This document shows, piece after piece, positions 1 through 64,000 of a DNA stretch of 64,000 nucleotides. Each line of letters starts with the position of its first letter. The stretch's first letter is position 1. This DNA comes from Halieaceae bacterium (lineage in GTDB: Bacteria > Pseudomonadota > Gammaproteobacteria > Pseudomonadales > Halieaceae). A program made the position numbers and the translations under genes. The notes under the pieces were generated by a model. The model worked only from the letters and a program-made list of their open reading frames with translations, was not told the DNA's origin and did no database searches. The stretch lies in the NCBI GenBank assembly GCA_902623175.1, contig CACNSR010000001.1, positions 124,001 to 188,000 of the forward strand. Reading direction: 5' to 3'.

Positions 1-385
1 AAATCAAATTTGTCGCCCGCTCTGGATACATCGCAGCAAACAGTGCAGATAAAGACCCTCCCTCTGAGACTCCCATGATAGTGGCTTGCTGAGAGCCAAC
101 TGCATCCATAACGAAACGGATGTCGTCCATGCGTTGTTCCAGCGTTGGCGCCGAGTCTTCAATTTTTTGCGACAGTCCATTTCCTCTCTTATCAAAGACG
201 ATTATTCGGAAGTGGACAGATAGTCGATTAAGGAATTCGCTGTAGCCCGGTAGTTCGTGTGCATATTCCACATTCGAAATAATACCTGGCACGATTATCA
301 AATCACGTGGAGCACGCCCGTAGATGCGGTAAGCAATTTTTATGCCTTCCCGCTCAGCGAATTGTGTTTGGACCTCAGGTTCCAT
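1..385 (-). CDS. alpha/beta hydrolase, C-terminus cut by window edge
   Basis: The reverse strand reads open from ATG at 385 to the left edge (128 residues seen). The N-terminal half of an alpha/beta-hydrolase fold is clear: a FDKRGNGLS stretch (residues 64-72, the usual DxRGxGxS loop) and the nucleophile elbow GVSEGG (105-110), with Ser107 as expected nucleophile. Family members are esterases, lactonases or C-C hydrolases, often fused to or beside cyclases; the substrate cannot be told. A purine-rich TGAGGG lies about 7 nt before the ATG. A perfect palindrome 90-105 bp upstream suggests repressor control. The catalytic Asp and His would lie outside the window. Confidence 0.88.
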   Translation of the reverse strand, partial: MEPEVQTQFAEREGIKIAYRIYGRAPRDLIIVPGIISNVEYAHELPGYSEFLNRLSVHFRIIVFDKRGNGLSQKIEDSAPTLEQRMDDIRFVMDAVGSQQATIMGVSEGGSLSALFAAMYPERATNLI

Positions 386-856
386 AAATGCCCTCAGAAA
401 AGGCCGCAGCTACTTGCATTACTAGGGAACCCCTCATTCTCAGGCGTTATATACCTGCAAATCATTATCTAGTATTGACCGATGGTCAATTCCTTATGAG
501 ACGCACAGCCTGCCGCTTTTTACGTTTTTCAGACGGCAAGAGGTTCGAGGCTTTCAGCCCATGAAGGAGCTCGCCCCTCATATTGCTTAATTTGCGCCGC
601 AAGGCATACATAATGCAGCTTTGGGGTTCGTTGTGAAGCATTGCTGATAGGAGCTATAGCACTGGCAATGTTGAGGTCGGCGCTTCGATATAGCCCAGGT
701 CTACCACGAGCCTGTAAATAAAAGCTCAATTTACCTTCACAATGCGGTTGCACACCTGATAGCGTAATGGTGCTGTGCATTGTCCTGCGTGGTGGCGAAC
801 CTTGCTATGGGACGCGGTGGTCACAGCGAACTCTCTCAAACAATAAGGAAAACGAT
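386..856. other. intergenic region without a convincing gene
   Basis: About 470 bp between the divergent hydrolase and the small membrane protein. Apart from the palindrome at 474-490, only an 83-codon reverse reading frame (529-780) is open. It has no plausible ribosome site, hydrophobic core or recognisable motif. No RNA gene or mobile-element end was recognised. Confidence 0.5.
474..490. promoter_or_regulatory. perfect palindrome, TetR-type operator candidate
   Basis: ATTGACCGATGGTCAAT is a perfect 7+7 inverted repeat around a 3-bp centre, about 90 bp before the start of the truncated hydrolase gene. Odd-spaced TTGACC/GGTCAA palindromes are typical of TetR-family operators. No TetR gene is in the window, so a regulator would lie to the left or elsewhere. 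The symmetry is seen; the function is inferred. Confidence 0.55.
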
Positions 857-1189
857 ATGGGTTTTAATCAAATCTTAACGATCGTCGGCTTATTAATTTC
901 AATCGTCGCGGTGTTTTTTGCGGAGTTGGCTGCTTACTCTGGGCTACTGTTGGTGATTCTAGGTTTAGTCAATGGCTTTGTCAGTCCAATCGCTGATTTG
1001 ACGGGCCGAATGGCTTACACCGTGGCTGCAGTGGCGATGCCTGTCGTGGCGAACTCACTGGATGTCATTCCAGGAATCGGGATGCACCTGAATGCGATTA
1101 TCGACAACATCGCTGTCATGCTTGCGGGGATGGTGATTGCCAACTTCCTGTTGGCGGTCAAAGACTCGATTCTTCCCTCTAGCAACTGA
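857..1189 (+). CDS. small hydrophobic membrane protein, unknown function
   Basis: 110 residues from the ATG at 857, preceded by AAGGAAAA at a good distance. The frame is open further upstream, but that part (from 767) has no ribosome site and a non-protein-like composition. Almost the whole product is hydrophobic, with about three membrane segments: residues ~5-24, ~26-45 and a C-terminal one ending before KDSILPSSN. Gly, Ala and Val are abundant. I do not recognise the family. It appears monocistronic, with a GC hairpin directly after the stop. Confidence 0.72.
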   Translation: MGFNQILTIVGLLISIVAVFFAELAAYSGLLLVILGLVNGFVSPIADLTGRMAYTVAAVAMPVVANSLDVIPGIGMHLNAIIDNIAVMLAGMVIANFLLAVKDSILPSSN

Positions 1190-1199
1190 TTTGTTCCTC

Positions 1200-1228
1200 G
1201 CCCGGCGTCACGCTCCGGGCTTTCCCCC
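1200..1228 (+). terminator. Rho-independent terminator candidate
   Basis: GCCCGG (1200-1205) pairs with CCGGGC (1215-1220) and is followed by TTTCCCCC, 11 nt after the stop of the small membrane protein. The stem is short and the T-run weak. Confidence 0.5.
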
Positions 1229-1282
1229 GAACACCACTGCATCGAGTTTGATTGGCCGGAGTTGAGGAACGTCAATTGACTG

Positions 1283-2818
1283 CTATTGGATAAACCAGCC
1301 AGCGCTCGAATATGTGAATCCGCCCCCTGCAAATCCCTGAAAAGCCAGCAAACAACCGGTCACCAGCAGCCCGAGGATGGAGCTAATGAGATCGGTGTCA
1401 GCCTTGTAACCGAGCACCGTTGTGGGGTTCAGAACAATCTCTGAAAAGTTCAGATTGGTGTCTATCTGACGCAGCAGAGGGGTGCAGATGGGTGGTGGCG
1501 TCGCTGTCGCGTCACATTGATTATTGCTGCTTTCGGCGACCTCAATTTCCTCGTTCAGCAACTGTTCAAGCAGTTGAGACCGGGACTCCAAGCTCTGTGT
1601 GTGCAGCTTGATTGCCCGATACATCGCGAAGGTCCCAATGGTGGCAATCACCCCAATTGTGGCGCCAAGTAGAACCACTGTTGAGAGGTGGTGGGGTGTG
1701 CCGGTCCAGGCGAGAAAGTTTAGAAACCCAACGCAGAGGAACGAAAAGCAAAGCAGGATAGAGGTGTAGGTTTGCACGCGCATGTAATAGCGCTCACCGA
1801 ATTTTCGGATGACAGCCCTCGCGCTAACCCAACACCGCAAATCATTCGGCGACCGAGGATCAAACTGCGCAGGAACCCCTCGCTGATTCGTGGACGAGGC
1901 CCAGTAATCAAAGAGCCCTGAATCCAGATTCTCCAGCGCTTTCTGCCTGCGTGAGAACTCAAGTGCGCAGATCAAGCCGAAACCCATGATGCCCATACCC
2001 GATAAAACAGCAGTGTAGGTTCCGAGATTAATGAGCTGCATCTGCAATGTGGCGCCAATCAGCGGCGCGCCAGACTGCCACTTGGTTATCAGAAAACTTG
2101 TCAGAATAGAGAGGACTGACAACACGATAATCCCGTTGGTGCTTTTAGGTAATTCTCTGCTGTAGGCCTCGTCGAGAATGGTGAGCGTCGCATCCTTAAG
2201 TGTGGCCGGTCTGCCGCAATCCGCTGACATTTGGAGATTATCCAGCGTAATACCCGCGCTCCGCTCTGCGAGCTCCAGTTCCGATCTGATCAAACCCGGG
2301 AATTGTTTTGGTTTGCCCCATCCCACGGCTATGAGTCTTTTTGTGCTCTTCGCAAAACTCCACTCTGGAGCAGGTTGTGACAGGGCATTGAAATCAGCCA
2401 AATCGAAGTACCCGTATTTCACCGCAACAATCAGTCGTCGCGTGAACAGGAAGGCGTAAGCACAGAGCATCTGCATTGAATCTATGCCGCCCATCATTGC
2501 CTCTGGCGCTAACAGCGCAGTTAGTGCGCCCGCGGTGATGAGCCAGGATGCCGGATAGACAAGTAGCCATGAGTACAGCATGAATCCCCACGGGTTGTAT
2601 CGTGGCGATAGCACCATCAGATTGCGGTGCTGACAGACCGACCACGCCCTAGCGAATGAACGCTCAAACAGCAGTGCCGCTAGTGGGGAGATAAGGACAG
2701 GTGGCAGATTCTCGTAAATAAAACTGATCCAAAACTGACGCCAAGAAAATCTAGCGACTCGGGCAGGCTCTTCATATGAGTCTGGGTGTTTTGTAACCTC
2801 AGGTTCGCTCTCATTCAT
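1283..2818 (-). CDS. multi-pass inner-membrane protein, unknown function
   Basis: 511 residues. A polar N-terminus is followed by about eight hydrophobic segments: two in the first 110 residues, one near 135-155, a pair near 225-280, another pair around 350-400 and a last one at ~475-495. A soluble stretch lies between the early and middle helices. No transporter, channel or enzyme motif was recognised. The start ATG overlaps the stop of a short upstream frame in an ATGAATGA context, suggesting translational coupling with the ABC1 kinase transcript. Function remains unassigned. Confidence 0.75.
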   Translation of the reverse strand: MNESEPEVTKHPDSYEEPARVARFSWRQFWISFIYENLPPVLISPLAALLFERSFARAWSVCQHRNLMVLSPRYNPWGFMLYSWLLVYPASWLITAGALTALLAPEAMMGGIDSMQMLCAYAFLFTRRLIVAVKYGYFDLADFNALSQPAPEWSFAKSTKRLIAVGWGKPKQFPGLIRSELELAERSAGITLDNLQMSADCGRPATLKDATLTILDEAYSRELPKSTNGIIVLSVLSILTSFLITKWQSGAPLIGATLQMQLINLGTYTAVLSGMGIMGFGLICALEFSRRQKALENLDSGLFDYWASSTNQRGVPAQFDPRSPNDLRCWVSARAVIRKFGERYYMRVQTYTSILLCFSFLCVGFLNFLAWTGTPHHLSTVVLLGATIGVIATIGTFAMYRAIKLHTQSLESRSQLLEQLLNEEIEVAESSNNQCDATATPPPICTPLLRQIDTNLNFSEIVLNPTTVLGYKADTDLISSILGLLVTGCLLAFQGFAGGGFTYSSAGWFIQ

Positions 2819-3041
2819 CGGTGTGTTGCTCTGTCACCTTGCCCGATGGGGCATTAAGTCTCAGAAGATAACCCATAGCCTCATTAACGTGCGACCCGGC
2901 TTCCCCGATTTTGACAAAACCTGGCAAGTTTGAGGATGCTCGAGAGACAGGGCAGGCAATGTTTGCGGAGGTGCAGGGTGATAAATATGTTGTCAGAGGC
3001 GACGCCCCACGCTGGAAGTCAGGGAGCCGTATCGTATTCAT
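2811..3041 (-). CDS. possible small protein bridging kinase and membrane-protein genes
   Basis: A 76-codon frame begins inside the 3' end of the ABC1 kinase gene and stops at a TGA embedded in the start of the following membrane-protein gene. The second half (residues ~40-76, GFVKIGEAGSHVNEA onward) looks more protein-like than the first. An internal ATG preceded by GAGG would give only 21 residues. It may be a real small gene, a coupling leader, or chance. No homology is recognised. Confidence 0.25.
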   Translation of the reverse strand: MNTIRLPDFQRGASPLTTYLSPCTSANIACPVSRASSNLPGFVKIGEAGSHVNEAMGYLLRLNAPSGKVTEQHTDE

Positions 3042-4383
3042 CTACCCAAGGTAAGATCAGCTCGTGCACATTGACGGTCGCGCTCAACCGCGTTGCGAGC
3101 ATAAAAAGACCACCAATCTTGCGGTGTATGTAAGCGACGTCGATCGGTGGTACCTGCCAGAAACTGCTGTTATATCTCAGCGGCTCGATCCGCTGCATGA
3201 GCTGCTGCGGGATCGGCGAGCGGCCGAAGTCATAGGGTTCGTTGACGGTTAGTGGCACCAACGCGATGTCTGCCAGCTCGAGCAGCGTTTGCTGGTAGGA
3301 CGAGTTGTCCGGCCCTAGTTGGTAGCCAATCGACTCGGCTGATTTGATCATCGCCGGCCTATCGCCAGCGACGGCACCCGCCAGTAAATCACGGTAGCCC
3401 CGCACCAGTGAAGCTTTGAAACGCCGCGATGCGCCGAAATCGAGCAGCACCACCTGTCCCGTTTCCGGGTTATATTGATAGTTAGCGAAGTTGGGGTCAG
3501 TCTGCACTAGACGCAATTGAAAGAGCTCAAGCAGGAACAGCTCCAATAAAAGGGCCGTGACGCGATTACGCTCAGAAGCGTCTGCTTGGGCGACATCTTC
3601 TATCGGCTGTCCAGGTACGAAGGTCATACCCAGAATCCGCGAGGAACTCAGGGACGGGATCACTCGTGGCAGTAAAAACCGTTCGTCGTCCCCCAGTGCA
3701 CGAACAAACGCGTTGAGGTACCGGGCTTCTTGCTCATAATCGGCCTCTTCATGTAATTGTGACTTTGCTTCAGCCAACAGTGGCGACATATCCATGTGCT
3801 TGGGCAGTAGCCCGGATACGCGCAGCAACGAGGCGAGATTATCGACATCAGAATCGATACTTTCCCTGACACCCGGGTACTGAACTTTGAGCACAGCAGC
3901 ACGCCCGTCGCGCGTCGATAATCGATGTACTTGCCCAATGGAGGCTGCCGCGAACGGCCGCGACTCAAACCCCTTCAGTTTTTTCTCAAAGTTGGGCCCC
4001 AGTCCATCTATTAGCACCTCCTGCAACTGGTTGTCAGGCATGGCGTAGCCTGCATTGCGTAAGGTCGAAAGGATGTCGGCTAGCTCCTGCGGCAGTAAAT
4101 CACCTGTATCCATGGAAAGAATTTGCCCGAGCTTCATCGCAGCGCCGCGCATCTCCGCCAGCTGCTTCGTGAATCTCATCGCATTTTTGGGTGTTAGCAG
4201 GAGATCCTTTACCCGTGGGCGCTTGCCCGTCGCTAACTGCGCGGCGCCGTGCGCGAGCATATTGCTGGCCACGCCCCCGGCGAGACGCGCGAACTTGCCA
4301 AAGCGCTGTGCACGGCCTGTCGGCACAGCGCGTTGCTTGCTTCGGGTTGTCACGCTGCCAGTTTTGTCCGCGTCCTGCTTCAT
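3019..4383 (-). CDS. ABC1/UbiB-family atypical kinase (second of pair)
   Basis: 454 residues with the ABC1 signature in order: KLGQ (84-87), the Ala-rich loop AAASIGQVH (145-153) replacing the usual Gly-loop, a likely ATP-site Lys at 166, the catalytic-loop equivalent QTDPNFANY (294-302) and the metal-binding DFG (315-317). The family (UbiB, AarF, COQ8) consists of atypical kinases/ATPases; UbiB supports ubiquinone synthesis. This soluble-looking member lacks the two C-terminal membrane helices of true UbiB, so UbiB itself is unlikely. It lies 2 nt after the stop of a second ABC1 gene, in one operon. Confidence 0.9.
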   Translation of the reverse strand: MKQDADKTGSVTTRSKQRAVPTGRAQRFGKFARLAGGVASNMLAHGAAQLATGKRPRVKDLLLTPKNAMRFTKQLAEMRGAAMKLGQILSMDTGDLLPQELADILSTLRNAGYAMPDNQLQEVLIDGLGPNFEKKLKGFESRPFAAASIGQVHRLSTRDGRAAVLKVQYPGVRESIDSDVDNLASLLRVSGLLPKHMDMSPLLAEAKSQLHEEADYEQEARYLNAFVRALGDDERFLLPRVIPSLSSSRILGMTFVPGQPIEDVAQADASERNRVTALLLELFLLELFQLRLVQTDPNFANYQYNPETGQVVLLDFGASRRFKASLVRGYRDLLAGAVAGDRPAMIKSAESIGYQLGPDNSSYQQTLLELADIALVPLTVNEPYDFGRSPIPQQLMQRIEPLRYNSSFWQVPPIDVAYIHRKIGGLFMLATRLSATVNVHELILPWVDEYDTAP

Positions 4384-4385
4384 CG

Positions 4386-5783
4386 CTAATTACTGCTCAT
4401 CTGCCGGTCTCCCCCTGACGCAGTAATCTGATCGAGGTAGGGTTTCACAATGTCGTAGCCGTTGAATTCTGCGTTAAGAACCGCAATGAACGTGAACACC
4501 CCGGTCAGTTTTCTCGCCACCATCGCAAAGTCGCCCGAGGGGATCGCAAATTCCTTATTCGTAAGTGAGCGCGCCACCTGCTGGCTAGTTCGGTTAACGA
4601 GTCCTGAGCGTCCCCAGCTGTAAAGACCTTCTGCATTGACATATTCCGGTTGGAGAGCTTCCGGTGGACGGAGGGGCTCCAGCAGATTGCTGATAAATGC
4701 CTTGAACGTTGCCTTCGCTACCTCACCGGCATCGGATTTTAGACAGCCCAAAGCCACCAGCGCGGTTTCCAGGCGTACCTCGTCGTTGATCAGGCCCGCC
4801 AGAATTGCGTTGCAGAGCGCTCTGCGGACGGTCTGATCCAGTTCGAACACTGAACCGAAGTCGAGTAGCGTGAGCTCACTACCATCGTCATTGATGAGGT
4901 AGTTACCGAAATTGGGGTCGGTTTGTACCAAGCCCAGATCGAATACTTCGGCAAAGAAAAGCCTCAGCATTAGTTTGCCTAGCTCATTGCGCGTCGCCTG
5001 AGGAAGCGCCGCGACCTTCGCTGAGGCCGCGCGATGCCCCTCTATATATTCCATGGTGAGCACGCCGGTGCTACACAGCTCCGGCCAGAACTGCGGTATT
5101 CGGATAGCGACCGGGGCGTTCTGTAGCGCCGCATGCCGGGACAAACCATGTCTCATCGCCTGTGCCATTCTATGTTCTCTGGGATAATCGACCTCGGCCA
5201 AAAGCTGTGTGTGGAGCGTGGCAAGCCAGCTATCGAAGTCCTGGCTTCCGGGTATCCATCTTGCCAACCGCAACATTTTGACAACGGTATTGAAGTCCTC
5301 ATCGAGTAATGCGACGAGGTCGGGGTATTGCCCCTTCACCACGACATGCTCTCCGGTTGAAATAATGCGTGCCCGGTGGACTTGCGCGAGCGAGGCGGCC
5401 GCTAGCGCCTCAGGCTCAATCTCTAATTTGGAATAGTTAGCGCCCAGGCCTGAACGCAAGACGGACTGCATCTCCGGCCAGGCCACAGGCTTGGTTTGGG
5501 CTTCCAATTCATGGAGTGCCTGGGTGAGTGGCGCGGGTAAGAAATGCTCGCCCAGAAGTGCCAAGAGTTGGCCAAGTTTGACGTAGGAGCCCTTCAGCTC
5601 GCCCAGCTGTCTGGCGAAGCGACGGGTTTCGCGACTGAGAAGGGCGTCGTAATCGGATGAGTCGCCGCGTAACTTTTTCAGCGTGCCATCGACCGCGAGG
5701 GTGCCGCCAGCCCGAGCACCGGCGAGCGATAAACGTAAGCCCCGCGCCAGGCCGCCTCGGCGTATCGATTTATCTCTTGGCAT
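4386..5783 (-). CDS. ABC1/UbiB-family atypical kinase (first of pair)
   Basis: About 465 residues. An in-frame GTG lies 6 bp upstream at 5789; I prefer the ATG. Numbering from the GTG: KLGQ at 71-74, Ala-rich loop AAASLAQVH at 130-138, likely ATP-site Lys152 in VVKGQYP, QTDPNFGNY at 289-297 and DFG at 310-312. All catalytic elements are present, so it should be active. It is clearly paralogous to the gene that follows after a 2-nt gap; shared motifs and similar length suggest an old duplication. No substrate can be assigned. Both genes are probably translated from one message starting upstream of 5789. Confidence 0.9.
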   Translation of the reverse strand: MPRDKSIRRGGLARGLRLSLAGARAGGTLAVDGTLKKLRGDSSDYDALLSRETRRFARQLGELKGSYVKLGQLLALLGEHFLPAPLTQALHELEAQTKPVAWPEMQSVLRSGLGANYSKLEIEPEALAAASLAQVHRARIISTGEHVVVKGQYPDLVALLDEDFNTVVKMLRLARWIPGSQDFDSWLATLHTQLLAEVDYPREHRMAQAMRHGLSRHAALQNAPVAIRIPQFWPELCSTGVLTMEYIEGHRAASAKVAALPQATRNELGKLMLRLFFAEVFDLGLVQTDPNFGNYLINDDGSELTLLDFGSVFELDQTVRRALCNAILAGLINDEVRLETALVALGCLKSDAGEVAKATFKAFISNLLEPLRPPEALQPEYVNAEGLYSWGRSGLVNRTSQQVARSLTNKEFAIPSGDFAMVARKLTGVFTFIAVLNAEFNGYDIVKPYLDQITASGGDRQMSSN

Positions 5784-5947
5784 CCACACTCTACGCGTGA
5801 ATGCAATGGGTAGACCTTCGCCCTATGCTCTTAAGCGCTCACAGACTCAAGCATGAGGCGGTTCTGCGAAGGCCAGCTTTTGTAGGCTCGGGGCAATCAA
5901 GGCAACTGGAGCAGAGAGCTGTTACCTTGTGCAATTGAACCAATTGA

Positions 5948-7075
5948 ATGATCGGAGAAATGACGCGTTCAGCCCACTACTGTGATCTCATCAGCAGGTA
6001 TTGCACCTTTGCGATGGTTATCGCTGTGCTGTGGTTTCTGCCGCCACGAGCCTCCGCGCAAGACCAGCAGGTCGCGGTTGGCCACTTTGCAACGCTCGCA
6101 CTAGCCTGTGTGCATCAGGAATACCCCAATCATGTTTCACATAGCATGCAGAGTGATGCCGATGTGGCACCCCCGCGGGAATTAACGCCTGCTTTTTATG
6201 GGTGTTTGGATTGGCACAGCTCAGTGCATGGTCACTGGTTGTTAGCAAGATTGGCAAGGCAGTACCCTGAGAGCGAGTACTCGCAGCCCGCGCGTAAGGC
6301 GCTCGCGCAAAGTCTGACGCGAGAGCACTTTTTGGCCGAGACCGCGTACGTGTCGGCAAAAGGGCGGAAGTCATTTGAACGACCCTATGGCATCGCCTGG
6401 TTGCTGCAGTTGGCTGCGGAGCTTGAGGAGTGGGATGACCCGCAGGTGGCGGAATGGCGAGAATTCATCCGCCCGCTAGAGACTGCGCTGGTTGCGCGTT
6501 TGACGGACTGGCTACCGAATCTCACCTATCCTGTCCGCAGTGGCACACATTCCCAGACAGCCTTTGCGCTGGGTCTAGCGCTCGATTGGGCGCGTATTAC
6601 CGGAAATGAGGCTGTTGAGGCGATGATCACGGAGCGTGCGCGAACGCTTTATGGCGGTGATACGGGGTGCCCCATTCATTATGAGCCCTCGGGCGCTGAC
6701 TTCTTGTCGCCCTGCCTCGCTGAGGCTGACCTGATGCGCCGCGTTTTATCGCCGAACACGTTTTCACGCTGGCTGAAGGTGTTTTTGGCGATTCCTGAAA
6801 CGGGCGATTGGTTAACACCTGCATTCGTCAGCGACCGCTCGGATCCCCATCTTGTGCACCTCGATGGGTTGAACCTGAGTCGCGCATGGATGCTGGAAGG
6901 TATTGGAAGTGCCTTACCAAACGACGATCCACGAATTACCGTGATTAAAGAGGCCGCTGACGCCCATCGGATCGCCGGTCTTGAAGGTGTAAGTCCCGAG
7001 TACTATGCGGGCAGCCACTGGTTAGGCAGCTTTGCAACGTACCTCGTTACCCGGAGGGGCATAGCTAACGGCTGA
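5948..7075 (+). CDS. DUF2891 family exported protein
   Basis: 375 residues. An N-terminal hydrophobic run followed by PPRASA looks like a secretory signal (cut near 38). The mature protein carries DUF2891 landmarks: the YPNHVSH segment, the FYGCLDWHSSVHGHW block, RPYGIAW, and YPVRSGTHSQTAFAL. Conserved His and Trp residues and an alpha/alpha-barrel-like helical pattern suggest a carbohydrate-related fold, but no activity is established to my knowledge. An in-frame ATG at 5960 also exists; both give a signal peptide. The gene stands alone, divergent from the ABC1 pair. Confidence 0.85.
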   Translation: MIGEMTRSAHYCDLISRYCTFAMVIAVLWFLPPRASAQDQQVAVGHFATLALACVHQEYPNHVSHSMQSDADVAPPRELTPAFYGCLDWHSSVHGHWLLARLARQYPESEYSQPARKALAQSLTREHFLAETAYVSAKGRKSFERPYGIAWLLQLAAELEEWDDPQVAEWREFIRPLETALVARLTDWLPNLTYPVRSGTHSQTAFALGLALDWARITGNEAVEAMITERARTLYGGDTGCPIHYEPSGADFLSPCLAEADLMRRVLSPNTFSRWLKVFLAIPETGDWLTPAFVSDRSDPHLVHLDGLNLSRAWMLEGIGSALPNDDPRITVIKEAADAHRIAGLEGVSPEYYAGSHWLGSFATYLVTRRGIANG

Positions 7076-7155
7076 AATATCCCACGTCACCAGCACTGCT
7101 GTTTGGTTCATCGCCCCGAATGTTTGATGGCGTGATGCAGGGCGTTGGTCGCACG

Positions 7156-7767
7156 TCAGCTATCCTCTGATAAAAGCGCAGACCGCACGAGGGGCAATTG
7201 ATCATTGCCAAAATATAATGCATCACCAATCAAGATCGTCGGAGAGCCATAAGCGCCGCGAGCGATTGCCTCCTCAGTATTCGATCGCAATTGATCTTTG
7301 ACAGTCTGTCCCGCGATGTCACTGACCAATGACGCACCATCAAGACCACACTCATCCGCGATCGTTCGGATGACATCGGGCTCATCAATGTTTTCACCCC
7401 ACGCAAAGTAGGCGTCGAAAGCGGCTTTTGAGAACTTATGCAGTGCCGGTTGGTCCACCTCCAGCACACAGCATGCGCGCATCGCCAACACCGACTTCAC
7501 CGGGTGATGAGCTGTTGGAAACACCAGCGGCAGGTCCGCCAACCGCGCCCATTCGTGCAACCAACGGTAGTTATGGACAATCTTTGGATCCATAGGCTCA
7601 GCCCGCGCTTGGTAGACCCTCGGATTAACTGCATTAAATACGCCACCCACCAGGAAAGGTCGCCACCTTACGTTTGCGCGGGTTTCAGCAAGGATGGGCT
7701 GAATATTGTTGAAAGCGAGATACGTCCAGGGTGAGGAGAGGTCGTAGAAAAATTCGACGTGGGTCAC
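7156..7767 (-). CDS. 2-hydroxychromene-2-carboxylate isomerase-like DsbA-fold protein
   Basis: 203 residues. The start EFFYDLSSPWTYLA is the kappa-GST/HCCA isomerase signature, with Ser at the position that activates glutathione. The C-terminal G-[AS]-x-G-[SV]-P-T element appears as GAYGSPT, holding the cis-Pro of the thioredoxin fold. HCCA isomerases convert 2-hydroxychromene-2-carboxylate to hydroxybenzylidenepyruvate in naphthalene breakdown, but many homologues have other, unknown roles. Cytoplasmic, no signal peptide. The neighbours do not form an aromatic operon, so the exact substrate is open. Confidence 0.88.
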   Translation of the reverse strand: MTHVEFFYDLSSPWTYLAFNNIQPILAETRANVRWRPFLVGGVFNAVNPRVYQARAEPMDPKIVHNYRWLHEWARLADLPLVFPTAHHPVKSVLAMRACCVLEVDQPALHKFSKAAFDAYFAWGENIDEPDVIRTIADECGLDGASLVSDIAGQTVKDQLRSNTEEAIARGAYGSPTILIGDALYFGNDQLPLVRSALLSEDS

Positions 7768-8356
7768 GGCTAGGCTCCTAGAAGATTAGGCAGTGATGCT
7801 GTCCTGTGGATACTCGACTTGCAAGGGCTGCCTCGCACGTGCAATCCGAACAAATATATGAGGGGGTCACTAGGGGGTATCCAACTGAATTAGTCCAGAA
7901 AAGGGTAATTTGCTGATCAGCACGCCGACCCTGAGCCTGTCCAGTGTATTTGACTATGAGTGGCTTAACCGCCCGGATCGACGAGGAGTGCCGAGCCGAG
8001 TACCGAACAGAGTCGATGACCGATAAAGAGATTTGCTTTCAGATCCACCTTGACGTCCTGTCTGGTGTGGTTGGCCTCCTTTAACCTGCGCACTCTCCGT
8101 CTCGGCGCATTGCGGCTAAAGGTTGAGAAATCACAATCCTGAATGCCGCTTTTTGGGGGGCGCTCGTTATGTTTGATGACAGAATGAGCGGAATTCGATG
8201 CAAACCCAATGGTCGACATACTTCACAGAGAACAGTGTTGCAGAGATAAACTCATGCAATATGCTTACTACCATGCTTTTAATGCATAAATAAAACGTCA
8301 CTAAATGATATAACCGATTGATATACAATGCAATGCAACGTTTTTTTGAGTTTTAA
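7768..8356. other. intergenic region, AT-rich toward its right end
   Basis: Nearly 590 bp between two genes reading away from each other. The last 130 bp (about 8225-8356) are much richer in A+T than the surroundings and contain the iterated AATGCAATGCAA. The reverse frame 7965-8219 is open but resembles no family and has no ribosome site. The region may hold promoters for both flanking genes; nothing firmer is seen. Confidence 0.45.
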
Positions 8357-8833
8357 ATGAAAGGCACCCAACAGAATATGCCTCAGATCTGTGCGCGCCA
8401 TGGTTGCCGCAAACAAGCGCTCCGCAAGTTCTGTAGCGTTGCCTGCCGTGTGGCATATCACAATAGCCGGCGGGCGCCGGCCAGTAAGGTGAGAATCACC
8501 TGCCTGGGTTGTGGGAAGGCATTTCACGGGCGTCCGGACCAAAAAACCTGTGGGGCGACCTGCCGTTCGCGGCTGTTTCGTGCCCAAAAACAACAGGAGG
8601 CTGGCAAACGAACCGCAGGTGACACAAGCGCAGTGGAGTGGGCCGCACTGACGCCATTTTCGCCTGCCGAATTGCGACAAAAAATGCAAAAGCAGCGATC
8701 GGAGCCTAGGGTGGAATATTCATGGTTGCCAGCCAACCCGAAAAAGGTGCGGGTAAGGCGCCGTAAACCCGATACCTACCAGATGCGTCTGGATTTTGGG
8801 CTCAATGAGCCAGGTACAGGGGGCCAGAACTGA
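8357..8833 (+). CDS. Cys-rich zinc-finger-like protein, unknown function
   Basis: 158 residues, very basic. Two tandem Cys clusters occupy the N-terminal half: C-x4-C-x8-C-x3-C near residues 12-30 and C-x2-C-x12-C-x3-C near 49-70, both ending in an Arg-containing helix start (SVACR and GATCR). This suggests two small zinc-binding knuckles. The C-terminal half is polar, with an RVRRRKP cluster, fitting nucleic-acid binding. The AT-rich upstream DNA and lone position would fit recent acquisition. Family not recognised. Confidence 0.7.
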   Translation: MKGTQQNMPQICARHGCRKQALRKFCSVACRVAYHNSRRAPASKVRITCLGCGKAFHGRPDQKTCGATCRSRLFRAQKQQEAGKRTAGDTSAVEWAALTPFSPAELRQKMQKQRSEPRVEYSWLPANPKKVRVRRRKPDTYQMRLDFGLNEPGTGGQN

Positions 8834-8927
8834 GTGGCTCAGCGCTCGAACACGGTAGCGGCGTGCCAGTGGCCCTTTCGATTTATCAGCCACCGTGGTA
8901 GCCACAATTTGTGCTGATCGAGGTGTT

Positions 8928-9686
8928 CTAAAGGAACCAGGAACCACCATCGACCATATGGGTCTGCCCCGTAACGAAGCGACTTGAGTCTGACGCCAGG
9001 TAGACAATGGTGCCAGTGAGGTCCTCGGTTTCGAGGTTACGCGGAATTAGTTGGTTAGACGCGATCACCGACTTCGCTTTTTCGAACTTTTCACCAAAGA
9101 ACTCCTCAGTTCCCTCGGTCATGACCGCAGAGGGGGCCACCGCATTCACGCGGATATGGTCTGGCCCCAGCTCGCGCGCCATGCCACGGGTCATACCGAT
9201 AACCGCTGCTTTAGACGCGACATAGTCCAAGCCGTAGGGCAGGCCGAATACCGCAGCAAGCGAGGCGATGTTAATGATCGAGCCGCCGCCGCTTTCGCGC
9301 ATGTGGTCGACCACCGCGCGGCTGGCAAGCCAGGTGCCTTTGATATTGACCTGCATCACCCGATCCCACTGTGCTTCATCAAGGTGCTCAAAGCGCGCTC
9401 CTTTAAGCCCAGCGTAAAGGGCTGCGTTATTAATCAACACATCGACTCGGCCAAAGGTATCCTTAGCGAATGACGCCATGGCTTCGCAGCTGGCGGTGTC
9501 TGATACGTCGACGGTGGTGGAGATCGCTCGCCCGTTCCTCAATTCCACGGCCGCGACAGTGTCATTGCAGTCATTGAGGTCCGCGGCCACGATGGCGGCA
9601 CCCTCTGCGGCCAGCGCTTCGGCATAGGCTCTGCCTAAGCCTCGCGCAGCGCCAGTGATTACTGCAACTTTACCGACTAATTGCAT
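8928..9686 (-). CDS. SDR-family NAD(P)-dependent oxidoreductase
   Basis: 252 residues, the classical short-chain dehydrogenase size. Cofactor motif TGAARGLG (11-18), Asp at 36 in AADLND favouring NAD(H), NNAA (86-89), catalytic Ser142, Tyr155 and Lys159 (YVASK). The C-terminal TGQTHMVDGG is typical. It should interconvert a hydroxyl and a carbonyl. The start overlaps the end of the upstream amidohydrolase by 10 bp, so it is the last gene of a three-gene operon and probably acts on a product of those hydrolases. Confidence 0.93.
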   Translation of the reverse strand: MQLVGKVAVITGAARGLGRAYAEALAAEGAAIVAADLNDCNDTVAAVELRNGRAISTTVDVSDTASCEAMASFAKDTFGRVDVLINNAALYAGLKGARFEHLDEAQWDRVMQVNIKGTWLASRAVVDHMRESGGGSIINIASLAAVFGLPYGLDYVASKAAVIGMTRGMARELGPDHIRVNAVAPSAVMTEGTEEFFGEKFEKAKSVIASNQLIPRNLETEDLTGTIVYLASDSSRFVTGQTHMVDGGSWFL

Positions 9687-10996
9687 TGCGGTGCTCCCAG
9701 CAGCTGGTTCAGTTGTTCAGAATTCTTTTGGTGAGGCGACTGGCTGTCGAGCAAACCCGCATAAATCTGACCGTCTTTGATCACCGCCGTGATGGCATCG
9801 GCATCTTGCAGCACACTGATCTGCTCCAGCGGATTCCCTTTCACAATCACCATGTCTGCGATTTTTCCTGCCTCCAGCGTGCCGAGGCTACCGTCTGGCA
9901 TAAAGGCCTCGCCGCCGTGTTTCGTGGCAGCTTGCAGCGCCTCGGCGGGAGAAAAGCCGAAGTAATCAGTAAAGTACTGAAGCTCTGTAGCATAGGTGCC
10001 ATGGGGTGTGATGTTGAGGCCATAGTCTCCACCTACCAACACTCTGATACCGGCTTCTCGCATCCGCTTTACAGAAGTTTGGGTTACCTCTAGCTCCGCA
10101 GCGTAGCCCTGATACTCAGGGCTACCGGTTTCAAACCCGAAGCTCTGATAATGCTCAAGAAAAGTAATCTCCCAAGCGACCGCTGGGCCTACGAATACGC
10201 GGTCGCGATTCGCCTCGAGTAGCGCCAGGGCTTCGTCATCCAGATAGTTCGCATGGCCAACGAAGTCGACGCCAGCCTTTACCGCTTGCTTGACTGCCGC
10301 GGCAGATCGTGCATGGGAGGCGACCCGCATGCCACGGTGGTGCGCCTCGCCAACGAGCACCTCCAGCTCCTCATCCGTGAAGCCCAGCACACCGGGTTTG
10401 ATCCCTCCGCCCGAGGAGATTAATTCCCCATCGATCATCACTTTGACTACATCGACACCGTTTTTAGACAGCGTGCGGACGGCTTTACGGACTTCCCAAG
10501 GACCGTCGGTGATCATACCCAGCCCGTCGATTTTCAATTGCGCGTAGTCGGGGTGCAGGTCGGCATTACTGCCGGTTGAGCCAATGTCGCGACCGCCGGC
10601 TAATAGTCGTGGCCCCAAGACGTCGCCGCACTCGATACCGCGCTTGAGGAATGCGTCGACCCTGTGCACCGAGCCAAAGCTGATCGCTGAAGTGAACCCG
10701 GAGCCCAGCATGACCCTGGCGTTATGGATCGTTTTAATTACCACCTCCTCGACAGGAGATTTGTCGAGCTCAAGCGGGCCGTTGTTGGTGTAGGAGAGGT
10801 GGGCGTGTGACTCCACCATGCCCGGCATGACAAAGTGGCCGTGGCCATCGATAACTTGTGTTTCATCGTTGAGCGGTGGGCTGCCGTCCCGGGGGCCCGC
10901 GTAGATGACGCGGCCGTCGGCGAACGCCACGCACGCATCGCCACAGAAGTGATCGGCGTGGCCGTTAAACAGAGCAATATTTTTGAGTATTATCAC
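9677..10996 (-). CDS. metal-dependent amidohydrolase (imidazolonepropionase/prolidase-like)
   Basis: 439 residues of the amidohydrolase superfamily: small N-terminal beta-sandwich, then MPGMVESHAHL with the metal-binding HAH at 64-66, further metal His in SHARS and GHANY, and the catalytic Asp in VGGDYG, followed by the ATKHGGEAF and LGTLEAGKIADMVIV segments typical of imidazolonepropionase-like and Xaa-Pro dipeptidase-like subgroups. It would hydrolyse a C-N or C-O bond of a cyclic or amide substrate. Its start overlaps the stop of the upstream amidohydrolase by 4 bp (ATGA). Confidence 0.9.
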   Translation of the reverse strand: MIILKNIALFNGHADHFCGDACVAFADGRVIYAGPRDGSPPLNDETQVIDGHGHFVMPGMVESHAHLSYTNNGPLELDKSPVEEVVIKTIHNARVMLGSGFTSAISFGSVHRVDAFLKRGIECGDVLGPRLLAGGRDIGSTGSNADLHPDYAQLKIDGLGMITDGPWEVRKAVRTLSKNGVDVVKVMIDGELISSGGGIKPGVLGFTDEELEVLVGEAHHRGMRVASHARSAAAVKQAVKAGVDFVGHANYLDDEALALLEANRDRVFVGPAVAWEITFLEHYQSFGFETGSPEYQGYAAELEVTQTSVKRMREAGIRVLVGGDYGLNITPHGTYATELQYFTDYFGFSPAEALQAATKHGGEAFMPDGSLGTLEAGKIADMVIVKGNPLEQISVLQDADAITAVIKDGQIYAGLLDSQSPHQKNSEQLNQLLGAPQCN

Positions 10997-11970
10997 GGCA
11001 ACCTCAGAAGTCGTCTGGCATTTTGAGATAGGCGTGTGGCGTCCGCGCTCAATGCCTCGGGTGTATCGAACCCTCCCAAATTGGTGCCCAAGACTAACTT
11101 ATCCTCATGGGCATAATGACGAAGTGCTGCAGCCGCTACCTCGCCTTTCACATGAGTATCAAACCATAAATTTTGTAGTTCATGGCCAAATCCATTCCGT
11201 TTCACACTCTCCGAGGCGGCAGGGTCCACCTGCGCCAGCTGGTCCATTTTTTCGGCCAGAAACGCTGCTGCACCGCCGCCGTGTGAAACACACACATCAA
11301 GTGTGGGATGCCGATCGAGTGCACCACCTAGAAGCAGTTGTGCGACAGCGAGCGTTTCCTCTTGCGCGTAACCCAGACTCAGCGAGAGGTTGTGCTGGCT
11401 GAGCCGGTCATCTTTGAGTCCGCCTACGCCATCTGTGGAGCTCGCGTGAACGAATAGTGGCACATCCAGATCAGTCAGTTTTTGGTAGAGCGAATCTAAG
11501 GACTGACAGGCAAAACCCTGCGGGATATCTGTGCCGATCATAGCGCCCTTGAGACCTAATGCGCTGACTGCATGCTCCAGCTCCTCGCATGCAGCAGACA
11601 CGTCTTGCATGGGCAGCGCTGCAAGACCGACTAGTCTGTCGGGGGCTGCTGCAACGGTATCCGCCATCAGTTGGTTGTGCTGGTGGCAAAAGTCAGTGGC
11701 GATAGCGGGCTCGATGCCATGTAGGAAAGTAAGAGGGTTAGGAGAAAGCACCTGAATATCGATGCCCAGTCGATCGAGATGCGAAATCCGAAGATCTAGG
11801 TCCGTAAAGACCGTGCCGTCATAAGAGATGGGTTTCATCGTGTAACCACCGATACGAAAAAACCGGGCGCCTTGCTCGTCAATACCAGCCTCAGGACCAT
11901 AGTGGCCCGCGCTGCCATTTAACGCCTCGAATACCACGTGGGCGTGCACATCGATGACTGCTGATGCCAC
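10993..11970 (-). CDS. amidohydrolase family 2 (ACMSD-like) protein
   Basis: 325 residues with VIDVHAHVV at the N-terminus (metal His9 and His11), FVHAS and SHGGGAAAFL for the later metal ligands, and GTNLGGFD where canonical ACMSD has GSDYPF. The family covers decarboxylases (aminocarboxymuconate, salicylate) and hydrolases on ring-cleavage or lactone products. First gene of the operon with the second amidohydrolase and the SDR, all with overlapping ends, which argues for a short pathway on one small molecule. Substrate unknown. Confidence 0.88.
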   Translation of the reverse strand: MASAVIDVHAHVVFEALNGSAGHYGPEAGIDEQGARFFRIGGYTMKPISYDGTVFTDLDLRISHLDRLGIDIQVLSPNPLTFLHGIEPAIATDFCHQHNQLMADTVAAAPDRLVGLAALPMQDVSAACEELEHAVSALGLKGAMIGTDIPQGFACQSLDSLYQKLTDLDVPLFVHASSTDGVGGLKDDRLSQHNLSLSLGYAQEETLAVAQLLLGGALDRHPTLDVCVSHGGGAAAFLAEKMDQLAQVDPAASESVKRNGFGHELQNLWFDTHVKGEVAAAALRHYAHEDKLVLGTNLGGFDTPEALSADATRLSQNARRLLRLP

Positions 11971-12131
11971 TGTCGGTCCTCTCGTATACGCCCCGTATTT
12001 GCTCTTTTAAAAACGAGTCGCGCTGTCTAAGTTTGCACCATGTCACATCACTTGACGATGACGGTGCGTCACTTTACGTCGGCATGCGCTGTGAGTAATC
12101 TGCTGTCCTCTCATATTGTCATAGGCTGCAT

Positions 12132-13706
12132 ATGCCAACACCCATTCAAAGCGGGCTTTTCTTAGGGCTGCTCACAATCTTTTCTACCGCAGTCCGCTCA
12201 GAGATGGTGATCGTAAATTTAGAAGAGCCGAATACTGCCGGTTTTTACACAGGCATTTCCAACTTGCGCGGCTGGGCTGTCGCGGAGTCAGGTATTGCCT
12301 CGATAGAGATCGATGTGGACGGCACCTATGCGTTCGATGTGCCCATGGGGGGAGCGAGAGGCGATGTGGCAAAGGTTTACCCCGACTTTCCCGACTCTGA
12401 TACTTCAGGTTTCTCCATGGCCTATAACTACAAGGGGCTCGCGCCGGGAGAGTATGTATTTACCGCCCGAGCGATCTCTGAGGATGGCGGTGTCGCTACC
12501 CAAAGCGCGACCGTGAAGGTCGACCGTTTCATATCCTCATATATCGGCGACAGCTCGGAAGTCGATACGTCGACGGTATCAAAGGTGTCATTTGGCGATT
12601 CTTCTTTTACCCTGAGAGGTCTCACCGTTGAGGGACGTCAGTGGGATGTGGTGATGGATTTTGATACTGCAACCCAGAGCTTCGAAATTGCCGACATTGC
12701 TGAGGTCGGCGCACCCGATACGGGGACGGTTTGCCCCTCCGCCAGCTGGAGTTCGGGAGACTATACTCTCGAGCAGAACGGCATCGCGCGCCAGTTCAGG
12801 GTCCGGCTTCCCACTGGTTATAGCTCCGATCAGGCTTATCCGCTGATCTTGTTGTTTCATGGTTGGGGCGGTGATGGGAGTGAATTTCTGGACAATGTCA
12901 CGGTGCAGTCACAGTCAGATGAGCGAGGCTATGTATTGGTGGCGCCGCTGGGGCTTGGGCGCGAGGAGCCGGGCAATCGACTGTCGTCCTGGTCGTTTCA
13001 GGGGTCAACGACAGGTCTCGACGGTGATGGCCTCAACTCAGCCGTAAGCGGCGACACGAACGCGATTTGTGATGATGACAGGACGCCTGATTACACCTAC
13101 CCGTCCTGCGGGGGAATTGCTGAGAACGGGTGCTCCTGGACGCAATGCTCTGTTGATGATGTGGCATTTGCCGCGGCGCTGGTTCAAGAAGTGTCCTCCA
13201 ATGTCTGCACTGACTCCGATCGCGTCTACGCCGTAGGCGGTTCAAACGGCGGTATGTTTGTCTGGGATTTGGGCCGTGACGAGCGGAGTGCGGAAGTGTT
13301 TAGGGCAATAGCGCCCATTTTGGGTTTGCCTCACCGCGGCTATTTAGACCCGCCAGTATCTGAGGGCAGTATGCCCGTCATTTCGATAACCGGCTCGCGG
13401 GACAGAACTGTCCCCCCGGGGGAATGGGGGCAGGACACTTTCACTACTACTTCCGATGGCGACGTCTATTATTATTCCAGCGCCTCAGCGATCACCAAGG
13501 TGTGGGCTGAGGCCCATAGCTGTGACACCACAGTGCCCGCGGAGCCCGTCGATATTGGTAGCTCCAGCATGGAGTGCCGAGGATGGTCTTATTGCCAGAG
13601 CGACTCACAATGGCCGCCAGTGCTGGATTGCCGTGGCGATATGGGCCACATGTATAACCTCAACTCCAGCTGGCCGCTAATTTTGGATTTTTTTGAGCAG
13701 CTATAG
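12132..13706 (+). CDS. secreted CE1/PHB-depolymerase-like esterase with N-terminal Ig-like domain
   Basis: 524 residues. A short signal peptide (about 1-23, ending VRS) precedes a beta-rich Ig-like module (about 27-130, with NLRGWAVAESGI and PGEYVFTARA). The catalytic domain begins near 205: LFHGWGGDG oxyanion region, nucleophile elbow GGSNGG with Ser near 370, likely Asp near 424 (GSRDRTVP) and His near 509 (GDMGHMYN). Several Cys in the catalytic half suggest disulfides. LpqC/feruloyl-esterase/PHB-depolymerase relatives act outside the cell on polyesters or cell-wall esters. Stands alone downstream of the amidohydrolase operon, divergent from it. Confidence 0.85.
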   Translation: MPTPIQSGLFLGLLTIFSTAVRSEMVIVNLEEPNTAGFYTGISNLRGWAVAESGIASIEIDVDGTYAFDVPMGGARGDVAKVYPDFPDSDTSGFSMAYNYKGLAPGEYVFTARAISEDGGVATQSATVKVDRFISSYIGDSSEVDTSTVSKVSFGDSSFTLRGLTVEGRQWDVVMDFDTATQSFEIADIAEVGAPDTGTVCPSASWSSGDYTLEQNGIARQFRVRLPTGYSSDQAYPLILLFHGWGGDGSEFLDNVTVQSQSDERGYVLVAPLGLGREEPGNRLSSWSFQGSTTGLDGDGLNSAVSGDTNAICDDDRTPDYTYPSCGGIAENGCSWTQCSVDDVAFAAALVQEVSSNVCTDSDRVYAVGGSNGGMFVWDLGRDERSAEVFRAIAPILGLPHRGYLDPPVSEGSMPVISITGSRDRTVPPGEWGQDTFTTTSDGDVYYYSSASAITKVWAEAHSCDTTVPAEPVDIGSSSMECRGWSYCQSDSQWPPVLDCRGDMGHMYNLNSSWPLILDFFEQL

Positions 13707-13760
13707 CAAGAGACGATGCGTAGCTGCCTTAGGGCGCAAGGGTAAGGGGTAGAACTCACC

Positions 13761-14999
13761 ATGGCATTTCCAATCGAAGCGGTTCGGCAACAATTTCCCT
13801 CACTGGCGACAACAGATGATGGCCAGCGCCGCATCTATTTTGATAACGCGGCGGGCACGCAGGTGCCTCGACAGTCCATTGACCGCATCGTCGATTTTTT
13901 TCACCGTTACAACAGCAATACCGGCGTGTTTAACCCGACCTCCGTCGAAGTCGATGCAATCTATGACGCTACCGTCGCTGCTATGGCCAACTTTTTGGGC
14001 ACGTCCGACCCGGGTGAGGTGCTGATCGGCGCCAATATGACCACGCTAACCTATCAGCTCTCGCGGAGTCTCGCCCATCAGTTCGAGTCGGGTGATGAAA
14101 TCATCATCACTCGGATGGAGCACGAGGGGAACGTCTCGCCCTGGCTGCAGATGGCCGAAGACAATGGTTTGGTCGTGAAATGGCTAGAGTTTGATCGAGA
14201 CACCTGGCGTGTCGAGCCGGAACTGCTCGAGCCCTTGCTGAATGACCGCACGCGTTTATTGGCGCTCAATTATGCAAGTAACCTGACGGGCGGTGTGAAC
14301 GACGTTAGAGCCCTCACTACGATGGCGCAGGGTGCTGGCGCAATGGTCTACGTCGACGCGGTTCAGTATGCGTCCCATCGACTAATCGATGTGAAAGATC
14401 TGGGCTGCGACTTCCTCGCCTGCTCTCCCTACAAGTTTTATGGGCCACATCTGGGCGTCGTGTATGGCAAACGGGAACGTTTGGAATCGCTCCGCGCATA
14501 CAAACTTCGTTGTGCCAGCAATGACCTGCCTTTTCGATTCAGTCTGGGCACGCCAGCGTTTGAGCTGATTGCAGGCCTCATGGGTACGCTTGAATACTTT
14601 CAATGGTTGGCAGCCGAGACGGGCTGTGGTGGCGATCGTCGCCAATTATTCGAGGGCGCGTACGCGGCCATGGGCGCACACGAGGACGCCTTGTCGGAGC
14701 AGCTACTGGCGGGTTTGGTAGCGATGTCAGGGCTGACCATGAAGGGCGCGAGTACCTTGACCCATCGTGTGGCGACCTTTTCCTTTACTCATGATCGGCT
14801 TCCTGCCAGTGCGATCGCGCAACAGCTTTCAGATGCGGGCCTTTATTGTCATTGGGGCGACAACTACGCCTTTGAGGTGGCGAAAGCGCTGGATCTCGAC
14901 CCCCAAGAAGGGGTGCTGCGTCTTGGGTTAGGGCATTACAACACCGCGGACGAGGTCGCCGAGGCGCTGACGCTCATTGAGGGTGTGCTCGCGGCTTGA
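13761..14999 (+). CDS. cysteine desulfurase-like aminotransferase class V
   Basis: 412 residues, PLP fold type I. FDNAAGTQVP near 27, TRMEHEGN (His stacking on PLP), YVDAVQYASH with the cofactor Asp near 198, and CSPYKFYGPHLG carrying the Schiff-base Lys near 224. This matches the cysteine-desulfurase-like subgroup (SufS/CsdA relatives) that commonly lacks the long active-site Cys loop; no obvious catalytic Cys in the usual loop position is seen. The role could be sulfur or selenium mobilisation or another amine chemistry. No suf or isc genes are adjacent. Confidence 0.88.
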   Translation: MAFPIEAVRQQFPSLATTDDGQRRIYFDNAAGTQVPRQSIDRIVDFFHRYNSNTGVFNPTSVEVDAIYDATVAAMANFLGTSDPGEVLIGANMTTLTYQLSRSLAHQFESGDEIIITRMEHEGNVSPWLQMAEDNGLVVKWLEFDRDTWRVEPELLEPLLNDRTRLLALNYASNLTGGVNDVRALTTMAQGAGAMVYVDAVQYASHRLIDVKDLGCDFLACSPYKFYGPHLGVVYGKRERLESLRAYKLRCASNDLPFRFSLGTPAFELIAGLMGTLEYFQWLAAETGCGGDRRQLFEGAYAAMGAHEDALSEQLLAGLVAMSGLTMKGASTLTHRVATFSFTHDRLPASAIAQQLSDAGLYCHWGDNYAFEVAKALDLDPQEGVLRLGLGHYNTADEVAEALTLIEGVLAA

Positions 15000-15014
15000 T
15001 GAGGTTGCGCCGTC

Positions 15015-15860
15015 TCAGGCGCTCTCGACCTCTGACCAGATCGCTTGAACCCACTCGCGGATCTGCAGGCCCTCTTGCCAGCGGTCCGAGAGCTCAAGCT
15101 GGTCGGCGCCCGTGATCGCATAGGCAGGGGGTCCAAGTTCCACCAAAAAATTGAGTGTGGCACCGCGGGTCTGCCGCGCATGCCACTTAGAGATGCCCTG
15201 TTGCCACCACTGCCGATACTGGGCAACCCATTCCCGGTGCTGGGGGAAATCAATCGCAATCTGGATTTGCTGATTGTTAGAGATACGTCCCTGAAACGAG
15301 TCTGAACGCTCAAGGATCGTCGAGAAATAAGCTTCGTCAGTTTCATTCAGCGGGATTTGCAGCTCGCGATCGACGACAAAGTGAGAGAGGTCGGCACACA
15401 GTCGCAACTCTGGGAGTTTCTCTAGTACTTCCAGTGTAAAGAACAGGTCGTTCAAGGTGCCGTTACGGTGCGTCTCGAGCAACAGCGGAAAGTCATATGT
15501 GTTAGCCATCGCGAGCCAAGCCTCTACGACCGGTGTCGCCTCTGTTGCGGTCAAAGGCATAACGCCGCCGATCACGTTGACCTGAGTGGCGTTCATTTCC
15601 GCGGCCATGTCTAACAGTGGCAACATAGAATCCACGTCGTGCGGAAAGGCGTTGACCATGCACTTCAGCCCCAATCGCTCGAAGGCAGGCTTTAACGCTA
15701 GGCAATCCGGGATCTCGGATACATTCGGATCAACACAGGCCCCCGCGTAACCAGCCTCGGCTATATGTTCCATGTGTGCTTCGACCGGCTCTTCTGCTTG
15801 ACCGGGAATACGTCGCTCCATCGCCCAGAGCGACTGATAAATATCGAGGGTGTGTGCCAT
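15015..15860 (-). CDS. xylose-isomerase-like TIM-barrel protein (sugar phosphate isomerase/epimerase family)
   Basis: 281 residues from the ATG at 15860; a TTG lies one codon upstream. AP-endonuclease-2 type TIM barrel: GYAGACVDPN early, VNVIGGVMP, a metal-binding Glu in LLLETHRNGT and Asp/His in CADLSHF. The N-terminal half of the metal site is well kept. Members isomerise or epimerise sugars, keto-acids or hydroxypyruvate; this subgroup is uncharacterised. It is 10 bp after the desaturase stop, so probably co-transcribed, and convergent with the PLP enzyme. A distant relative sits at 36166-36984. Confidence 0.82.
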   Translation of the reverse strand: MAHTLDIYQSLWAMERRIPGQAEEPVEAHMEHIAEAGYAGACVDPNVSEIPDCLALKPAFERLGLKCMVNAFPHDVDSMLPLLDMAAEMNATQVNVIGGVMPLTATEATPVVEAWLAMANTYDFPLLLETHRNGTLNDLFFTLEVLEKLPELRLCADLSHFVVDRELQIPLNETDEAYFSTILERSDSFQGRISNNQQIQIAIDFPQHREWVAQYRQWWQQGISKWHARQTRGATLNFLVELGPPAYAITGADQLELSDRWQEGLQIREWVQAIWSEVESA

Positions 15861-15870
15861 CAATGCTGCG

Positions 15871-16893
15871 TTAGAACGACGTCAGAAATGACGCCGCATT
15901 ACCGCCAGTGAGCTGAGCAGACTGGGCTGCGTGCAGAAAATCTTTTCCCGATGCGGGCCTAAGTCCGGGCGCGTCATGGAAAATTCGGTAATGTCGGAAG
16001 CGCACGTACATCACCAATTGTGGCCACAGTCGAATCACTGTGTCGGGGTCTTCCCCGAAGAGTTCGCGGTGCAGCGAGGGCAGATCGAACCACGGGGTGG
16101 TGGGTTTGGCGTGATGAGCATTGTGATATCCAAAGTTCAGGATCAGCCAGTTCACCCACTCATAGCGCCAGGACAGAATTGGGCTAAAGGTGTGCTCCTG
16201 CTCCCACTCAAGGTCACCTTTGTGCTCGGAGACCTCGTCGGTATAGAGGTTGGTGCGGTAGGGGTAGTCGTGCTCCAGTCCGTCAACAAAGCGCAGCACA
16301 ATAATCATTAGCATATAGGCAATGAGGTAGCCGACCAGCGGGACGGGGGCGTAGGCCGCCAGTGCCGCGAGCAGGCTAAATCGAACCAGAATTACTCCGA
16401 CGTTGCGCGGGAGCTGGTTACGCCGCTGAGGGATAATGAATGCAGTAAAAACCATGATGGTGTGCATCAGGATGCAGTGAGCGGGGATGAAACACCACTC
16501 CAGAAAGATCGTGATGCGATAAACGAGCGGATGTTTTTTGAAAAAACCCTCGTAATCAAACCACACCACATCGTCGTTCTCGACATGATGCCGGAAGTGC
16601 TTGGTGCGGATATCTTCTACCGTGCCGTAGCAGGAACCGCAGATCCATCCCAGCCAGCTTGCCAACTCATTGTTATGCCTGTTCACTGTAAACACGGTGT
16701 TGTGGGCGCATTCGTGGATCATGTAGGCCGCAATAATCATGCCGTGGCCCAACAACAAAACGCCGGGAATAAAACCTGCCCAGCCGCCGGAAAATAACAG
16801 CCACCAGCCGATAACGTAGGCAGTCAGAGAGTAGGCGATGGCACCGGTATGCCACTGTCGCCCCTTGGCTGATTTAAAAGTCCAGGTCGTCAT
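15871..16893 (-). CDS. membrane fatty-acid desaturase family protein
   Basis: 340 residues with the three diiron histidine boxes: HECAH (60-64), HFRHH (99-103) and HNAHH (258-262), plus an extra LEHDYPY segment before the third. Four to five membrane helices cluster at 15-60 and 130-205. This arrangement fits acyl-lipid desaturases, and also alkane or carotene hydroxylase-like relatives. It would act in the inner membrane with a ferredoxin or cytochrome partner. A small palindrome lies 35-48 bp upstream of the ATG. Confidence 0.87.
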   Translation of the reverse strand: MTTWTFKSAKGRQWHTGAIAYSLTAYVIGWWLLFSGGWAGFIPGVLLLGHGMIIAAYMIHECAHNTVFTVNRHNNELASWLGWICGSCYGTVEDIRTKHFRHHVENDDVVWFDYEGFFKKHPLVYRITIFLEWCFIPAHCILMHTIMVFTAFIIPQRRNQLPRNVGVILVRFSLLAALAAYAPVPLVGYLIAYMLMIIVLRFVDGLEHDYPYRTNLYTDEVSEHKGDLEWEQEHTFSPILSWRYEWVNWLILNFGYHNAHHAKPTTPWFDLPSLHRELFGEDPDTVIRLWPQLVMYVRFRHYRIFHDAPGLRPASGKDFLHAAQSAQLTGGNAASFLTSF

Positions 16894-16927
16894 GTGATGG
16901 CGGTTTCCACATTATTGGCTGACTCAT

Positions 16928-16941
16928 AGCGTTGATACGCT
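16928..16941. promoter_or_regulatory. short palindrome upstream of desaturase
   Basis: AGCGTTGATACGCT: 5-bp perfect arms around TGAT, 35 bp before the desaturase ATG. FabR and DesT operators of gammaproteobacteria also hold AGCG...CGCT arms, but this site is shorter. Symmetry seen, function inferred. Confidence 0.35.
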
Positions 16942-17064
16942 GAAATCCGATTGACCAATGATCACAGTGTCACTGCACTAATACCGCGCGCAGTATACGA
17001 GCGCGTGGCGGAGAAAAAAACCGAGTTTAGGCGGTTCGTGAAGGCGCCAGAGTAGTCTGCTTTG

Positions 17065-18975
17065 TCACTCCGCGCGGTAGTCCTCCACCGGTTCCCCCAG
17101 CAGTCTCAAGCCAACCATGGTGACCGCCGCGGCCGCCAGCATGCCGAGCCACCAGGGAAGGCCAAAGCTGGTTGGTAAGGTGCCAGCGCCAAGGGCGGCG
17201 GCGCCCGCAAGTAGCGCATAGGGGAGTTGCGTTCGAACGTGCTCAATATGGTCGCAGCCCGCCGAGAGGGAGGACATCACCGTGGTATCCGAGATCGGTG
17301 AGCAGTGATCACCCCAGACCGCACCGGCCAGCACGCCCGATACAGAGGAATAGAGAATAGAGTAATCCCCGCCTCCGGTCAGACCCTCCATGCTCATAAT
17401 TGCCCAGCAAAGTGGGAGCACCAGCGGCAACAAAATCCCCATGGCGCCCCAGCTGCTGCCAGTCGAAAACGCTGTAAACGCTGCTAATACGAAAATGACG
17501 GCGGGCAGCGCCGCCGCGGGCAGGCTGTTCCCAAGACTCGCGATCAGAAAGTCTGCGGTGTGCAGTTCGCGGCTGATCTCTGACATTGACCAGGCGAGCA
17601 CCAGAATAATCATGGCAATAAACGTGAACCGCGCCCCTGACACCCAGGCATCAACGATTTCATCGAGGCTCAGCAACCGCTGCGCAGCTGTCATAACAAT
17701 CGCGACCAGTGCGCCCGCCAGTGATGCCCACATGAGAGCGCGATAGGAATTTGCCGAGCCGATAATCTTGCCGATCGTGTCTCCCTCGCCGGTAACGTAA
17801 AGGCCGACCAGAATCCCCAAAATCATCACCGCCACCGGAATCAGCGCGTTAAACGCTCTTGGCGGTACGCCTTCTCTCATCGCCAATGCTGCCTCTTCAT
17901 CCTGACCGACTCGCGATTTGACCGGCGGCGCCGTGACGCCAGTGAAGCGGGCGCGTCGCTCAGCCGCGAGCATCGGGCCGAACTCGCGCCCCGTGGTGAT
18001 GACCAAGAGAACCAACAGGATCGCCATGAACGGGTAGAAGCTATAGAGGATAGAGTTCAGGAATATGCCGTAAGCGCTCATGGTGAGGTCATCAAGTGGT
18101 GCAATGGCATCGCCAATCAGGCTCACCTGGTAGCCGATCCAGGTCGTGACCAGCGCGACTGTTGCTAGCGGTGCCGCTGTTGAATCGACGAGGTAGGCGA
18201 GCTTCTCCCGTGAGATCCGCAGTCGGTCGGTGATGGAGCGGCTGGTGTTACCCACCACGAGGGTATTGGAGTAGTCGTCGAAGAAAATGAGTAGCCCCAA
18301 TGACCACACCGCCAGTTGCCCGCGCTTGGCGCTGTTGGCGCCGGTGATAATCCACTCGACGATGCCGCGCATGCCGCCATTGCGTGAAATCACGCCCACC
18401 ATGCCGGCAATCATGAACGTGAACAGCATGATGGTGGCGTGATCGTAATCCGCCACCGCATTGGCTACATAGACCTCAAAGCTCGCAAATAGGCCTGTAA
18501 AGACGCCCTTGGCCGTCAGGCCCTCCAGCGCCCAGGCCCCCAGCCATAAACCCAGCATCAGAGCGGGTAATACGCTCCGGATGAGGAGCGCCACGCCGAT
18601 CGCTACCAATGGCGGTAGTATCGAGACCCAAGCTGGGATCACAGGAACCTCGGCTCGCTGCACGACTTCTCCTGCGAGTTCCAAAGTCACCACAGCGGCA
18701 CCCGTGCCGGCATCGGTCACGTCACTGAATATCCATGCGTCGTCAGAGCGACTCGGAGTGTAAGGAAAATCATTGACGCGGAGTAACGGCGAGGGCTGCA
18801 AGGTGGCAGTGTGACCCGTGGCGGGCGAGGGGACGGTCAGGTCGTAGGTGATGCCTTGAAGAAAAACCTGCGGTAGCTGAACCTCAAATTCGGTCGACGC
18901 GCTCACCTCTGATGGCAACAGCAGTGAGCAAACGAGCAAAACACTGCTTGCCCAAACGAAAAAGCCATGCCCCAT
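17065..18975 (-). CDS. NhaC-family Na+/H+ antiporter with N-terminal exported domain
   Basis: 636 residues. A cleavable-looking signal peptide (about 1-26, ending EVSAS) and a ~90-residue beta-type extracytoplasmic segment precede the membrane domain, which starts near 112 (WVSILPPLVAIGVALLIRS). The NhaC landmarks follow: LLIFFDDYSNTLVVGNT, TAAPLATVALVTTWIGYQ, FSTGSSWGAMGILLPL and GAVWGDHCSPISDTTVMSS. About eleven to twelve helices. NhaC proteins exchange Na+ for H+ or amino acids. Ordinary NhaC is shorter and lacks the leader. Single gene. Confidence 0.88.
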   Translation of the reverse strand: MGHGFFVWASSVLLVCSLLLPSEVSASTEFEVQLPQVFLQGITYDLTVPSPATGHTATLQPSPLLRVNDFPYTPSRSDDAWIFSDVTDAGTGAAVVTLELAGEVVQRAEVPVIPAWVSILPPLVAIGVALLIRSVLPALMLGLWLGAWALEGLTAKGVFTGLFASFEVYVANAVADYDHATIMLFTFMIAGMVGVISRNGGMRGIVEWIITGANSAKRGQLAVWSLGLLIFFDDYSNTLVVGNTSRSITDRLRISREKLAYLVDSTAAPLATVALVTTWIGYQVSLIGDAIAPLDDLTMSAYGIFLNSILYSFYPFMAILLVLLVITTGREFGPMLAAERRARFTGVTAPPVKSRVGQDEEAALAMREGVPPRAFNALIPVAVMILGILVGLYVTGEGDTIGKIIGSANSYRALMWASLAGALVAIVMTAAQRLLSLDEIVDAWVSGARFTFIAMIILVLAWSMSEISRELHTADFLIASLGNSLPAAALPAVIFVLAAFTAFSTGSSWGAMGILLPLVLPLCWAIMSMEGLTGGGDYSILYSSVSGVLAGAVWGDHCSPISDTTVMSSLSAGCDHIEHVRTQLPYALLAGAAALGAGTLPTSFGLPWWLGMLAAAAVTMVGLRLLGEPVEDYRAE

Positions 18976-19120
18976 TGTATGCCCCAGATTTATTTTCCCC
19001 GATTATTACAGCAATCGGTCTGGATGTCCGATGACCCGGGGACCTTGCGTAGACCCGTTGCGCAGCGACACCAGACAGCGCAGAGTGCGCTGTCTGTATT
19101 GATGTTAGTCAGGTGACAGC

Positions 19121-19882
19121 TTGATCGAAGAGGTGGGTCTGTTTCTTGCCGGTCTGATAGGCGGTATGGTCAATTCCATCGCGGGAGGCGGCAGTTTCAT
19201 TACGTTCCCAGCGCTGATGGCGGCGGGCGTGCCTCCCATCGCTGCCAATGCCACCAATACCTTTGCCTCGAGCGCCGGCTACCTGAGTGGCGCTGTGGGA
19301 CTCCGCCGGGAACTGTGGGCGCATCGGCATCAGCTACCAAAAGTCGCGGTTTCGGCACTCATCGGCGGCGGCCTCGGCGCGTGGCTGTTGCTTGAGACTC
19401 CGGAAAACACCTTCAGTCGCGTGATTCCCTGGTTGCTGCTGCTGGCCACCGTGCTGTTGATCTGGGGCGATCCTTTGCAGGCGGCGTTGCGCCGCCGCTT
19501 CGAGGGCAAACAGTCGCTTTCGGCGCTGGGCGATGTATTGCTGGCGCTGTTGCTACTGCTGGTCTGCACCTACGGTGGTTTTTTCAATGCCGGCTTGGGC
19601 ATCATCTTGCTCGGCTACTTGTCGCTGGCGGGTCATCAGGATATCCATTTGATGAACGGGCTGAAGCTGTTGGTCTCGGCGCTGGTATCCATTTTGGCGA
19701 TCGTGATGCTCGGCGTCGGAGACCTTATCGCTTGGAGAGAGGGCGCGATCGTGCTCATCGGCACGTTGATCGGTGGTTACGCGGCCGCGACTGCGGTGAG
19801 AGTGGTGAGTCAGCGGCTCGTCCGCCGAGCTATCATTGCGGTGGCCGGGGGGATGACTGCCTATTTTTTTATCGCGAGTTGA
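19121..19882 (+). CDS. TauE/SafE (TSUP) family permease
   Basis: 253 residues from TTG at 19121; AGGTGA five nt upstream makes this the likely start. The duplicated TSUP pattern is visible: GLIGGMVNSIAGGGSFITFPAL at the start and GGFFNAGLGIILL in the second half, with about eight helices. The family exports sulfite, sulfoacetate or other small anions and may take part in sulfur or C1 metabolism. It ends 14 bp inside the convergent MFS gene. Confidence 0.9.
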   Translation: MIEEVGLFLAGLIGGMVNSIAGGGSFITFPALMAAGVPPIAANATNTFASSAGYLSGAVGLRRELWAHRHQLPKVAVSALIGGGLGAWLLLETPENTFSRVIPWLLLLATVLLIWGDPLQAALRRRFEGKQSLSALGDVLLALLLLLVCTYGGFFNAGLGIILLGYLSLAGHQDIHLMNGLKLLVSALVSILAIVMLGVGDLIAWREGAIVLIGTLIGGYAAATAVRVVSQRLVRRAIIAVAGGMTAYFFIAS

Positions 19883-21161
19883 AGCCGGCTGTCAACGATG
19901 GCGCGCGCGCTTGATGCTCAAATGTGACGGCTGCTATCGCGCCAACAACCGAAAACCCAAGCAAAAGCATAAACAGATGCTGGAAGCCCGCGAGTCCCGG
20001 GCTTTGGTCCATCAAGTAGCCAGCCACCGCGGCGATGTAAACATCAGGCGTATATCCGATCACGGATACCAAGCCCACCGCGGTGCCGGTCACAGCAAGC
20101 GGTATTTGCCCTTCTTCAAGTAAGCCAAAATAGAGCCCGCGCAACCCGAAGATCGCGATGCCGGTGACCAGCGTATTCAGCAGAATCATCGGCATGTTGC
20201 CGAGCGCCGTGCCGGTAAAGGCAAACAGCGAGTGGCTCATGATGAGCAGCACAAAACAGACCAGCGCCATCCGTGAGATACCGAAACGGTCCCCCAAAAG
20301 TCCGAGCGCCAGCGCTGCGATGGGGCGGGTCCAGGCTCCGGTCGCCACAATCTGTGCCGCGTCGATCTCATCAATGCCATGGCCACGCACAGCAAATAGC
20401 GCGTACTGATCAAACGCTTTGTAGCTGCTGTAGGCACAGACCAATACCGTCGACTGCAGCCACACCACACGCAGTTTGATGACTGCCTTGATCTGGCGAA
20501 AGAAGTCAGAGGTGGGTACAGTTTGCGTGTTGTCGGTTCCGCCATCGAGGCCGCGTAGCGTAAACCACACCAGAACCCCCACCGCGGCCGTGACCGCCGT
20601 GTAGCCATAAATCACCTGCCTCAGCGCGGCCCCTTTTTGCTCTAGCGTTGCGGCGTCATAGCCCAGTGGGAACGCCACTGAGAAAGCAAAAACACCAAGT
20701 GATGCCAATACAGCGGCTAATAAACCCCTGCCGCCATCTAGCAGTCCGTAAGCGAGGCCCTGTTGATCATCGCCGCCCCAGGCTCGGGCCACTTTAATCA
20801 GCGCCGCCCAGAACAACAGGATATTGGTTAACCCAAAAAAGCCCCATACCAACATGACGCCCGCGACGTCAGGGAAGGTGGCGAGATAGAGGCCGCCCAA
20901 TGCGGTCGCCCACAGAGAGCCCGCCAGCAGTTTGCGCGGTTCAAAACGGTCCGCCAACGGCCCACCAAAAAAGTAGGCGGCCATTGCAATGAACCCATAG
21001 GCGCTTTGCGCTAGGCCAAGTTCGGTGGCGCTGAGCTCAAAGACTTCGAGGACTGTTGGCCGAAAAAAGCGGGTAACGTGGTAGGGCAGGGTAAAGATCG
21101 CCTCTCCCGCAAAAATAAGCGAGACGATGATCAGTGCGCGATGCCACTTGCTGCGCTCCAT
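19869..21161 (-). CDS. MFS transporter
   Basis: 430 residues with about twelve hydrophobic segments. The loop 2-3 motif is present as GGPLADRFEPRKLL, and the symmetric one as GLLGDRFGISRM. Resembles the nitrate/nitrite-porter or glycerol-phosphate/hexuronate end of the superfamily, but the substrate is not readable. The 3' end overlaps the TSUP gene tail to tail. It follows the RND pump genes on the same strand after a 49-bp gap and could be part of that transcript. Confidence 0.87.
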   Translation of the reverse strand: MERSKWHRALIIVSLIFAGEAIFTLPYHVTRFFRPTVLEVFELSATELGLAQSAYGFIAMAAYFFGGPLADRFEPRKLLAGSLWATALGGLYLATFPDVAGVMLVWGFFGLTNILLFWAALIKVARAWGGDDQQGLAYGLLDGGRGLLAAVLASLGVFAFSVAFPLGYDAATLEQKGAALRQVIYGYTAVTAAVGVLVWFTLRGLDGGTDNTQTVPTSDFFRQIKAVIKLRVVWLQSTVLVCAYSSYKAFDQYALFAVRGHGIDEIDAAQIVATGAWTRPIAALALGLLGDRFGISRMALVCFVLLIMSHSLFAFTGTALGNMPMILLNTLVTGIAIFGLRGLYFGLLEEGQIPLAVTGTAVGLVSVIGYTPDVYIAAVAGYLMDQSPGLAGFQHLFMLLLGFSVVGAIAAVTFEHQARAPSLTAGFNSR

Positions 21162-21210
21162 TATTCAGTATGCGCCTCTAGCCATTCTATGACCGCCGCC
21201 GCGCACGGCA

Positions 21211-24200
21211 TTACTTTTTCAGACCTTCCTGCGCCAGCTCCTGATGGAGCTGGTTCCCCGAAGCGGCCCGCGCTTTGGCAAAGCGGGCAATCCCGAGATA
21301 GGCCACTGGGGTGAGATATAAGGTGAAGACCGTCGCGATACCCATGCCGCCAAACACCACCCAGCCCACTGCAGAACGTGCCTCAGAGCCCGGGCCCGAG
21401 GCCAGTATTAGGGGCAGGGCACCCAGCACCGTCGACACCAGCGTCATAACGATCGGGCGTAGCCGGATGCGCGCCGCTTCCTCGATCGCCTCACGCACCG
21501 CAAAGCCCCGGTCACGGAGCTGATCCGCAAACTCCACCAAGAGGATGCCGTTTTTGGCGATGAGACCTATTAGCATCACCAATCCCACCTGCGAGTAGAT
21601 GTTGAGCGAGGTGCCAGTCAGGAATAGGGCGCATATCGCCGCCGCCAATCCAAAAGGCACAATGGCCATAATCACTAAGGCCGAGGTCACGCCTTCGAAC
21701 TGTCCGATCAGCACCAAAAAAACGATTAGCAGAGCAAAGCCATAGGTGATCAGCGTCTCGCGGTTGGTCTCCGCGAGCGCCGCGGCCTCGCCCCGAGTGA
21801 TCAGGGTTACGCTGTCGGGGAGGACTTCGTCAGCGAGCTGAAAAAGATCATCGACCGCGTTTTGCATCGCAAAGCCCGGTTGAATCTCGACATCGATCTC
21901 GATGGCGCGCCGCTGCTCTCGCCGGTCGAGCTGGCTGGCCACACCGCGCTCGTCCAGGCGCACAATACTCGACAGCGGCACCAATGCGCCGGATCGAGTG
22001 CGAACGTAAAGGTTCACCAAGTCGCTGGGATCGCGAATTTTTTCTGAACCGGCCTCCAGAACAATCGGCACGGTCTGGTCATCGGCGTTCAAGTCGACAA
22101 TGCGCGCACCGTCTACCATCACGCGCAGAGTCTGTGCAACGTCTTCCAGGGGAATGTTGAGATCGGAGGCCCGCTCACGATCGATCTCAACCGAGAGCTG
22201 AGGTTGCGAGGGGTCATAGCCGATGCTGGGGCGGCTCACCGAGTCCAGTCTCAACCGAATTTGTTCGGTGTATTCCCGAGCTACGGCGTAGATCTCGTCG
22301 TAGTCTGTTCCGAGGAGCGCCACACTCAGGCCGCCGCTCGACGCACCCCTCAGGTTCAGCGAGTTGGCGCTGAAGATGCGTGTTGTAACGCCCGGTAGAT
22401 CGGCAAAAAGCGGTTTCAGGTCGGCGGCGATTTCTTGCTGACTGCGCTCCCGCTCCCGCCAGTCGGCGAGCTTGGCCAGCATGAATATGTTGTTGGGGTC
22501 CCAGCGCCCCACCACGGTGAAAAGCGCGACGATTTCGCCCCGCTCCAAAAGCGGGATGAGGATATTTTCCATGCGGTCCGCCTGCCGCTCGGTGTAGTTT
22601 AGGCCCACGCCGTCGGGACCTTTGGCAAAAATTTTTATGGTGCCGCGGTCCTCTGCCGGCAACAGCTCCTGATCAAGCAGGGTGTAAAGCCCTGCAGCGC
22701 TAGCTGCGGCTAGCACACAGATCGATGCCGTGCGGCGGGGTGCGCTGAGCACCGTCTTTAGCGATGCATGGTATGACTGCGCCAATCGATTGCCCAAATC
22801 GCTCACTCGGCGCTGTCGGGGCGCGGAGGCGGGGAGGCGCGCCATGACCGCGGGCACCAGACTCAGTGCGACAAATGAAGAGATCGCCACAGCGACCGCG
22901 AGTACCAGACCGAACTCCTGAAAGAGCCTGCCGGCGGTGCCGGGCAAGAAAGCGATGGGCACAAATACGGCAATCAACACCGCGGTGGTGGCGATCACTG
23001 CAAAAAACACTTTGCGCGTGCCCACTACGGCAGCTGCGCTCGGCCCGTTCCCTTCAGCCCGCTGGCGCTGCACGCTCTCCAGCACCACGATGGCGTCATC
23101 AACAATCAGCCCCGCAGCGAGCACCAGTGCCAGCAGTGTCAGGATGTTGATTGAGAAGCTCAGCATCCAGCTGGCCGCCAGTGTGCCGAGCAGGGAGATG
23201 GGAATGGCTATCGCGGGGATCAGCGTGAGGCGCATCGAGCCTGTAAATAACCGGATGGTGCCAATCACTACCAGAATAGAAATGAGCAGCGTCGTGACGA
23301 CTTCTCTGACCGAGCCTCGAATAAAAATGGAATCATCAGAACTGATACGGAGGTCCACGCCCTCGATCCGGGTATTGATATCGGCCACCGCAGTACGGAC
23401 CCCGTCGGCAATGCGCACGGTGTTGGAGCCCGCCTGGCGTATGACGCTGATGCCAACGATGCGCTCGCCGTTGAGCCGTACAAAACTGGTGGCGTCCTCG
23501 GGGGAGAACGCGACTTTTGCCACCTGACCGATGCGAATCTCATCGCGAATAATGAGTGATGCAATGTCTTCTTCGCTGGTCACCGCGGCGTCAGCACGGA
23601 CCAACAACTGCTGATCTCCAGCGCGGAAACTGCCCGCCGGGACATCGAGCGGTGCCGCCTGCAATACCGTGGCAACGTCGGCCACAGTGAGTCCGTAACT
23701 GGTGAGCCGCAGTGGGTCGAGGATGATCCGCAATACCCGCTGACGTGACCCGAGGAGCGAGGCATCCGCAACGCCGGGTAGTGACACGATGCGTGGGACG
23801 ATGTCCTGCTCCACAAAGCGATTCAGTTCTTCATCGGTATGGATGGATGACCGAACTGCGATGCGCATGATTTCGCCGGCTTGCTCGTCGGCTTTGTAAA
23901 CAGACAGTTGCTCCAGCGCTTCCGGCAGATCGCGCTCAATGCGACTAATCGCCTCGCGCACGTCGGAAGCGGCTTGATCGGTATCGATCTCCGGGCGGAA
24001 CTCGATCCATATGCGGGTGTTGTTTTCCTCGCTCGAGGAGTTAATGTTCATCACGCCTGAGACGCGGGCGGCTGCGCCCTCCAAGAGCCGGGTGACTTCT
24101 GAGTCCATGGTTTCGGGGGAGGCACCGGGCAAGAAGGCGTTTACTGATACAACAGGGCGGTCGACGTCGGGGAGCTCCCGTACCTCAATGGCTAGCAGCG

Positions 24201-24309
24201 CGGCAATACCGCCGATGGCGATCAGGAGATTGAGCACCAGCACCAGCCAGGGTCTGCGCACCCCCAGCTCGGGTAACCCCCTTTTGATCGGGATGTCAGA
24301 TTCAGTCAT
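21211..24309 (-). CDS. RND efflux permease (HAE1/MexF-like)
   Basis: 1032 residues, full RND length, two halves each with a large periplasmic loop. The first helix reads LVLVLNLLIAIGGIAALLAI; the porter begins VSVNAFLPGASPETMDSEV. The proton-relay aspartates are present in GLIVDDAIVVLE, and GLIAKNGILLVEFAD marks the second half. Its start overlaps the adaptor stop by 8 bp. No outer-membrane channel gene is adjacent, so it should use a TolC encoded elsewhere. Likely exports hydrophobic toxicants. Confidence 0.95.
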   Translation of the reverse strand: MTESDIPIKRGLPELGVRRPWLVLVLNLLIAIGGIAALLAIEVRELPDVDRPVVSVNAFLPGASPETMDSEVTRLLEGAAARVSGVMNINSSSEENNTRIWIEFRPEIDTDQAASDVREAISRIERDLPEALEQLSVYKADEQAGEIMRIAVRSSIHTDEELNRFVEQDIVPRIVSLPGVADASLLGSRQRVLRIILDPLRLTSYGLTVADVATVLQAAPLDVPAGSFRAGDQQLLVRADAAVTSEEDIASLIIRDEIRIGQVAKVAFSPEDATSFVRLNGERIVGISVIRQAGSNTVRIADGVRTAVADINTRIEGVDLRISSDDSIFIRGSVREVVTTLLISILVVIGTIRLFTGSMRLTLIPAIAIPISLLGTLAASWMLSFSINILTLLALVLAAGLIVDDAIVVLESVQRQRAEGNGPSAAAVVGTRKVFFAVIATTAVLIAVFVPIAFLPGTAGRLFQEFGLVLAVAVAISSFVALSLVPAVMARLPASAPRQRRVSDLGNRLAQSYHASLKTVLSAPRRTASICVLAAASAAGLYTLLDQELLPAEDRGTIKIFAKGPDGVGLNYTERQADRMENILIPLLERGEIVALFTVVGRWDPNNIFMLAKLADWRERERSQQEIAADLKPLFADLPGVTTRIFSANSLNLRGASSGGLSVALLGTDYDEIYAVAREYTEQIRLRLDSVSRPSIGYDPSQPQLSVEIDRERASDLNIPLEDVAQTLRVMVDGARIVDLNADDQTVPIVLEAGSEKIRDPSDLVNLYVRTRSGALVPLSSIVRLDERGVASQLDRREQRRAIEIDVEIQPGFAMQNAVDDLFQLADEVLPDSVTLITRGEAAALAETNRETLITYGFALLIVFLVLIGQFEGVTSALVIMAIVPFGLAAAICALFLTGTSLNIYSQVGLVMLIGLIAKNGILLVEFADQLRDRGFAVREAIEEAARIRLRPIVMTLVSTVLGALPLILASGPGSEARSAVGWVVFGGMGIATVFTLYLTPVAYLGIARFAKARAASGNQLHQELAQEGLKK

Positions 24310-25387
24310 TGTCGGCCGGGTTCAGATTATCACTGAGCGGTTTGAGCGCAACGCCCGCGCGAACCGATTGAACGCCTTCCATGACCACGAGTTCGCCCTC
24401 GGCTACTTCTCCCTCAATCAGGATCGCGCCCGCGAGTCTTTTTACCAAACGAACCTCCCGTCGTGCAGCGCGCCCATCTTCGGCGACCCAGACATAGGCG
24501 CCGTCTGCGCCCCATTGCACCGCGATATCGGGCACGGAAATAAAGGCACCGCGAGAAGCATTTAGACTGACTTCAAAAGCCATGCCGGGCCGGAAGCGAT
24601 CAGCTGCGTTGTCGATGGCCGCACGGGCGATGAATGCCCGGGAGTTGATATCGATGCGCGAATCCACTGCGACAATCTCGCCGGATACCGGAGCGTCGGC
24701 GACGTCCCATAGTCGCACATCTACCGGTTTGCCCCGCGTGACGCGATCCACATACACCTCAGGCACTGAAAAGTTCACCAGCAATAGGCTGCGGTCGTCG
24801 ATAGTTGTAACCAAGGAGGTGGTATCGATCCGATCACCCACATCGATCTCGGTGATACCCACGCGACCGGCGAAGGGCGCGGTAATGCGGCGTCGGTCGA
24901 GGTCGACCCTTGCCTGCTCCAGCGCAATGCGAGCGCTGTCTACTGCGGCTCTGGCGTCATCGAGCTGGCTCTCGGGAATATTGGCGTCCCGAGCGTTGAC
25001 AGTCGTATAGCGTGTAACCAGTCGCTCAGCATCGGCGAGTTTCACGGTGGCCAGCTCCACTGCCAGCGTTTCATCTCGGTCATCGAGTTGCAAGAGCAAG
25101 TCACCCTCGGCGACCGCGGTGTCGGCATCAATCGTAACTGCGGTAACGCGGCCCGAGGTCTCGGCATAGACCGAGACGCTTTTAAGCGCCCGGGCGGTGC
25201 CCACTGAGGTCAGGGTTTCTCGTAAATCGGTCAGCTGTGCGGGCACCGTCATCACGGGCACAGCAGGGGCTTGGCCGCCATAGCGCGCCCCACCGATGCT
25301 CGTGCGGTCGCTGCAGCCCTGTAGCATGGCACATAACATCGCTGCTGCCAGCCCGCTCAGGTTATGTAATGTCAGCCGTCGGTTCAT
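24302..25387 (-). CDS. RND periplasmic adaptor lipoprotein
   Basis: 361 residues from ATG at 25387; a GTG at 25405 is also in frame but the ATG gives a cleaner signal. Lipobox LQGC sets the mature Cys near residue 25. Then a beta-barrel/lipoyl half (VSVYAETSGRVTAV), an alpha hairpin (LATVKLADAERLV ... RVDLDRR) and the second lipoyl half RRITAPFAGRVGITEIDVGD, the MFP signature. It links the permease to an outer-membrane channel. First gene of the pump operon. Confidence 0.93.
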   Translation of the reverse strand: MNRRLTLHNLSGLAAAMLCAMLQGCSDRTSIGGARYGGQAPAVPVMTVPAQLTDLRETLTSVGTARALKSVSVYAETSGRVTAVTIDADTAVAEGDLLLQLDDRDETLAVELATVKLADAERLVTRYTTVNARDANIPESQLDDARAAVDSARIALEQARVDLDRRRITAPFAGRVGITEIDVGDRIDTTSLVTTIDDRSLLLVNFSVPEVYVDRVTRGKPVDVRLWDVADAPVSGEIVAVDSRIDINSRAFIARAAIDNAADRFRPGMAFEVSLNASRGAFISVPDIAVQWGADGAYVWVAEDGRAARREVRLVKRLAGAILIEGEVAEGELVVMEGVQSVRAGVALKPLSDNLNPADND

Positions 25388-25674
25388 GTCCGCCGCCACT
25401 GTCACCTTGCATCATCATTCTCGTTGTCAGGAGCGGCGCAGCATTGGGTAGCCACGAGTCGGGCGTTGCCTCACACTAATAACCAACATGTTACCGACTG
25501 CCGATCAGGAACCAAGTCTACTCCAGATTGGCCATTTCGGATGCACAGAGCATGCCTCCTCCGACACGTATACCAGTGCAATATGGGTGGCGATCCGTCT
25601 GACCTGGGCATTCAGCTTGATGATGCGCTACCCTCTCGACTACCCACGCCTTTCACTGAGAAGTAACTCCCGTT

Positions 25675-25812
25675 ATGAGTGAATCACCCCAAACGGCCCA
25701 GTCCGAGACGGCACCTTGCGGTGGTTGCGCCGCAGATTGCCTCATCAGAGCTGCGTGCGAGGGCAAGCCCGGGCGGATTCCCGGCAGCCAGAGTCGGGCA
25801 TCCGCATCGTGA
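25675..25812 (+). CDS. candidate 45-residue Cys-rich small protein
   Basis: ATG at 25675 opens 45 codons ending at TGA, 13 bp before the DUF423 start. The product has a polar N-terminus, then CGGCAADCLIRAAC, a four-Cys cluster spaced C-x2-C-x3-C-x5-C, then a basic tail. GAGAAG lies about 13 nt upstream. The tight Cys spacing suggests a metal or Fe-S site. It could be co-translated with DUF423. No family recognised; chance remains possible. Confidence 0.45.
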   Translation: MSESPQTAQSETAPCGGCAADCLIRAACEGKPGRIPGSQSRASAS

Positions 25813-25825
25813 CGGATCTGTCTTG

Positions 25826-26185
25826 ATGAACCGTTATCTGCTGATCGCGGGCTTGCTTGGTGCCGCAGGTGTGGCAGCTGGCGCCTTTGGCGCGCATGCT
25901 TTGCAAGCGTCGATCTCGCCAGAGCGTATCGCTGTCTGGGACACAGCGGCGCAATACCACTTGATTCACGCTGCGGTTATTTTGGCACTGGCGTTGGGCT
26001 CGCAAACAGGTGATAGCCGGTGGCGGTTGCCCATGATGGGTTTCACCGCGGGCGTCTTGTTGTTCTCGTTCTCGCTGTATGCGCTGGTGCTGACAGACAT
26101 GACGCTCTTGGCGATGATTACGCCAGTGGGAGGGATACTCCTGATAATGAGCTGGCTGATGGTTGCCATCAAAGCCCTCAAATAA
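25826..26185 (+). CDS. DUF423 family membrane protein
   Basis: 119 residues from ATG at 25826; the frame extends further upstream but that part overlaps the small Cys-rich frame and is not membrane-like. LIAGLLGAAGVAAGAFGAHAL followed by WDTAAQYHLIHA is the DUF423 (YgdD-like) signature. Four helices predicted. Inner-membrane protein of unknown function, widespread in proteobacteria. Convergent with the MFS gene that starts the catabolic block, with a 22-bp gap. Confidence 0.92.
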   Translation: MNRYLLIAGLLGAAGVAAGAFGAHALQASISPERIAVWDTAAQYHLIHAAVILALALGSQTGDSRWRLPMMGFTAGVLLFSFSLYALVLTDMTLLAMITPVGGILLIMSWLMVAIKALK

Positions 26186-26207
26186 GTCAGCGCGCTCTGT
26201 CGCGGAA

Positions 26208-27497
26208 TCAGGCGGGCTTGGTGCTCGGCACGAAGGGTCTGTCCGCGCGGATGAACAGCCACAGCGCGGCGCCAAAAAACGCCATGGCGGTGCCGGTTGA
26301 GAGCGCGGTCACCCAGCCTACGTGGCTGGCCAGATAGGGCATGAGCGGTGCTACCACTATCCCCGCAAAGTTGCCGCCTGTATTCATCACCCCGCAGGCC
26401 GGTGCCGTGTAGGGCCCCGCGATATAGGTCTGAGCAGACCAGTAGGCGCCCTCGGTGAGCTGGGTGCTGGCAAAACACAGCGACAGCAACACCACGGCGG
26501 TGTAGGGGGAGCTGGCATAGAGCCCGGCGTAAAGGAAAATGCCGGCGCCAATAAGTCCGGTGATAGCCGGAATGCGGCATCCCAAACGCGGTCCGAGCCA
26601 TGCGCAAAGCGCGTCGCAAGCATACCCCCCCACCGAAGCCATCACAGCACCGCAGAGCCACGGCAGCGAGGCGAGAAAGCCGGTTTCGAGAATACTGAAA
26701 CCGAGCTCGGTCACCAGGTAGTGAAAGAACCAGGTGAAGAACAGATAGAAAATGCAGTTCTCGGCAAAGTAGGCGCAGGTGAGCAGCAGCGTGTCGCGGT
26801 TGCGAATGATTTGCCGCCAGGCGCCGAATCCGGCGTTGGAGGTGAGCTGTTCTCGGTTCGCCTGAATGTGCGCCAGCTCTTCGTCGGTCATGGCAGGGTG
26901 CTCTGCGGGAGCATCGGTCGAGTAGCGCCACCACAGCCAGAATAGCGCGATGCCCAGCGGGACGAATACATAAAACGAGGCCCGCCAGCCCCAATAGACC
27001 ATCACCACCGCCACCAGCGGCTGCGTCACCGCAGCGCCGAGTGTCAGACCCGTACTGCCCACCGCATTGGGCAATGCCCAATGCCCAACCGGGAACCAGC
27101 GTTCCACCACGGCCGCCTGTATCGGGTAGATCGGCGCGTGGGCGACGCCGACGAAGAATCTCACCACCAGCAAACAACCGATTACCCCCGTGGCGGTTGT
27201 AAAAACCTCACCCGGGAGCCATCCGGTCAGACCTGTGGTGATGACCCATGCTGCACCCGCGCAGGTCAGCGCTACTCTTGGCCCGAGTAGCTTGCCGAAT
27301 ACACCACCCGGCAGCTGACATACTGCATAGCCCCAAATGAAGGCGGCATAAATCCAGCCCATCTCTATTTCGCTGATGCCCAGCTCGGGCATCATGAACT
27401 CGCCTGCCACGTGGATGTTCTGGCGCATTAAGTAAGAGAGGAAGCTCAATAAAAAGAGCACGCTGAACAAGCGCCAGCGTGTGGGTACCCGGCTCAT
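26208..27497 (-). CDS. MFS transporter (anion:cation symporter-like)
   Basis: 429 residues from an ATG forming ATGA with the stop of the Rieske gene. Twelve helices; the first reads LFSVLFLLSFLSYLMRQNI, followed by GYAVCQLPGGVFGKLLGPR, typical of the hexuronate/phthalate (ACS) branch. Members import organic anions such as hexuronates, tartrate or aromatic acids. Last gene in the run MFS - flavoprotein - Rieske - MFS; the overlaps imply one transcript and that the carrier imports the substrate of the two enzymes. Confidence 0.87.
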   Translation of the reverse strand: MSRVPTRWRLFSVLFLLSFLSYLMRQNIHVAGEFMMPELGISEIEMGWIYAAFIWGYAVCQLPGGVFGKLLGPRVALTCAGAAWVITTGLTGWLPGEVFTTATGVIGCLLVVRFFVGVAHAPIYPIQAAVVERWFPVGHWALPNAVGSTGLTLGAAVTQPLVAVVMVYWGWRASFYVFVPLGIALFWLWWRYSTDAPAEHPAMTDEELAHIQANREQLTSNAGFGAWRQIIRNRDTLLLTCAYFAENCIFYLFFTWFFHYLVTELGFSILETGFLASLPWLCGAVMASVGGYACDALCAWLGPRLGCRIPAITGLIGAGIFLYAGLYASSPYTAVVLLSLCFASTQLTEGAYWSAQTYIAGPYTAPACGVMNTGGNFAGIVVAPLMPYLASHVGWVTALSTGTAMAFFGAALWLFIRADRPFVPSTKPA

Positions 27498-28621
27498 GAG
27501 CACTCGCTGTCGGCCTTATCGAGTTTTTCGCGCACGTAGCGTCGGATATCGAGGCTGTAGTCTTCCATGGGCGCGTAGTAGCCGTGCTCAAACACCTTGT
27601 TGTGCATACCGCGCTGCACGCTCTCACAGATATCCCAGTCTTGCTGGTTCACCACGTCCCAGAACTCAACGGCGTCAGAGCCGTCGAAGTCGGGTTTGCT
27701 GAGCTCATCCGGGTGGAACAGAAAGTCGCATTGGATCCGTGTATGACCCTCACTCTGCGGCCAAAGGTAGAACGCGGCAACGTGGTCCATCGACAGGCTG
27801 AGCATCAGATTGGGGTAGAAGAGCTCGCCCTTGTGATGAGATTTTTCGGTCTCGGTGAGGCCGGGAAATGGCGCCCTTTTAGTTGTGCCTGAGGTGGTAA
27901 ACGTGTTCGCGCCGTCACGATGCGGCACCCCGTCGTCCCAATCGAGCTCGTTGCCGCCGCCCTCTTTGAAGGCCGGCACAATCTGGCACAGTTCAGGATG
28001 GATCGGGCCGCAGTGGTAGCACTCGTTATAGTTCTCGACGATCACTTTCCAGTTGGCTTTAATCTCGTAGGTGAGGGTGTGACCCACTCTGAGGTCTGCA
28101 AGAGGGTAGCGCTGCAATCGCTCGATGCCTTTACCCAGCGCTTGCGTCAGTGGTTCACCGCGCTGCGCCAGACAGACAAAAATAAAACCACCCCACTCAG
28201 CCAGCGGAATAGAGTGCAGCGTGACGCCATCAGTATCAATGGCCAGATGCGGGGTGCCCCGCAGCCGGCCGTCGAGGTGATAGCTCCATGCGTGGTAGGG
28301 GCACACGATGCTGCGAGAAAACTGACCGCTTATTGGGCCGGGATCTTTGAGGGGGACGAGTTCCGTGCCGCGGTGCCGGCAGACGTTATAAAAAGCGCCT
28401 AGTTCACCATTGTCGGCTTTAACTACCAGCAGCGACTGCTGTTGAAGCCGGATGGCCAGATAATCCCCCGCTTCGGTCAGTGTATCGCTGCGACCAACGC
28501 ACACCCAGCCCAACTCGAATATCGCCGCATACTCACGCTGAAATTCTGACGCATCGAGATAGCTGGCCCGCGGTAGGGTGTGCTCGAGTGATGCCAGCGT
28601 CGGGAGTTGTTCGGTACTCAC
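27494..28621 (-). CDS. Rieske non-heme iron oxygenase, alpha subunit
   Basis: 375 residues. Rieske [2Fe-2S] ligands Cys81/His83 (CRHRG) and Cys107/His110 (CPYH). Catalytic-domain motif ENYNECYHCGPIHPE gives mononuclear-iron ligands His203 and His208; a DWDICESVQRG segment near 332 supplies the likely Asp. Short length and this motif style resemble glycine-betaine, choline and stachydrine mono-oxygenases (GbcA, Stc2 type) more than ring dioxygenases. Overlaps the TMADH/DgcA-like gene start-to-stop by 4 bp. No ferredoxin reductase gene is nearby, so electrons must come from elsewhere. Confidence 0.92.
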   Translation of the reverse strand: MSTEQLPTLASLEHTLPRASYLDASEFQREYAAIFELGWVCVGRSDTLTEAGDYLAIRLQQQSLLVVKADNGELGAFYNVCRHRGTELVPLKDPGPISGQFSRSIVCPYHAWSYHLDGRLRGTPHLAIDTDGVTLHSIPLAEWGGFIFVCLAQRGEPLTQALGKGIERLQRYPLADLRVGHTLTYEIKANWKVIVENYNECYHCGPIHPELCQIVPAFKEGGGNELDWDDGVPHRDGANTFTTSGTTKRAPFPGLTETEKSHHKGELFYPNLMLSLSMDHVAAFYLWPQSEGHTRIQCDFLFHPDELSKPDFDGSDAVEFWDVVNQQDWDICESVQRGMHNKVFEHGYYAPMEDYSLDIRRYVREKLDKADSECS

Positions 28622-30747
28622 CGCTGGGGAAAGACTCTGGAAGGTTCTGTCGGCACCACCGGCTCATCGCGCATATATAGGGTGTCTGTCTCGAGCAGCC
28701 CACGGGCAAAGCTGTGACCGCTGTGCACCGCGTGCACGATGGCGCCGGGTGCCAGCGCATCCCCTAACAACTGGACCGAAGGTGACTTCTCATTGGTCGC
28801 GGCGCCAACCAGTGATTGGTAAAGCGCATCCTCTGGCTCTCGGTGGCCGACAATCACCACCGCATCGACTTCGATCTCGAATGGCGTGGCATTAAACAAA
28901 TTCTGTAACGCCGCCCGATTGCCATCAAAATCCATCAGGTTGGTGGTGGTGTGGATCATGACGTTTCGCCGGGCGAGCGCTTGATACACAAATGGCAGCT
29001 CATTGGTCATAAAGGTCCATGCGGAGGCGTGCCCCGCAGGGGTGGCGTAGCTGACTGCCTTGCCTTGCTCGGCCAAATGCTCGGCGATGACGCCACCGAG
29101 ATAATAGTTGTCGTAATCAAACATCAATACGCGATCTGCCGCGACGGTGCCGGCGAATACGTCCTCGGGGGTCAATATCTGCGGCAGATCGAGGAGTGCT
29201 GCGGGGATCTCGAGGGCCGAATAAAGCCGCTTGGTCCAATGGGCCCCGGTTGCAACCGCGATGTGGTCGGCGCCAAGGCTCAAAGCGGCCTCGGCATCGA
29301 GTTCGCTGTTTTTGTACATCGAGACGTTGCCCATTTGCGAAAGCGCCCAAATACGGTAGTCACGCACCCGGCGCCAGGTGGCCATGCCGGGAAGCTGACT
29401 TTCCTGCAGCACCCGGCCACCCCAGTCATCAGTTTGCTCGGCGATGGTGACCTCAAAGCCTTGCTTGGCCGCAATGAGTGCGGCTTCCAATCCTGCAGGA
29501 CCGCCGCCCACAACCAGTACGTTGCCCGGCTGAGAAGCTTTGGTAAATCGCTCGGGGTGCCAGCCGCGCCGCCACTCTTCACCCGCCGTGGCGTTCTGGG
29601 TGCAGCGCACCGGCACGCCGTCGTGCCAGCTCGCAATGCAGATGTTACAGCCAATGCACTCGCGGATATCGTCGCTGTTGCCTTCGCGGATCTTGGTTGG
29701 CAGGAAGGGGTCTGCGATGCTCGCCCGCGCGCCACCAATCAAATCCAGCACGCCGCGGCGAATCTGCGACACCATGGTATCGGGCGACGTGAAGCGCCCC
29801 ACGCCGACGACCGGGCGATCGGTCACCCGCTTCACGAAGTTGATGATGGGCTCGTGGGCGCCCTCAGGCCTAAAACGCGAGGCGCCGCAGTCTGTGGGAC
29901 TCGAATCCATTTTCACATCCCAGAGATCCGGCACGTGAGAGAGCAGGCTGACCACGCCATGTGCCTCGCTTTCGTAATGATCACTGGCCTTGCCACGCAG
30001 TTCCTCAAGGCTGATGCGCAACGCAACTGCCGCGCTACTGCCGGCCTCGTCGCGGGTCACCTCCAGCATTTCGTTGACGAAGCGCACGCGGTTCTCCAGC
30101 GAGCCGCCATAGCCGTCGTCGCGGTGGTTGTATTCCGGCAGCAGGAACTCGTAGCCGAGATAACCCATACCGGCATACACGTAAATAATGTCAAAGCCCG
30201 CATCGAGGGCGCGTCGCGTCGCCAGGCGTTGCCATTGCAGTACTTCTTCGATGTCAGCACCGGTCATCTTCTTGGGCCGCAGCTGGCCCATAAAGCCCAC
30301 GTGGGTGGCTGCCCATGAAATGCCCGAGGGCGAGAGCGGCGGTAGGCGCGAGGTACGGTTCATCACCGCCGCGCCCCCATGCCACAGCTCTACGGCTGCT
30401 AGGCTCCCGTGGCGGTGAATGGCCTCCGTGGATAATGCGTGGGAGGCGATGTCGGCATCGCTCCACAGCCGTGCGAAGGGCAGGGGTGAATCGTCTGAGC
30501 TCGGGTGAATTGAGACTGCGCCTGTACTTACTACGCCCCAGCCACCCTCGGCCTTGGTCTCGCGAAACGCTGCGCGCACTCGGGGGTGGGTCTCGGTCAT
30601 GCCGCTGGCATGGGGCACCTGATAGAAGCGATTGGGCGCTGTCACCGGGCCAATTCGAACGGGCTCAAAGAGAACCTCATGGCCTGGGTGACAGGCACTC
30701 AGGTTGGCCTCCGCCATAGGCGTTGAGATGTGCTCTGATTTACCCAT
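28618..30747 (-). CDS. TMADH/DgcA-like FMN-FAD-[4Fe-4S] oxidoreductase with altered active site
   Basis: 709 residues: N-terminal old-yellow-enzyme barrel, [4Fe-4S] cysteines 364, 367, 370 and 382 (CIGCNIC ... RCTQNATAGEE) and a C-terminal FAD/NAD-like domain (VVGGGPAG near 413). End-to-end similarity to trimethylamine dehydrogenase is plain. From my memory of TMADH numbering, Cys30 (covalent FMN) is Ala47, Tyr60 is Ala77, Trp264 is Ser283 and His172 is Met194; Tyr169, Asp267 and Trp355 are kept as Tyr191, Asp286 and Trp374. So trimethylamine is an unlikely substrate. DgcA and StcD, N-demethylating members of this group, work beside Rieske enzymes, matching the neighbour here. Confidence 0.9.
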   Translation of the reverse strand: MGKSEHISTPMAEANLSACHPGHEVLFEPVRIGPVTAPNRFYQVPHASGMTETHPRVRAAFRETKAEGGWGVVSTGAVSIHPSSDDSPLPFARLWSDADIASHALSTEAIHRHGSLAAVELWHGGAAVMNRTSRLPPLSPSGISWAATHVGFMGQLRPKKMTGADIEEVLQWQRLATRRALDAGFDIIYVYAGMGYLGYEFLLPEYNHRDDGYGGSLENRVRFVNEMLEVTRDEAGSSAAVALRISLEELRGKASDHYESEAHGVVSLLSHVPDLWDVKMDSSPTDCGASRFRPEGAHEPIINFVKRVTDRPVVGVGRFTSPDTMVSQIRRGVLDLIGGARASIADPFLPTKIREGNSDDIRECIGCNICIASWHDGVPVRCTQNATAGEEWRRGWHPERFTKASQPGNVLVVGGGPAGLEAALIAAKQGFEVTIAEQTDDWGGRVLQESQLPGMATWRRVRDYRIWALSQMGNVSMYKNSELDAEAALSLGADHIAVATGAHWTKRLYSALEIPAALLDLPQILTPEDVFAGTVAADRVLMFDYDNYYLGGVIAEHLAEQGKAVSYATPAGHASAWTFMTNELPFVYQALARRNVMIHTTTNLMDFDGNRAALQNLFNATPFEIEVDAVVIVGHREPEDALYQSLVGAATNEKSPSVQLLGDALAPGAIVHAVHSGHSFARGLLETDTLYMRDEPVVPTEPSRVFPQR

Positions 30748-30753
30748 AACCGC

Positions 30754-32097
30754 TTAGCGTGATCCTTCTTGATGGCTTAACGCTGATCTAACAATAGCCT
30801 GCTGATGGTCGGGCGACCGCAACACTGACCCCATGATTGTGAGCCCGATGGCCGCCAGAGCACAACAGCCGCCGTACAACCAGAACACGCCGTTGTAGCT
30901 GCCCGTGGTGTCGCTGATGAAGCCGGCCAGCGGTGCGCTGGTGGCGGTGATCGGAATGTGCATTGGGTTCATCACACCGAGTGCGCGCCCAACGCTGCCT
31001 GCACCGAAAGTGCGCGCGGGCATGTTGGTCCAGATTGGCACCACGCCGCCATATCCCAGGCCCATGACAAAGGCGCCGGCGATTAGCCCGGAGTAGTTCT
31101 GTACCAGTAACAGAATCAACAGACCCGTGCTGAGAAAGAGGCAAATCAGGTAGCCGCACCGCTGAATACCGAGCCGGTCCATGAGGTAACCGGTTAGGGC
31201 TTTTCCGCTGAAAGAGCAGACAGCGATGATCGAGTACAGGAGCGCTGTCGATTGCCCGGTCACGCCGAGATCTTTCGCGTGCAGGCTCAAATTAGCCAGC
31301 ATGCCGAGCGTCACCGCCAACAAGGAACCGGATACAATCATCTGTAACCAAAAGATGCGGCTCCTCAGCAGATCGGGGATGCCCCAGTCCCGGGCATCGA
31401 CCGCTGCAGTGGCCGCCAAGTCGGGCGCGCCGGCCCGCCCAGGTGCCGCTGGCTCTCTGCTTAGGCCGAGGTCGGCAGGTCGGTTGCGGAGCAGCCAGTA
31501 AAAAATCGGCAGGAAGGCAAAACAGATACAGCCCGCCACCATCAGCCCGGTGCGCCAGTCCCACTCCAAAAACATCCAGGTCATGAAGGGCGGCATTAAA
31601 AAGCCGCCGAGTGAGCTGCCCGTTGCGGCAAGCCCCAACGCGAGCCCGCGCCGGCGGATGAACCAGCGGCTGATCAGTGCGGCGCCGGGAATCGCGCCGA
31701 TCAAGAGCACGCCCAAGGGAATCAAGCTGGCCCATACCACCCAGATATGCAGCAGCGTGCCCGCCTGACTCAAGATCATTAGCCCCAGCCCCATCGCGGT
31801 CATGCCGATCATCATGAGGTGTCTGATCGACCAGCGATCGATCAGGATACCGGCTAAGGGAGAGAGCAGGTTGGTCGCCACCGTGAGGCAGGTCTCGATG
31901 AGATTGATCTGTGCCCGGGGAGCTCCAAAAACATCCTCGAAAGTGGCGGTATAGAGCCCCATGCTCCAAAACACAAAGCCCCCCTGAATCAGCTGCCCCG
32001 AGGCGGTGGCAAAGACAACCCACCAACCTGGGTAGATGCCTCCTGAGGGCGGCTCCAAGGGAGTGTGCTCGACTGTTTGATCCGGTTGGGTGGACAT
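30754..32097 (-). CDS. MFS transporter (OxlT/monocarboxylate-like)
   Basis: 447 residues with twelve helices; GIYPGWWVVFATASGQLIQGG at the N-terminus and SPLAGILIDRWSIRHLM in loop 2-3 are typical of the oxalate:formate antiporter/MCT branch. First gene of the minus-strand run, 6 bp before the TMADH-like start. With a second, unrelated MFS at the far end, the pair may serve uptake and product efflux. Divergent from the gene at 32192 across about 95 bp, which should hold both promoters. Confidence 0.87.
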   Translation of the reverse strand: MSTQPDQTVEHTPLEPPSGGIYPGWWVVFATASGQLIQGGFVFWSMGLYTATFEDVFGAPRAQINLIETCLTVATNLLSPLAGILIDRWSIRHLMMIGMTAMGLGLMILSQAGTLLHIWVVWASLIPLGVLLIGAIPGAALISRWFIRRRGLALGLAATGSSLGGFLMPPFMTWMFLEWDWRTGLMVAGCICFAFLPIFYWLLRNRPADLGLSREPAAPGRAGAPDLAATAAVDARDWGIPDLLRSRIFWLQMIVSGSLLAVTLGMLANLSLHAKDLGVTGQSTALLYSIIAVCSFSGKALTGYLMDRLGIQRCGYLICLFLSTGLLILLLVQNYSGLIAGAFVMGLGYGGVVPIWTNMPARTFGAGSVGRALGVMNPMHIPITATSAPLAGFISDTTGSYNGVFWLYGGCCALAAIGLTIMGSVLRSPDHQQAIVRSALSHQEGSR

Positions 32098-32191
32098 ACT
32101 TATTGTTGTGCCCGGAGACCGTGGATTGCCTCACACCTTAGGCGCTTTGTGGCACCATGGCAAAGACAGTCTCAGCCCTCCGGAGCTTGCT

Positions 32192-32944
32192 ATGCGCCCC
32201 CATAAAACCCTCCGTGGACACATCCATTACACCAGCAGTAAGCCCGGTCGCGAGGGGGTGGAGCGCGGTCGTGAGCACTTCACGATTACCGTACATGGCG
32301 ACGGTCGCCGCACCTTGCGCGCGCACTGTGAGATTGACGACGAGCCTAATGTGTTACGCGATGTCACCCTCACCAAAAATAAAGAATGGGATACGCTCGA
32401 CGCCTTTGTGCGTTTGTCGCTCGGCGACGAGCAACAGGGCAGCAGCTGGTTTTACTTTGGCGATACTGGCGCCGACTGTGAGGGTTGGACCCATGAGCGC
32501 GGCCGTTTTTCAGAGCACGAGGCCTATGACGAGCGCCCCGCAATTTTTGGAACCCATCCCATTCAAGGGGACGCCTGGCACCTCGCGGTCATTGACCGAA
32601 GCGAGGGCTCAAAGGTCCACACCTTTGATCGTTTCTTGATGACGTCGCTCGATCATCGCGGCGCGACCGGGCCGTCACTGGTTTGGCACGACCCAGGGAT
32701 GATCATCGAATTTATTGGCGAAGAGACGATTACCGTGGGGGCAGGCACCTTCGATGCGCTGCACTTTTGCTACGGGGAGCGGGGCAGCACCGCGCAGGGC
32801 TCAAATGAGACCAATGAACACCCACCCTATGAAGTATGGGTCTCGGCTGATGGTGAATTTGTGCTGCTCAAGGCGCAGGTGACGGGGTACATGATGACTC
32901 AGTACGAGCTGGTCTCGCTGGAGGTGCATGAGGGCAACGGTTAG
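32192..32944 (+). CDS. conserved protein of unknown function, paralogue of 38292-39032
   Basis: 250 residues from ATG at 32192; GGAG sits 6 nt upstream. The open frame extends to 32090 but without a ribosome site. Soluble, beta-rich, acidic. Shares with the protein at 38292-39032 the blocks LRA[FH]CE[LI]DDEP, TSLDHRGATGP, [EI]FIGEETITV-x-AG and W[VT][ST]-x-DG[DE]F. These look like a lipocalin/DUF3108-like beta barrel with a conserved DHRGATGP loop; no catalytic role is known to me. Convergent with the FAD oxidase (11-bp gap). Confidence 0.75.
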   Translation: MRPHKTLRGHIHYTSSKPGREGVERGREHFTITVHGDGRRTLRAHCEIDDEPNVLRDVTLTKNKEWDTLDAFVRLSLGDEQQGSSWFYFGDTGADCEGWTHERGRFSEHEAYDERPAIFGTHPIQGDAWHLAVIDRSEGSKVHTFDRFLMTSLDHRGATGPSLVWHDPGMIIEFIGEETITVGAGTFDALHFCYGERGSTAQGSNETNEHPPYEVWVSADGEFVLLKAQVTGYMMTQYELVSLEVHEGNG

Positions 32945-32955
32945 TCACTCAGGCC

Positions 32956-34551
32956 TCAGGCGGAAAAATCCCCCAGTGCGCCAGGGTTGATCAGGCCTTC
33001 CGGGTCGAGCTCTTGCTTCAATGCTCGCAACATGCTGCGGCTATCGGGGTTGAGGTTGGCCAGCATAGGGTAGGTCTTACCAATCTGGTTGCTTGCAGCA
33101 CCGAACTCGGCGAAGACCTCAACAATTTTGCTACGTATTTCATCCACCAGCGCACGTCCCTCGTGATTCGGCGCCGGTTCTTCCAGGCCCGAGAGAAAGT
33201 CGGGTTCAGGTATATGGCGATGCACAGGGAGCCACTCGTCAAACCATCTGAGCACGGGCTCGTAACTGAAAACATGCTGCGTGATCGCGATATACAGAAA
33301 GCTCATGGTCACCCCGCAGGCCGCCATACGCTCCCGATAAGGGTCGATCGCCGCCTCGGTTGCTGCGATCAGTCGCTCGGCGTCGGAGTGAGGCACCTTC
33401 GAGTTGAGGGCTGCCCAGCGCTCCCCCTGCGAACCAAGAATGCCGTTCAGCGGCTCAAAGGGGTTGGCCCTCGCTGCCTTGGGGATCGTGTTGCTGATCT
33501 CTACACCACTATGATCAAGCGCGAGCTTGACCACGCCGCGGCGATCGTCGCGCACACCATCGACCGAGCGTCCCGCGCAGACGCAGTGCAGCGTATAAAC
33601 CTCACCTTCGACAAAACGCCGACCGGCCATCGCCATCTTCGCGCCTTCCTGAAGCCCTTTGAGCACGCTCGACTGGGAGCGGATGACGTTACCCAGGCGG
33701 CCGATGTCTTTCAGAAGGGTCGCGAGATCAAGCGAGCGCTGGGTGGTGGCGGGGTCAAAAATATACGCTTCCTCGCAGTAACCACTGCGGCCGATCGCGG
33801 ACAAAGCCCTGGTGGCGTCCTTCTGGGTGGCAAACGCAAATGAGGCGTAATCGACGGCCTCTGGCATCGGCATCATACGCAGTGACGCCACGGTTTTCAC
33901 ACCCAGTGCCCCGGCGTCGTGTACAAATAAGCCTGTGAGGTCCGGGCCGTAATGGCGGAAGCCCGGACGACCATTATGGAAGGCCGCCTGGCCGGTTTGG
34001 ATGCGCCGCCCGCTCGCGTCGATCACTTCCATGCCGACCACAATATCAGCGGCGCTGCCGTAGCGCGCCGTGCCCATAAATAGCGCCCCGTTGGATAGCC
34101 CGCCACCCACGGTGGCGCGGCTTCCCGAGAAGGTGCCAAAAAAAGGCAAGCGCAGTCCGCGGGGAGTCAAAGCTTCCCAGATTTGCTGCCAGGTGACACC
34201 CGCCTCGACGGTGATTACCAGGTCGTCTTCGTTGATCGAGACAATCCGATTCAGCGCGCTTAGGTCGAGCATCACGGTGTGGGTGTGAATGGGAAGATAG
34301 CCACCGGTGTAAGACATACCGCCGCCACGCTGGGTGATAGCAAAGCCCATAGAAGTGGCGATTTTCACAATAGAAGACACCTGTTGCAGCTCGGCTGGTC
34401 TCACAATCAAAGCCGGTGGGATACCCATGCCGTAGACGTCTGAAGTGTAGAGAGGCATCTCCGACGCGTCTGTCACCACAATGTTACTGTCGATGTTGTT
34501 CTGTATCCGCACTCCGAGCAGATCGGTGGGTGCCATCTCTGTTTGTGTCAT
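32956..34551 (-). CDS. FAD-binding oxidoreductase (VAO/PCMH fold)
   Basis: 531 residues. The PCMH FAD domain is in the first half: QRGGGMSYTGGYLP, then VEAGVTWQQIWE and the pyrophosphate loop SRATVGGGLSNGA. The C-terminus ends LDPEGLINPGALG, as in the D-lactate/glycolate oxidase and 4-cresol dehydrogenase/vanillyl-alcohol oxidase relatives. It likely oxidises an alcohol, hydroxy acid or para-alkylphenol. No covalent FAD His could be assigned with certainty. The neighbours on the same strand are the OGT-like and isomerase-like genes. Confidence 0.87.
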   Translation of the reverse strand: MTQTEMAPTDLLGVRIQNNIDSNIVVTDASEMPLYTSDVYGMGIPPALIVRPAELQQVSSIVKIATSMGFAITQRGGGMSYTGGYLPIHTHTVMLDLSALNRIVSINEDDLVITVEAGVTWQQIWEALTPRGLRLPFFGTFSGSRATVGGGLSNGALFMGTARYGSAADIVVGMEVIDASGRRIQTGQAAFHNGRPGFRHYGPDLTGLFVHDAGALGVKTVASLRMMPMPEAVDYASFAFATQKDATRALSAIGRSGYCEEAYIFDPATTQRSLDLATLLKDIGRLGNVIRSQSSVLKGLQEGAKMAMAGRRFVEGEVYTLHCVCAGRSVDGVRDDRRGVVKLALDHSGVEISNTIPKAARANPFEPLNGILGSQGERWAALNSKVPHSDAERLIAATEAAIDPYRERMAACGVTMSFLYIAITQHVFSYEPVLRWFDEWLPVHRHIPEPDFLSGLEEPAPNHEGRALVDEIRSKIVEVFAEFGAASNQIGKTYPMLANLNPDSRSMLRALKQELDPEGLINPGALGDFSA

Positions 34552-34572
34552 CGTGTCGACCTTTGCCGATGG

Positions 34573-36165
34573 TTATCTCACGCTGAGGTGGGTAACGGGT
34601 TCATTGTGCAGGAAACGTCGCCACATTTCTCGAAAGCAGGTTTCAAGTTCCCTAACCCGCGCCTCGTGATTCATGAATGGACTTGCAACTAGGTTCGAGC
34701 GGGTCCGCTGTCGCAACTCATCAATCAATGCCGGATTACGAATCCACTCAGCGGCGCGAGCCACGACTTCCTGATTACTGCCAGTGACACAGTCGTGCAG
34801 CCCGACAAGCCGGAGCGTGTTACCGCTGTATGTTTGCATCGCGATGGCGGTCTCTGGCGTCATAGTCAGTATAGGTAAGCCCATCCAAAGCGCATGTAGA
34901 GTGGTAACACCGCCGGAGACGGGAAAGGAATCCAGAGCGAAGTCGGCGATGGACGCGACGTTCATATATTCCAGCATGGACAAGCGCGGCACCAGCGACA
35001 CCCTGTCCATGGGGAATCCGTGATCAACTAACCTAGAGTTGAAATGATTATGGTTGGCGGCCTCGGTGGCCTCGGACGTCACTACAATCAAACCGGAGTT
35101 CGGGTTCTGAACTAGGATATCGCACCAGCAAGCGAGGGCGTTCTGGCTCAGCTTGCGCGTGTGGTTCAGGCTGATCATGGTGACGTAGCCGTTGCGTTGC
35201 CAGGGTGACGGGTATTGGTCCTCACAATTGACGGGCGGCGCGTAGGCGGTGAGACACGTCATTCGGCACAGCGCTTCGGTGTAATGTGCCTCGGTCCCCA
35301 TGGGGCAGGTCTCAAAATCAGTTAATCGATAGTCGATCTCTTCGATGCCCAGTGTGTGGACAAAGCCCCACCACGTGACTTGTACTGGCGCGGCTCGCGC
35401 GGCGAACACCTCCAGTTTTGACGCCTCGGTGTGACCGGAGAGATCGACGAGGATGTCGATTTCCAATGATCGGATGAGGCTTAGCAAGGCGTCATTATCC
35501 AATGCAGCAACGTTGTGCCAGTGAGGGACCCACTCCTTTAGAAATTGCGACACCTCGTCTTCTTCTGAGGTCATGAAGGTATGAATCTCGAACCGCGAGG
35601 CATCGTGGAGCCTGAGGTAGGGTTCTATGAGATACCGCACTGGATGATTGCCTAAATCCCCTGAGACATAGCCCACCCTCAAAGGGCGGGAACCCGCAGT
35701 GCTCTTTTGCTGGGCGGAAGTTTGTAGCGGTGTGTTACTGGATGCGGGTTGAAGGTAACGGGCACACCATTGCTCAAAAGCCTTTTTTATCTCTAGGGGG
35801 CGCTCCTCATAATTGCTTTGCCAGATGGCCCTGTTAAGGGCCGTGACTGCGTTATGCGGTGCCTCGTCGAGGGATAAGGTGGCCGCCTCGATTGCTTTGT
35901 GAAGATTGCCAACTGCCATGTACAGCTCGGCAAGTTGCGCTAGCGTCCCTGCATCCTTGCCCAGCCTCTCCAGCGATGACTCTAGAATGTGGATGGCATC
36001 GTTGAAGCGGCGCTCGTTTTCCGCGATGTGGGCGATAAACTGCGCGGCTTGAACGGCGTCGTTACCGCCGCTGTTCCATATCGCCAAGAGCGCTTGGCGT
36101 GCGGCGTCGACGTCGCCTTCGGAGAGGCGCTTGATGGCTTCCTGAAAAAACGTCAGCGATGCCAA
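34573..36165 (-). CDS. TPR protein with OGT-like (GT41) glycosyltransferase domain
   Basis: 530 residues starting at TTG directly after the TAG of the isomerase-like gene. Residues ~1-135 form about three TPR units (EAIKRLSEGDVDAARQAL, HILESSLERLG, LHKAIEAATLSLDEAPHNA). From ~165 the OGT/SPINDLY C-terminal domain: GYVSGDLGNHPVRYLIEP, DILVDLSGHTEASKLEVFA, RAAPVQVTWWGFVHTLG. It would transfer a sugar from a nucleotide-sugar to protein. Most bacterial relatives serve flagellin, pilin or adhesin glycosylation; none of those genes is nearby. A catabolic-operon position is odd. Confidence 0.87.
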   Translation of the reverse strand: MASLTFFQEAIKRLSEGDVDAARQALLAIWNSGGNDAVQAAQFIAHIAENERRFNDAIHILESSLERLGKDAGTLAQLAELYMAVGNLHKAIEAATLSLDEAPHNAVTALNRAIWQSNYEERPLEIKKAFEQWCARYLQPASSNTPLQTSAQQKSTAGSRPLRVGYVSGDLGNHPVRYLIEPYLRLHDASRFEIHTFMTSEEDEVSQFLKEWVPHWHNVAALDNDALLSLIRSLEIDILVDLSGHTEASKLEVFAARAAPVQVTWWGFVHTLGIEEIDYRLTDFETCPMGTEAHYTEALCRMTCLTAYAPPVNCEDQYPSPWQRNGYVTMISLNHTRKLSQNALACWCDILVQNPNSGLIVVTSEATEAANHNHFNSRLVDHGFPMDRVSLVPRLSMLEYMNVASIADFALDSFPVSGGVTTLHALWMGLPILTMTPETAIAMQTYSGNTLRLVGLHDCVTGSNQEVVARAAEWIRNPALIDELRQRTRSNLVASPFMNHEARVRELETCFREMWRRFLHNEPVTHLSVR

Positions 36166-36984
36166 CTACTCGGTGTCCATGTCAGCAAAAAATGTGAGGG
36201 TTCGCTCCAGAATCACTTGGGCTCGTTCAACCGGATCAGGGTACCGCTCGCGGTAATAAAGCGAGCGGATTTCCAGACTGATCGGCAAGTTGGCTGGCAG
36301 CGCCATGGCCATGGCCGCTACCGGCAAGCTGCCTTCGCCCGGCGCCAGGCGGCCATCGATGGCATCGATGTAGTAGGCGTCGGGGTCGGTGACCACACCG
36401 CATTCGGGCATGTCGCACAACTGGGCATAACTCAACCATTGGGCCGGGATATCGCGGATTTTCTCGGGGTCATGTCCCACCCGCTCGTGATGAAAGGGGT
36501 CGACCAGAATCCCGCCGGCAGGGTGATCAACGGTATTCACGACATCCAGAGCGTCATCGAGGGTTTTGACTTCTGTGATGGCCATGTATTCGAGGCAAGC
36601 TCGCATGCCCGCGCGCTCCGCGTGAATGCAAAGATCCTCATAGAGGCGCTTGGTAATCTCGCGGTCGGGTTCTGAGCTGACGATCAGGCAGTTTTTGGCG
36701 CCCACCTCGCCGCCCATGGCGATGATTTCATGATGCACGGGGTTGGGCTTGCCTCCGGGTTCTAGCCAAATGACCTCGACATCGAGCGCGATGAGCCCTG
36801 TTGCCTGAAGCACTGCAGCGACTTCACCGGCGGTGCCGCTGTGCCAGTTATCTCCGGGCGCGACCCAGAGACCCACACTGTTGTAGCCGGCATCGGCGGC
36901 GATGCGCACCATATCTGGAGGCGATACCTCAGGTGGGTTGCCTTCGTGCACCCCAGACGCCAGTGCCAGTAGCCGTTCGTTCAT
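36166..36984 (-). CDS. sugar phosphate isomerase/epimerase family protein (TIM barrel)
   Basis: 272 residues from ATG at 36984, chosen because AGGGAA lies about 7 nt upstream; an ATG at 37011 is also in frame. AP-endonuclease-2 barrel: MVRIAADAGYNSVGLWVAP, a metal Glu in CLEYMAITE, VDPFHHERVG and LEIRSLYYRERYPDP. Relatives include hydroxypyruvate isomerases, inosose dehydratases and 3-dehydroshikimate dehydratases, the last of aromatic relevance. First gene of a run with the OGT-like and FAD oxidase genes; its stop abuts the next start. Divergent from the VOC gene. Confidence 0.85.
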   Translation of the reverse strand: MNERLLALASGVHEGNPPEVSPPDMVRIAADAGYNSVGLWVAPGDNWHSGTAGEVAAVLQATGLIALDVEVIWLEPGGKPNPVHHEIIAMGGEVGAKNCLIVSSEPDREITKRLYEDLCIHAERAGMRACLEYMAITEVKTLDDALDVVNTVDHPAGGILVDPFHHERVGHDPEKIRDIPAQWLSYAQLCDMPECGVVTDPDAYYIDAIDGRLAPGEGSLPVAAMAMALPANLPISLEIRSLYYRERYPDPVERAQVILERTLTFFADMDTE

Positions 36985-37098
36985 ATTGCGTTCCCTAGAT
37001 ATCCGCGTCACAGTGCATAAGATGAAAGTAGCGGGTCACATGATGCAGGTATCAGTCACGCCAATCCAGCTCTAACAGAGAGGGCAATAAGGTTGCGG

Positions 37099-37578
37099 AT
37101 GAACAATATCGAGGGATTGCAGCTCGTGCATACCGGTTTGGTCTGTCGGGATATTGATACCGCCAAAGTGCGCCTGAGTGAGACGCTGAATGTGCACTGG
37201 GTGGGCGTTGAGCGCGAGCCTTGGCCGCTCGTTATTTTTGGTAAGACGGTCAACATTCCCCTGCGCATTGCCCATGCGAGCAGCGGAAAGGCGAATTTCG
37301 AACTGATCGAGGCCGTGCCCGACACGCCCTGGCTGACCTCAGAGGACCTGATTCAACATCATATGTGTTTTCACAGTCCTGACTCGAAAGCCACTTGCAA
37401 ACAATTCGAGGCGCTCGGATTTACGCGTGTGCTCGGCGCGCCGGGCGACCCGCAGGGATACTTTCAGGATCCGGCGGGATTGTTGATTGAGATTATTGGT
37501 GACAAGTTGCTCGACTACCTGCAGGGGTTTTATCAACAATCTTTGGCCGTCCGAGAGGCCGAGGAGGTCGCGACATGA
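37099..37578 (+). CDS. VOC/glyoxalase superfamily protein
   Basis: 159 residues from ATG at 37099 (AAGG 7-8 nt before; a TTG two codons upstream is possible). beta-alpha-beta-beta-beta halves: LQLVHTGLVCRDIDTAK, then HHMCFHSPDSKATCKQFEALGF and YFQDPAGLLIEIIG with the usual second metal Glu. First metal His is in VHTGL. Methylmalonyl-CoA-epimerase-like in length; members also include extradiol dioxygenases and lyases. Overlaps the cupin gene by 4 bp, so the two probably act on the same compound. Confidence 0.85.
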   Translation: MNNIEGLQLVHTGLVCRDIDTAKVRLSETLNVHWVGVEREPWPLVIFGKTVNIPLRIAHASSGKANFELIEAVPDTPWLTSEDLIQHHMCFHSPDSKATCKQFEALGFTRVLGAPGDPQGYFQDPAGLLIEIIGDKLLDYLQGFYQQSLAVREAEEVAT

Positions 37579-38285
37579 CGGCGCACATACGTCCCCATGA
37601 TCTGGATTGGGAGACCTTTCACGATCCTCACGGGCGGCCCACGACACCGACTCGTGTCCTGAGGGACAGCGAGCCGTTTCTGATCGAGGCTGATTTTCCG
37701 GCGCACTTTCATGCGGGACTGCACTGGCATCCCCACGACACCATCTACGTGATTACGCGGGGGGAGATGCGCATTGGTGACGAGGGCAGCTTTCGTCCGG
37801 GCGACATTCGCTGGGTGAAGGCAGGACATGCTTACGGGCCGGAAGAGGCGGGTGAGGAGGGCGTGCAGTTCCACCTGTTCAGTCTTGGCGGCGATATCGG
37901 CCTGAATTGGGCGGACCTCTATGACGTGCCTGAGGTATTGACGGCGCGACTGAGTCAGTTTCAGCAGCCGGCGGGGCGCCGGCGCGTAGACGATATGCCA
38001 TTGGTCAGCCCCGCAGATGAGCTGCCGGGCTGGGATCAGATGCCCGACCAAGGCCCGCTCATTTTTCGGGTCAGCATGGACGCTGATGAAGAGCAGGCAG
38101 CGTTCTGTCCCGGATTTGATTGCGTCTGGTTCGTGCTGGAAGGCGCCGTTGAAGTCAACGCCACTACTGCGGTGGCTGGCGGAGAATTTTTCTGCGTCGA
38201 CGCGGATGTGAACTACTCATTGAAGGCCAGTACCGAAGGCGCGCACTGGCTGGTGTTCTCCAGTCGCAGTCTGCAGTCGCTGTAG
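37575..38285 (+). CDS. bicupin-like protein
   Basis: 236 residues with two cupin halves. The first holds HFHAGLHWHPHDTIYVITRGEM, with clustered His that would bind a metal, then GDIRWVKAGHAYGPEEAG. The second (about 150-232) has FDCVWFVLEGAVEVN and GGEFFCVDADVNY but lacks the His cluster, so it is likely structural. Cupins of this kind are dioxygenases, isomerases or sugar-binding proteins. ATGA overlap with the VOC gene. Convergent with the next gene, 6 bp away. Confidence 0.83.
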   Translation: MTAHIRPHDLDWETFHDPHGRPTTPTRVLRDSEPFLIEADFPAHFHAGLHWHPHDTIYVITRGEMRIGDEGSFRPGDIRWVKAGHAYGPEEAGEEGVQFHLFSLGGDIGLNWADLYDVPEVLTARLSQFQQPAGRRRVDDMPLVSPADELPGWDQMPDQGPLIFRVSMDADEEQAAFCPGFDCVWFVLEGAVEVNATTAVAGGEFFCVDADVNYSLKASTEGAHWLVFSSRSLQSL

Positions 38286-38291
38286 AGCGGT

Positions 38292-39032
38292 TCAGGGTGC
38301 ATCGATGAGCTCAGTGAGCTCGAACGACCAGTTGTAGGGCGCCTCCACAGTCCCTTTGACAAAAATAAAGTCACCGTCGGTGGTGACCCACAGGTGGTAC
38401 TCGGGATGATCGGTGGCCACCACCACATAGGCAAAGTGGTGGCACTCAAAGTTACCGGCTCGAACCGTAATGGTCTCCTCGCCAAAATACTCGATCGTTG
38501 TCCCCTGAGAGCACGCCAGCGCCGGACCCGTCGCGCCGCGGTGATCTAGCGATGTCAGCGGGCTGTTTTGAAACGTGTGCTGGCGCGGCCCCTGGGAACG
38601 GTCAAACCGCGCCACCAGCCAAGCATCGGAGTTTAGTGCGTGGGTTCCAAAACCGCGAACGGTGCGGTCAATATCGAGCTGCCCCGCAATGCGACCCTCT
38701 TCACGGGTAAGACCCTCGTAGCGAATCTCTTCGTCGGTGATGTGGTACCAGGTACTGCCTTTGAATACGCCGTCTTCGGTAAGGCGCACGACGCAGTCCT
38801 GGGGATGGAACTCCGCGTCCACCCGCTGAATGACATCGCGAATCAGCGCCGGCTCATCGTCAAGCTCACAGAACGCTCGCAGCACCCGGTCGCCGTTACG
38901 GTGGCGGGTTAGGATGAAGTGCTCCAGACCCCAGATGCCTGAGGGGAAGTTTGCGTTGTCGATCTGGTACTCAACCATGCCGCGGCGGGTCACATGTTCG
39001 CGCGTTGCCAATTGTTGATCGCTGATTTTCAT
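38292..39032 (-). CDS. conserved protein of unknown function, paralogue of 32192-32944
   Basis: 246 residues, soluble, with no signal or membrane segment. Same conserved blocks as the paralogue at 32192: LRAFCELDDEP (~51-61), TSLDHRGATGP (~165-175), IEYFGEETITVRAG and HLWVTTDGDFIFVKG. The rest diverges, so the duplication is old. Position at the two ends of one catabolic block suggests the proteins serve related steps or bind related ligands. No function can be given. Confidence 0.75.
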   Translation of the reverse strand: MKISDQQLATREHVTRRGMVEYQIDNANFPSGIWGLEHFILTRHRNGDRVLRAFCELDDEPALIRDVIQRVDAEFHPQDCVVRLTEDGVFKGSTWYHITDEEIRYEGLTREEGRIAGQLDIDRTVRGFGTHALNSDAWLVARFDRSQGPRQHTFQNSPLTSLDHRGATGPALACSQGTTIEYFGEETITVRAGNFECHHFAYVVVATDHPEYHLWVTTDGDFIFVKGTVEAPYNWSFELTELIDAP

Positions 39033-39192
39033 CTCAAAGAGGGCAGTAAAAGGCGGCGGTGAGGGCGTCTAGCTCGTCGAGCACTTCGTGGCGAGTTCAT
39101 CGTGGTGCAGTCCGACAGTGCGGAAACCAATAGAGTAGTTGTAGCGAGGCGTCTGTTCATGGATTGCTCGTCACGGAGCCGTAAAGGTGCCG

Positions 39193-39220
39193 TTGTAAGG
39201 CGCTAATCACCACCTATAAT
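39193..39220 (+). promoter_or_regulatory. sigma-70 promoter upstream of YciB-like gene
   Basis: TTGTAA (39193-39198), a 16-bp spacer and a perfect TATAAT (39215-39220). Transcription would begin near 39227, ahead of both possible starts of the YciB-like gene. Best sigma-70 match noticed in the window. Confidence 0.65.
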
Positions 39221-39310
39221 GCCTGCCTTAATCTGACACTTCACCAATTAATGGCGCTTGAATGCCAGTGCCTTGAACGGCAACCGTTTCAGGGCAGGCT
39301 TGAGACTTTC

Positions 39311-40270
39311 ATGAGAATTTGGACTTATCTTCGACCCTTCTCTCACCACGGCGTTGATTTCGTCGTTGAGGTCTCTCTAACGTTCTCGCACACTTTCTCG
39401 CGCCTGTTCAAGGAGAACGAGTTACTCGATGAGCAGTCAGTGCGCCACACGGATGGGATCCAGGCCTTTGTGCACGCGCTGCAACGGGATGCCGGCGAGC
39501 CCATGCGGATCGAGGTGGGCTATGTGAGTTGGTGGAGCGTGGGCATTGCGGTGTTGCAGGGCCACGAAACGGTTTACGAAAGTCACCCCGGCAAAAATGT
39601 GCGCTTTGCAGAGGGCATGATGCAGGGTAGCGTGCCGTCGCCTGTCAATGTCGGGTCATCTGATCCGGCATCCTCGGGTCTCGACATAGACCAGATGATC
39701 GAATCAAACCATAGCAAATGGCAGCGCAACAAATATTCCATCTATGCGGATTTGGCACTGGGTGCGCTGTTCTATTTAGTTGGCAAGTTCACCCAGGATC
39801 TCGCTCTGGCCGCCATTGTAGGTGCGGGGGCCGGTTTGGCTTTGGTGGTGTTGCAGCGCTTTGTGAAGGTCGATTTGCTTGGCGGCTTTGCGGTGTTTGG
39901 CACCATAATGTTAGTGATTTCGGCGGCATTTTCGCTGGCGTTGCAGGACGATTACTGGGTGCAAATGAAGGGCACGGTGCTGGGGCTACTGACGGCGAGC
40001 GTCTTCATGATCGACGGCGTCCTCCGACAAGGCGCTTACTTCGGTGCGCGCATAGAGCGCTACATGCCGCTGCCGCTCCATCACAATCGCATAGCCGTGG
40101 GAATGAGTGGCCTCGGTATTGTGATGGCGCTCGCTAACTACTACGTGGCCGAGAACTTCTCTGAGGATTTTTGGCTCACTTGGACGACCTTTCTCGACAT
40201 GCCACTTTCCATCGGGCTCTTCTACGCAATCATCTTCTGGGCGCGAAAAAAATCTACGGGCCCTGTGTAA
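39311..40270 (+). CDS. YciB/IspZ-like septation membrane protein with extra N-terminal domain
   Basis: 319 residues from ATG at 39311; an ATG at 39251 would add 20 residues without a ribosome site. Residues ~1-130 are soluble and unlike other YciB proteins. From ~140 the YciB pattern follows: KYSIYADLALGALFYLVGK, QDLALAAIVGAGAGLALVVLQR, FGTIMLVISAAFSLALQDDYWVQMK, with about six to seven helices and a charged end. YciB/IspA supports envelope and septum integrity; typical members are about 180 residues. The N-terminal extension is unexplained. Confidence 0.75.
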   Translation: MRIWTYLRPFSHHGVDFVVEVSLTFSHTFSRLFKENELLDEQSVRHTDGIQAFVHALQRDAGEPMRIEVGYVSWWSVGIAVLQGHETVYESHPGKNVRFAEGMMQGSVPSPVNVGSSDPASSGLDIDQMIESNHSKWQRNKYSIYADLALGALFYLVGKFTQDLALAAIVGAGAGLALVVLQRFVKVDLLGGFAVFGTIMLVISAAFSLALQDDYWVQMKGTVLGLLTASVFMIDGVLRQGAYFGARIERYMPLPLHHNRIAVGMSGLGIVMALANYYVAENFSEDFWLTWTTFLDMPLSIGLFYAIIFWARKKSTGPV

Positions 40271-40432
40271 CGATCAAACGTTTAGCCTACCTGGGTTGGG
40301 CGCTGCAAGTAGCGTGACTCCCGTCCGCGAGGTTTTATCCCCTAAAGACTCCAAAAAACGCTATCTTTGCTGCGCAGGGCATTCCGGCGCAGAGGCTGGT
40401 AAACCCAATAACAAACAACGTGGTCTTTACTC

Positions 40433-41305
40433 ATGGCAGTTCAGGAATTTGTCTCACCGACATCCCTGTCGGAAGCGCAGCAAGCAGTCGGTGACGGGAC
40501 CGCCAGCTCGTGGCTCGCCGGTGGCACTGATCTCTTGGTCGGCATCCGGTTGGGTGCACGCGACCCGGCGCGGGTCATTGATCTCAAACAAATTCCAGAG
40601 CTGACCGCGATTCAGGTAGACGAGACGGCTGTGCGGATCGGCGCGGCGGCATCGGCTTTTGATGTACTGCACAATTCTGATGTGCCATCGCAGTTTCCGG
40701 GGCTCGCCGAGGCCTTGAACTTGATTGGTTCGACTCAGATAACCGGTCGCTGCTCGGCGGGCGGCAATCTTTGCAATGCCTCTCCAGCAGCAGACAGCAT
40801 TCCTGCGCTCATTGCCAATGGCGCCAAGTGCCGCATTCTGGGACCTGACGGCGAGCGCACACTGGCAGTCGAGGATTTCGTGGTCGGACCAAATCAGAAC
40901 GCACTGGCATCGAGTGAATTATTGATTGAACTCATATTGCCTAGGCCCACGCCTGGCACGTCGGATGCTTACCTGCGGCTCACACCGCGAACTGAAATGG
41001 ACATTGCGGTGGCGGGGGCCGGAGTCTCGATTACCATGGATGAATCGGGCGAATGTACCGCCGCTAGAATCGCAATCGGGGCGGTGGCACCTACGGCGCT
41101 ATTGGTTGAGGCGGCGGCCGAGGCACTGATGGGTTCGCAGCTGGATCAAACCGCTATTGATGCGGCGGTTGCGGCGGTGCGCGCTGCGGCAAGACCCATC
41201 TGTGACAAGCGCGGCACGGCCGAGTACCGGATCCATGTGGTGGGGGTGTTGGCGTCACGGGCTCTTGCTAATGCACGGGCAAGGATTAAGAAGGCCCACT
41301 CATGA
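40433..41305 (+). CDS. molybdenum hydroxylase, FAD-binding medium subunit (CoxM-like)
   Basis: 290 residues. The FAD motifs AGGTDLLVGI near 31 and TGRCSAGGNLCNASPAADSIP near 102 match xanthine-oxidase-family medium subunits (CoxM, HcrB); the C-terminal CO-dehydrogenase-flavoprotein domain follows (RIAIGAVAPTALLVEAA). It passes electrons from the 2Fe-2S subunit to NAD or another acceptor. First gene of three, each overlapping the next by 4 bp (ATGA). Confidence 0.93.
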   Translation: MAVQEFVSPTSLSEAQQAVGDGTASSWLAGGTDLLVGIRLGARDPARVIDLKQIPELTAIQVDETAVRIGAAASAFDVLHNSDVPSQFPGLAEALNLIGSTQITGRCSAGGNLCNASPAADSIPALIANGAKCRILGPDGERTLAVEDFVVGPNQNALASSELLIELILPRPTPGTSDAYLRLTPRTEMDIAVAGAGVSITMDESGECTAARIAIGAVAPTALLVEAAAEALMGSQLDQTAIDAAVAAVRAAARPICDKRGTAEYRIHVVGVLASRALANARARIKKAHS

Positions 41306-41796
41306 ACAAGCCGCTGAACAAAATGGCCGTGCAGGCCACCATCAATGGCGAGAGTAAAGCGTTTCTTTGCTCGCCAGGGCAGGTGCTGGCTGAGGTGCTC
41401 CGCGATGAGCTCGAGCTCATCGGCACCAAGATCGGCTGTAATACCGGTGACTGCGGGGCGTGTTCCGTGCTGGTAGATGACCGATTGGTGTGTTCCTGCC
41501 TGGTGCTGGCCGCCGAGGTGGAAGGCAAGTCGGTATTAACGGTGGAAGGGGTTGCCAATGGTGGTGAGCTCCATCCCGTGCAGCAGAAACTGTTAGAGCA
41601 CGGCGGCTTACAGTGCGGCATCTGCACGCCGGGTGTGGTGATTGCTGCCAAGGCGCTGCTGGAGCATAACCCCTATCCTACAGAGGAGCAGGCGCGCTAC
41701 TGGCTCGCTGGGAATCTTTGCCGCTGCACGGGCTACGACAAGATCATTCGCGCGGTGTTGGATGCCGCCAAAACGATGCGCGGGGGGGCAGCATGA
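41302..41796 (+). CDS. molybdenum hydroxylase, 2x[2Fe-2S] small subunit (CoxS-like)
   Basis: 164 residues. Plant-type ferredoxin cluster Cys45, 50, 53 and 65 (GCNTGDCGACSV), then the all-alpha domain with Cys104, 107, 139 and 141 (CGICTPG and CRCTGYDKI). All eight ligands are present, so both clusters should form. It links the molybdenum site to the flavin. Overlaps its neighbours on both sides by 4 bp. Confidence 0.95.
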   Translation: MNKPLNKMAVQATINGESKAFLCSPGQVLAEVLRDELELIGTKIGCNTGDCGACSVLVDDRLVCSCLVLAAEVEGKSVLTVEGVANGGELHPVQQKLLEHGGLQCGICTPGVVIAAKALLEHNPYPTEEQARYWLAGNLCRCTGYDKIIRAVLDAAKTMRGGAA

Positions 41797-44027
41797 ACGC
41801 CTATCAGGAATTCAAAATTATCGGTTCGCGCCCGATCCGGCCCGACGGTCTTGACAAGGTCACTGGCCGAGCGCGCTACGGCGCTGATCTCAACATGCAG
41901 GGTCAGCTATACGGCCATGTAGTGCGAAGCCCTCATGCCCACGCGGTGATTCAATCCATAGATTGCAGCAAGGCATTAGCAATGGAGGGCGTGCTGGCAG
42001 TCATGACGGGCGATGATCTCGTGAAACCCGGCAACGAAATGCTGGGTAGCGGCGAAGGCGCCATGGCGCTAAAGGATTTGGTGCCTATGGTGATGTCGCA
42101 AGGCAAGGTGCTGTTTCACTCACAGGCGGTTGCTGCCGTGGCCGCGACATCGCCCGAACTCGCAGCCGAGGCCTCGGAAGCCGTGGAGGTGGCATACGAG
42201 GTGCTGCCAGTCGTGACCGACCTGCATAAGGCGCTGGCGGCCGACGCACCGATTTTGCATGACGACCGATTCCCGGATGGCTACCCCGATGAGCCCACAA
42301 ATCTTGCCACCCACATCAGCCTCACCGTCGGTGATCCGGACGCGGCTTTTGAAAAAGCCGATGTGGTGATCGAGCAGACCTATTCGGTACCCATGTGCCA
42401 CCAGGGATACATTGAGCCTCACGCCTGCGTGGCACGCGCCGACGCCGCGGGCAGGGTGGATTTGTGGTGTTGCACGCAGGGCCACTTTGCGGTGCGCCAC
42501 TACACTTCTGCTGTGACCGGTATTGATGCGGGCAAGATCAAGGTCACCGCCTCTGAAATCGGCGGCGGCTTTGGCGGGAAGACCACCGTATATCTTGAAC
42601 CTCTTGCTGTAGTGCTCGCCCAAAAATCTGGTCGCCCCGTGAAGATGGTAATGGATCGGGGCGATGTGTTCCGTGCCACTGGGCCGGCACCCGGTGCGGA
42701 GACCAAGGTGAAGCTCGGCGCGACGTGCGACGGCAAACTAGTGGCGGCGGATGTCGAGTGCTTGATGGACTCAGGTGCCTACAACGGCAACCCGGCAGGG
42801 ATCCCGGCTTTTATGGCCACGGCCTGCTACAAGCTTAAGGATGCGCGTTCTACAGGCCGTTCCGTCTACACGAATAAACCGAAAATCCACGCCTATCGGG
42901 CGCCCAGTATTCCGCAGGTCACACTCGGGGTCGAGCTCGCGATCACCGAGCTCGCCGCCGAGTTAGGTATAGATCCCATTGAGTTCCGCCTTATGAACGC
43001 GGTGGAAGAGGGTGACGCCAATATGATGGGAGCGTCCTACAAGCGCATCGGTTTGCGCGAGTGTCTTGAAGTGGCTAGGAACCATGGACACTACAAGTCT
43101 GCGGTCGCCGAAGGGGCCGGCCGCGGGGTGGCTATGGGCTATTGGATTAATGCTGGCATGCAATCGAGCGCCACACTCAACGTGATAGCCGATGGTCATG
43201 TGTCGATTCTGACAGGCAGCCCGGATATTGGCGGCTCCCGTGCCTCCATGGCGTTGATGGCGTCAGAAGTTTTGGGGATTCCCTTTGAGCATATTCACCC
43301 GCAGGTGGCCGCCACCGATTCGGTGGGTCATACGGATGTAACGGGCGGTAGCAGGACCACGCTGGCGACCGGACAGGCGGTCATTCAGGCAGCCGAGCAG
43401 TGTGTGGCAGAAATGTGCCGGCGCGCCGCGGCGGAATGGGAGGTGGAACCCGGCCTGGTAAGCTGGTCCCAGGGCGCCGCGCATTACGGTGATCAGAGCC
43501 TGACCTTTGAAGACCTTGCCGGTCGCGCAGGTGCGATGGGCGGGCCACTAACGTTCTCGACTTCCCTAACCTCGACCAGCACCGCGCCGGGTTTCGGAGT
43601 GCACATCTGTGACGCCGAGGTCGATAAAGAAACGGGTCGCACCACCATCACACGCTACACCGCGATTCAGGATGCCGGTAAGGCGATCCACCCTGACTAC
43701 GTTGAGGGTCAGATGCAGGGGGGTGCAGTGCAGGGCATTGGCTGGGCGCTCAATGAGGAGTACCTCTACAGCGATGAGGGCGCATTGGAGAACCCCGGGT
43801 TTCTCGACTACCGCATCCCGGTGGCTTCCGACCTGCCGTTTATTAATGCGGTGATTGTGGAAGTGCCCAACCCGCTCCATCCGTTTGGGGTGAAAGGTGT
43901 GGGTGAGGTGCCGATTGTGCCACCCATGCCGGCGATCGCCGAGGCGGTCTATCAGTCCACAGGTGTGCGGTTCCGAGATTTGCCGCTCAATCCACCTAAG
44001 ATCTTGGCGGCACTCGCAAACAGTTGA
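41793..44027 (+). CDS. molybdenum hydroxylase, molybdopterin-binding large subunit
   Basis: 744 residues from ATG at 41793, which overlaps the small-subunit stop; the longer frame is a shadow. Motifs: GGGFGGK near 257 (Moco contact), AYRAP near 366 and the catalytic Glu in GVGEVPI near 706. The AYRAP loop excludes form I CO dehydrogenase, which has AYxCSFR, so this is another hydroxylase, for example for an aldehyde, N-heterocycle or aryl-CoA. No Moco-insertion gene (CoxD/XdhC type) is next to it. Confidence 0.92.
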   Translation: MNAYQEFKIIGSRPIRPDGLDKVTGRARYGADLNMQGQLYGHVVRSPHAHAVIQSIDCSKALAMEGVLAVMTGDDLVKPGNEMLGSGEGAMALKDLVPMVMSQGKVLFHSQAVAAVAATSPELAAEASEAVEVAYEVLPVVTDLHKALAADAPILHDDRFPDGYPDEPTNLATHISLTVGDPDAAFEKADVVIEQTYSVPMCHQGYIEPHACVARADAAGRVDLWCCTQGHFAVRHYTSAVTGIDAGKIKVTASEIGGGFGGKTTVYLEPLAVVLAQKSGRPVKMVMDRGDVFRATGPAPGAETKVKLGATCDGKLVAADVECLMDSGAYNGNPAGIPAFMATACYKLKDARSTGRSVYTNKPKIHAYRAPSIPQVTLGVELAITELAAELGIDPIEFRLMNAVEEGDANMMGASYKRIGLRECLEVARNHGHYKSAVAEGAGRGVAMGYWINAGMQSSATLNVIADGHVSILTGSPDIGGSRASMALMASEVLGIPFEHIHPQVAATDSVGHTDVTGGSRTTLATGQAVIQAAEQCVAEMCRRAAAEWEVEPGLVSWSQGAAHYGDQSLTFEDLAGRAGAMGGPLTFSTSLTSTSTAPGFGVHICDAEVDKETGRTTITRYTAIQDAGKAIHPDYVEGQMQGGAVQGIGWALNEEYLYSDEGALENPGFLDYRIPVASDLPFINAVIVEVPNPLHPFGVKGVGEVPIVPPMPAIAEAVYQSTGVRFRDLPLNPPKILAALANS

Positions 44028-44231
44028 GCACCTGTCGTGCTCGCTTCAGTGGATCATCAGCCCATTATGTACCTGATCGCTTGCCCCCCCTCTTAAATTT
44101 AGACTTGGAGTTCCTCCGTTAGTCCGGCACTGGTGTTTTCAGCGCGCTTGGGTATGGTGTTTTCAGGAGCAACAACAGGGGCAGGGAACGCCACAGCATT
44201 CACTTAGTACAACTGAAGAAAGGGGAAGGGA

Positions 44232-44657
44232 ATGAAAAAATGGTTTTTAGTTTGTTTGATATTTGTCACACCGCTAGCGCTGGCTGATGGTCACGGTGAT
44301 CTGGGGCTTGAGAAGCGACAGCCAGATGCGCCCATGAATGTGACCTCGGTGGTTCTAGGAGAGGACGTCACTTCGGTGAGTGCCGAAGGCGATATGGAAG
44401 GGTATGGTAAAGTGTATGTCACTTATTACCTCAGCTACAATGCGGCTCGCACGGGCGGCACCGTTGATGGCCAGGGTCGCGGTTTTACACCCGACGGTTA
44501 TGCGTCGGGTCGTTTCCAAGGCTTCTGGGAGCTGGTTGACGGTGTGGTCGTGATGCGTAACGTGGTGAACATCACCGACAACACCATGAATCTCGATGTG
44601 ATTAAGTTCAACCCGCTGACGAGAGAGCTGGTGGTGCAGGCCTATATTTTGAAGTAA
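44232..44657 (+). CDS. small exported protein, unknown function
   Basis: 141 residues preceded by AAAGGGGAAGGGA. A signal peptide of about 18 residues (MKKWFLVCLIFVTPLALA) is clear. The mature part is beta-rich with Gly and Tyr, for example YYLSYNAARTGGTVDGQGRG and FQGFWELVDGVVVMRNV, suggesting a small periplasmic beta barrel or lipocalin-like ligand binder. No family is recognised. A strong terminator follows, so it is a single-gene unit after the molybdenum hydroxylase operon. Confidence 0.75.
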   Translation: MKKWFLVCLIFVTPLALADGHGDLGLEKRQPDAPMNVTSVVLGEDVTSVSAEGDMEGYGKVYVTYYLSYNAARTGGTVDGQGRGFTPDGYASGRFQGFWELVDGVVVMRNVVNITDNTMNLDVIKFNPLTRELVVQAYILK

Positions 44658-44670
44658 GTCCGGGATTGCG

Positions 44671-44713
44671 CACAGCAAACCCCGCAACTGCGGCGTTTGC
44701 TGTGGCATTTTAT
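44671..44713 (+). terminator. strong Rho-independent terminator
   Basis: CACAGCAAAC (44671-44680) pairs perfectly with GTTTGCTGTG (44695-44704); the loop itself can extend the stem (CCGCA/TGCGG). GCATTTTATA follows. It sits 14 nt after the stop of the small exported protein. The minus strand lacks a T-run, so it mainly ends rightward transcription. Confidence 0.85.
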
Positions 44714-44747
44714 ATCATCGGTACGCCAGGTGCGGACATTGTGATGA

Positions 44748-46205
44748 TCAGCTTTTGATCTGCGCCTTGATGGTCTTATCGCTGGTTTTGCCATACGGCG
44801 GCAGCATGCCACCCAGCTTGGCCACGTTGAACTTCAGCGTCTGGCTATAAATCGATTTCGCGTGGCTGAAGGTCTTGAAGCCCTCAATGCCATGGTAGGA
44901 GCCCATACCAGACGGGCCGACGCCGCCAAAGGGCATGTCCTCCTGTGCGATGTGGAAGATCACATCGTTGATGCACACACCGCCTGAGGTGGTGCGATGC
45001 AGGAAGGCTTCCTCTTCGCCCTTGTTCGTGCCGAAGTAGTAGGCAGCCAGCGGACGGGGCTTGGCATTGATGTAGTCGATGGTCTCATCGAAGTGCTTGT
45101 AGGTACGAATCGGCAACAGCGGCCCAAAGATTTCCTCTTCCATACAGAGCGCGTCACTCTCAGGCGATACGATCAGCGTGGGTGGGATCTTGCCCGTGCC
45201 ATTGCTGAAGTCCTCATTTGCGGGGTTAAGCGGGATGATGCGGCAGCTCCGTTGCTCGGCATCCTCAAGGTAGCCACTCAGACGCTTGTGGTGACGCTCG
45301 TTAATCACCGAGGTGTACTGGTCATTGTCACGCAGGCTTGAATACATTTCGTTCACTGCTATGGTTGCGAGACTGATCACTTCCTCCAGTTGCTCCTCGG
45401 GCACCAACAAGTAGTCAGGAGCGAGACAGATCTGGCCGGCGTTGAGCGTCTTACCCAACATCACGCGTTGAATCGCCTGCTCCAGATTCGCTGAGCGGGA
45501 AATCACGACCGGCGACTTGCCGCCGAGTTCCAGCGTTACCGGCACCAGGTTGCGCGCCGCAGCGGTGAGAATGTGGCGGGCGATATTGGTCGCACCGGTG
45601 AAGATCATGTGATCAAAGGGCAGGGCGGAGAACGCCTGACCCATTTCGGGGCCGCCCGAGACGGTAGTGACCTCAGTGGGGTCGTAGGCCTCGGCGATGA
45701 TCTCTTCAATTACCTTTGAGGTTTCGGGAGTGAACTCCGAGGGTTTGATCATAGCCCGGTTTCCTGCAGCGAGGATACCGGCCAGCGGCTGGAACACCAT
45801 TGCCACTGGGAAGTTCCAAGGCGCGACGATGCCGATCACGCCTTTGGGCTGGTATTGAATATGCGAGCGTCCACCCAGCAACCCCAGAGGAAAGGTTGAG
45901 GGGCGTTTCTCGTCCTTCATCCACTTCTTAAGGTGCTTGCGGCAGTGCTTCATAGAACCGATCGAGGCGGCAACGTCGGTCATCAGGTTGATCTGGTCAG
46001 GACGGCAGACGAAGTCCTTGTTGATGGCTTCGCTGATGCGATCTGCGTGGCGGACCAGCACGTCGATCGCGCGATTCAGTCGATCGATGCGGGTCTCCGC
46101 GGAGACAAAGCCTTCCTGCAGGTAGCTCTCTCGCTGCGCCGTGAGCGCATCCTGCATTTTAAGTTCAATATCGGGGCTGACTACGACTTGTTGCGGGGCA
46201 TTCAT
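44748..46205 (-). CDS. coniferyl-aldehyde-dehydrogenase-like ALDH
   Basis: 485 residues from ATG at 46205, with GAGAAGAG upstream; a longer frame to 46241 lacks one. Aldehyde dehydrogenase domains: NAD site VAPWNFP (128-134) and GATNIAR (204-210), catalytic Glu226 (ELGGKSP) and Cys260 (NAGQIC). The compact N-terminus, lysine-rich WMKDEKRP and overall length match the coniferyl-aldehyde dehydrogenase (CalB) branch acting on aryl or medium-chain aldehydes. Downstream of the acyl-CoA pathway run, from which it is set apart by a 141-bp gap with an inverted repeat. Confidence 0.9.
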   Translation of the reverse strand: MNAPQQVVVSPDIELKMQDALTAQRESYLQEGFVSAETRIDRLNRAIDVLVRHADRISEAINKDFVCRPDQINLMTDVAASIGSMKHCRKHLKKWMKDEKRPSTFPLGLLGGRSHIQYQPKGVIGIVAPWNFPVAMVFQPLAGILAAGNRAMIKPSEFTPETSKVIEEIIAEAYDPTEVTTVSGGPEMGQAFSALPFDHMIFTGATNIARHILTAAARNLVPVTLELGGKSPVVISRSANLEQAIQRVMLGKTLNAGQICLAPDYLLVPEEQLEEVISLATIAVNEMYSSLRDNDQYTSVINERHHKRLSGYLEDAEQRSCRIIPLNPANEDFSNGTGKIPPTLIVSPESDALCMEEEIFGPLLPIRTYKHFDETIDYINAKPRPLAAYYFGTNKGEEEAFLHRTTSGGVCINDVIFHIAQEDMPFGGVGPSGMGSYHGIEGFKTFSHAKSIYSQTLKFNVAKLGGMLPPYGKTSDKTIKAQIKS

Positions 46206-46280
46206 TGCTCTTCTCTTTACCAAGGTGAACGCAGTATACACATTTGCTCCAGCAAAGTGGCCTGATCAGGAGCGTTTGCT

Positions 46281-46335
46281 TAAATCAATTTTCGCTATAT
46301 GAATACGGCATAAGTATATGAAAATTATTGATTTA
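46281..46335. promoter_or_regulatory. 9-bp inverted repeat ahead of the aldehyde dehydrogenase gene
   Basis: TAAATCAAT (46281-46289) and ATTGATTTA (46327-46335) are perfect inverted arms 37 bp apart; inner ATTTTC and GAAAAT segments extend the symmetry with small bulges. AT-rich, between the DAO flavoprotein stop and the ALDH start. A TATACT-like -10 for the ALDH gene lies at about 46233-46238 on the minus strand. It may be a double operator or a processing hairpin. Confidence 0.45.
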
Positions 46336-46346
46336 TGAGAGGATTC

Positions 46347-47759
46347 CTAATGCGGATCAAGCTGATCGCACAGCCAGCCTACAGCTCTTGCAGGCGCGCC
46401 CTCGCCGTATCGATCCAGCAGCCATTCCTCTGTGGTAAACGCCATCATCGTGGCCTTGAGGCCAAGTCGGGGGAAGGGCTCGGGTTCCCACCGCTTGAGT
46501 TCTTCGAGTGAGCGCTGTGTTACCCACGGCATGCGAGTCCGATCGGTGTCCTGACCTGCGAGCAACTCAGCCAGCGTGTGGCCGAATAGAAAGCTGGCGC
46601 CCACGCCTTCGCCGACATAGCCGCCCGCGGTGGCGATACCAGAGTAGGTGTCGTGGATGACATGCGGGTGCCAGCCGCGGGGCGCGCCCACGCTACCGCC
46701 CCAGTTGTGGGTGAAGCGCACCCCCGCAAGCTGCGGAAAAAGACTGAGCGCGATGCGTTCCCTTTGCTGGCCGGTGGCCCGCGTGTCGCTGAGCCCGTGT
46801 TGCGGGAGGCCGCCCGGCTGATAGTGGCCCCGTGCGCCGATCACCAATCGGTTGTCGGCAGTGCGTTGCAGATAAGTGGCCGCGCGGGTGCAGTCAGCGA
46901 AGGTCTCTTTGTCGGCAAAGCCCAGGCCTGACCATTGCATATCGCTCAAGGGTTCGGTGGCGACCATGCCGGTCTGCAGCGGAATCACTCGTCGGTGCAG
47001 CGGGTTACCGGCCTCTGAATAACCCTCGGTAGCCACAACGATCTGGCCAGCTTGAATATTGCCCCGGTCACACTGGATGACGCCAGAGTGAATGTCATGG
47101 GCGCGGGTGTGTTCGAATACCCGAACCCCCAGCGACTTGACCACCCTCGCCAGCCCCGTCACCAACTTGGCCGGTTGTATGCGCGCTACGTGGGGCGTGA
47201 ACACCGCGCCACCTGGGTTCGCGACTTGAACGCGATCGCGGAGCTCAGTCGGTGTCAGCCAGCGGTAGTCGTCTTCGCCGAACCCCAGAACGTGAAAGCC
47301 GGCGAGTATCTTTTGGGCCCGCGCGACCTGCACGTCGTGCCGGGCCGCGGCCACGATGCAGCCGCCGTGATGAAAATCGCAGTCGATATTCTCTTTGACG
47401 AGGATCTCGCCGGCGCGTGAGACCAGCTGGGTCAGTTGTTGCCGCGCGGCAGCGGGCAGGGTCCCATTGTCATCAGTAAAAGCATCGCAGCCCTCCAGAG
47501 CCCCCATCAGCCAGCCGCCATTGCGCCCGGAGGCCCCGTGCCCAATGCGCTTGGCCTCGACCAACATCACGTCGAGGTCAGGTTGAAGCTGCTTTAGAAA
47601 ATACGCGGTCCAGAGCCCGGTATAGCCCCCACCCACGATCGCAGTGTCCGCGGTGGTGTCGGTCTCGAGTGGAGGCTCTGCGGCGTCGCGTTTTAGGCCA
47701 TCCCACCACAAGCACGGGCTGGCCGCTTGTTGGGCGTAAGGTTGGATTGCTGCTTCCAT
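46347..47759 (-). CDS. FAD-dependent oxidoreductase, DAO/PuuB-like
   Basis: 470 residues from ATG at 47759; GTG one codon before. N-terminal Rossmann AIVGGGYTGLWTAYFL, then VEAKRIGHGASGRNGGWLMG, which matches gamma-glutamylputrescine oxidoreductase and other DadA-like enzymes, and a C-terminal YVGEGVGAS FAD loop. Oxidises an amine or N-methyl amino acid to imine or aldehyde with release of amine. It follows the Rieske gene by 39 bp. Such an enzyme in a CoA-pathway run hints at an amine-bearing substrate or intermediate. Confidence 0.87.
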   Translation of the reverse strand: MEAAIQPYAQQAASPCLWWDGLKRDAAEPPLETDTTADTAIVGGGYTGLWTAYFLKQLQPDLDVMLVEAKRIGHGASGRNGGWLMGALEGCDAFTDDNGTLPAAARQQLTQLVSRAGEILVKENIDCDFHHGGCIVAAARHDVQVARAQKILAGFHVLGFGEDDYRWLTPTELRDRVQVANPGGAVFTPHVARIQPAKLVTGLARVVKSLGVRVFEHTRAHDIHSGVIQCDRGNIQAGQIVVATEGYSEAGNPLHRRVIPLQTGMVATEPLSDMQWSGLGFADKETFADCTRAATYLQRTADNRLVIGARGHYQPGGLPQHGLSDTRATGQQRERIALSLFPQLAGVRFTHNWGGSVGAPRGWHPHVIHDTYSGIATAGGYVGEGVGASFLFGHTLAELLAGQDTDRTRMPWVTQRSLEELKRWEPEPFPRLGLKATMMAFTTEEWLLDRYGEGAPARAVGWLCDQLDPH

Positions 47760-47798
47760 CACCCAGTGTCGCAGTCACAAGGCGGCGAGCTCATACGC

Positions 47799-49151
47799 TC
47801 AGGCATGCAGTCGGCGTTCCAGTTCAACATGGAAGTGCCGCAACCGCTGCTCCTGCTCGCCCCAGAGTTGTCCCTTGAACGCCTTGCTACGCATGCCTTC
47901 CTGCACCGAGGGCAGAAACGCGGCGTCCTGGCTCAGCACCAGGCCGAGACCCGGGTCTTCGTCGATGAGAAAACTCTCTGTCTCGGGCCGCACGCTACCG
48001 GTGACATTCGTACCCTCCGGCAACCCCATCCACGCAGGCGGGCAGTAGTTGGGATCGTCTACCGGGAACATCAGTGTCATGGTGTCGTACCAAAAGCGCT
48101 CTGGGTCCGTGTCGTGGGGTATGAAGCGCATCAAAAAGATGGCCTCGGGGTGGCAGCCGATTTGGACGTTGGGGAAAATTCCGGTCGCCCAACTGTCTGA
48201 CAGCTGACCGTCAGTAAAGCGTTCATAACCCAAACCAAGGCGCTCAGACCGCTCGCGCTTGGCCTGCTGAATCGCGGACCGCACATCGGCGGCGGTGCCG
48301 GTAAAACCGGCGGGATCCACACCTGCTTCCTGCAGCATGTACTGCAGCCCTTCATTGACCGTGGTCTGGTCCGCCTGACGCGGGCTGGGTTGCCCCAGCG
48401 GCACGATCATGCGGCTGGCGCCGTTGGGGTAGCAATCGTACTGCACGTTCAAATCGCCCATGACGCCACGGGTCTCGGGGTGCACCGCGTGCAGGTGATA
48501 GCTCTCATAGAATGCTTCGACGCCCACTTTCCAGTTGGAGCCCCACTCGCTACGCACGTGACGCACTACTCGCATCTGGTCGATCCGGTAGTTCTCGAGG
48601 TAGCCCTCAGGAAGGCCAACCGCTTCTTTGAGCGGGGATGGGGTGTCAGCCATACTGACGAAGACCAGCCCCGCGTGCTCCTCACAGGCCACTGGTGTGA
48701 GTCCCGGGCGGTGACAAATAACGGGCTCCTGAAAGGTTTCCTCGTCCGTGATGGTGCGCAGCTCCCCGCTATTGCGAAAGCTCCAGCTGTGGAAGGGGCA
48801 GACGAAGACTTTCTTGTTGCCTCGCTCTTCGATTAACAGTCGGGCACCTCGATGGGGGCAGACGTTATAGAACGCCTTGATTCCCTCTTGCGTGCGGGTG
48901 ACGATGATCGACTCACTGCGCACGCGAAATAAAAAGTAGTCACCGAGTTTTGGTATATCGGAGCTGACCCCGGCAATCAGCCAGCTCTGCGTCCAGACCT
49001 TGTTCCACTCGCGCTGCATTTGCTCCGCGCTGAAGTAGCCGTCTTTGCCGTAAATTTCGGCGCCATTGTCAATGGGGGGTTGCTTGGCCTCGAGACTTTC
49101 GACGGGTGCATCCGGGTTAATGACGGCAACGGGAATCATCTTGCTGTTCAT
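47799..49151 (-). CDS. Rieske non-heme iron oxygenase, alpha subunit (ring-hydroxylating type)
   Basis: 450 residues from ATG at 49151 with GAGGA before it; the frame is open to 49289 without a start signal. Rieske ligands Cys98/His100 (CPHRG) and Cys118/His121 (CPFH). Catalytic site VEAFYESYHLHAVHPE gives iron ligands His219 and His224. Longer than the enzyme at 27494 and more like ring-hydroxylating or O-demethylating oxygenases. No beta subunit, ferredoxin or reductase gene is adjacent. It sits mid-run between DUF35 and DAO genes. Confidence 0.92.
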   Translation of the reverse strand: MNSKMIPVAVINPDAPVESLEAKQPPIDNGAEIYGKDGYFSAEQMQREWNKVWTQSWLIAGVSSDIPKLGDYFLFRVRSESIIVTRTQEGIKAFYNVCPHRGARLLIEERGNKKVFVCPFHSWSFRNSGELRTITDEETFQEPVICHRPGLTPVACEEHAGLVFVSMADTPSPLKEAVGLPEGYLENYRIDQMRVVRHVRSEWGSNWKVGVEAFYESYHLHAVHPETRGVMGDLNVQYDCYPNGASRMIVPLGQPSPRQADQTTVNEGLQYMLQEAGVDPAGFTGTAADVRSAIQQAKRERSERLGLGYERFTDGQLSDSWATGIFPNVQIGCHPEAIFLMRFIPHDTDPERFWYDTMTLMFPVDDPNYCPPAWMGLPEGTNVTGSVRPETESFLIDEDPGLGLVLSQDAAFLPSVQEGMRSKAFKGQLWGEQEQRLRHFHVELERRLHA

Positions 49152-49179
49152 CGTCCTCACTCTTGTGCAGTGCCTGGGT

Positions 49180-49596
49180 TCAGGCGTCCCCGCCATCCAG
49201 TGCGGGGTGTAAACGAAACAACGGCAGTGTGATGTCTTCTGACCACGCTGCAAAGTCCACCTTAACCGAGAGCCCCACCGCAAGCCCATCGGGGTCAGCG
49301 CCGACGATCTGACTCATCATGCGCGGGCCCTCGTCCAAGTCAATCAGGGCGATCACATAAGGCGCCTCAAAATCGGCAGAAACGCCCCGACGAACCACCG
49401 TGTAAGTGGCGATGGTGCCGGTGCCACTGGCGTCTTCCCACACCAGCTGATCACTGTGGCAGGCATCGCAGTGAGTGCGCGGATAAAACAGTGCGTGACC
49501 ACAGCTATGGCAGCGCTGCAGCACCAGCTTGCCCGCTGCACAGGCATCGTAAAAAGGCTGCTCGGTTGGTGTGGGGCGTGGTACAGGCTTGGCCAC
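49180..49596 (-). CDS. DUF35 Zn-ribbon/OB-fold acyl-CoA-associated protein
   Basis: 138 residues. GTG at 49596, two nt after the thiolase-like stop, is the probable start; the longer frame overlaps that gene. N-terminal rubredoxin-like Zn ribbon RCHSCGHALFYPRTHCDAC (two CxxC pairs) and a C-terminal OB fold (YTVVRRGVSADFEAPYVIALIDLDEGPR). DUF35 proteins bind thiolase-fold partners; in steroid side-chain degradation the DUF35 part of ChsH2 is needed by the aldolase Ltp2. The adjacency here to a thiolase-like gene fits the same partnership. Confidence 0.92.
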   Translation of the reverse strand: MAKPVPRPTPTEQPFYDACAAGKLVLQRCHSCGHALFYPRTHCDACHSDQLVWEDASGTGTIATYTVVRRGVSADFEAPYVIALIDLDEGPRMMSQIVGADPDGLAVGLSVKVDFAAWSEDITLPLFRLHPALDGGDA

Positions 49597-49598
49597 AG

Positions 49599-50771
49599 TC
49601 AGTGCTCCACGCCGAGAATGATGGTGGCGTGGCTCGACATAATGCCGCCCTGCGCGTGGCATAGTGCCGTGCGCATGTTGGGCAGCTGCCGCTCACCCGC
49701 ATCGCCCCGCATCTGGGTGATTGCCTCTGTGAGGCCGAACATCGCGCCGGGGTTGCCGGGATGACAATAAGACAGCATCCCGCCGTGGGTATTCATGGGT
49801 TTGCTGCCGCCGGGCCGGCTGATTCCGCTGGCCAGCCAGTCGCCGCCCTCACCCTTGCCGCAAAAGCCAAGATCCTCGATTTGAATTAGTAGCGCAGGGG
49901 TGAAGCAGTCATAGAGCTGCAAAAGATTAATATCGTCGGGTGTGAGCCCCGCCTCGGCGTAGGCAGCCTGACCCGATTGCACCGCAGCCGACGTTGTAAG
50001 GTCTTTCGCCTGGCTGATGTGTTCATAGGCGTGTCCCTCGCCATAACCAAGCAGGGTGATGGCCTTGTGGGGGCCATCTTTTGCCCGGTCTTTGCGGGTG
50101 ATCACTACCGCTGCACCGCCATCTGACACCAGCGAGCAATCTAGGACTTTGAGCGGGTCGGCGATCGCGCGGGAGTTCATGACGTCTTCGACTGAGATGG
50201 GATCGCGCATCTGTGCTTTGGGGTGCTGGGTCGCCCAGGCCCGGCAGGACACTGCAGCCTCGGCAAACTGGGGTTCGGTGGTGCCGAACTGGTGCATATG
50301 AGCGCGGGCGATCAGCGCGTAGTAAGCGGGGACGGTGGGTCCATAGGGTTGTTCGTAATGGGGGTGCCCCGAGCTTGACTGCACCACCATGGCCTGTTCG
50401 CGGGTCATGAAACTGCGCAAGCTATCTCCCATCGCTACAACGATCGTGTCTGCCATGCCGGCATGAATGGCGGCGGCCGCCATGTTGAGTGCCATAAAAG
50501 TGGTACCGCCGCCGGTATTGACGGTGACACAGTGTCGAGGTTGCCAGCCGATGTACTCGGCAACTGCCTCTGCGTGATACATGATGGGTTCGGCGAAGGC
50601 ATTGCAGGTAATGAGCCCGTCGACCTCAGCGAGGGTCAGGCCAGCATCTTCAATGGCATCAAGGGTGACCTGTACGCACAGTTCGCGGGGGCTTTTATCC
50701 GGCACGATGCCCACGGCGCTCTCTGCCATTCCAATCAGCGCAAACTCTCCCCCTAGTCCCGATACACTCAT
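49599..50771 (-). CDS. SCP-x/Ltp2-type thiolase homologue lacking the nucleophilic Cys
   Basis: 390 residues, thiolase fold of the lipid-transfer-protein branch (DGLITCNAFAEP, EIDDLG-like NLLQLYDCFTPALL, GGMLSYCHPGNPGAMF). At the N-x-x-C position of thiolases it reads NTGGGTT, with Gly88 in place of the acylated Cys, so ordinary thiolysis is not expected. Ltp2-type members are retro-aldolases that cut beta-hydroxyacyl-CoA. Neighbours are two hot-dog hydratase halves upstream (5 bp) and DUF35 downstream (2 bp), the same set as the steroid lyase complex. Confidence 0.88.
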   Translation of the reverse strand: MSVSGLGGEFALIGMAESAVGIVPDKSPRELCVQVTLDAIEDAGLTLAEVDGLITCNAFAEPIMYHAEAVAEYIGWQPRHCVTVNTGGGTTFMALNMAAAAIHAGMADTIVVAMGDSLRSFMTREQAMVVQSSSGHPHYEQPYGPTVPAYYALIARAHMHQFGTTEPQFAEAAVSCRAWATQHPKAQMRDPISVEDVMNSRAIADPLKVLDCSLVSDGGAAVVITRKDRAKDGPHKAITLLGYGEGHAYEHISQAKDLTTSAAVQSGQAAYAEAGLTPDDINLLQLYDCFTPALLIQIEDLGFCGKGEGGDWLASGISRPGGSKPMNTHGGMLSYCHPGNPGAMFGLTEAITQMRGDAGERQLPNMRTALCHAQGGIMSSHATIILGVEH

Positions 50772-50776
50772 GGCTC

Positions 50777-51190
50777 TCAGCTAGCTAACGTTAACCGTGC
50801 GGTGACCACGCCCGGTGTGAGTATCTCGTCGCGCTCGTTCTTTACGAATACCTCTAGCGTGACTTGGCCGGTGCTTTCGTCATAGGCCGTGATGGTGCCG
50901 CCTGCGGTAACGGTATCGCCAACATAGGCCGCGATGCGGTTGGAGTACTCAATGCCGGTGATTATGCCTGCGTCGCCCAACCATTCGTCGACCACTTGAT
51001 GCAGCCAGTCGCCCATCAGTGGGCCGGCCACAACTAGGCCGGGGTAGCCCTCAACCTCGGTGGCGTAGGGCATATCAAAGTGGATGCGGTGCCCGTTCCA
51101 GAGCGAGGCGTTGTAGAGCATTTGCTGCACTTCATTGCAGTAGTGCTGCCGCTCTGGGATAGCCATGCCGATTGTAGGTGCCGTGCTCAT
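50777..51190 (-). CDS. MaoC-like hot-dog hydratase, catalytic half
   Basis: 137 residues, one hot-dog fold. NGHRIHFD (32-39) followed by EGYPGLVVAGPL is the hydratase-2 signature of Htd2/mesaconyl-CoA-hydratase relatives, with the catalytic His/Asp pair present. Alone it is half-size; the other half is encoded just upstream with an ATGA overlap. Expected to add water across an enoyl-CoA double bond as a heterodimer, giving the beta-hydroxyacyl-CoA that the Ltp2-like protein could cleave. Confidence 0.87.
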   Translation of the reverse strand: MSTAPTIGMAIPERQHYCNEVQQMLYNASLWNGHRIHFDMPYATEVEGYPGLVVAGPLMGDWLHQVVDEWLGDAGIITGIEYSNRIAAYVGDTVTAGGTITAYDESTGQVTLEVFVKNERDEILTPGVVTARLTLAS

Positions 51191-51642
51191 CGCAGAATCC
51201 TTGTGGTCTTCTCGGTGACCACCATTTTGTTGTCATCGTCCCGCACCTCCATCAACACTTCGTAGAAGATTAAAGGTCCGCTGCGGCCGGCCTTTTCATA
51301 GATATCGGTCAATGTTCGCGTTGCGGTGAGCCAATCGCCGGGTTTAATCGGCTTGTGATACGTGATGTCGAGGCCGCCCGCCATCGCTTTTTCCAGTGGA
51401 AACTTGGGCAGCAGTGAGTCAATCGAAACGCCGTCTGGGGAGAGCTCATCGAGCGGGACGACTTCCCAGAATAAATGCAGATGAAAGAGGGGTGGCGCGA
51501 CGTCGCCCTCGAGGTATTTCGCCTGCCGGTTGTCGGTGGCGACTGCGTATTTGCGAATATCCCGCCGCGTCACGATCTCCCGCCGGGGCTCGCTCTGTTT
51601 ACCAATGTGCGAGAGCACATCTTCTGAGAGCAGACTGCTCAT
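51187..51642 (-). CDS. MaoC N-terminal-type (FAS1-like dehydratase) hot-dog half
   Basis: 151 residues with DIRKYAVATDNRQ at the start and MAGGLDITYHKPIKPGDWLTATRTL in the middle, the MaoC_dehydrat_N pattern. It lacks the His/Asp active pair and should form the structural half of a two-subunit hydratase with the next gene. Start-to-stop overlaps of 4 bp link it to both the acyl-CoA ligase and the catalytic half, so equal expression is likely. Confidence 0.87.
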   Translation of the reverse strand: MSSLLSEDVLSHIGKQSEPRREIVTRRDIRKYAVATDNRQAKYLEGDVAPPLFHLHLFWEVVPLDELSPDGVSIDSLLPKFPLEKAMAGGLDITYHKPIKPGDWLTATRTLTDIYEKAGRSGPLIFYEVLMEVRDDDNKMVVTEKTTRILR

Positions 51643-53195
51643 ACCTGACGGGTCTCATCCTGCCAGTAGGGGTCGCGCAGATCCCGTTTCAGAATCTTGC
51701 CGGTGGGTGCCTTCGGCAGCGCCTCCACGAAGTCGACGGACTTCGGTTTTTGATAGGAGGCCAGATGCTTGCTTGCCTCGGCGATGATCTCTTCCTCGGT
51801 GGCAGCTTGCCCGGGTTTCAGGACGACCACGGCCTTAACGGTCTCGCCCCAGGTGTCGTCGGGAATACCGAACACCGCGGATTCCAGCACGGCAGGGTGC
51901 TGGTGAATCGCGGCCTCGACCTGAGTGCTGTAAATATTTTCGCCGCCGGAGATGATCATGTCCTTGGCTCGGTCGACAATGAACACATAGCCGTCCTCGT
52001 CCCAGGTGGCGATGTCGCCAGTCCACATCCAGCCGCCGCGGAGGGTCTGCTCGGTGAGATCCGGTCTGCGCCAGTACCCCAGCATGTTGGCCTCGGAGCG
52101 CACCACAATCTCACCGGCGGTCCGGCCATCTCTGGGCACGGGCTCGCCCTGGGAGTCGAAGACGCGGATCTCCGAGACAAAGCCCTCGCGACCGCAGGAT
52201 CCCAGCCGCTCGGGATGGTCGCCGGCAACGGCGCGCTGGTGATCCTCCTGCGACAAAAAGGTCATGGTCATGCCCTCTGTCTGGCCGTAACCCTGAATCA
52301 TGGTGCAGGGGAAAGCCTTGAGCGCAGCCTCGACCACCGAGCGCGGCATGGGGCCGCCGCCATACTGGAAGTTCCGCAGGCTGCTGAGGTCGTAGTCTTC
52401 AAATCCCTCGACCGCCATCATCCAGTTGATCATGGTGGTGATGCCCAGAAACGCAGACACCCGCTCTTGTTGAATTACGTCCAGTGCCAGTTTGGCGTCA
52501 AAGTTGATCAATACCACGGGGCAGCCGTGAGCCATATAGTTCATGGCGAGTGCCACGGGAATGTGGAACATCTGCCCGGTGAGCATGTACACGTCGGTGG
52601 GCACGATGCGCTCGGCGATGGACTGATTTAGCATGCCCATATAAAGCGAGTGGTGAGAGTGCAGGGCGCCCTTGGACTCACCGGTGGTGCCGCCGGTGTA
52701 AAGGATGAGTACCGGGTCATCCCCGGTGACTTCGGCAGCGGCTGTGGGTTCGTCATCGCTCGACTGAGCGATCAATTGCTCGTAGTCGCAGTCAGCGGCG
52801 TTGGTGAAAACCAGCGTTGCGGGTGTATTCGCAGCTTTGGCGAGGCTGCCCGTGAGCTCGACATACTCCTCGGAGCCAATCAATACGGCGGGCTCGCCAT
52901 CTTCAAGAATCCGCGCCATCTCGGGCTCGCTCAGCCGCCAGTTGAGCGGCTGGGCAATCAGGCCGCAGCGCGCGCAGGCGTAGAACACCTCCATGTACTG
53001 GATGCAATTCTTGGAGAGAATAGCAACGCGATCACCTTTCTGGAGTTTGAGCTGATCACAGAATGCATTGGCGAGCCGGCGAACGCGCTCGTCGAGCGCG
53101 CTAAAGGTCATGCGCCGGTCGCTGGGTATATCGATCAGCGCCTCGCGCTCAGGGTCTAGGAGCGCGGTTTTGGCTGGGATGCGACCGAGATTCAT
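51639..53195 (-). CDS. acyl-CoA synthetase (AMP-dependent ligase)
   Basis: 518 residues. Adenylating motifs: P-loop LYTGGTTGESKG, GYGQTEG, TGDIATWDEDGYVFIVDRAKD and the C-terminal catalytic Lys in KAPTGKILKRDL. Activates a carboxylic acid to its CoA thioester with ATP. The operon context (hydratase and aldolase-like genes follow) points to an alpha,beta-unsaturated acid such as a phenylpropenoic or terpenoid acid, which is inference. It follows the NTF2-like gene by 9 bp. Confidence 0.93.
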   Translation of the reverse strand: MNLGRIPAKTALLDPEREALIDIPSDRRMTFSALDERVRRLANAFCDQLKLQKGDRVAILSKNCIQYMEVFYACARCGLIAQPLNWRLSEPEMARILEDGEPAVLIGSEEYVELTGSLAKAANTPATLVFTNAADCDYEQLIAQSSDDEPTAAAEVTGDDPVLILYTGGTTGESKGALHSHHSLYMGMLNQSIAERIVPTDVYMLTGQMFHIPVALAMNYMAHGCPVVLINFDAKLALDVIQQERVSAFLGITTMINWMMAVEGFEDYDLSSLRNFQYGGGPMPRSVVEAALKAFPCTMIQGYGQTEGMTMTFLSQEDHQRAVAGDHPERLGSCGREGFVSEIRVFDSQGEPVPRDGRTAGEIVVRSEANMLGYWRRPDLTEQTLRGGWMWTGDIATWDEDGYVFIVDRAKDMIISGGENIYSTQVEAAIHQHPAVLESAVFGIPDDTWGETVKAVVVLKPGQAATEEEIIAEASKHLASYQKPKSVDFVEALPKAPTGKILKRDLRDPYWQDETRQV

Positions 53196-53204
53196 GGCTG
53201 GGAT

Positions 53205-53618
53205 TCAGTAAGCGCTGTCGAGATCGATGTGGCGTTTGCTGATCTTCCACTCACCATCGATTTGTCCGACCTGATCACGGTACACCCCGGTGGTCAATAG
53301 CTTGGTCTCGGCGTTCTCGGTCGCGAACAGGGTCAGGTAGGAGGTGACCGCCAGGGTCTCTCCAAAAGCGTCAAACATGATGTTAGTGATGTCATGACGC
53401 CGCACATCGGTCTGGCTCGATTTAGCGCCCCGGTAGAGCTCCATGATGCTGTCACGCCCCTCAAATGGCCCGACCATGTCGCCCCCGGCGATCTGCATGC
53501 TCATAACAGCATCGGGCGCAAAGCAGGCTGCGAGGTCATCGAGATGATTCTCATCGTAGAAATAGGCCATTCGGTTTAATAACTCAGAGATGGCAAAGCG
53601 GTCTTCGGCTGACGGCAT
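53205..53618 (-). CDS. SnoaL/NTF2-like protein
   Basis: 137 residues. RFAISELLNRMAYFYDENHLDDLAACFAPDAVM is the N-terminal pattern of SnoaL-like NTF2 proteins, also used by Rieske beta subunits. The cone fold carries small-molecule isomerases, hydratases or non-catalytic ligand binders. It leads the nine-gene minus-strand run. It could serve as a beta subunit of the Rieske oxygenase at 47799, but usual beta subunits are about 160-180 residues. Confidence 0.83.
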   Translation of the reverse strand: MPSAEDRFAISELLNRMAYFYDENHLDDLAACFAPDAVMSMQIAGGDMVGPFEGRDSIMELYRGAKSSQTDVRRHDITNIMFDAFGETLAVTSYLTLFATENAETKLLTTGVYRDQVGQIDGEWKISKRHIDLDSAY

Positions 53619-54017
53619 GGTTGGGGTCCTCTCGAGACAAAATCGTTATGGTTATAAGTGCACGCGGCGCGAAGTCACTTGTTCCGAGCAAGTCATCGCA
53701 CTTTAGGCTATCAGGGTGGTGAGGATCAACAGACAGATCCGGGTCAGGCAAGCGAGATGGCTAGGTAGACAGATGCTCAAACAACCAGTTAGGTAGCGAG
53801 AGGCCTTTGTCTCAACCGCTTAGGTTCTGCGCTTTATCCCGTGGGCCTCGAGCATCGCCAAAGGCGCAAGGCAATACGTCAGTACTGCGAGGGCTCTAAT
53901 GCAATATGCAGGGCACTGATTTATCCCTCGTCGGCTGCGCCCACGGCATTGGTGGTTTGCTGGCTACTGAATAGCACTCGACGTCGATCGACTTCGCGTC
54001 GCCAGCGACCGCTGAAA
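53619..54017. other. intergenic promoter region of the CoA-pathway run
   Basis: About 400 bp. ACTTG (53677-53681) and CAAGT (53689-53693) form a 5-bp inverted repeat 59-75 bp before the first gene, and a TATAAC-like -10 on the minus strand lies at about 53652-53657. The forward frame 53841-54392 is judged a shadow. The rest holds no recognised feature. No regulator gene is encoded here. Confidence 0.45.
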
Positions 54018-54422
54018 TCACTGCTCAATCTCTTCTTGGATGGGTTGCCGGCCCGCGGCTCTGGCCGAATCGATCATGGCGCCAGTAGCGGCTGCCAGGT
54101 CACCGACCGGTCCATCGTCGGCGTCGACAGGCACCGAAACCATCAGTTCCTCTTGCTGCAAGGAGTCATCATCCTCGGTTTCGAGATGGATTTTCACTTC
54201 CTTGTGAATTTCGTCCCTGGTCCCATCGTGGGTTTTGATAATCCAAACGTTGCGGTCGTTGTCGGCGCCGAGCGCTACAGGGTCTATGCTGTCCTGCCGA
54301 TGATGGCCTATGGCCATCTGAGGCTGCGGCCCGTTATGCTCAGGCGTAATAACATCATCTTGCAGGGTGGCGTCGTCAATCAGCGCCTCTAAAAGGGGAG
54401 CAGGACCGTAATGTGCATGCAT
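54018..54422 (-). CDS. acidic protein of unknown function
   Basis: 134 residues from ATG at 54422, with AGAGAAG about 8 nt before. The frame runs on to 54599 but that part is weak and would overlap the S41 promoter region. Rich in Asp, Glu and Gln; the stretch EIHKEVKIHLETEDDDSL, then LMVSVPVDADDGPVGDLA. No signal or membrane segment. Chosen over the overlapping forward frame because its composition is more protein-like. Family not recognised. Divergent from the S41 peptidase. Confidence 0.55.
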   Translation of the reverse strand: MHAHYGPAPLLEALIDDATLQDDVITPEHNGPQPQMAIGHHRQDSIDPVALGADNDRNVWIIKTHDGTRDEIHKEVKIHLETEDDDSLQQEELMVSVPVDADDGPVGDLAAATGAMIDSARAAGRQPIQEEIEQ

Positions 54423-54591
54423 CAAAATAGCTTCTCTAGACGGTTTGTCGCCACAGGCAGATAGCGGGCTATTCCGACGCTGTGACGCTACCAAGGTGTC
54501 AATGGTCCACCTATTCTGGGCAAAAGTTCCGAGGTTTTCTGCGGCGCCGAGAGTGCTACATTTTATGTCTGACTTAGCGATCGGTGAAAGG

Positions 54592-56082
54592 ATGCGCAAG
54601 ACGTACTCGCTAGTTATCGGACTTTTTTATCTCTTGCTTGTGGCCTGCAGTGGCGGTGGCAGTAGCACGCCACCTCCTGCGCCTCCGCTCGCCGACGCTG
54701 GTGATTCGGGCAGTGACGGCTCAGGTGATATCGGAGAGTCAAACACGTGTGACGTGCCTTCACAAATCGATTTTGTCGAGGCGGTCACCGACAGCTGGTA
54801 CCTTTGGTACGAAGAGATGGCCGATGTCGACAAGGCAGGTTATGAGTCTGCTCAGGCGTATCTGGATGCTCGGCTAGCCCCCCTGATTGACGAAGGACGG
54901 GATCGCGGTTTCTCCTATATGACCACGATCACAGAAGACGAGACCAGCATCAGTTCAGGGGCTTATACCGGTTTTGGCTTTCGCTCCAACTCGACATCCG
55001 CCGGGTTGTTCATCATTGATGTGTTCGAGAGCGGCCCAGCCTGGGCGGCGGGTGTCAGGCGTGGGATGGAATTGGTTGCTGTCGATACGGGTAACGGCTT
55101 CGAGACGCTCGCGCAGCTGAGCGAGCGCGGGGCTACCAGCGAGGAGATTTTTGGTCCCCGCGAGGTGGGCATCGAGAGAGACTTTCGTTTCAGGCAGAAC
55201 GGTACCGAGGTAGATTTCTCCATTGCGAAAGACAAATTGTCGCCTCCCGCGCTGGCGGGGGAACCCTTGCTGATCGAGCGCTCGGGCCTCGCACCGGTCG
55301 GCTATTTGCACCTTCGGCAATTTATTAATGCGGCACTTACACCAGAGGACGGCTTCCCCTCTCTGACAGATGCCACGACTTTGTTTAAGGAGGCGAGTGT
55401 GACGGATCTGATTATTGACCTGCGCTATAACGGCGGCGGTTTGTTGAGTGTGGCTGATACCATGATGGACCTGCTGGCTGGTATGACGGCAACTGGTGAG
55501 CCCTCCTTCAAGATTCAGGTCAACGACCAGCACCCTGACTTCAATGAGGATGAGAACAACTGGGGGGTGTTTGACGAGCTCCCCGAAACGTTCTCTCCCA
55601 TCCGCATCGCCTTTATCACCTCGCGCTATACGGCGTCTGCCAGCGAGCTCGTCATCAATGGTCTTCATCCCCACATCGATACGGTGATGGTGGGCGGCAA
55701 TACCTTCGGCAAGCAGGTGGGGCAGGGCCGCTGGGACTTGCATGAGCTGGTGGACGGTCTTAAGCGGGAAGATTGCGATGTGGCCTTGAGGCTCACTGCC
55801 TTCGAGATCGTGAATGGTGAGAATGACGGCGGCTATCATCAGGTGGGTCTCGATGGTACCGGTCGCTTCACCCTTTGCGTCGCCGAGGACGATATCTTTA
55901 ATCCTTTCGGAGACCCGCGGGAGGCCTCGGTCGCGGCCGCGCTTGATTGGCTCGGTACCGGGTCCTGTCCGTCCTCCGCCTCGGGCAACAGGAATGGTGT
56001 AATGGCTAGGCAGCGCGTCGCATTGCCAGCTTGGTTGGAAGCGGAATATATTCCCGAGCGTATCGACGCAAACCTGCGCTAG
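54592..56082 (+). CDS. S41-family (tail-specific-protease-like) lipoprotein peptidase
   Basis: 496 residues from ATG at 54592; the frame is open earlier, but this start gives a perfect lipoprotein signal with mature Cys19 in LLLVAC. A Ser/Pro linker follows, a PDZ-like part (SGPAWAAGVRRGMELVAVDTG) and the S41 catalytic domain: LRYNGGG, nucleophile Ser in TASASELVING and Lys in GNTFGKQVGQ. Acts in the periplasm, lipid-anchored. C-terminal region binds extra loops. Single gene. Confidence 0.88.
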   Translation: MRKTYSLVIGLFYLLLVACSGGGSSTPPPAPPLADAGDSGSDGSGDIGESNTCDVPSQIDFVEAVTDSWYLWYEEMADVDKAGYESAQAYLDARLAPLIDEGRDRGFSYMTTITEDETSISSGAYTGFGFRSNSTSAGLFIIDVFESGPAWAAGVRRGMELVAVDTGNGFETLAQLSERGATSEEIFGPREVGIERDFRFRQNGTEVDFSIAKDKLSPPALAGEPLLIERSGLAPVGYLHLRQFINAALTPEDGFPSLTDATTLFKEASVTDLIIDLRYNGGGLLSVADTMMDLLAGMTATGEPSFKIQVNDQHPDFNEDENNWGVFDELPETFSPIRIAFITSRYTASASELVINGLHPHIDTVMVGGNTFGKQVGQGRWDLHELVDGLKREDCDVALRLTAFEIVNGENDGGYHQVGLDGTGRFTLCVAEDDIFNPFGDPREASVAAALDWLGTGSCPSSASGNRNGVMARQRVALPAWLEAEYIPERIDANLR

Positions 56083-56139
56083 GTCGAGCTATGTATCCCC
56101 GGCTAGTCGGTACAGTGAATCATTGAGGTCAGTATCACC

Positions 56140-56820
56140 ATGAATGACAACGTGAGCTCGGGCGAGCTCTTTTTGAATATTGTGAGCAAGCGGCGTTCGA
56201 TGCGCGACTTCAAGCCCGACCCGGTGCCGAGAGACATTATCGAATCGGTCTTTGGTGGCGCTCAGCGGGCGCCTAGTAACTGCAATACCCAGCCGTGGTT
56301 CGTGCACGTGGTGACCGGCGAAACGCTGGAGCAGCTGAGAACCGAGCTCCCCGCCAAATTTGCGGCGGGTGAGATTGCGCTGGACTTCCCCTATGACGGC
56401 CAATACGAGGGGGTCTATCAGGACCGTCAGTACGCCTCGGCGACCGCGCTCTACGACTCACTCGGTATCGCGCGCGAGCGAAAGGCCGAGCGCAATGCCT
56501 GGTTCATGCGCAACTTCAGTTTTTTTAACGCGCCCGCGGTGGCTTTTTTTACTTTGCCCACTGGGTTTGGTCTGCGCGAAGCCTGTGATCTGGGCATGTT
56601 CGCGCAAACCGTGATGCTCGGTCTGACAGCGCATGGCCTCGGGTCCTGCCCCCAGACCGCGCTGGCCTTCCTCGCTAATGTGATTCGACCCGCGCTGGGC
56701 CTCGGTGACCATGAGCAGCTGATGTTTGGTATGAGCTTTGGTTACCCCACTGACACGGTGGTGAATGAGGTGCGCACGGACCGGGCGGCGTTAGAGGACG
56801 TGGTGACCTTCCACTCCTGA
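56140..56820 (+). CDS. nitroreductase family FMN oxidoreductase
   Basis: 226 residues. KRRSMRDFKPDPVPRD for the FMN phosphate site, APSNCNTQPWFVHVV, and GLGSCPQTAL near the C-terminus. Cytoplasmic dimeric flavoproteins that reduce nitro groups, quinones or unsaturated bonds with NAD(P)H. It lies 57 bp after the S41 gene. A second, shorter relative is at 62241. Confidence 0.92.
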   Translation: MNDNVSSGELFLNIVSKRRSMRDFKPDPVPRDIIESVFGGAQRAPSNCNTQPWFVHVVTGETLEQLRTELPAKFAAGEIALDFPYDGQYEGVYQDRQYASATALYDSLGIARERKAERNAWFMRNFSFFNAPAVAFFTLPTGFGLREACDLGMFAQTVMLGLTAHGLGSCPQTALAFLANVIRPALGLGDHEQLMFGMSFGYPTDTVVNEVRTDRAALEDVVTFHS

Positions 56821-56834
56821 CGGCTCTTATTGGC

Positions 56835-56880
56835 TGATGGCTCTAATCAGTTGATGGCTCTCGCTAGCTGCTCTCGCTAG
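56835..56880. repeat. short imperfect direct repeats between convergent genes
   Basis: TGATGGCTCT occurs at 56835-56844 and 56852-56861 (17-bp step), and GCTCTCGCTAG at 56857-56867 and 56870-56880 (13-bp step). The second copy overlaps the stop codon of the RibB-like gene. Slippage-type repeats; copy number may vary between strains. Confidence 0.7.
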
Positions 56881-57986
56881 CGCCCCGGTGCTGCGAGGAA
56901 GTCGGTCACGTTCAGGTTGAAGCCCGACAGCGCGTTGAAGTGCAGCGGCGCCGACATCAACTGTAAGTCGCTGAGCCCGAGGTGCCTCAGAATCTGCGCG
57001 CCAGTGCCAATCAGGCGATAATTTTGAGGCGGCGCGGGTCGCTGCTCAGCGTGCAGTAGCTGATCCAGATCTTCGAGGATAGTGGCCGGCGTTTCAGCGC
57101 CCCCCAGCAGCACCACCACCCCTCTGCCCGCAGTCGCAATGTGGCTCATTGCAGCACGATAGGACCACCCCGGGGCGGTCGCGGCGTCCAGCTGGGTGCC
57201 GAGCAGGTCGCGCAGGGTGTTCACAGACTGCACTCGCACTGGTACTGAGCCGGGCTGACCAAGATCACCGAGGCTGAGCGCAAAGTGCAGCAAGTCGTCG
57301 ATCAGATCCCGGAAAGTATGAAGCGTAAAGGGCCCCCACTCGGTGTGGATCGACTCAGCGCTGTGGAGCTCAATCGATTGCTCATGGAGTGACCGGTACT
57401 CAATCAAATCAGCGATGGTGCCCATGTTGAGTCCGTGCTGTTGGGCAAAAATCTCGAGCTCTGGCCTGCGCGCCATGGTGCCGTCGGGGTTCATGATTTC
57501 TACAATTACCGCTGCCGGTGACAGGCCTGCCATCCGCGCCAGATCGACGCCGGCTTCGGTATGGCCTGCGCGCTTGAGTACCCCGCCGGGCTTCGCCACG
57601 AGAGGGAAGATATGCCCCGGCTGACGGATGTGCTTCGGCGTGGCGTTGTCTGCCACCGCCTGCAGGATCGTATGCGAGCGTTGCGCGGCGCTGACGCCAG
57701 GGCCGACCTGCTCGGTGGCGTCGATCGACACGGTGAAATTGGTCTCATGCTGGGAACGATTATCGCGCACCATCAAGGGAAGATTCAGCTGTCGTGCCCG
57801 CTCCGGCGTGATCGGCATGCAGATCAAGCCGCAGGCTTCTGTCGCAAAGAAGTTGATGATCTCCGGCGTGGCTTTCTCGGCAGCGATGATCAAGTCGCCC
57901 TCGTTCTCACGGTCCTCATCGTCCATTAGGATGACCATACGGCCGGCGCTAATGTCGTCGAGTAATGTGGGAATGTCAGAGAGCAT
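56877..57986 (-). CDS. ribB: 3,4-dihydroxy-2-butanone-4-phosphate synthase with degenerate GTP cyclohydrolase II half
   Basis: 369 residues. N-terminal DHBP synthase: DDEDRENEGDL (22-32), RSQHETNFTVSID and RAGHTEAGVDLARMAGL, all catalytic residues present; it makes the four-carbon precursor of riboflavin from ribulose 5-phosphate. From ~205 the fold of GTP cyclohydrolase II continues but the zinc Cys motif (GSxxCDC) is missing, so this half should be inactive. A true RibA must be elsewhere. Such fusions are common in gammaproteobacteria. The stop lies in a short repeat. Confidence 0.9.
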   Translation of the reverse strand: MLSDIPTLLDDISAGRMVILMDDEDRENEGDLIIAAEKATPEIINFFATEACGLICMPITPERARQLNLPLMVRDNRSQHETNFTVSIDATEQVGPGVSAAQRSHTILQAVADNATPKHIRQPGHIFPLVAKPGGVLKRAGHTEAGVDLARMAGLSPAAVIVEIMNPDGTMARRPELEIFAQQHGLNMGTIADLIEYRSLHEQSIELHSAESIHTEWGPFTLHTFRDLIDDLLHFALSLGDLGQPGSVPVRVQSVNTLRDLLGTQLDAATAPGWSYRAAMSHIATAGRGVVVLLGGAETPATILEDLDQLLHAEQRPAPPQNYRLIGTGAQILRHLGLSDLQLMSAPLHFNALSGFNLNVTDFLAAPGR

Positions 57987-58000
57987 CGTCAGGATGTCGG

Positions 58001-59179
58001 TTAAGCAACGAGTTGAATCGCAACGGCGGTGGCTTCACCACCACCGATACACAGCGCAGCAACGCCGCGCTTCTTGCCGTAGTGTTCTAGCGCATGCATA
58101 AGGGTCACGATGATCCTTGAGCCGGTCGAACCGATCGGGTGGCCTTGTGCGCAGGCGCCGCCATGGACGTTAACGCAGGCGGGATCGAGATCCAGTGCGC
58201 GTGTCGTCAGCATCGTGACCATAGCGAAAGCTTCATTTATCTCCCAAAAATCGACGTCACCAGCGGCCCAGCCTGCCTTTGCCAGTACTTGTTCCGCGGC
58301 GCCGATGGGGGCGAGTGTGAAATCTTTAGGCTCCAGACTGTTTCGGGCGTGCGCCACGATGCGGGCGCGCGGCTTCAGGCCATGGCTCGCCACAGCGCCT
58401 TCGCTGGCCAGCAACAAGGCGCTGGCGCCGTCAGAAATAGAGCTGGAATTAGCCGGAGTGATGGTGCCGCCCTCGGCAAACGCCGGGCGTAGCTGCGGAA
58501 TTTTCGCGAGGTTTGCCTTATGGGGCTGCTCGTCTACCGATACCGTGCGCTCACCCCGCCGGGTGCGGATGGTGACAGGCGCGATTTCTTGCGCGTTGAG
58601 ACCCTCATCAATAGCACGCTGCGCCCGAGTAAGACTCTCGATGGCAAAGGCATCCATGTCCTCACGCGTCAGGTTATGCGCGTCAGCTGTTTTTTGCGCG
58701 AAGGTACCCATGGCGGCCCCGGTGTAGGCGTCCTCGAGGCCATCGATAAACATGTGATCAAACAGTTTGGTGTGCCCGAGCCGCTGACCTTTGCGCCCGG
58801 TCATCAAAATCTGCGGCGCGTTCGACATACTCTCAAGCCCACCACTCAGGACCAATTGGTTAGTGCCGGCGGCGATGCTGTCGATGCCGAAAATGGTGGC
58901 CTGCATCCCGCTTCCGCAGGCTTTGTTAATGGTAACCGCGCCGGTGGTGCTTGGGATGCCGGCCGCCAACATGGCTTGCCGCGCCGGACACTGCTTGAGG
59001 CCCGCCGGCAACACACAGCCCATTAGCACCTCATCGACTGCCTCGGGCGCCAGGCCGGCGCGCTCCAGTGTGGCGGCAATCGCGGTGGTGCCCAATTCAT
59101 TGGCTGTGGCGTCTGCGAGGTCGCCCAGCAATCCGCCCATCGGCGTGCGGGCACCATCGACAATCAGTACATCGGACAT
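58001..59179 (-). CDS. acetyl-CoA C-acyltransferase (thiolase)
   Basis: 392 residues from ATG at 59179; an in-frame ATG at 59212 is possible. Full catalytic set: Cys88 in NKACGSGMQA, NEAFA, the His in GACAQGHPIG near 348 and Cys near 378 in LCIGGGEA. A degradative or biosynthetic thiolase on acyl-CoA. Unlike the homologue at 49599 it has the nucleophile, so it is a real thiolase. It is 14 bp before the RibB-like start on the same strand. Confidence 0.93.
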   Translation of the reverse strand: MSDVLIVDGARTPMGGLLGDLADATANELGTTAIAATLERAGLAPEAVDEVLMGCVLPAGLKQCPARQAMLAAGIPSTTGAVTINKACGSGMQATIFGIDSIAAGTNQLVLSGGLESMSNAPQILMTGRKGQRLGHTKLFDHMFIDGLEDAYTGAAMGTFAQKTADAHNLTREDMDAFAIESLTRAQRAIDEGLNAQEIAPVTIRTRRGERTVSVDEQPHKANLAKIPQLRPAFAEGGTITPANSSSISDGASALLLASEGAVASHGLKPRARIVAHARNSLEPKDFTLAPIGAAEQVLAKAGWAAGDVDFWEINEAFAMVTMLTTRALDLDPACVNVHGGACAQGHPIGSTGSRIIVTLMHALEHYGKKRGVAALCIGGGEATAVAIQLVA

Positions 59180-59241
59180 GGCGTCGTTCTCAACAAGTAT
59201 GAGGGCGGGCATTTAGCCCGAACTGTGATCACCCTGCAAGT

Positions 59242-60327
59242 TCAGTTCGGACGAACGTTTGCTGCAAACGACTTGTCGCGCACCGCGGTGCGAAATGCGG
59301 AGGGTGTTATCCCGGTTTGCTCGCGGAACATGCGGCTGAAATGCGACGCGTCATTAAGGCCCACTGCCACTCCTACCTCAGTGATCGACAGATTGGTGCG
59401 GCGAAGCAGCGCCTGCGCCTCATCAAGCCTGCGTTGCTGCAGGTACTGGCCAATGGAGACGCCCGTGGCGGATTTGAAGCGCCTGATTAAAGTGCGTGAA
59501 CTGACGCCCAGCTGTGAAGCCAGCGCACTCATGGCCGGGGCGGCGCGCAGGTCGCGATTCAGCTCGGTTTGGATGTCGGCAATGAGTTCATCGTGGTGCA
59601 GGTCCTTTGGCGCGCCGACCGGGGAAGGTGAGAAGCGTTGCCGGATTTCCGGTGAAAACTGGTTCTCGATATGACGCGCTACCCGCGGAGAGAATAGCTC
59701 TCCACAAAGATACACCATCAGGTCAGCGACCGAGTTCACGCTGCTCACGCAGAACACATTGTCAGACTGTGTGATCAATTGGCGGCGCTCTAGCTGCACC
59801 CGGGGGTAGCGACGCGCAAAGGTGTCGAACCACTGCCAGTGCGTGGTCATCGTCTTGCCCGTCATCCGCCCGGTCTCTGCCAGTAAAAAGCTGCCCGAGC
59901 CTACGCTGATTGTCAGGCTACCTGCGCGGACATGCTGGTCAATGACGGCAATCTGCTCCGGGTGCCGGCGGAGCACTCGCTGCGGCTGGCGCCAGATGGC
60001 GGGCACAATTAACAAGTCAGCCTGAGTGAACTCGCTTAGTGGTGTGGTCGCCAGCGAGAGCCCGCTCTGGATTGTGAGCAGACCACCTACCTGGCTGAAG
60101 CAATCGGTACTGAGTCGCTGCCGGCCGGTGCGACCGAGTGCCTGGGCCGCGCCCGCCAGAATCTCAAGAGGTAACGTGAGCGACGAGGCCAGCATGTCCT
60201 CGTGGGTCAGTGCCGCAATGCGAAAAAGTGCCCCACTATTTGGCGTAACAGTCATATTATATGGCGTTATACGCATAGAATTACGCGCTGTCGAATGTAA
60301 ACTGCCACGCTTTCGCGGGTTCGCCAT
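59242..60327 (-). CDS. GlxA-family AraC-type transcriptional regulator
   Basis: 361 residues at the longest start; in-frame ATGs at 60276 and 60255 are alternatives, and the last would leave an AT-rich promoter with a palindrome. N-terminal DJ-1/PfpI-like domain (LIVPAIWRQP, SVGSGSFLLAETG); the usual nucleophile Cys in this loop is Gly. C-terminal AraC HTH: LGVSSRTLIRRFKSATGVS and SITEVGVAVGLNDASHFSRMFRE. Divergent from fabY, so probably controls it or itself. The only regulator gene recognised in the window. Confidence 0.88.
   Translation of the reverse strand: MANPRKRGSLHSTARNSMRITPYNMTVTPNSGALFRIAALTHEDMLASSLTLPLEILAGAAQALGRTGRQRLSTDCFSQVGGLLTIQSGLSLATTPLSEFTQADLLIVPAIWRQPQRVLRRHPEQIAVIDQHVRAGSLTISVGSGSFLLAETGRMTGKTMTTHWQWFDTFARRYPRVQLERRQLITQSDNVFCVSSVNSVADLMVYLCGELFSPRVARHIENQFSPEIRQRFSPSPVGAPKDLHHDELIADIQTELNRDLRAAPAMSALASQLGVSSRTLIRRFKSATGVSIGQYLQQRRLDEAQALLRRTNLSITEVGVAVGLNDASHFSRMFREQTGITPSAFRTAVRDKSFAANVRPN
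60264..60274. promoter_or_regulatory. short palindrome at the regulator/fabY divergent start
   Basis: GCGTTATACGC has 4-bp arms around a 3-bp centre inside an AT-rich stretch (60251-60290). If the regulator starts at 60255, this lies upstream of it and could be an autoregulatory site. Otherwise it is internal to the gene. Confidence 0.3.
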
Positions 60328-60359
60328 GAATCCGTCGCCCCCAGCAAGGTGGAGAACCG

Positions 60360-62192
60360 ATGCTCAGACTGCCCGTCATGGTTGCCGCAGGTGGTATCAA
60401 CAGCGCGGGCCGCACGTCGCGACGCCACGCCTACCGGCGGATGATCTGGGATCACCTGTCTGCCGCTGATCGGGCCGCGACCGAGTCTGCGTTGTCACAG
60501 ATGATGGGCACGGCTGATACCGACACGCTGCTCAAGCACACGCTGGTGCGTGAAATTGAAAAAGACTGGTTTGATCACCGGGCAGTGCCGTGGCACCGGC
60601 GAGCGCAGGTGAGCGCCGATCAAGCTCATGGGCTCTTTGACTACAACCCGGGTGGCATCGGAGACGGTGAAGTCGTCGGTGGGCAGATATCGTCTCTCGA
60701 CGACAAACGTGTTCGCGTGGCGCTTCAACCGGAGTCCGACGTCTTGCTGCCTAGCACTCGCCAGTTCGACGTGAGCAGTGCGGGACAGTTGCCCACCGGC
60801 TTTAGCCCGGGAGATCTCTACCCCTCGCGTAATCATCCCCGCGCCGTGCAGATGACGGTGTTTGCTATGTCGGATGCGCTTGCGGATCTGGGGATGGAGT
60901 GGGCCACACTGGCTGAAAAAGTGCCCGCAGATGCCATTAGCGTCTATATCTCCAGTGCCATGGGTCAGCTAGACGACGCAGGATCGGGCGGCATGTTGCG
61001 TGCGCGTCTGCAGGGGCGCCGGGTCAGTTCCAAGCAATGCCCCTTTGGTTTTGCCGAGATGCCGGGTGATTTTGTCAATGCTTATGTGTTGGGCAGTATG
61101 AGCTCGACCGGGCCCGCGCTCGGCGCCTGCGCGACCTTCCTCTACAACCTGCGTTTGGGTGTCGCCGACATTCGCGCGGGTCGTTCTCGCATCGCCGTGG
61201 TGGGGGCGGCCGAGGCGCCGGTGAATGTCGAGGTGATGGATGGTTATGTTGCGATGGGTGCGCTGGCCACCGACAAGGGGCTTCGACAACTCGATGGTCT
61301 TGCCGAAAGCCAGCAGGTAGACAACCGCAGGGCTTGTCGCCCCTTTGGTGAGAACTGTGGCTTTACGATGGCGGAGTCGGCGCAGGTGGTGATCTTGATG
61401 GATGACGAGCTGGTGCTCGAACTAGGCGCCCCCATCCTTGCAGGGGCACCCTTTGTCGGCGTGCGTGCTGATGGCGCCAAGAAGTCGATTTCCGGCCCGG
61501 GAGCGGGCAATTATCTGACTGTGGCAGAGGCCATGGCCACGATGCGCAATATCCTCGGTGATGAGCGTCTTAAACATCGTGGCATGGTGCAGGCGCATGG
61601 CACGGGCACGCCCCAAAACCGTGTCACGGAATCAACGTTACTCAACAAAGTTGCCGGGGCGTTTGGTGTCTCGGAGTGGCCGGTTGCGGCGATCAAAAGT
61701 TACGTCGGTCATTCACTCGGTGCGGCGGCGGGGGATCAACTCACCGCGACACTCGGTATTTGGCAGCACGGGATGATTCCCCGCATCCACACGGTGTGTG
61801 AGCTGGCCGATGATGTGGTCACTGACCGACTCAACTTTGCGCTCACCGAGCAGGATAGCTCTGAACGGGATTACGCCCTGATCAATAGCAAGGGGTTTGG
61901 TGGCAATAACGCGACGGCTGCGCTGTTAAGCCCCGATACCACCGAGCAGATATTGGCGCGAGCACACGGCCAAGCCGAGATCGCCGCCTGGCGGGATCGT
62001 CGCGAGGCGGTAGCGGCAGCGCAGGCCGCTACAGAAGCCGAACGCATTGCCGGCAGCTGGGCACCCAGCTACCATTTCGATCAGGGCGTGCTCACCGATG
62101 CGGACGTCACCGTAAGAGCCGATTCGATTGCCTTCGCTGGCCAAAGCGTTGCACTTCACGGGGGCGTGCCAGAGGGATGGCAGGTCGACTGA
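60360..62192 (+). CDS. fabY: beta-ketoacyl-ACP synthase, FabY-like
   Basis: 610 residues, preceded by GGTGGAGAACCG. The N-terminus RLPVMVAAGGINSAGRTS is the FabY type of Pseudomonas (initiating ketosynthase, larger than FabB/FabF). Catalytic Cys257 in GPALGACATF, His near 410 in AHGTGTPQN and near 447 in SYVGHSLGA. Condenses acetyl-CoA with malonyl-ACP to start fatty-acid synthesis. The C-terminal ~60 residues are Ala/Glu rich. Alternative: a secondary-lipid ketosynthase. Divergent from the GlxA/AraC regulator. Confidence 0.85.
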   Translation: MLRLPVMVAAGGINSAGRTSRRHAYRRMIWDHLSAADRAATESALSQMMGTADTDTLLKHTLVREIEKDWFDHRAVPWHRRAQVSADQAHGLFDYNPGGIGDGEVVGGQISSLDDKRVRVALQPESDVLLPSTRQFDVSSAGQLPTGFSPGDLYPSRNHPRAVQMTVFAMSDALADLGMEWATLAEKVPADAISVYISSAMGQLDDAGSGGMLRARLQGRRVSSKQCPFGFAEMPGDFVNAYVLGSMSSTGPALGACATFLYNLRLGVADIRAGRSRIAVVGAAEAPVNVEVMDGYVAMGALATDKGLRQLDGLAESQQVDNRRACRPFGENCGFTMAESAQVVILMDDELVLELGAPILAGAPFVGVRADGAKKSISGPGAGNYLTVAEAMATMRNILGDERLKHRGMVQAHGTGTPQNRVTESTLLNKVAGAFGVSEWPVAAIKSYVGHSLGAAAGDQLTATLGIWQHGMIPRIHTVCELADDVVTDRLNFALTEQDSSERDYALINSKGFGGNNATAALLSPDTTEQILARAHGQAEIAAWRDRREAVAAAQAATEAERIAGSWAPSYHFDQGVLTDADVTVRADSIAFAGQSVALHGGVPEGWQVD

Positions 62193-62240
62193 AGCTAGAC
62201 ATTTGCTACGCTAGCCTCGCTGTGATGACGGAGTACTGAT

Positions 62241-62792
62241 ATGTCTACCCTCGACACCCTACTAAATCGCAACTCCCACCCGCGGCTGACTGAACCTGGT
62301 CCAGATGCCGATCAGTTGCAGACTATTTTGCAGGCCGCTGTGCGGGCGCCGGATCATGGGCGGTTGCGACCGTGGCGTTTTGTGGTGATCAGTGGGGATC
62401 GCCGCGCAGTGTTGGGTGAGTGCTTTCAACAGAGCCTCAAATTAAAAGGCGTGTCTGATGACGTGCAGTTAACAAAAGCCCTCAACGCGCCGTTACGCGC
62501 GCCGCTGGTTCTCGCTGGGCTACTGCATGCTGTGGACCACGAAAAAATTCCTCGTGATGAGCAAGGTCACGCGGTGGCGGCATCACTCCATGCAGCTCAG
62601 TTAGCGGCGGACGCCCTAGGTTTTGGCTGTGTCTGGCGCACGGGTGGTTATGCCACTGACCCACTTGTCGTCGAGGCGCTGGGGGGTGACCCCGGTGATC
62701 AGGTCATCGGGTTCCTTTACATCGGCACCCGCAACGGCCCGAGTAAGTCGCTCTATGACGAGCCGCTTGAATCCCTCGTCAGCTACTTTTGA
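62241..62792 (+). CDS. nitroreductase family protein (YdjA-like)
   Basis: 183 residues, the short YdjA type. NRNSHPRLTEPGP variant of the FMN site, APDHGRLRPWRFVVISG and LAADALGFGCVWRTGGYA. FMN-dependent NAD(P)H oxidoreductase of broad substrate range. 48 bp after fabY on the same strand and 33 bp before the PPIase-like gene, so all may share one transcript. Confidence 0.9.
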   Translation: MSTLDTLLNRNSHPRLTEPGPDADQLQTILQAAVRAPDHGRLRPWRFVVISGDRRAVLGECFQQSLKLKGVSDDVQLTKALNAPLRAPLVLAGLLHAVDHEKIPRDEQGHAVAASLHAAQLAADALGFGCVWRTGGYATDPLVVEALGGDPGDQVIGFLYIGTRNGPSKSLYDEPLESLVSYF

Positions 62793-62825
62793 ATTGCGCC
62801 CGCGTTTAGGGGGCGCATTGGCACC

Positions 62826-63743
62826 ATGTTGAGAAAACCTTGGCTGCATTTTTTACTGCTAGGAATGATGCTATTCGTCGGTGGCCAGTGGCTTTTCCCA
62901 GAGCCCAAGCCGATATTGGGTCCCCCCAATCCCGAGCGGCTTAGCGCCATGGTGGATAACTACACGCGCTTTGCCCCTGATGGCGTTAGTCCGGCGCTGT
63001 TCGAGCGATTTATCGACACCGAACTGCGTGACGAACTGCTGTTTCGAGAGGCGCTCAAGCGCGATCTTCATCATCGCGACGCCGTGGTTGAACAACGCAT
63101 CATCCGCAACATGCGCTTCCTCGATGCCAACGCTGCCAGCGACCGCGAGTTGGTAGAGCAGGGCTATGCGCTAAGGCTTCACCTTACCGACGAGGTCATT
63201 CGTCGGCGGCTGGTGCAGATTATGGAAGGGCTGATTGTGGCCACTCGACCCAACCCCGCACCAAGCACTGAGGCGGTGGCAGCGCGGTATGAGCAAGAGC
63301 TCGACCGCTGGCGCGAACCCGCGCGGTATACCTTCAGCCACGTGTTTCTCTCGACAGACCGTGTGGCAGAGATGCCGGCATTGATTTCACAGATTGATGC
63401 CGAGAACTTAAGCCCCGATGCGGCGCGATTACTCGGCGCGCCATTTTTGTCGGGTTATGCGTTTCGGCGTCAGAGCGGTGAACAGATGACCAGGGTGTTC
63501 GGTGCCGAGTTTGCCGAGCAGGTGCGTATGACTGAGGTTTTAGCCGATGCATGGATCGGGCCGGTGTCGTCGGTCTTTGGCCAGCACTATATCTACATCG
63601 AGGCATTCGAACCCTCGCGAACGCTGGCGCTCGAAGAGGTCAGTGTGCGTATCGAGCGGGATCTGGTGCGCGAGGAAGAAGAGCAGGCTGTGGTCGATTG
63701 GGTAGAGGCGTCGATGGCCAGCTATGAGGTGCGACGCTCATGA
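62826..63743 (+). CDS. periplasmic PpiC/SurA-like peptidyl-prolyl isomerase family protein
   Basis: 305 residues with one N-terminal membrane anchor (residues ~7-27). A helical chaperone-like part follows (ELRDELLFREALKRDLHHRDA, the SurA N-domain pattern), then a parvulin-like segment (ARYTFSHVFLSTD ... FLSGYAFRRQSGEQ ... WIGPVSSVFGQHYIYIEAF). Parvulin active-site residues are only partly kept, so a chaperone role is possible. Its stop overlaps the HupE-like start (ATGA). Confidence 0.8.
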   Translation: MLRKPWLHFLLLGMMLFVGGQWLFPEPKPILGPPNPERLSAMVDNYTRFAPDGVSPALFERFIDTELRDELLFREALKRDLHHRDAVVEQRIIRNMRFLDANAASDRELVEQGYALRLHLTDEVIRRRLVQIMEGLIVATRPNPAPSTEAVAARYEQELDRWREPARYTFSHVFLSTDRVAEMPALISQIDAENLSPDAARLLGAPFLSGYAFRRQSGEQMTRVFGAEFAEQVRMTEVLADAWIGPVSSVFGQHYIYIEAFEPSRTLALEEVSVRIERDLVREEEEQAVVDWVEASMASYEVRRS

Positions 63744-64000
63744 GAGTGTGGCTGCCGGTATGTAGCTTGCTGTTTGCAATCGATGTTGCAGCACATCGAT
63801 TCGCGCCATCGTTACTTGAAGTGACGCAGCTATCCTCGACAACCTTTAACGCTACGTGGAAAACACCGCTACAAAAAGTGTCGGTAACGCCGATTGAGCC
63901 GCGCTTCCCCGCTTCCTGTCAGATCACTTCAACCTCACCTTGGGTTCAGGAGGGCACCGGAGAGCTCAAGCAGATCCAACTGGTGTGCCCGACGGGCTTG
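63740..64000 (+). CDS. HupE/UreJ-like protein, cut by window edge
   Basis: 87 codons to the edge without stop. A signal peptide (about 1-18) is followed by AHRFAPSLLEVTQLSSTTFNATWKTP, the extracytoplasmic N-domain found ahead of HupE/UreJ membrane domains. The ATG overlaps the PPIase-like stop by 4 bp; this PPIase-HupE pairing occurs in related bacteria. The membrane part and any nickel/cobalt-binding His would lie to the right. Assignment rests on the N-domain alone. Confidence 0.7.
   Translation, partial: MRVWLPVCSLLFAIDVAAHRFAPSLLEVTQLSSTTFNATWKTPLQKVSVTPIEPRFPASCQITSTSPWVQEGTGELKQIQLVCPTGL

Follow-up and report, generated by a model that had tools for sequence, protein, structure and literature searches.

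A conserved Halieaceae gene unit with a split hydratase, a putative thiolase-fold aldolase and a free-standing DUF35 protein

Hydratase–aldolase chemistry is so far known from the side chains of steroids. In the bile-acid pathway of Comamonas testosteroni, the available part of PMC12329534 describes Tyr302 and Cys304 of the aldolase CtSal as essential, with a glycine in place of the thiolase nucleophilic cysteine that excludes thiolysis there, and a Cys3His1 zinc finger in the DUF35 domain of the hydratase Shy. The ChsH1 hydratase of the cholesterol side-chain complex uses an Asp/His dyad, as given in the accessible part of PMC11321319. In mesaconyl-CoA hydratase the proposed catalytic pair is Asn226 and His231 (PMC10164722, available part). 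We have studied a locus that shares features with all three systems, within a window (the whole stretch of DNA analysed) of 64,000 nucleotides from a Luminiphilus-like member of the Halieaceae, in whose genome (G000, 85% complete) steroid-ring genes were not found.

The unit comprises six genes that follow one another in the same direction on the minus strand. It opens with a SnoaL_4-like protein of 137 aa (53205-53618; Pfam SnoaL_4, 1.1e-20), followed by an AMP-forming acyl-CoA ligase of 518 aa (51639-53195; AMP-binding, 7e-78), the proteins HyA (51187-51642, 151 aa) and HyB (50777-51190, 137 aa), the thiolase-fold protein Thl (49599-50771, 390 aa; Thiolase_N and Thiolase_C_1), and a stand-alone DUF35 protein composed of a zinc ribbon and an OB fold (49180-49596, with a GTG start at 49596; Pfam zf-ChsH2 and OB_ChsH2_C). 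The ligase and HyA genes overlap by 4 bp, as do those of HyA and HyB, while gaps of 5 and 2 bp separate HyB from Thl and Thl from DUF35. The ORF table and start codons agree here with the sequence-only reading, which had described the last five genes as one run joined by 4-bp overlaps or gaps of 2-5 bp. That description had missed the SnoaL_4 gene, which belongs to the unit.

The same reading had suggested looking for this gene order in other genomes, and it is indeed found there. Among loci with enough flank, DUF35 directly follows Thl in 76/76, HyB precedes Thl in 57/75 and the full six-gene order is kept in 37/62, so that the association of these genes is more than chance. The SnoaL_4-like gene is in the same place in 38/65 loci with enough flank, the ligase in 41/69 and HyA in 55/73. 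Hydratase genes do not adjoin the Thl–DUF35 pair in 18/75 loci, including 6/7 from Bacilli and all five from Binatia; hydration may therefore not precede the Thl step universally. The conserved six-gene unit contains no acyl-CoA dehydrogenase, unlike the igr operon.

Residues Y287, D288, C289, F290, N327, H337 and H372 of Thl are kept in 80/80 loci. On alignment with Cys-bearing reference rows, the nucleophilic Cys expected in the N-terminal domain of an SCP-2 thiolase is absent, and Gly87 and Gly88 occupy its site in all 79 loci that cover it. Tyr287 and Cys289 are the equivalents of the essential CtSal residues. Because the residues established for the bile-acid aldolase are present, i.e., the Tyr-Asp-Cys motif together with Gly for Cys, Thl should by its sequence be a retro-aldolase and not a thiolase. 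This lends support to the activation, hydration and retro-aldol cleavage proposed earlier. The position of CtSal Gln352 and TcLtp2 Tyr344 is, however, His337 in 80/80 loci, and that of CtSal Gln347 is Met332. The acid step may for this reason differ from that of Sal and Ltp2, or Thl may catalyse a different reaction. The YDHF motif and second catalytic Tyr of Ltp2 are likewise replaced, by YDCF and His337. In a tree with long branches the Thl proteins of the module form their own clade (34 rows, support 100/99) outside Sal and Ltp2, and CtSal pairs not with them but with a homologue from genome G057 (100/100). In a Foldseek search with the Thl model the leading matches are 4u4e, 9myr (Sal) and 6ok1 (Ltp2), and 4U4E is the closest solved sequence (2.3e-92).

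HyA matches the FAS1_DH_region family (3.8e-17) and, by phmmer, residues 9-138 of itaconyl-CoA hydratase 8khg; HyB matches residues 174-211 of the same chain. HyB has no Pfam match. It is predicted to adopt a MaoC hot-dog fold (AF2 pLDDT 94.5), which Foldseek matches best to the shorter chain of the ChsH1-ChsH2 complex (TM 0.83). The earlier proposal of two separate hot-dog halves is consistent with this; neither their sequence nor their dyad is that of a ChsH1/ChsH2 pair. HyB carries the motif N32-x-H-R-I-H37, with N32 and H37 in 61/61 loci that have a HyB match, and the spacing is that of Asn226 and His231 in mesaconyl-CoA hydratase. The Asp/His dyad of ChsH1 is thus not found, and DUF35 is a separate ORF, not fused to a hydratase half. 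The Asn-x4-His within this motif and the FAS1_DH-type first half identify HyA/HyB, at the level of sequence, as a hydratase of the mesaconyl/itaconyl-CoA type that is split into two overlapping ORFs where those enzymes have both halves in one chain. HyA is presumably the non-catalytic half and HyB the predicted catalytic one, in which Asn for Asp could alter hydratase activity. The DUF35 protein has four cysteines (C29-x2-C32-x10-C43-x2-C46), conserved in 79/79 loci with a DUF35 match, and not the Cys3His1 site of Shy.

Three further minus-strand genes lie downstream of the unit. The first encodes a Rieske non-haem iron oxygenase of alpha-subunit type (47799-49151, 450 aa), which comes after the module in Halieaceae and Porticoccaceae as well as in certain other gammaproteobacteria, and is in place at >=65% identity in 36/73 loci. 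The Rieske and Ring_hydroxyl_A domains are present. The label 'ring-type' is unsettled, since the best profile model is glycine-betaine GbcA and, in the PDB, carnitine monooxygenase (96.2 bits) and phthalate 3,4-dioxygenase (93.2 bits) are nearly level. An aldehyde dehydrogenase (ALDH) had also been described as following; it does lie downstream, but an FAD-dependent DAO-family oxidoreductase (46347-47762; Pfam DAO, 4.4e-51), tentatively linked to the module and found beside it in just some members of the Luminiphilus clade, intervenes, and the probable ATG of the ALDH (44748-46205) is at 46205, 141 bp beyond it. This ALDH is class-3-like and Sad-like, and the coniferyl-aldehyde type once suggested is not borne out: the top NCBIfam model is that of benzaldehyde dehydrogenase MdlD, under the model cut-off, and the nearest solved structure is steroid aldehyde dehydrogenase 9nxl (432.7 bits). 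Although this match would suit an orthologue of CtSad, relatives occur in 49/58 genomes at E 1e-60, the nearest having varied neighbours. The link of the ALDH to the module is weak. Since the two are adjacent in a single Luminiphilus clade and orthologues of the ALDH lie elsewhere in other module-bearing genomes, a fixed pathway step is not supported, although in one Bacilli locus (L090) the gene immediately behind DUF35, on the same strand, codes for a different ALDH, which three further loci have close by.

A second gene cluster accompanies the module. It encodes a luciferase-like monooxygenase, an alpha/beta hydrolase, an ACAD11-like kinase, an acyl-CoA dehydrogenase, an SDR and a second ligase, and adjoins the module in other Halieaceae; in the present genome it is on another contig, C3. 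Genes for a hydrolase, a ligase and a kinase lie beside the unit in HTCC2143, L. syltensis and Kineobactrum. An orthologue of the luciferase-like gene is present in 15/20 module-bearing genomes against 2/38 lacking the module (Fisher 5.6e-8), and within the genus in 14/18 against 2/19 (4.7e-5). These p-values are too small because the genomes sharing the module are related; kinship was uncorrected and the gene was chosen after seeing the neighbourhoods. Two of the positives are pieces (at a contig end in G030, in two parts in G033), and five module genomes gave no orthologue at E 1e-45: G004 (97% complete), G044 (100%), G005, G013 and G026. Within loci of at least 12 kb, luciferase-like genes lie near the module in 14/27 other gammaproteobacterial, 4/7 Bacilli and 1/7 other loci, but in 0/7 alphaproteobacterial loci, 0/11 of the window's own clade and 0/9 control windows. 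The protein has only a distant match to the Baeyer-Villiger diketocamphane enzymes (34.5 bits). ACAD11 is the third distinct protein listed among solved relatives of the kinase (114.7 bits); the ACAD11 kinase–dehydrogenase pair converts 4-hydroxyacyl-CoA into 2-enoyl-CoA, according to the available part of PMC12440821.

On balance we favour the view that the unit is a catabolic hydratase–aldolase module whose carboxylic acid substrates lie wholly or partly outside the steroids, and that it is partnered with the second gene set. From the observed gene order, residues, phylogeny and co-occurrence we infer all of the following chemistry. The second set would probably open an oxygenated ring or lactone and supply an unsaturated thioester, and the ligase would form an acyl-CoA from the carboxylic acid. 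HyA and HyB would act as a split hydratase in which Asn32 and His37 activate water for addition to an alpha,beta-unsaturated acyl-CoA. With the free-standing DUF35 holding it, Thl would then split the beta-hydroxyacyl-CoA into an aldehyde or ketone and a short acyl-CoA; Tyr287 would take the beta-hydroxyl proton, and Cys289, paired with His337, would protonate the enolate. The substrate class, an alicyclic or terpenoid acid, is a guess from neighbouring gene families only.

Could the module nevertheless serve a steroid side chain of a bile acid or sterol as a Shy-Sal-Sad variant, either shortening it without ring degradation or with ring genes that were missed? The Sal-type motif of Thl and the steroid enzyme nearest to the ALDH point that way, and growth on cholesterol has been predicted for Halieaceae and demonstrated for one isolate of the family (PMC5790920, available part). 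HsaC-like genes occur in 24/58 related genomes, all under the curated cut-off. Yet HsaC (E 1e-20) and HsaD (E 1e-40) were not found in the genome itself, an absence that is not final at 85% completeness, and over the 58 genomes HsaC is independent of the module (8/20 with it, 16/38 without; p = 1.0), in keeping with the non-steroid setting first proposed. G004 and G036 (95% complete) have the module, with HsaC/HsaD not found, and the single-contig genomes G006 and G031 the reverse. With Thl outside the Sal and Ltp2 clades, a C4 zinc site in DUF35, and Bacilli modules that have genes for TRAP and aromatic-acid-type MFS transporters in their vicinity, we regard a steroid role as unlikely.

Those transporters bear on the phenylpropenoid substrate of the sequence-only reading, in which cinnamates and their relatives would give an aryl aldehyde, to be oxidised by the ALDH, and acetyl-CoA. 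The ligase is about equally close to its nearest solved relatives FadD13 (294.3 bits) and feruloyl-CoA synthetase (290.5 bits), and an already unsaturated acid needs no acyl-CoA dehydrogenase. MFS genes of one cluster lie near the module in 3/7 Bacilli loci and ALDH genes of another in 4/7, including the gene directly behind DUF35 in L090; in L113, the sole Bacilli locus tested, neither reaches the cut-off of the model that it matches, with 369 bits against 418.55 for aromatic acid/H+ symport and 576.2 bits against 850 for phenylacetaldehyde dehydrogenase StyD. This substrate is weakened for the organism itself, since genes for intradiol (PF00775), LigB-type (PF02900) and phenylacetyl-CoA ring attack (PaaA, TIGR02156) are found in 0/13 genus genomes, its own included, by searches each positive in 4/14 control genomes. 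No HsaC/BphC-type extradiol gene was found in its genome, nor was a ring-cleavage gene noticed near the unit in HTCC2143, L. syltensis and Kineobactrum (by eye, with ten proteins tested), and just a single clade has the window's ALDH next to the module. We consider an aryl-propenoid role quite improbable. DUF35–thiolase pairs also form bonds, as in HMG-CoA formation and PhlABC (6esq/6et9 and 5m3k, which are among the more distant matches of Thl). That Thl is a thiolase-like acyltransferase or decarboxylase in a unit that builds a compound is very unlikely: its nucleophilic Cys is Gly in 79/79 covered loci where the homologues 6esq and 7yvy keep Cys, and a ligase and hydratase in front fit degradation better.

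Returning to the catabolic module, we advance a wider proposal more tentatively, at somewhat less than even confidence. A third, separately assembled machine, of split mesaconyl/itaconyl-CoA-type hydratase, free DUF35 and Tyr-Cys-His thiolase-fold aldolase, would belong to a non-steroid pathway that is widespread among Pseudomonadota and Bacillota. In this pathway a gene set in two parts would first oxygenate and open a compound of alicyclic or terpenoid type and afterwards cleave its side chain in a retro-aldol step; the Thl–DUF35 pair alone would reach Binatota and Myxococcota. Thiolase-fold genes beside DUF35 frequently carry the label 'acetyl-CoA acetyltransferase' or 'thiolase', e.g., in plasmid records. 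If the Thl clade is an aldolase, such annotations should point to retro-aldol cleavage in place of beta-oxidation, and the switch from thiolase to aldolase becomes known beyond steroid metabolism. The exchange of Gln or Tyr for His337 bears directly on how the thiolase fold became a lyase. Because the lineage is present in both marine Halieaceae and Bacilli, this pathway may be relevant to the turnover of refractory compounds of marine or plant origin.

Among known systems, the closest solved relative of Thl is a putative thiolase of Sphaerobacter thermophilus, 4U4E, yet it has a YDSF motif and falls in another clade; to our knowledge it has no assigned function. Shy-Sal (9MYR; available parts of PMC12329534 and PMC11321319) shares with the module the Tyr-Asp-Cys motif, Gly at the former nucleophile, a DUF35 partner and a hydratase coupled to the aldolase. 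Sal, an aldolase for C5 steroid side chains, differs in Gln352 and Gln347 beside its catalytic Cys (His337 and Met332 in Thl) and in its clade, and Shy is a homodimeric MaoC protein fused to DUF35, whereas the module has a split mesaconyl/itaconyl-CoA-type hydratase and a separate C4 DUF35. The actinobacterial cholesterol complex ChsH1-ChsH2-Ltp2 (4W78, 4WNB, 6OK1) likewise has two hydratase halves, a thiolase-fold aldolase and DUF35, and its short chain is the best fold match of HyB. ChsH2 bears its DUF35 at the C terminus, however, ChsH1 has Asp/His for the Asn/His of HyB, and Ltp2, an aldolase for C3 steroid side chains, has YDHF and Tyr344 for YDCF and His337. The mesaconyl- and itaconyl-CoA hydratases MeaC (PMC10164722, available part) and PaIch (8KHG) have the same FAS1_DH-type first half and an N-x-H-R-I-H second half with Asn/His, but are single chains for C5 diacid-CoA where the module uses two genes coupled to a thiolase-fold aldolase. 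With its free-standing DUF35 and split hydratase, the module would represent a third way of assembling a hydratase–aldolase machine.

The module lies in a genome (G000; the window is C1:124001-188000) of 2.39 Mb that is 85% complete, and whose closest named relatives, judged by the thiolase-fold protein Thl, are Luminiphilus/Halieaceae MAGs (95% identity). It is encoded on the minus strand in the order SnoaL (53205-53618), AMP ligase (51639-53195), HyA (51187-51642) and HyB (50777-51190), which are the two halves of a split hot-dog hydratase, Thl (49599-50771) and the stand-alone zinc-ribbon/OB-fold protein DUF35 (49180-49596, with a GTG start). SnoaL and the ligase are separated by a 9-bp gap; HyA overlaps both the ligase and HyB by 4 bp, and 5 bp separate HyB from Thl and 2 bp Thl from DUF35, bearing out the tight run from ligase to DUF35 proposed in the sequence-only reading. 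A Rieske oxygenase gene (47799-49151) begins 28 bp after DUF35, a DAO-family oxidoreductase gene is found 36 bp beyond it, and an ALDH gene, with a probable ATG at 46205, lies 141 bp beyond the DAO-family gene. Scans for sigma-70 promoters (2 found, 3.6 expected by shuffling) and terminators (8 found, 6.4 expected) were uninformative. Elsewhere in the window, three plus-strand genes at 40433-44027 encode, by eye, the FAD, iron-sulfur and large subunits of a molybdenum hydroxylase; five loci of the window's clade also have the large subunit close to the ALDH. The stretch 27494-34551, by eye mostly one minus-strand run, encodes a further Rieske-type protein together with a flavoprotein resembling old yellow enzyme, an MFS transporter and an FAD-linked oxidase, and is possibly another catabolic unit.

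An alignment of 12 Thl sequences, run once against the genome collection, gave 126 relatives. The best 80 of these were carried forward, and gene order was counted only in those loci with enough flanking sequence. Among these best 80, DUF35 directly follows Thl without exception (76/76 loci), HyB precedes Thl in 57/75 and HyA is in place in 55/73, with corresponding values of 41/69 for the ligase, 38/65 for SnoaL and 36/73 for the Rieske gene. The complete six-gene order from SnoaL to DUF35 is present in 37 of 62 loci. The module is real, conserved and mechanistically coherent. Adjacent hydratase genes are lacking in 18 loci, including six of the seven from Bacilli and all five from Binatia. 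In the Bacilli locus L108 the ligase, HyA and HyB are 7-10 kb upstream, and in that of Alteribacillus (L113) SnoaL, ligase, HyA, HyB, Thl and DUF35 all fit into 5.5 kb, the ligase being followed by an SDR-like gene.

Some individual records should be mentioned. The module Thl of one genome (G023:C8:27391-28551) is in several fragments in different frames, with a TGA, and its ALDH is in two pieces, reflecting either a frameshift in this copy or faults in the assembly. The module Thl is also present in a record with the title Klebsiella pneumoniae, which appears to be one and the same contig as G044:C8, the lengths being equal and the Thl sequences near-identical, and a Planctomycetaceae-titled record holds a Halieaceae-like module (L078, L062 entry); both are probably mislabelled or contaminated MAGs. 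CofD- and CofE-like genes (F420 biosynthesis; by eye) are near the module in loci L095, L097, L103 and L111.

A phmmer search with Thl matched, in order, 4U4E (2.3e-92), the bile-acid aldolase CtSal (9MYR, 1e-59) and TcLtp2 (6OK1, 1.3e-52), and Foldseek returned the same top three using a predicted model of moderate quality (pLDDT 78.5, 12 sequences). In CtSal the YDCY motif supplies Tyr302 and Cys304, both reported to be essential, and the former nucleophile is replaced by glycine so that thiolysis is impossible (PMC12329534). At these positions the Thl of the window has Y287-D288-C289-F290 and G88. Among the best 80 of the 126 relatives, Y287, D288, C289, F290, N327, H337 and H372 are found in 80/80 loci, and G87 and G88 in all 79 loci covering those positions. 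CtSal Gln347 and Gln352, however, correspond to Met332 and His337 in Thl. In a maximum-likelihood tree of 61 rows, which has long branches and a root for drawing only, the module Thl proteins form their own clade of 34 rows (support 100/99); CtSal groups apart from this with one homologue from G057 (100/100), and TcLtp2 falls inside a separate six-row clade (100/100). Searching the 58 related genomes with the CtSal chain (E 1e-60) gave one clear Sal-like gene, that of G057 (48%), with lower matches to two other paralogues (38% and 37%) and to the module Thl of four genomes (35-37%). Because Thl shares the catalytic motif and glycine, yet differs at the Gln sites and occupies a separate clade, it appears to work like Sal while standing outside the Sal clade. 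On these comparisons of sequence Thl probably has a retro-aldol function.

What might the substrate be? The proposal that the setting is non-steroid is supported by the steroid-ring genes. Neither HsaC (NF045631, E 1e-20) nor HsaD (NF045632, E 1e-40) was found in G000, which is 85% complete; each is found in 24 of the 58 related genomes, always below the curated cut-off. The module is carried by 20 of the 58, taking Thl of at least 60% identity as the criterion and including the fragmented G023 copy. There is no association with either gene, HsaC being found in 8/20 genomes with the module and 16/38 without (p = 1.0), and HsaD in 9/20 and 15/38 (p = 0.78). The near-complete genomes G004 and G036 have the module and lack HsaC/HsaD, and the near-complete G006 and G031 have HsaC/HsaD and lack the module. 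We are fairly confident that the context of the module is non-steroid, while a steroid may be the substrate in some Halieaceae, since steroid degradation is reported to exist there (PMC5790920). For phenylpropenoids, PF00775, PF02900 and TIGR02156 gave no match in any of 13 genomes of the genus, G000 included, each search being positive in 4/14 control genomes. The absence of these ring genes argues against full phenylpropenoid catabolism here, but not against removal of the side chain alone. In the RHA1 cou pathway cleavage is reportedly carried out by an amidohydrolase-family enzyme, and the abstract of the piperine paper, together with a term search, gave no mention of thiolase, aldolase or retro. 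In Bacilli the neighbours of the module are different, with TRAP permease genes (4/7 loci), one MFS cluster (3/7) and one ALDH cluster (4/7). L113 was the locus tested: its MFS protein fits an aromatic acid/H+ symport model and its ALDH has phenylacetaldehyde dehydrogenase StyD as best match, both below cut-off. These neighbours are the strongest indication that the substrate in Bacilli may be a soluble, perhaps aromatic, acid.

The ALDH had been taken as the downstream step of the pathway, and this was not supported. Its adjacency to the module is confined to the window's own clade, being seen in 12 of 17 loci there (L042-L058), with the other five stopping short of that place. Relatives of 64-69% identity lie elsewhere in G016 (HTCC2080), G009, G034 and G035, adjoined by TetR-type and reductase genes (by eye), and the first three of these genomes have the module; we therefore rejected a fixed partnership between the ALDH and the module. 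Among solved structures the ALDH is nearest to the steroid aldehyde dehydrogenase 9nxl (432.7 bits), a likeness that is suggestive at the level of sequence; we rejected this label as decisive, family relatives being present in 49/58 genomes. A different ALDH (26-31% identical) is near the module in four Bacilli loci (L088, L090, L112 and L113), directly after DUF35 in L090, which favours an aldehyde product. The ALDH is left out of the mechanism proposed below and kept among the possibilities. The GbcA-like Rieske protein, the DAO gene and an AraC-type gene (59242-60327) had suggested a role in carnitine or betaine metabolism. This reading was also rejected, because the ALDH resembles MdlD and Sad more than betaine-aldehyde dehydrogenase, DAO and ALDH are conserved with the module in one clade only, and the AraC-type protein, at 91.7 bits, falls short of the GbdR cut-off of 480.

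A second set of genes accompanies the module. Immediately upstream of the module, HTCC2143 (L089), L. syltensis (L107) and Kineobactrum (L079) have genes for an SDR, an APH-type kinase, a ligase, a TetR-type protein and an alpha/beta hydrolase, and in L089 and L079 the set also includes a luciferase-like monooxygenase gene; families were assigned by search for L089 proteins and by cluster for L107 and L079. In G000 the same series is on another contig (L201, G000:C3:104000-123900), running SDR, PQQ/cytochrome protein, acyl-CoA dehydrogenase, SDR, ACAD11-like kinase, ligase, TetR-type, hydrolase and luciferase-like monooxygenase, collinear with the genes that precede the module in other Halieaceae. 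In HTCC2080 the second set is ~34 kb from the module on one contig. The luciferase-like orthologue is present in 15/20 module genomes compared with 2/38 others (Fisher p 5.6e-8), and inside the genus in 14/18 compared with 2/19 (p 4.7e-5), p values inflated because the genomes are akin and the gene was chosen after the neighbourhoods were seen; the two exceptions are G029 (68% complete) and G032 (78% complete). Loci spanning 12 kb or more were sorted manually into groups according to their record titles, one Steroidobacteraceae record being placed under 'other'. Among these loci, luciferase-like genes are near the module in 14/27 other gammaproteobacterial, 4/7 Bacilli, 0/7 alphaproteobacterial and 1/7 other loci, and APH-type kinases in 13/27, 3/7, 3/7 and 0/7, respectively. 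Neither was found in 11 own-clade loci or in the few (nine) control windows, eight of them taken around relatives of the ALDH and one around a Sal-like gene. In 5/7 alphaproteobacterial loci the luciferase-like gene is replaced by one with best match, far below cut-off, to PtlE (Baeyer-Villiger); counted by cluster, the luciferase-like gene occurs in 16 loci, the PtlE-like gene in six and both in one.

The second-set kinase resembles the ACAD11 kinase domain, ranked after two other entries, and ACAD10/11 and the bacterial LvaA-LvaC pair are reported to convert 4-hydroxyacyl-CoA into 2-enoyl-CoA (PMC12440821). We propose an order of steps in which oxygenation and hydrolysis by the second set would give a hydroxy acid, the kinase and dehydrogenase would convert this into an enoyl-CoA, and the module would hydrate, and then cleave, a thioester belonging to this series. 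That the substrate is alicyclic or terpenoid is a tentative suggestion. We regard the combined reading, of a retro-aldol function for Thl in a non-steroid context acting on such a substrate, as reasonably plausible.

How does the module compare with known systems? HyA matches residues 9-138, and HyB residues 174-211, of one itaconyl-CoA hydratase chain (8khg). By sequence HyB is marginally similar to ChsH1 (E 0.012), and its best fold match (TM 0.83) is the 125-127-residue chain of the ChsH1-ChsH2 complex, named ChsH1 in 4wnb and ChsH2 in 4w78. Within its N-x-H-R-I-H motif, N32 and H37 are present in 61/61 loci; this is the same pair as the Asn226/His231 reported for mesaconyl-CoA hydratase (PMC10164722), in contrast to the Asp/His pair reported for ChsH1, PhaJ and Shy (PMC11321319). 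DUF35 stands as a protein of its own and has a C-x2-C-x10-C-x2-C site in 79/79 loci, unlike the Cys3His1 site of Shy. A literature search for the module gene set returned steroid or unrelated work, and the titles and abstracts covered do not name a split mesaconyl-type hydratase combined with a free DUF35 and a Sal-type aldolase, subscription journals lying mostly outside that coverage. Judged from sequence, the hydratase differs in build from ChsH1 and Shy, and is of a split mesaconyl type. The module is a variant of a kind of hydratase-aldolase that is already known.
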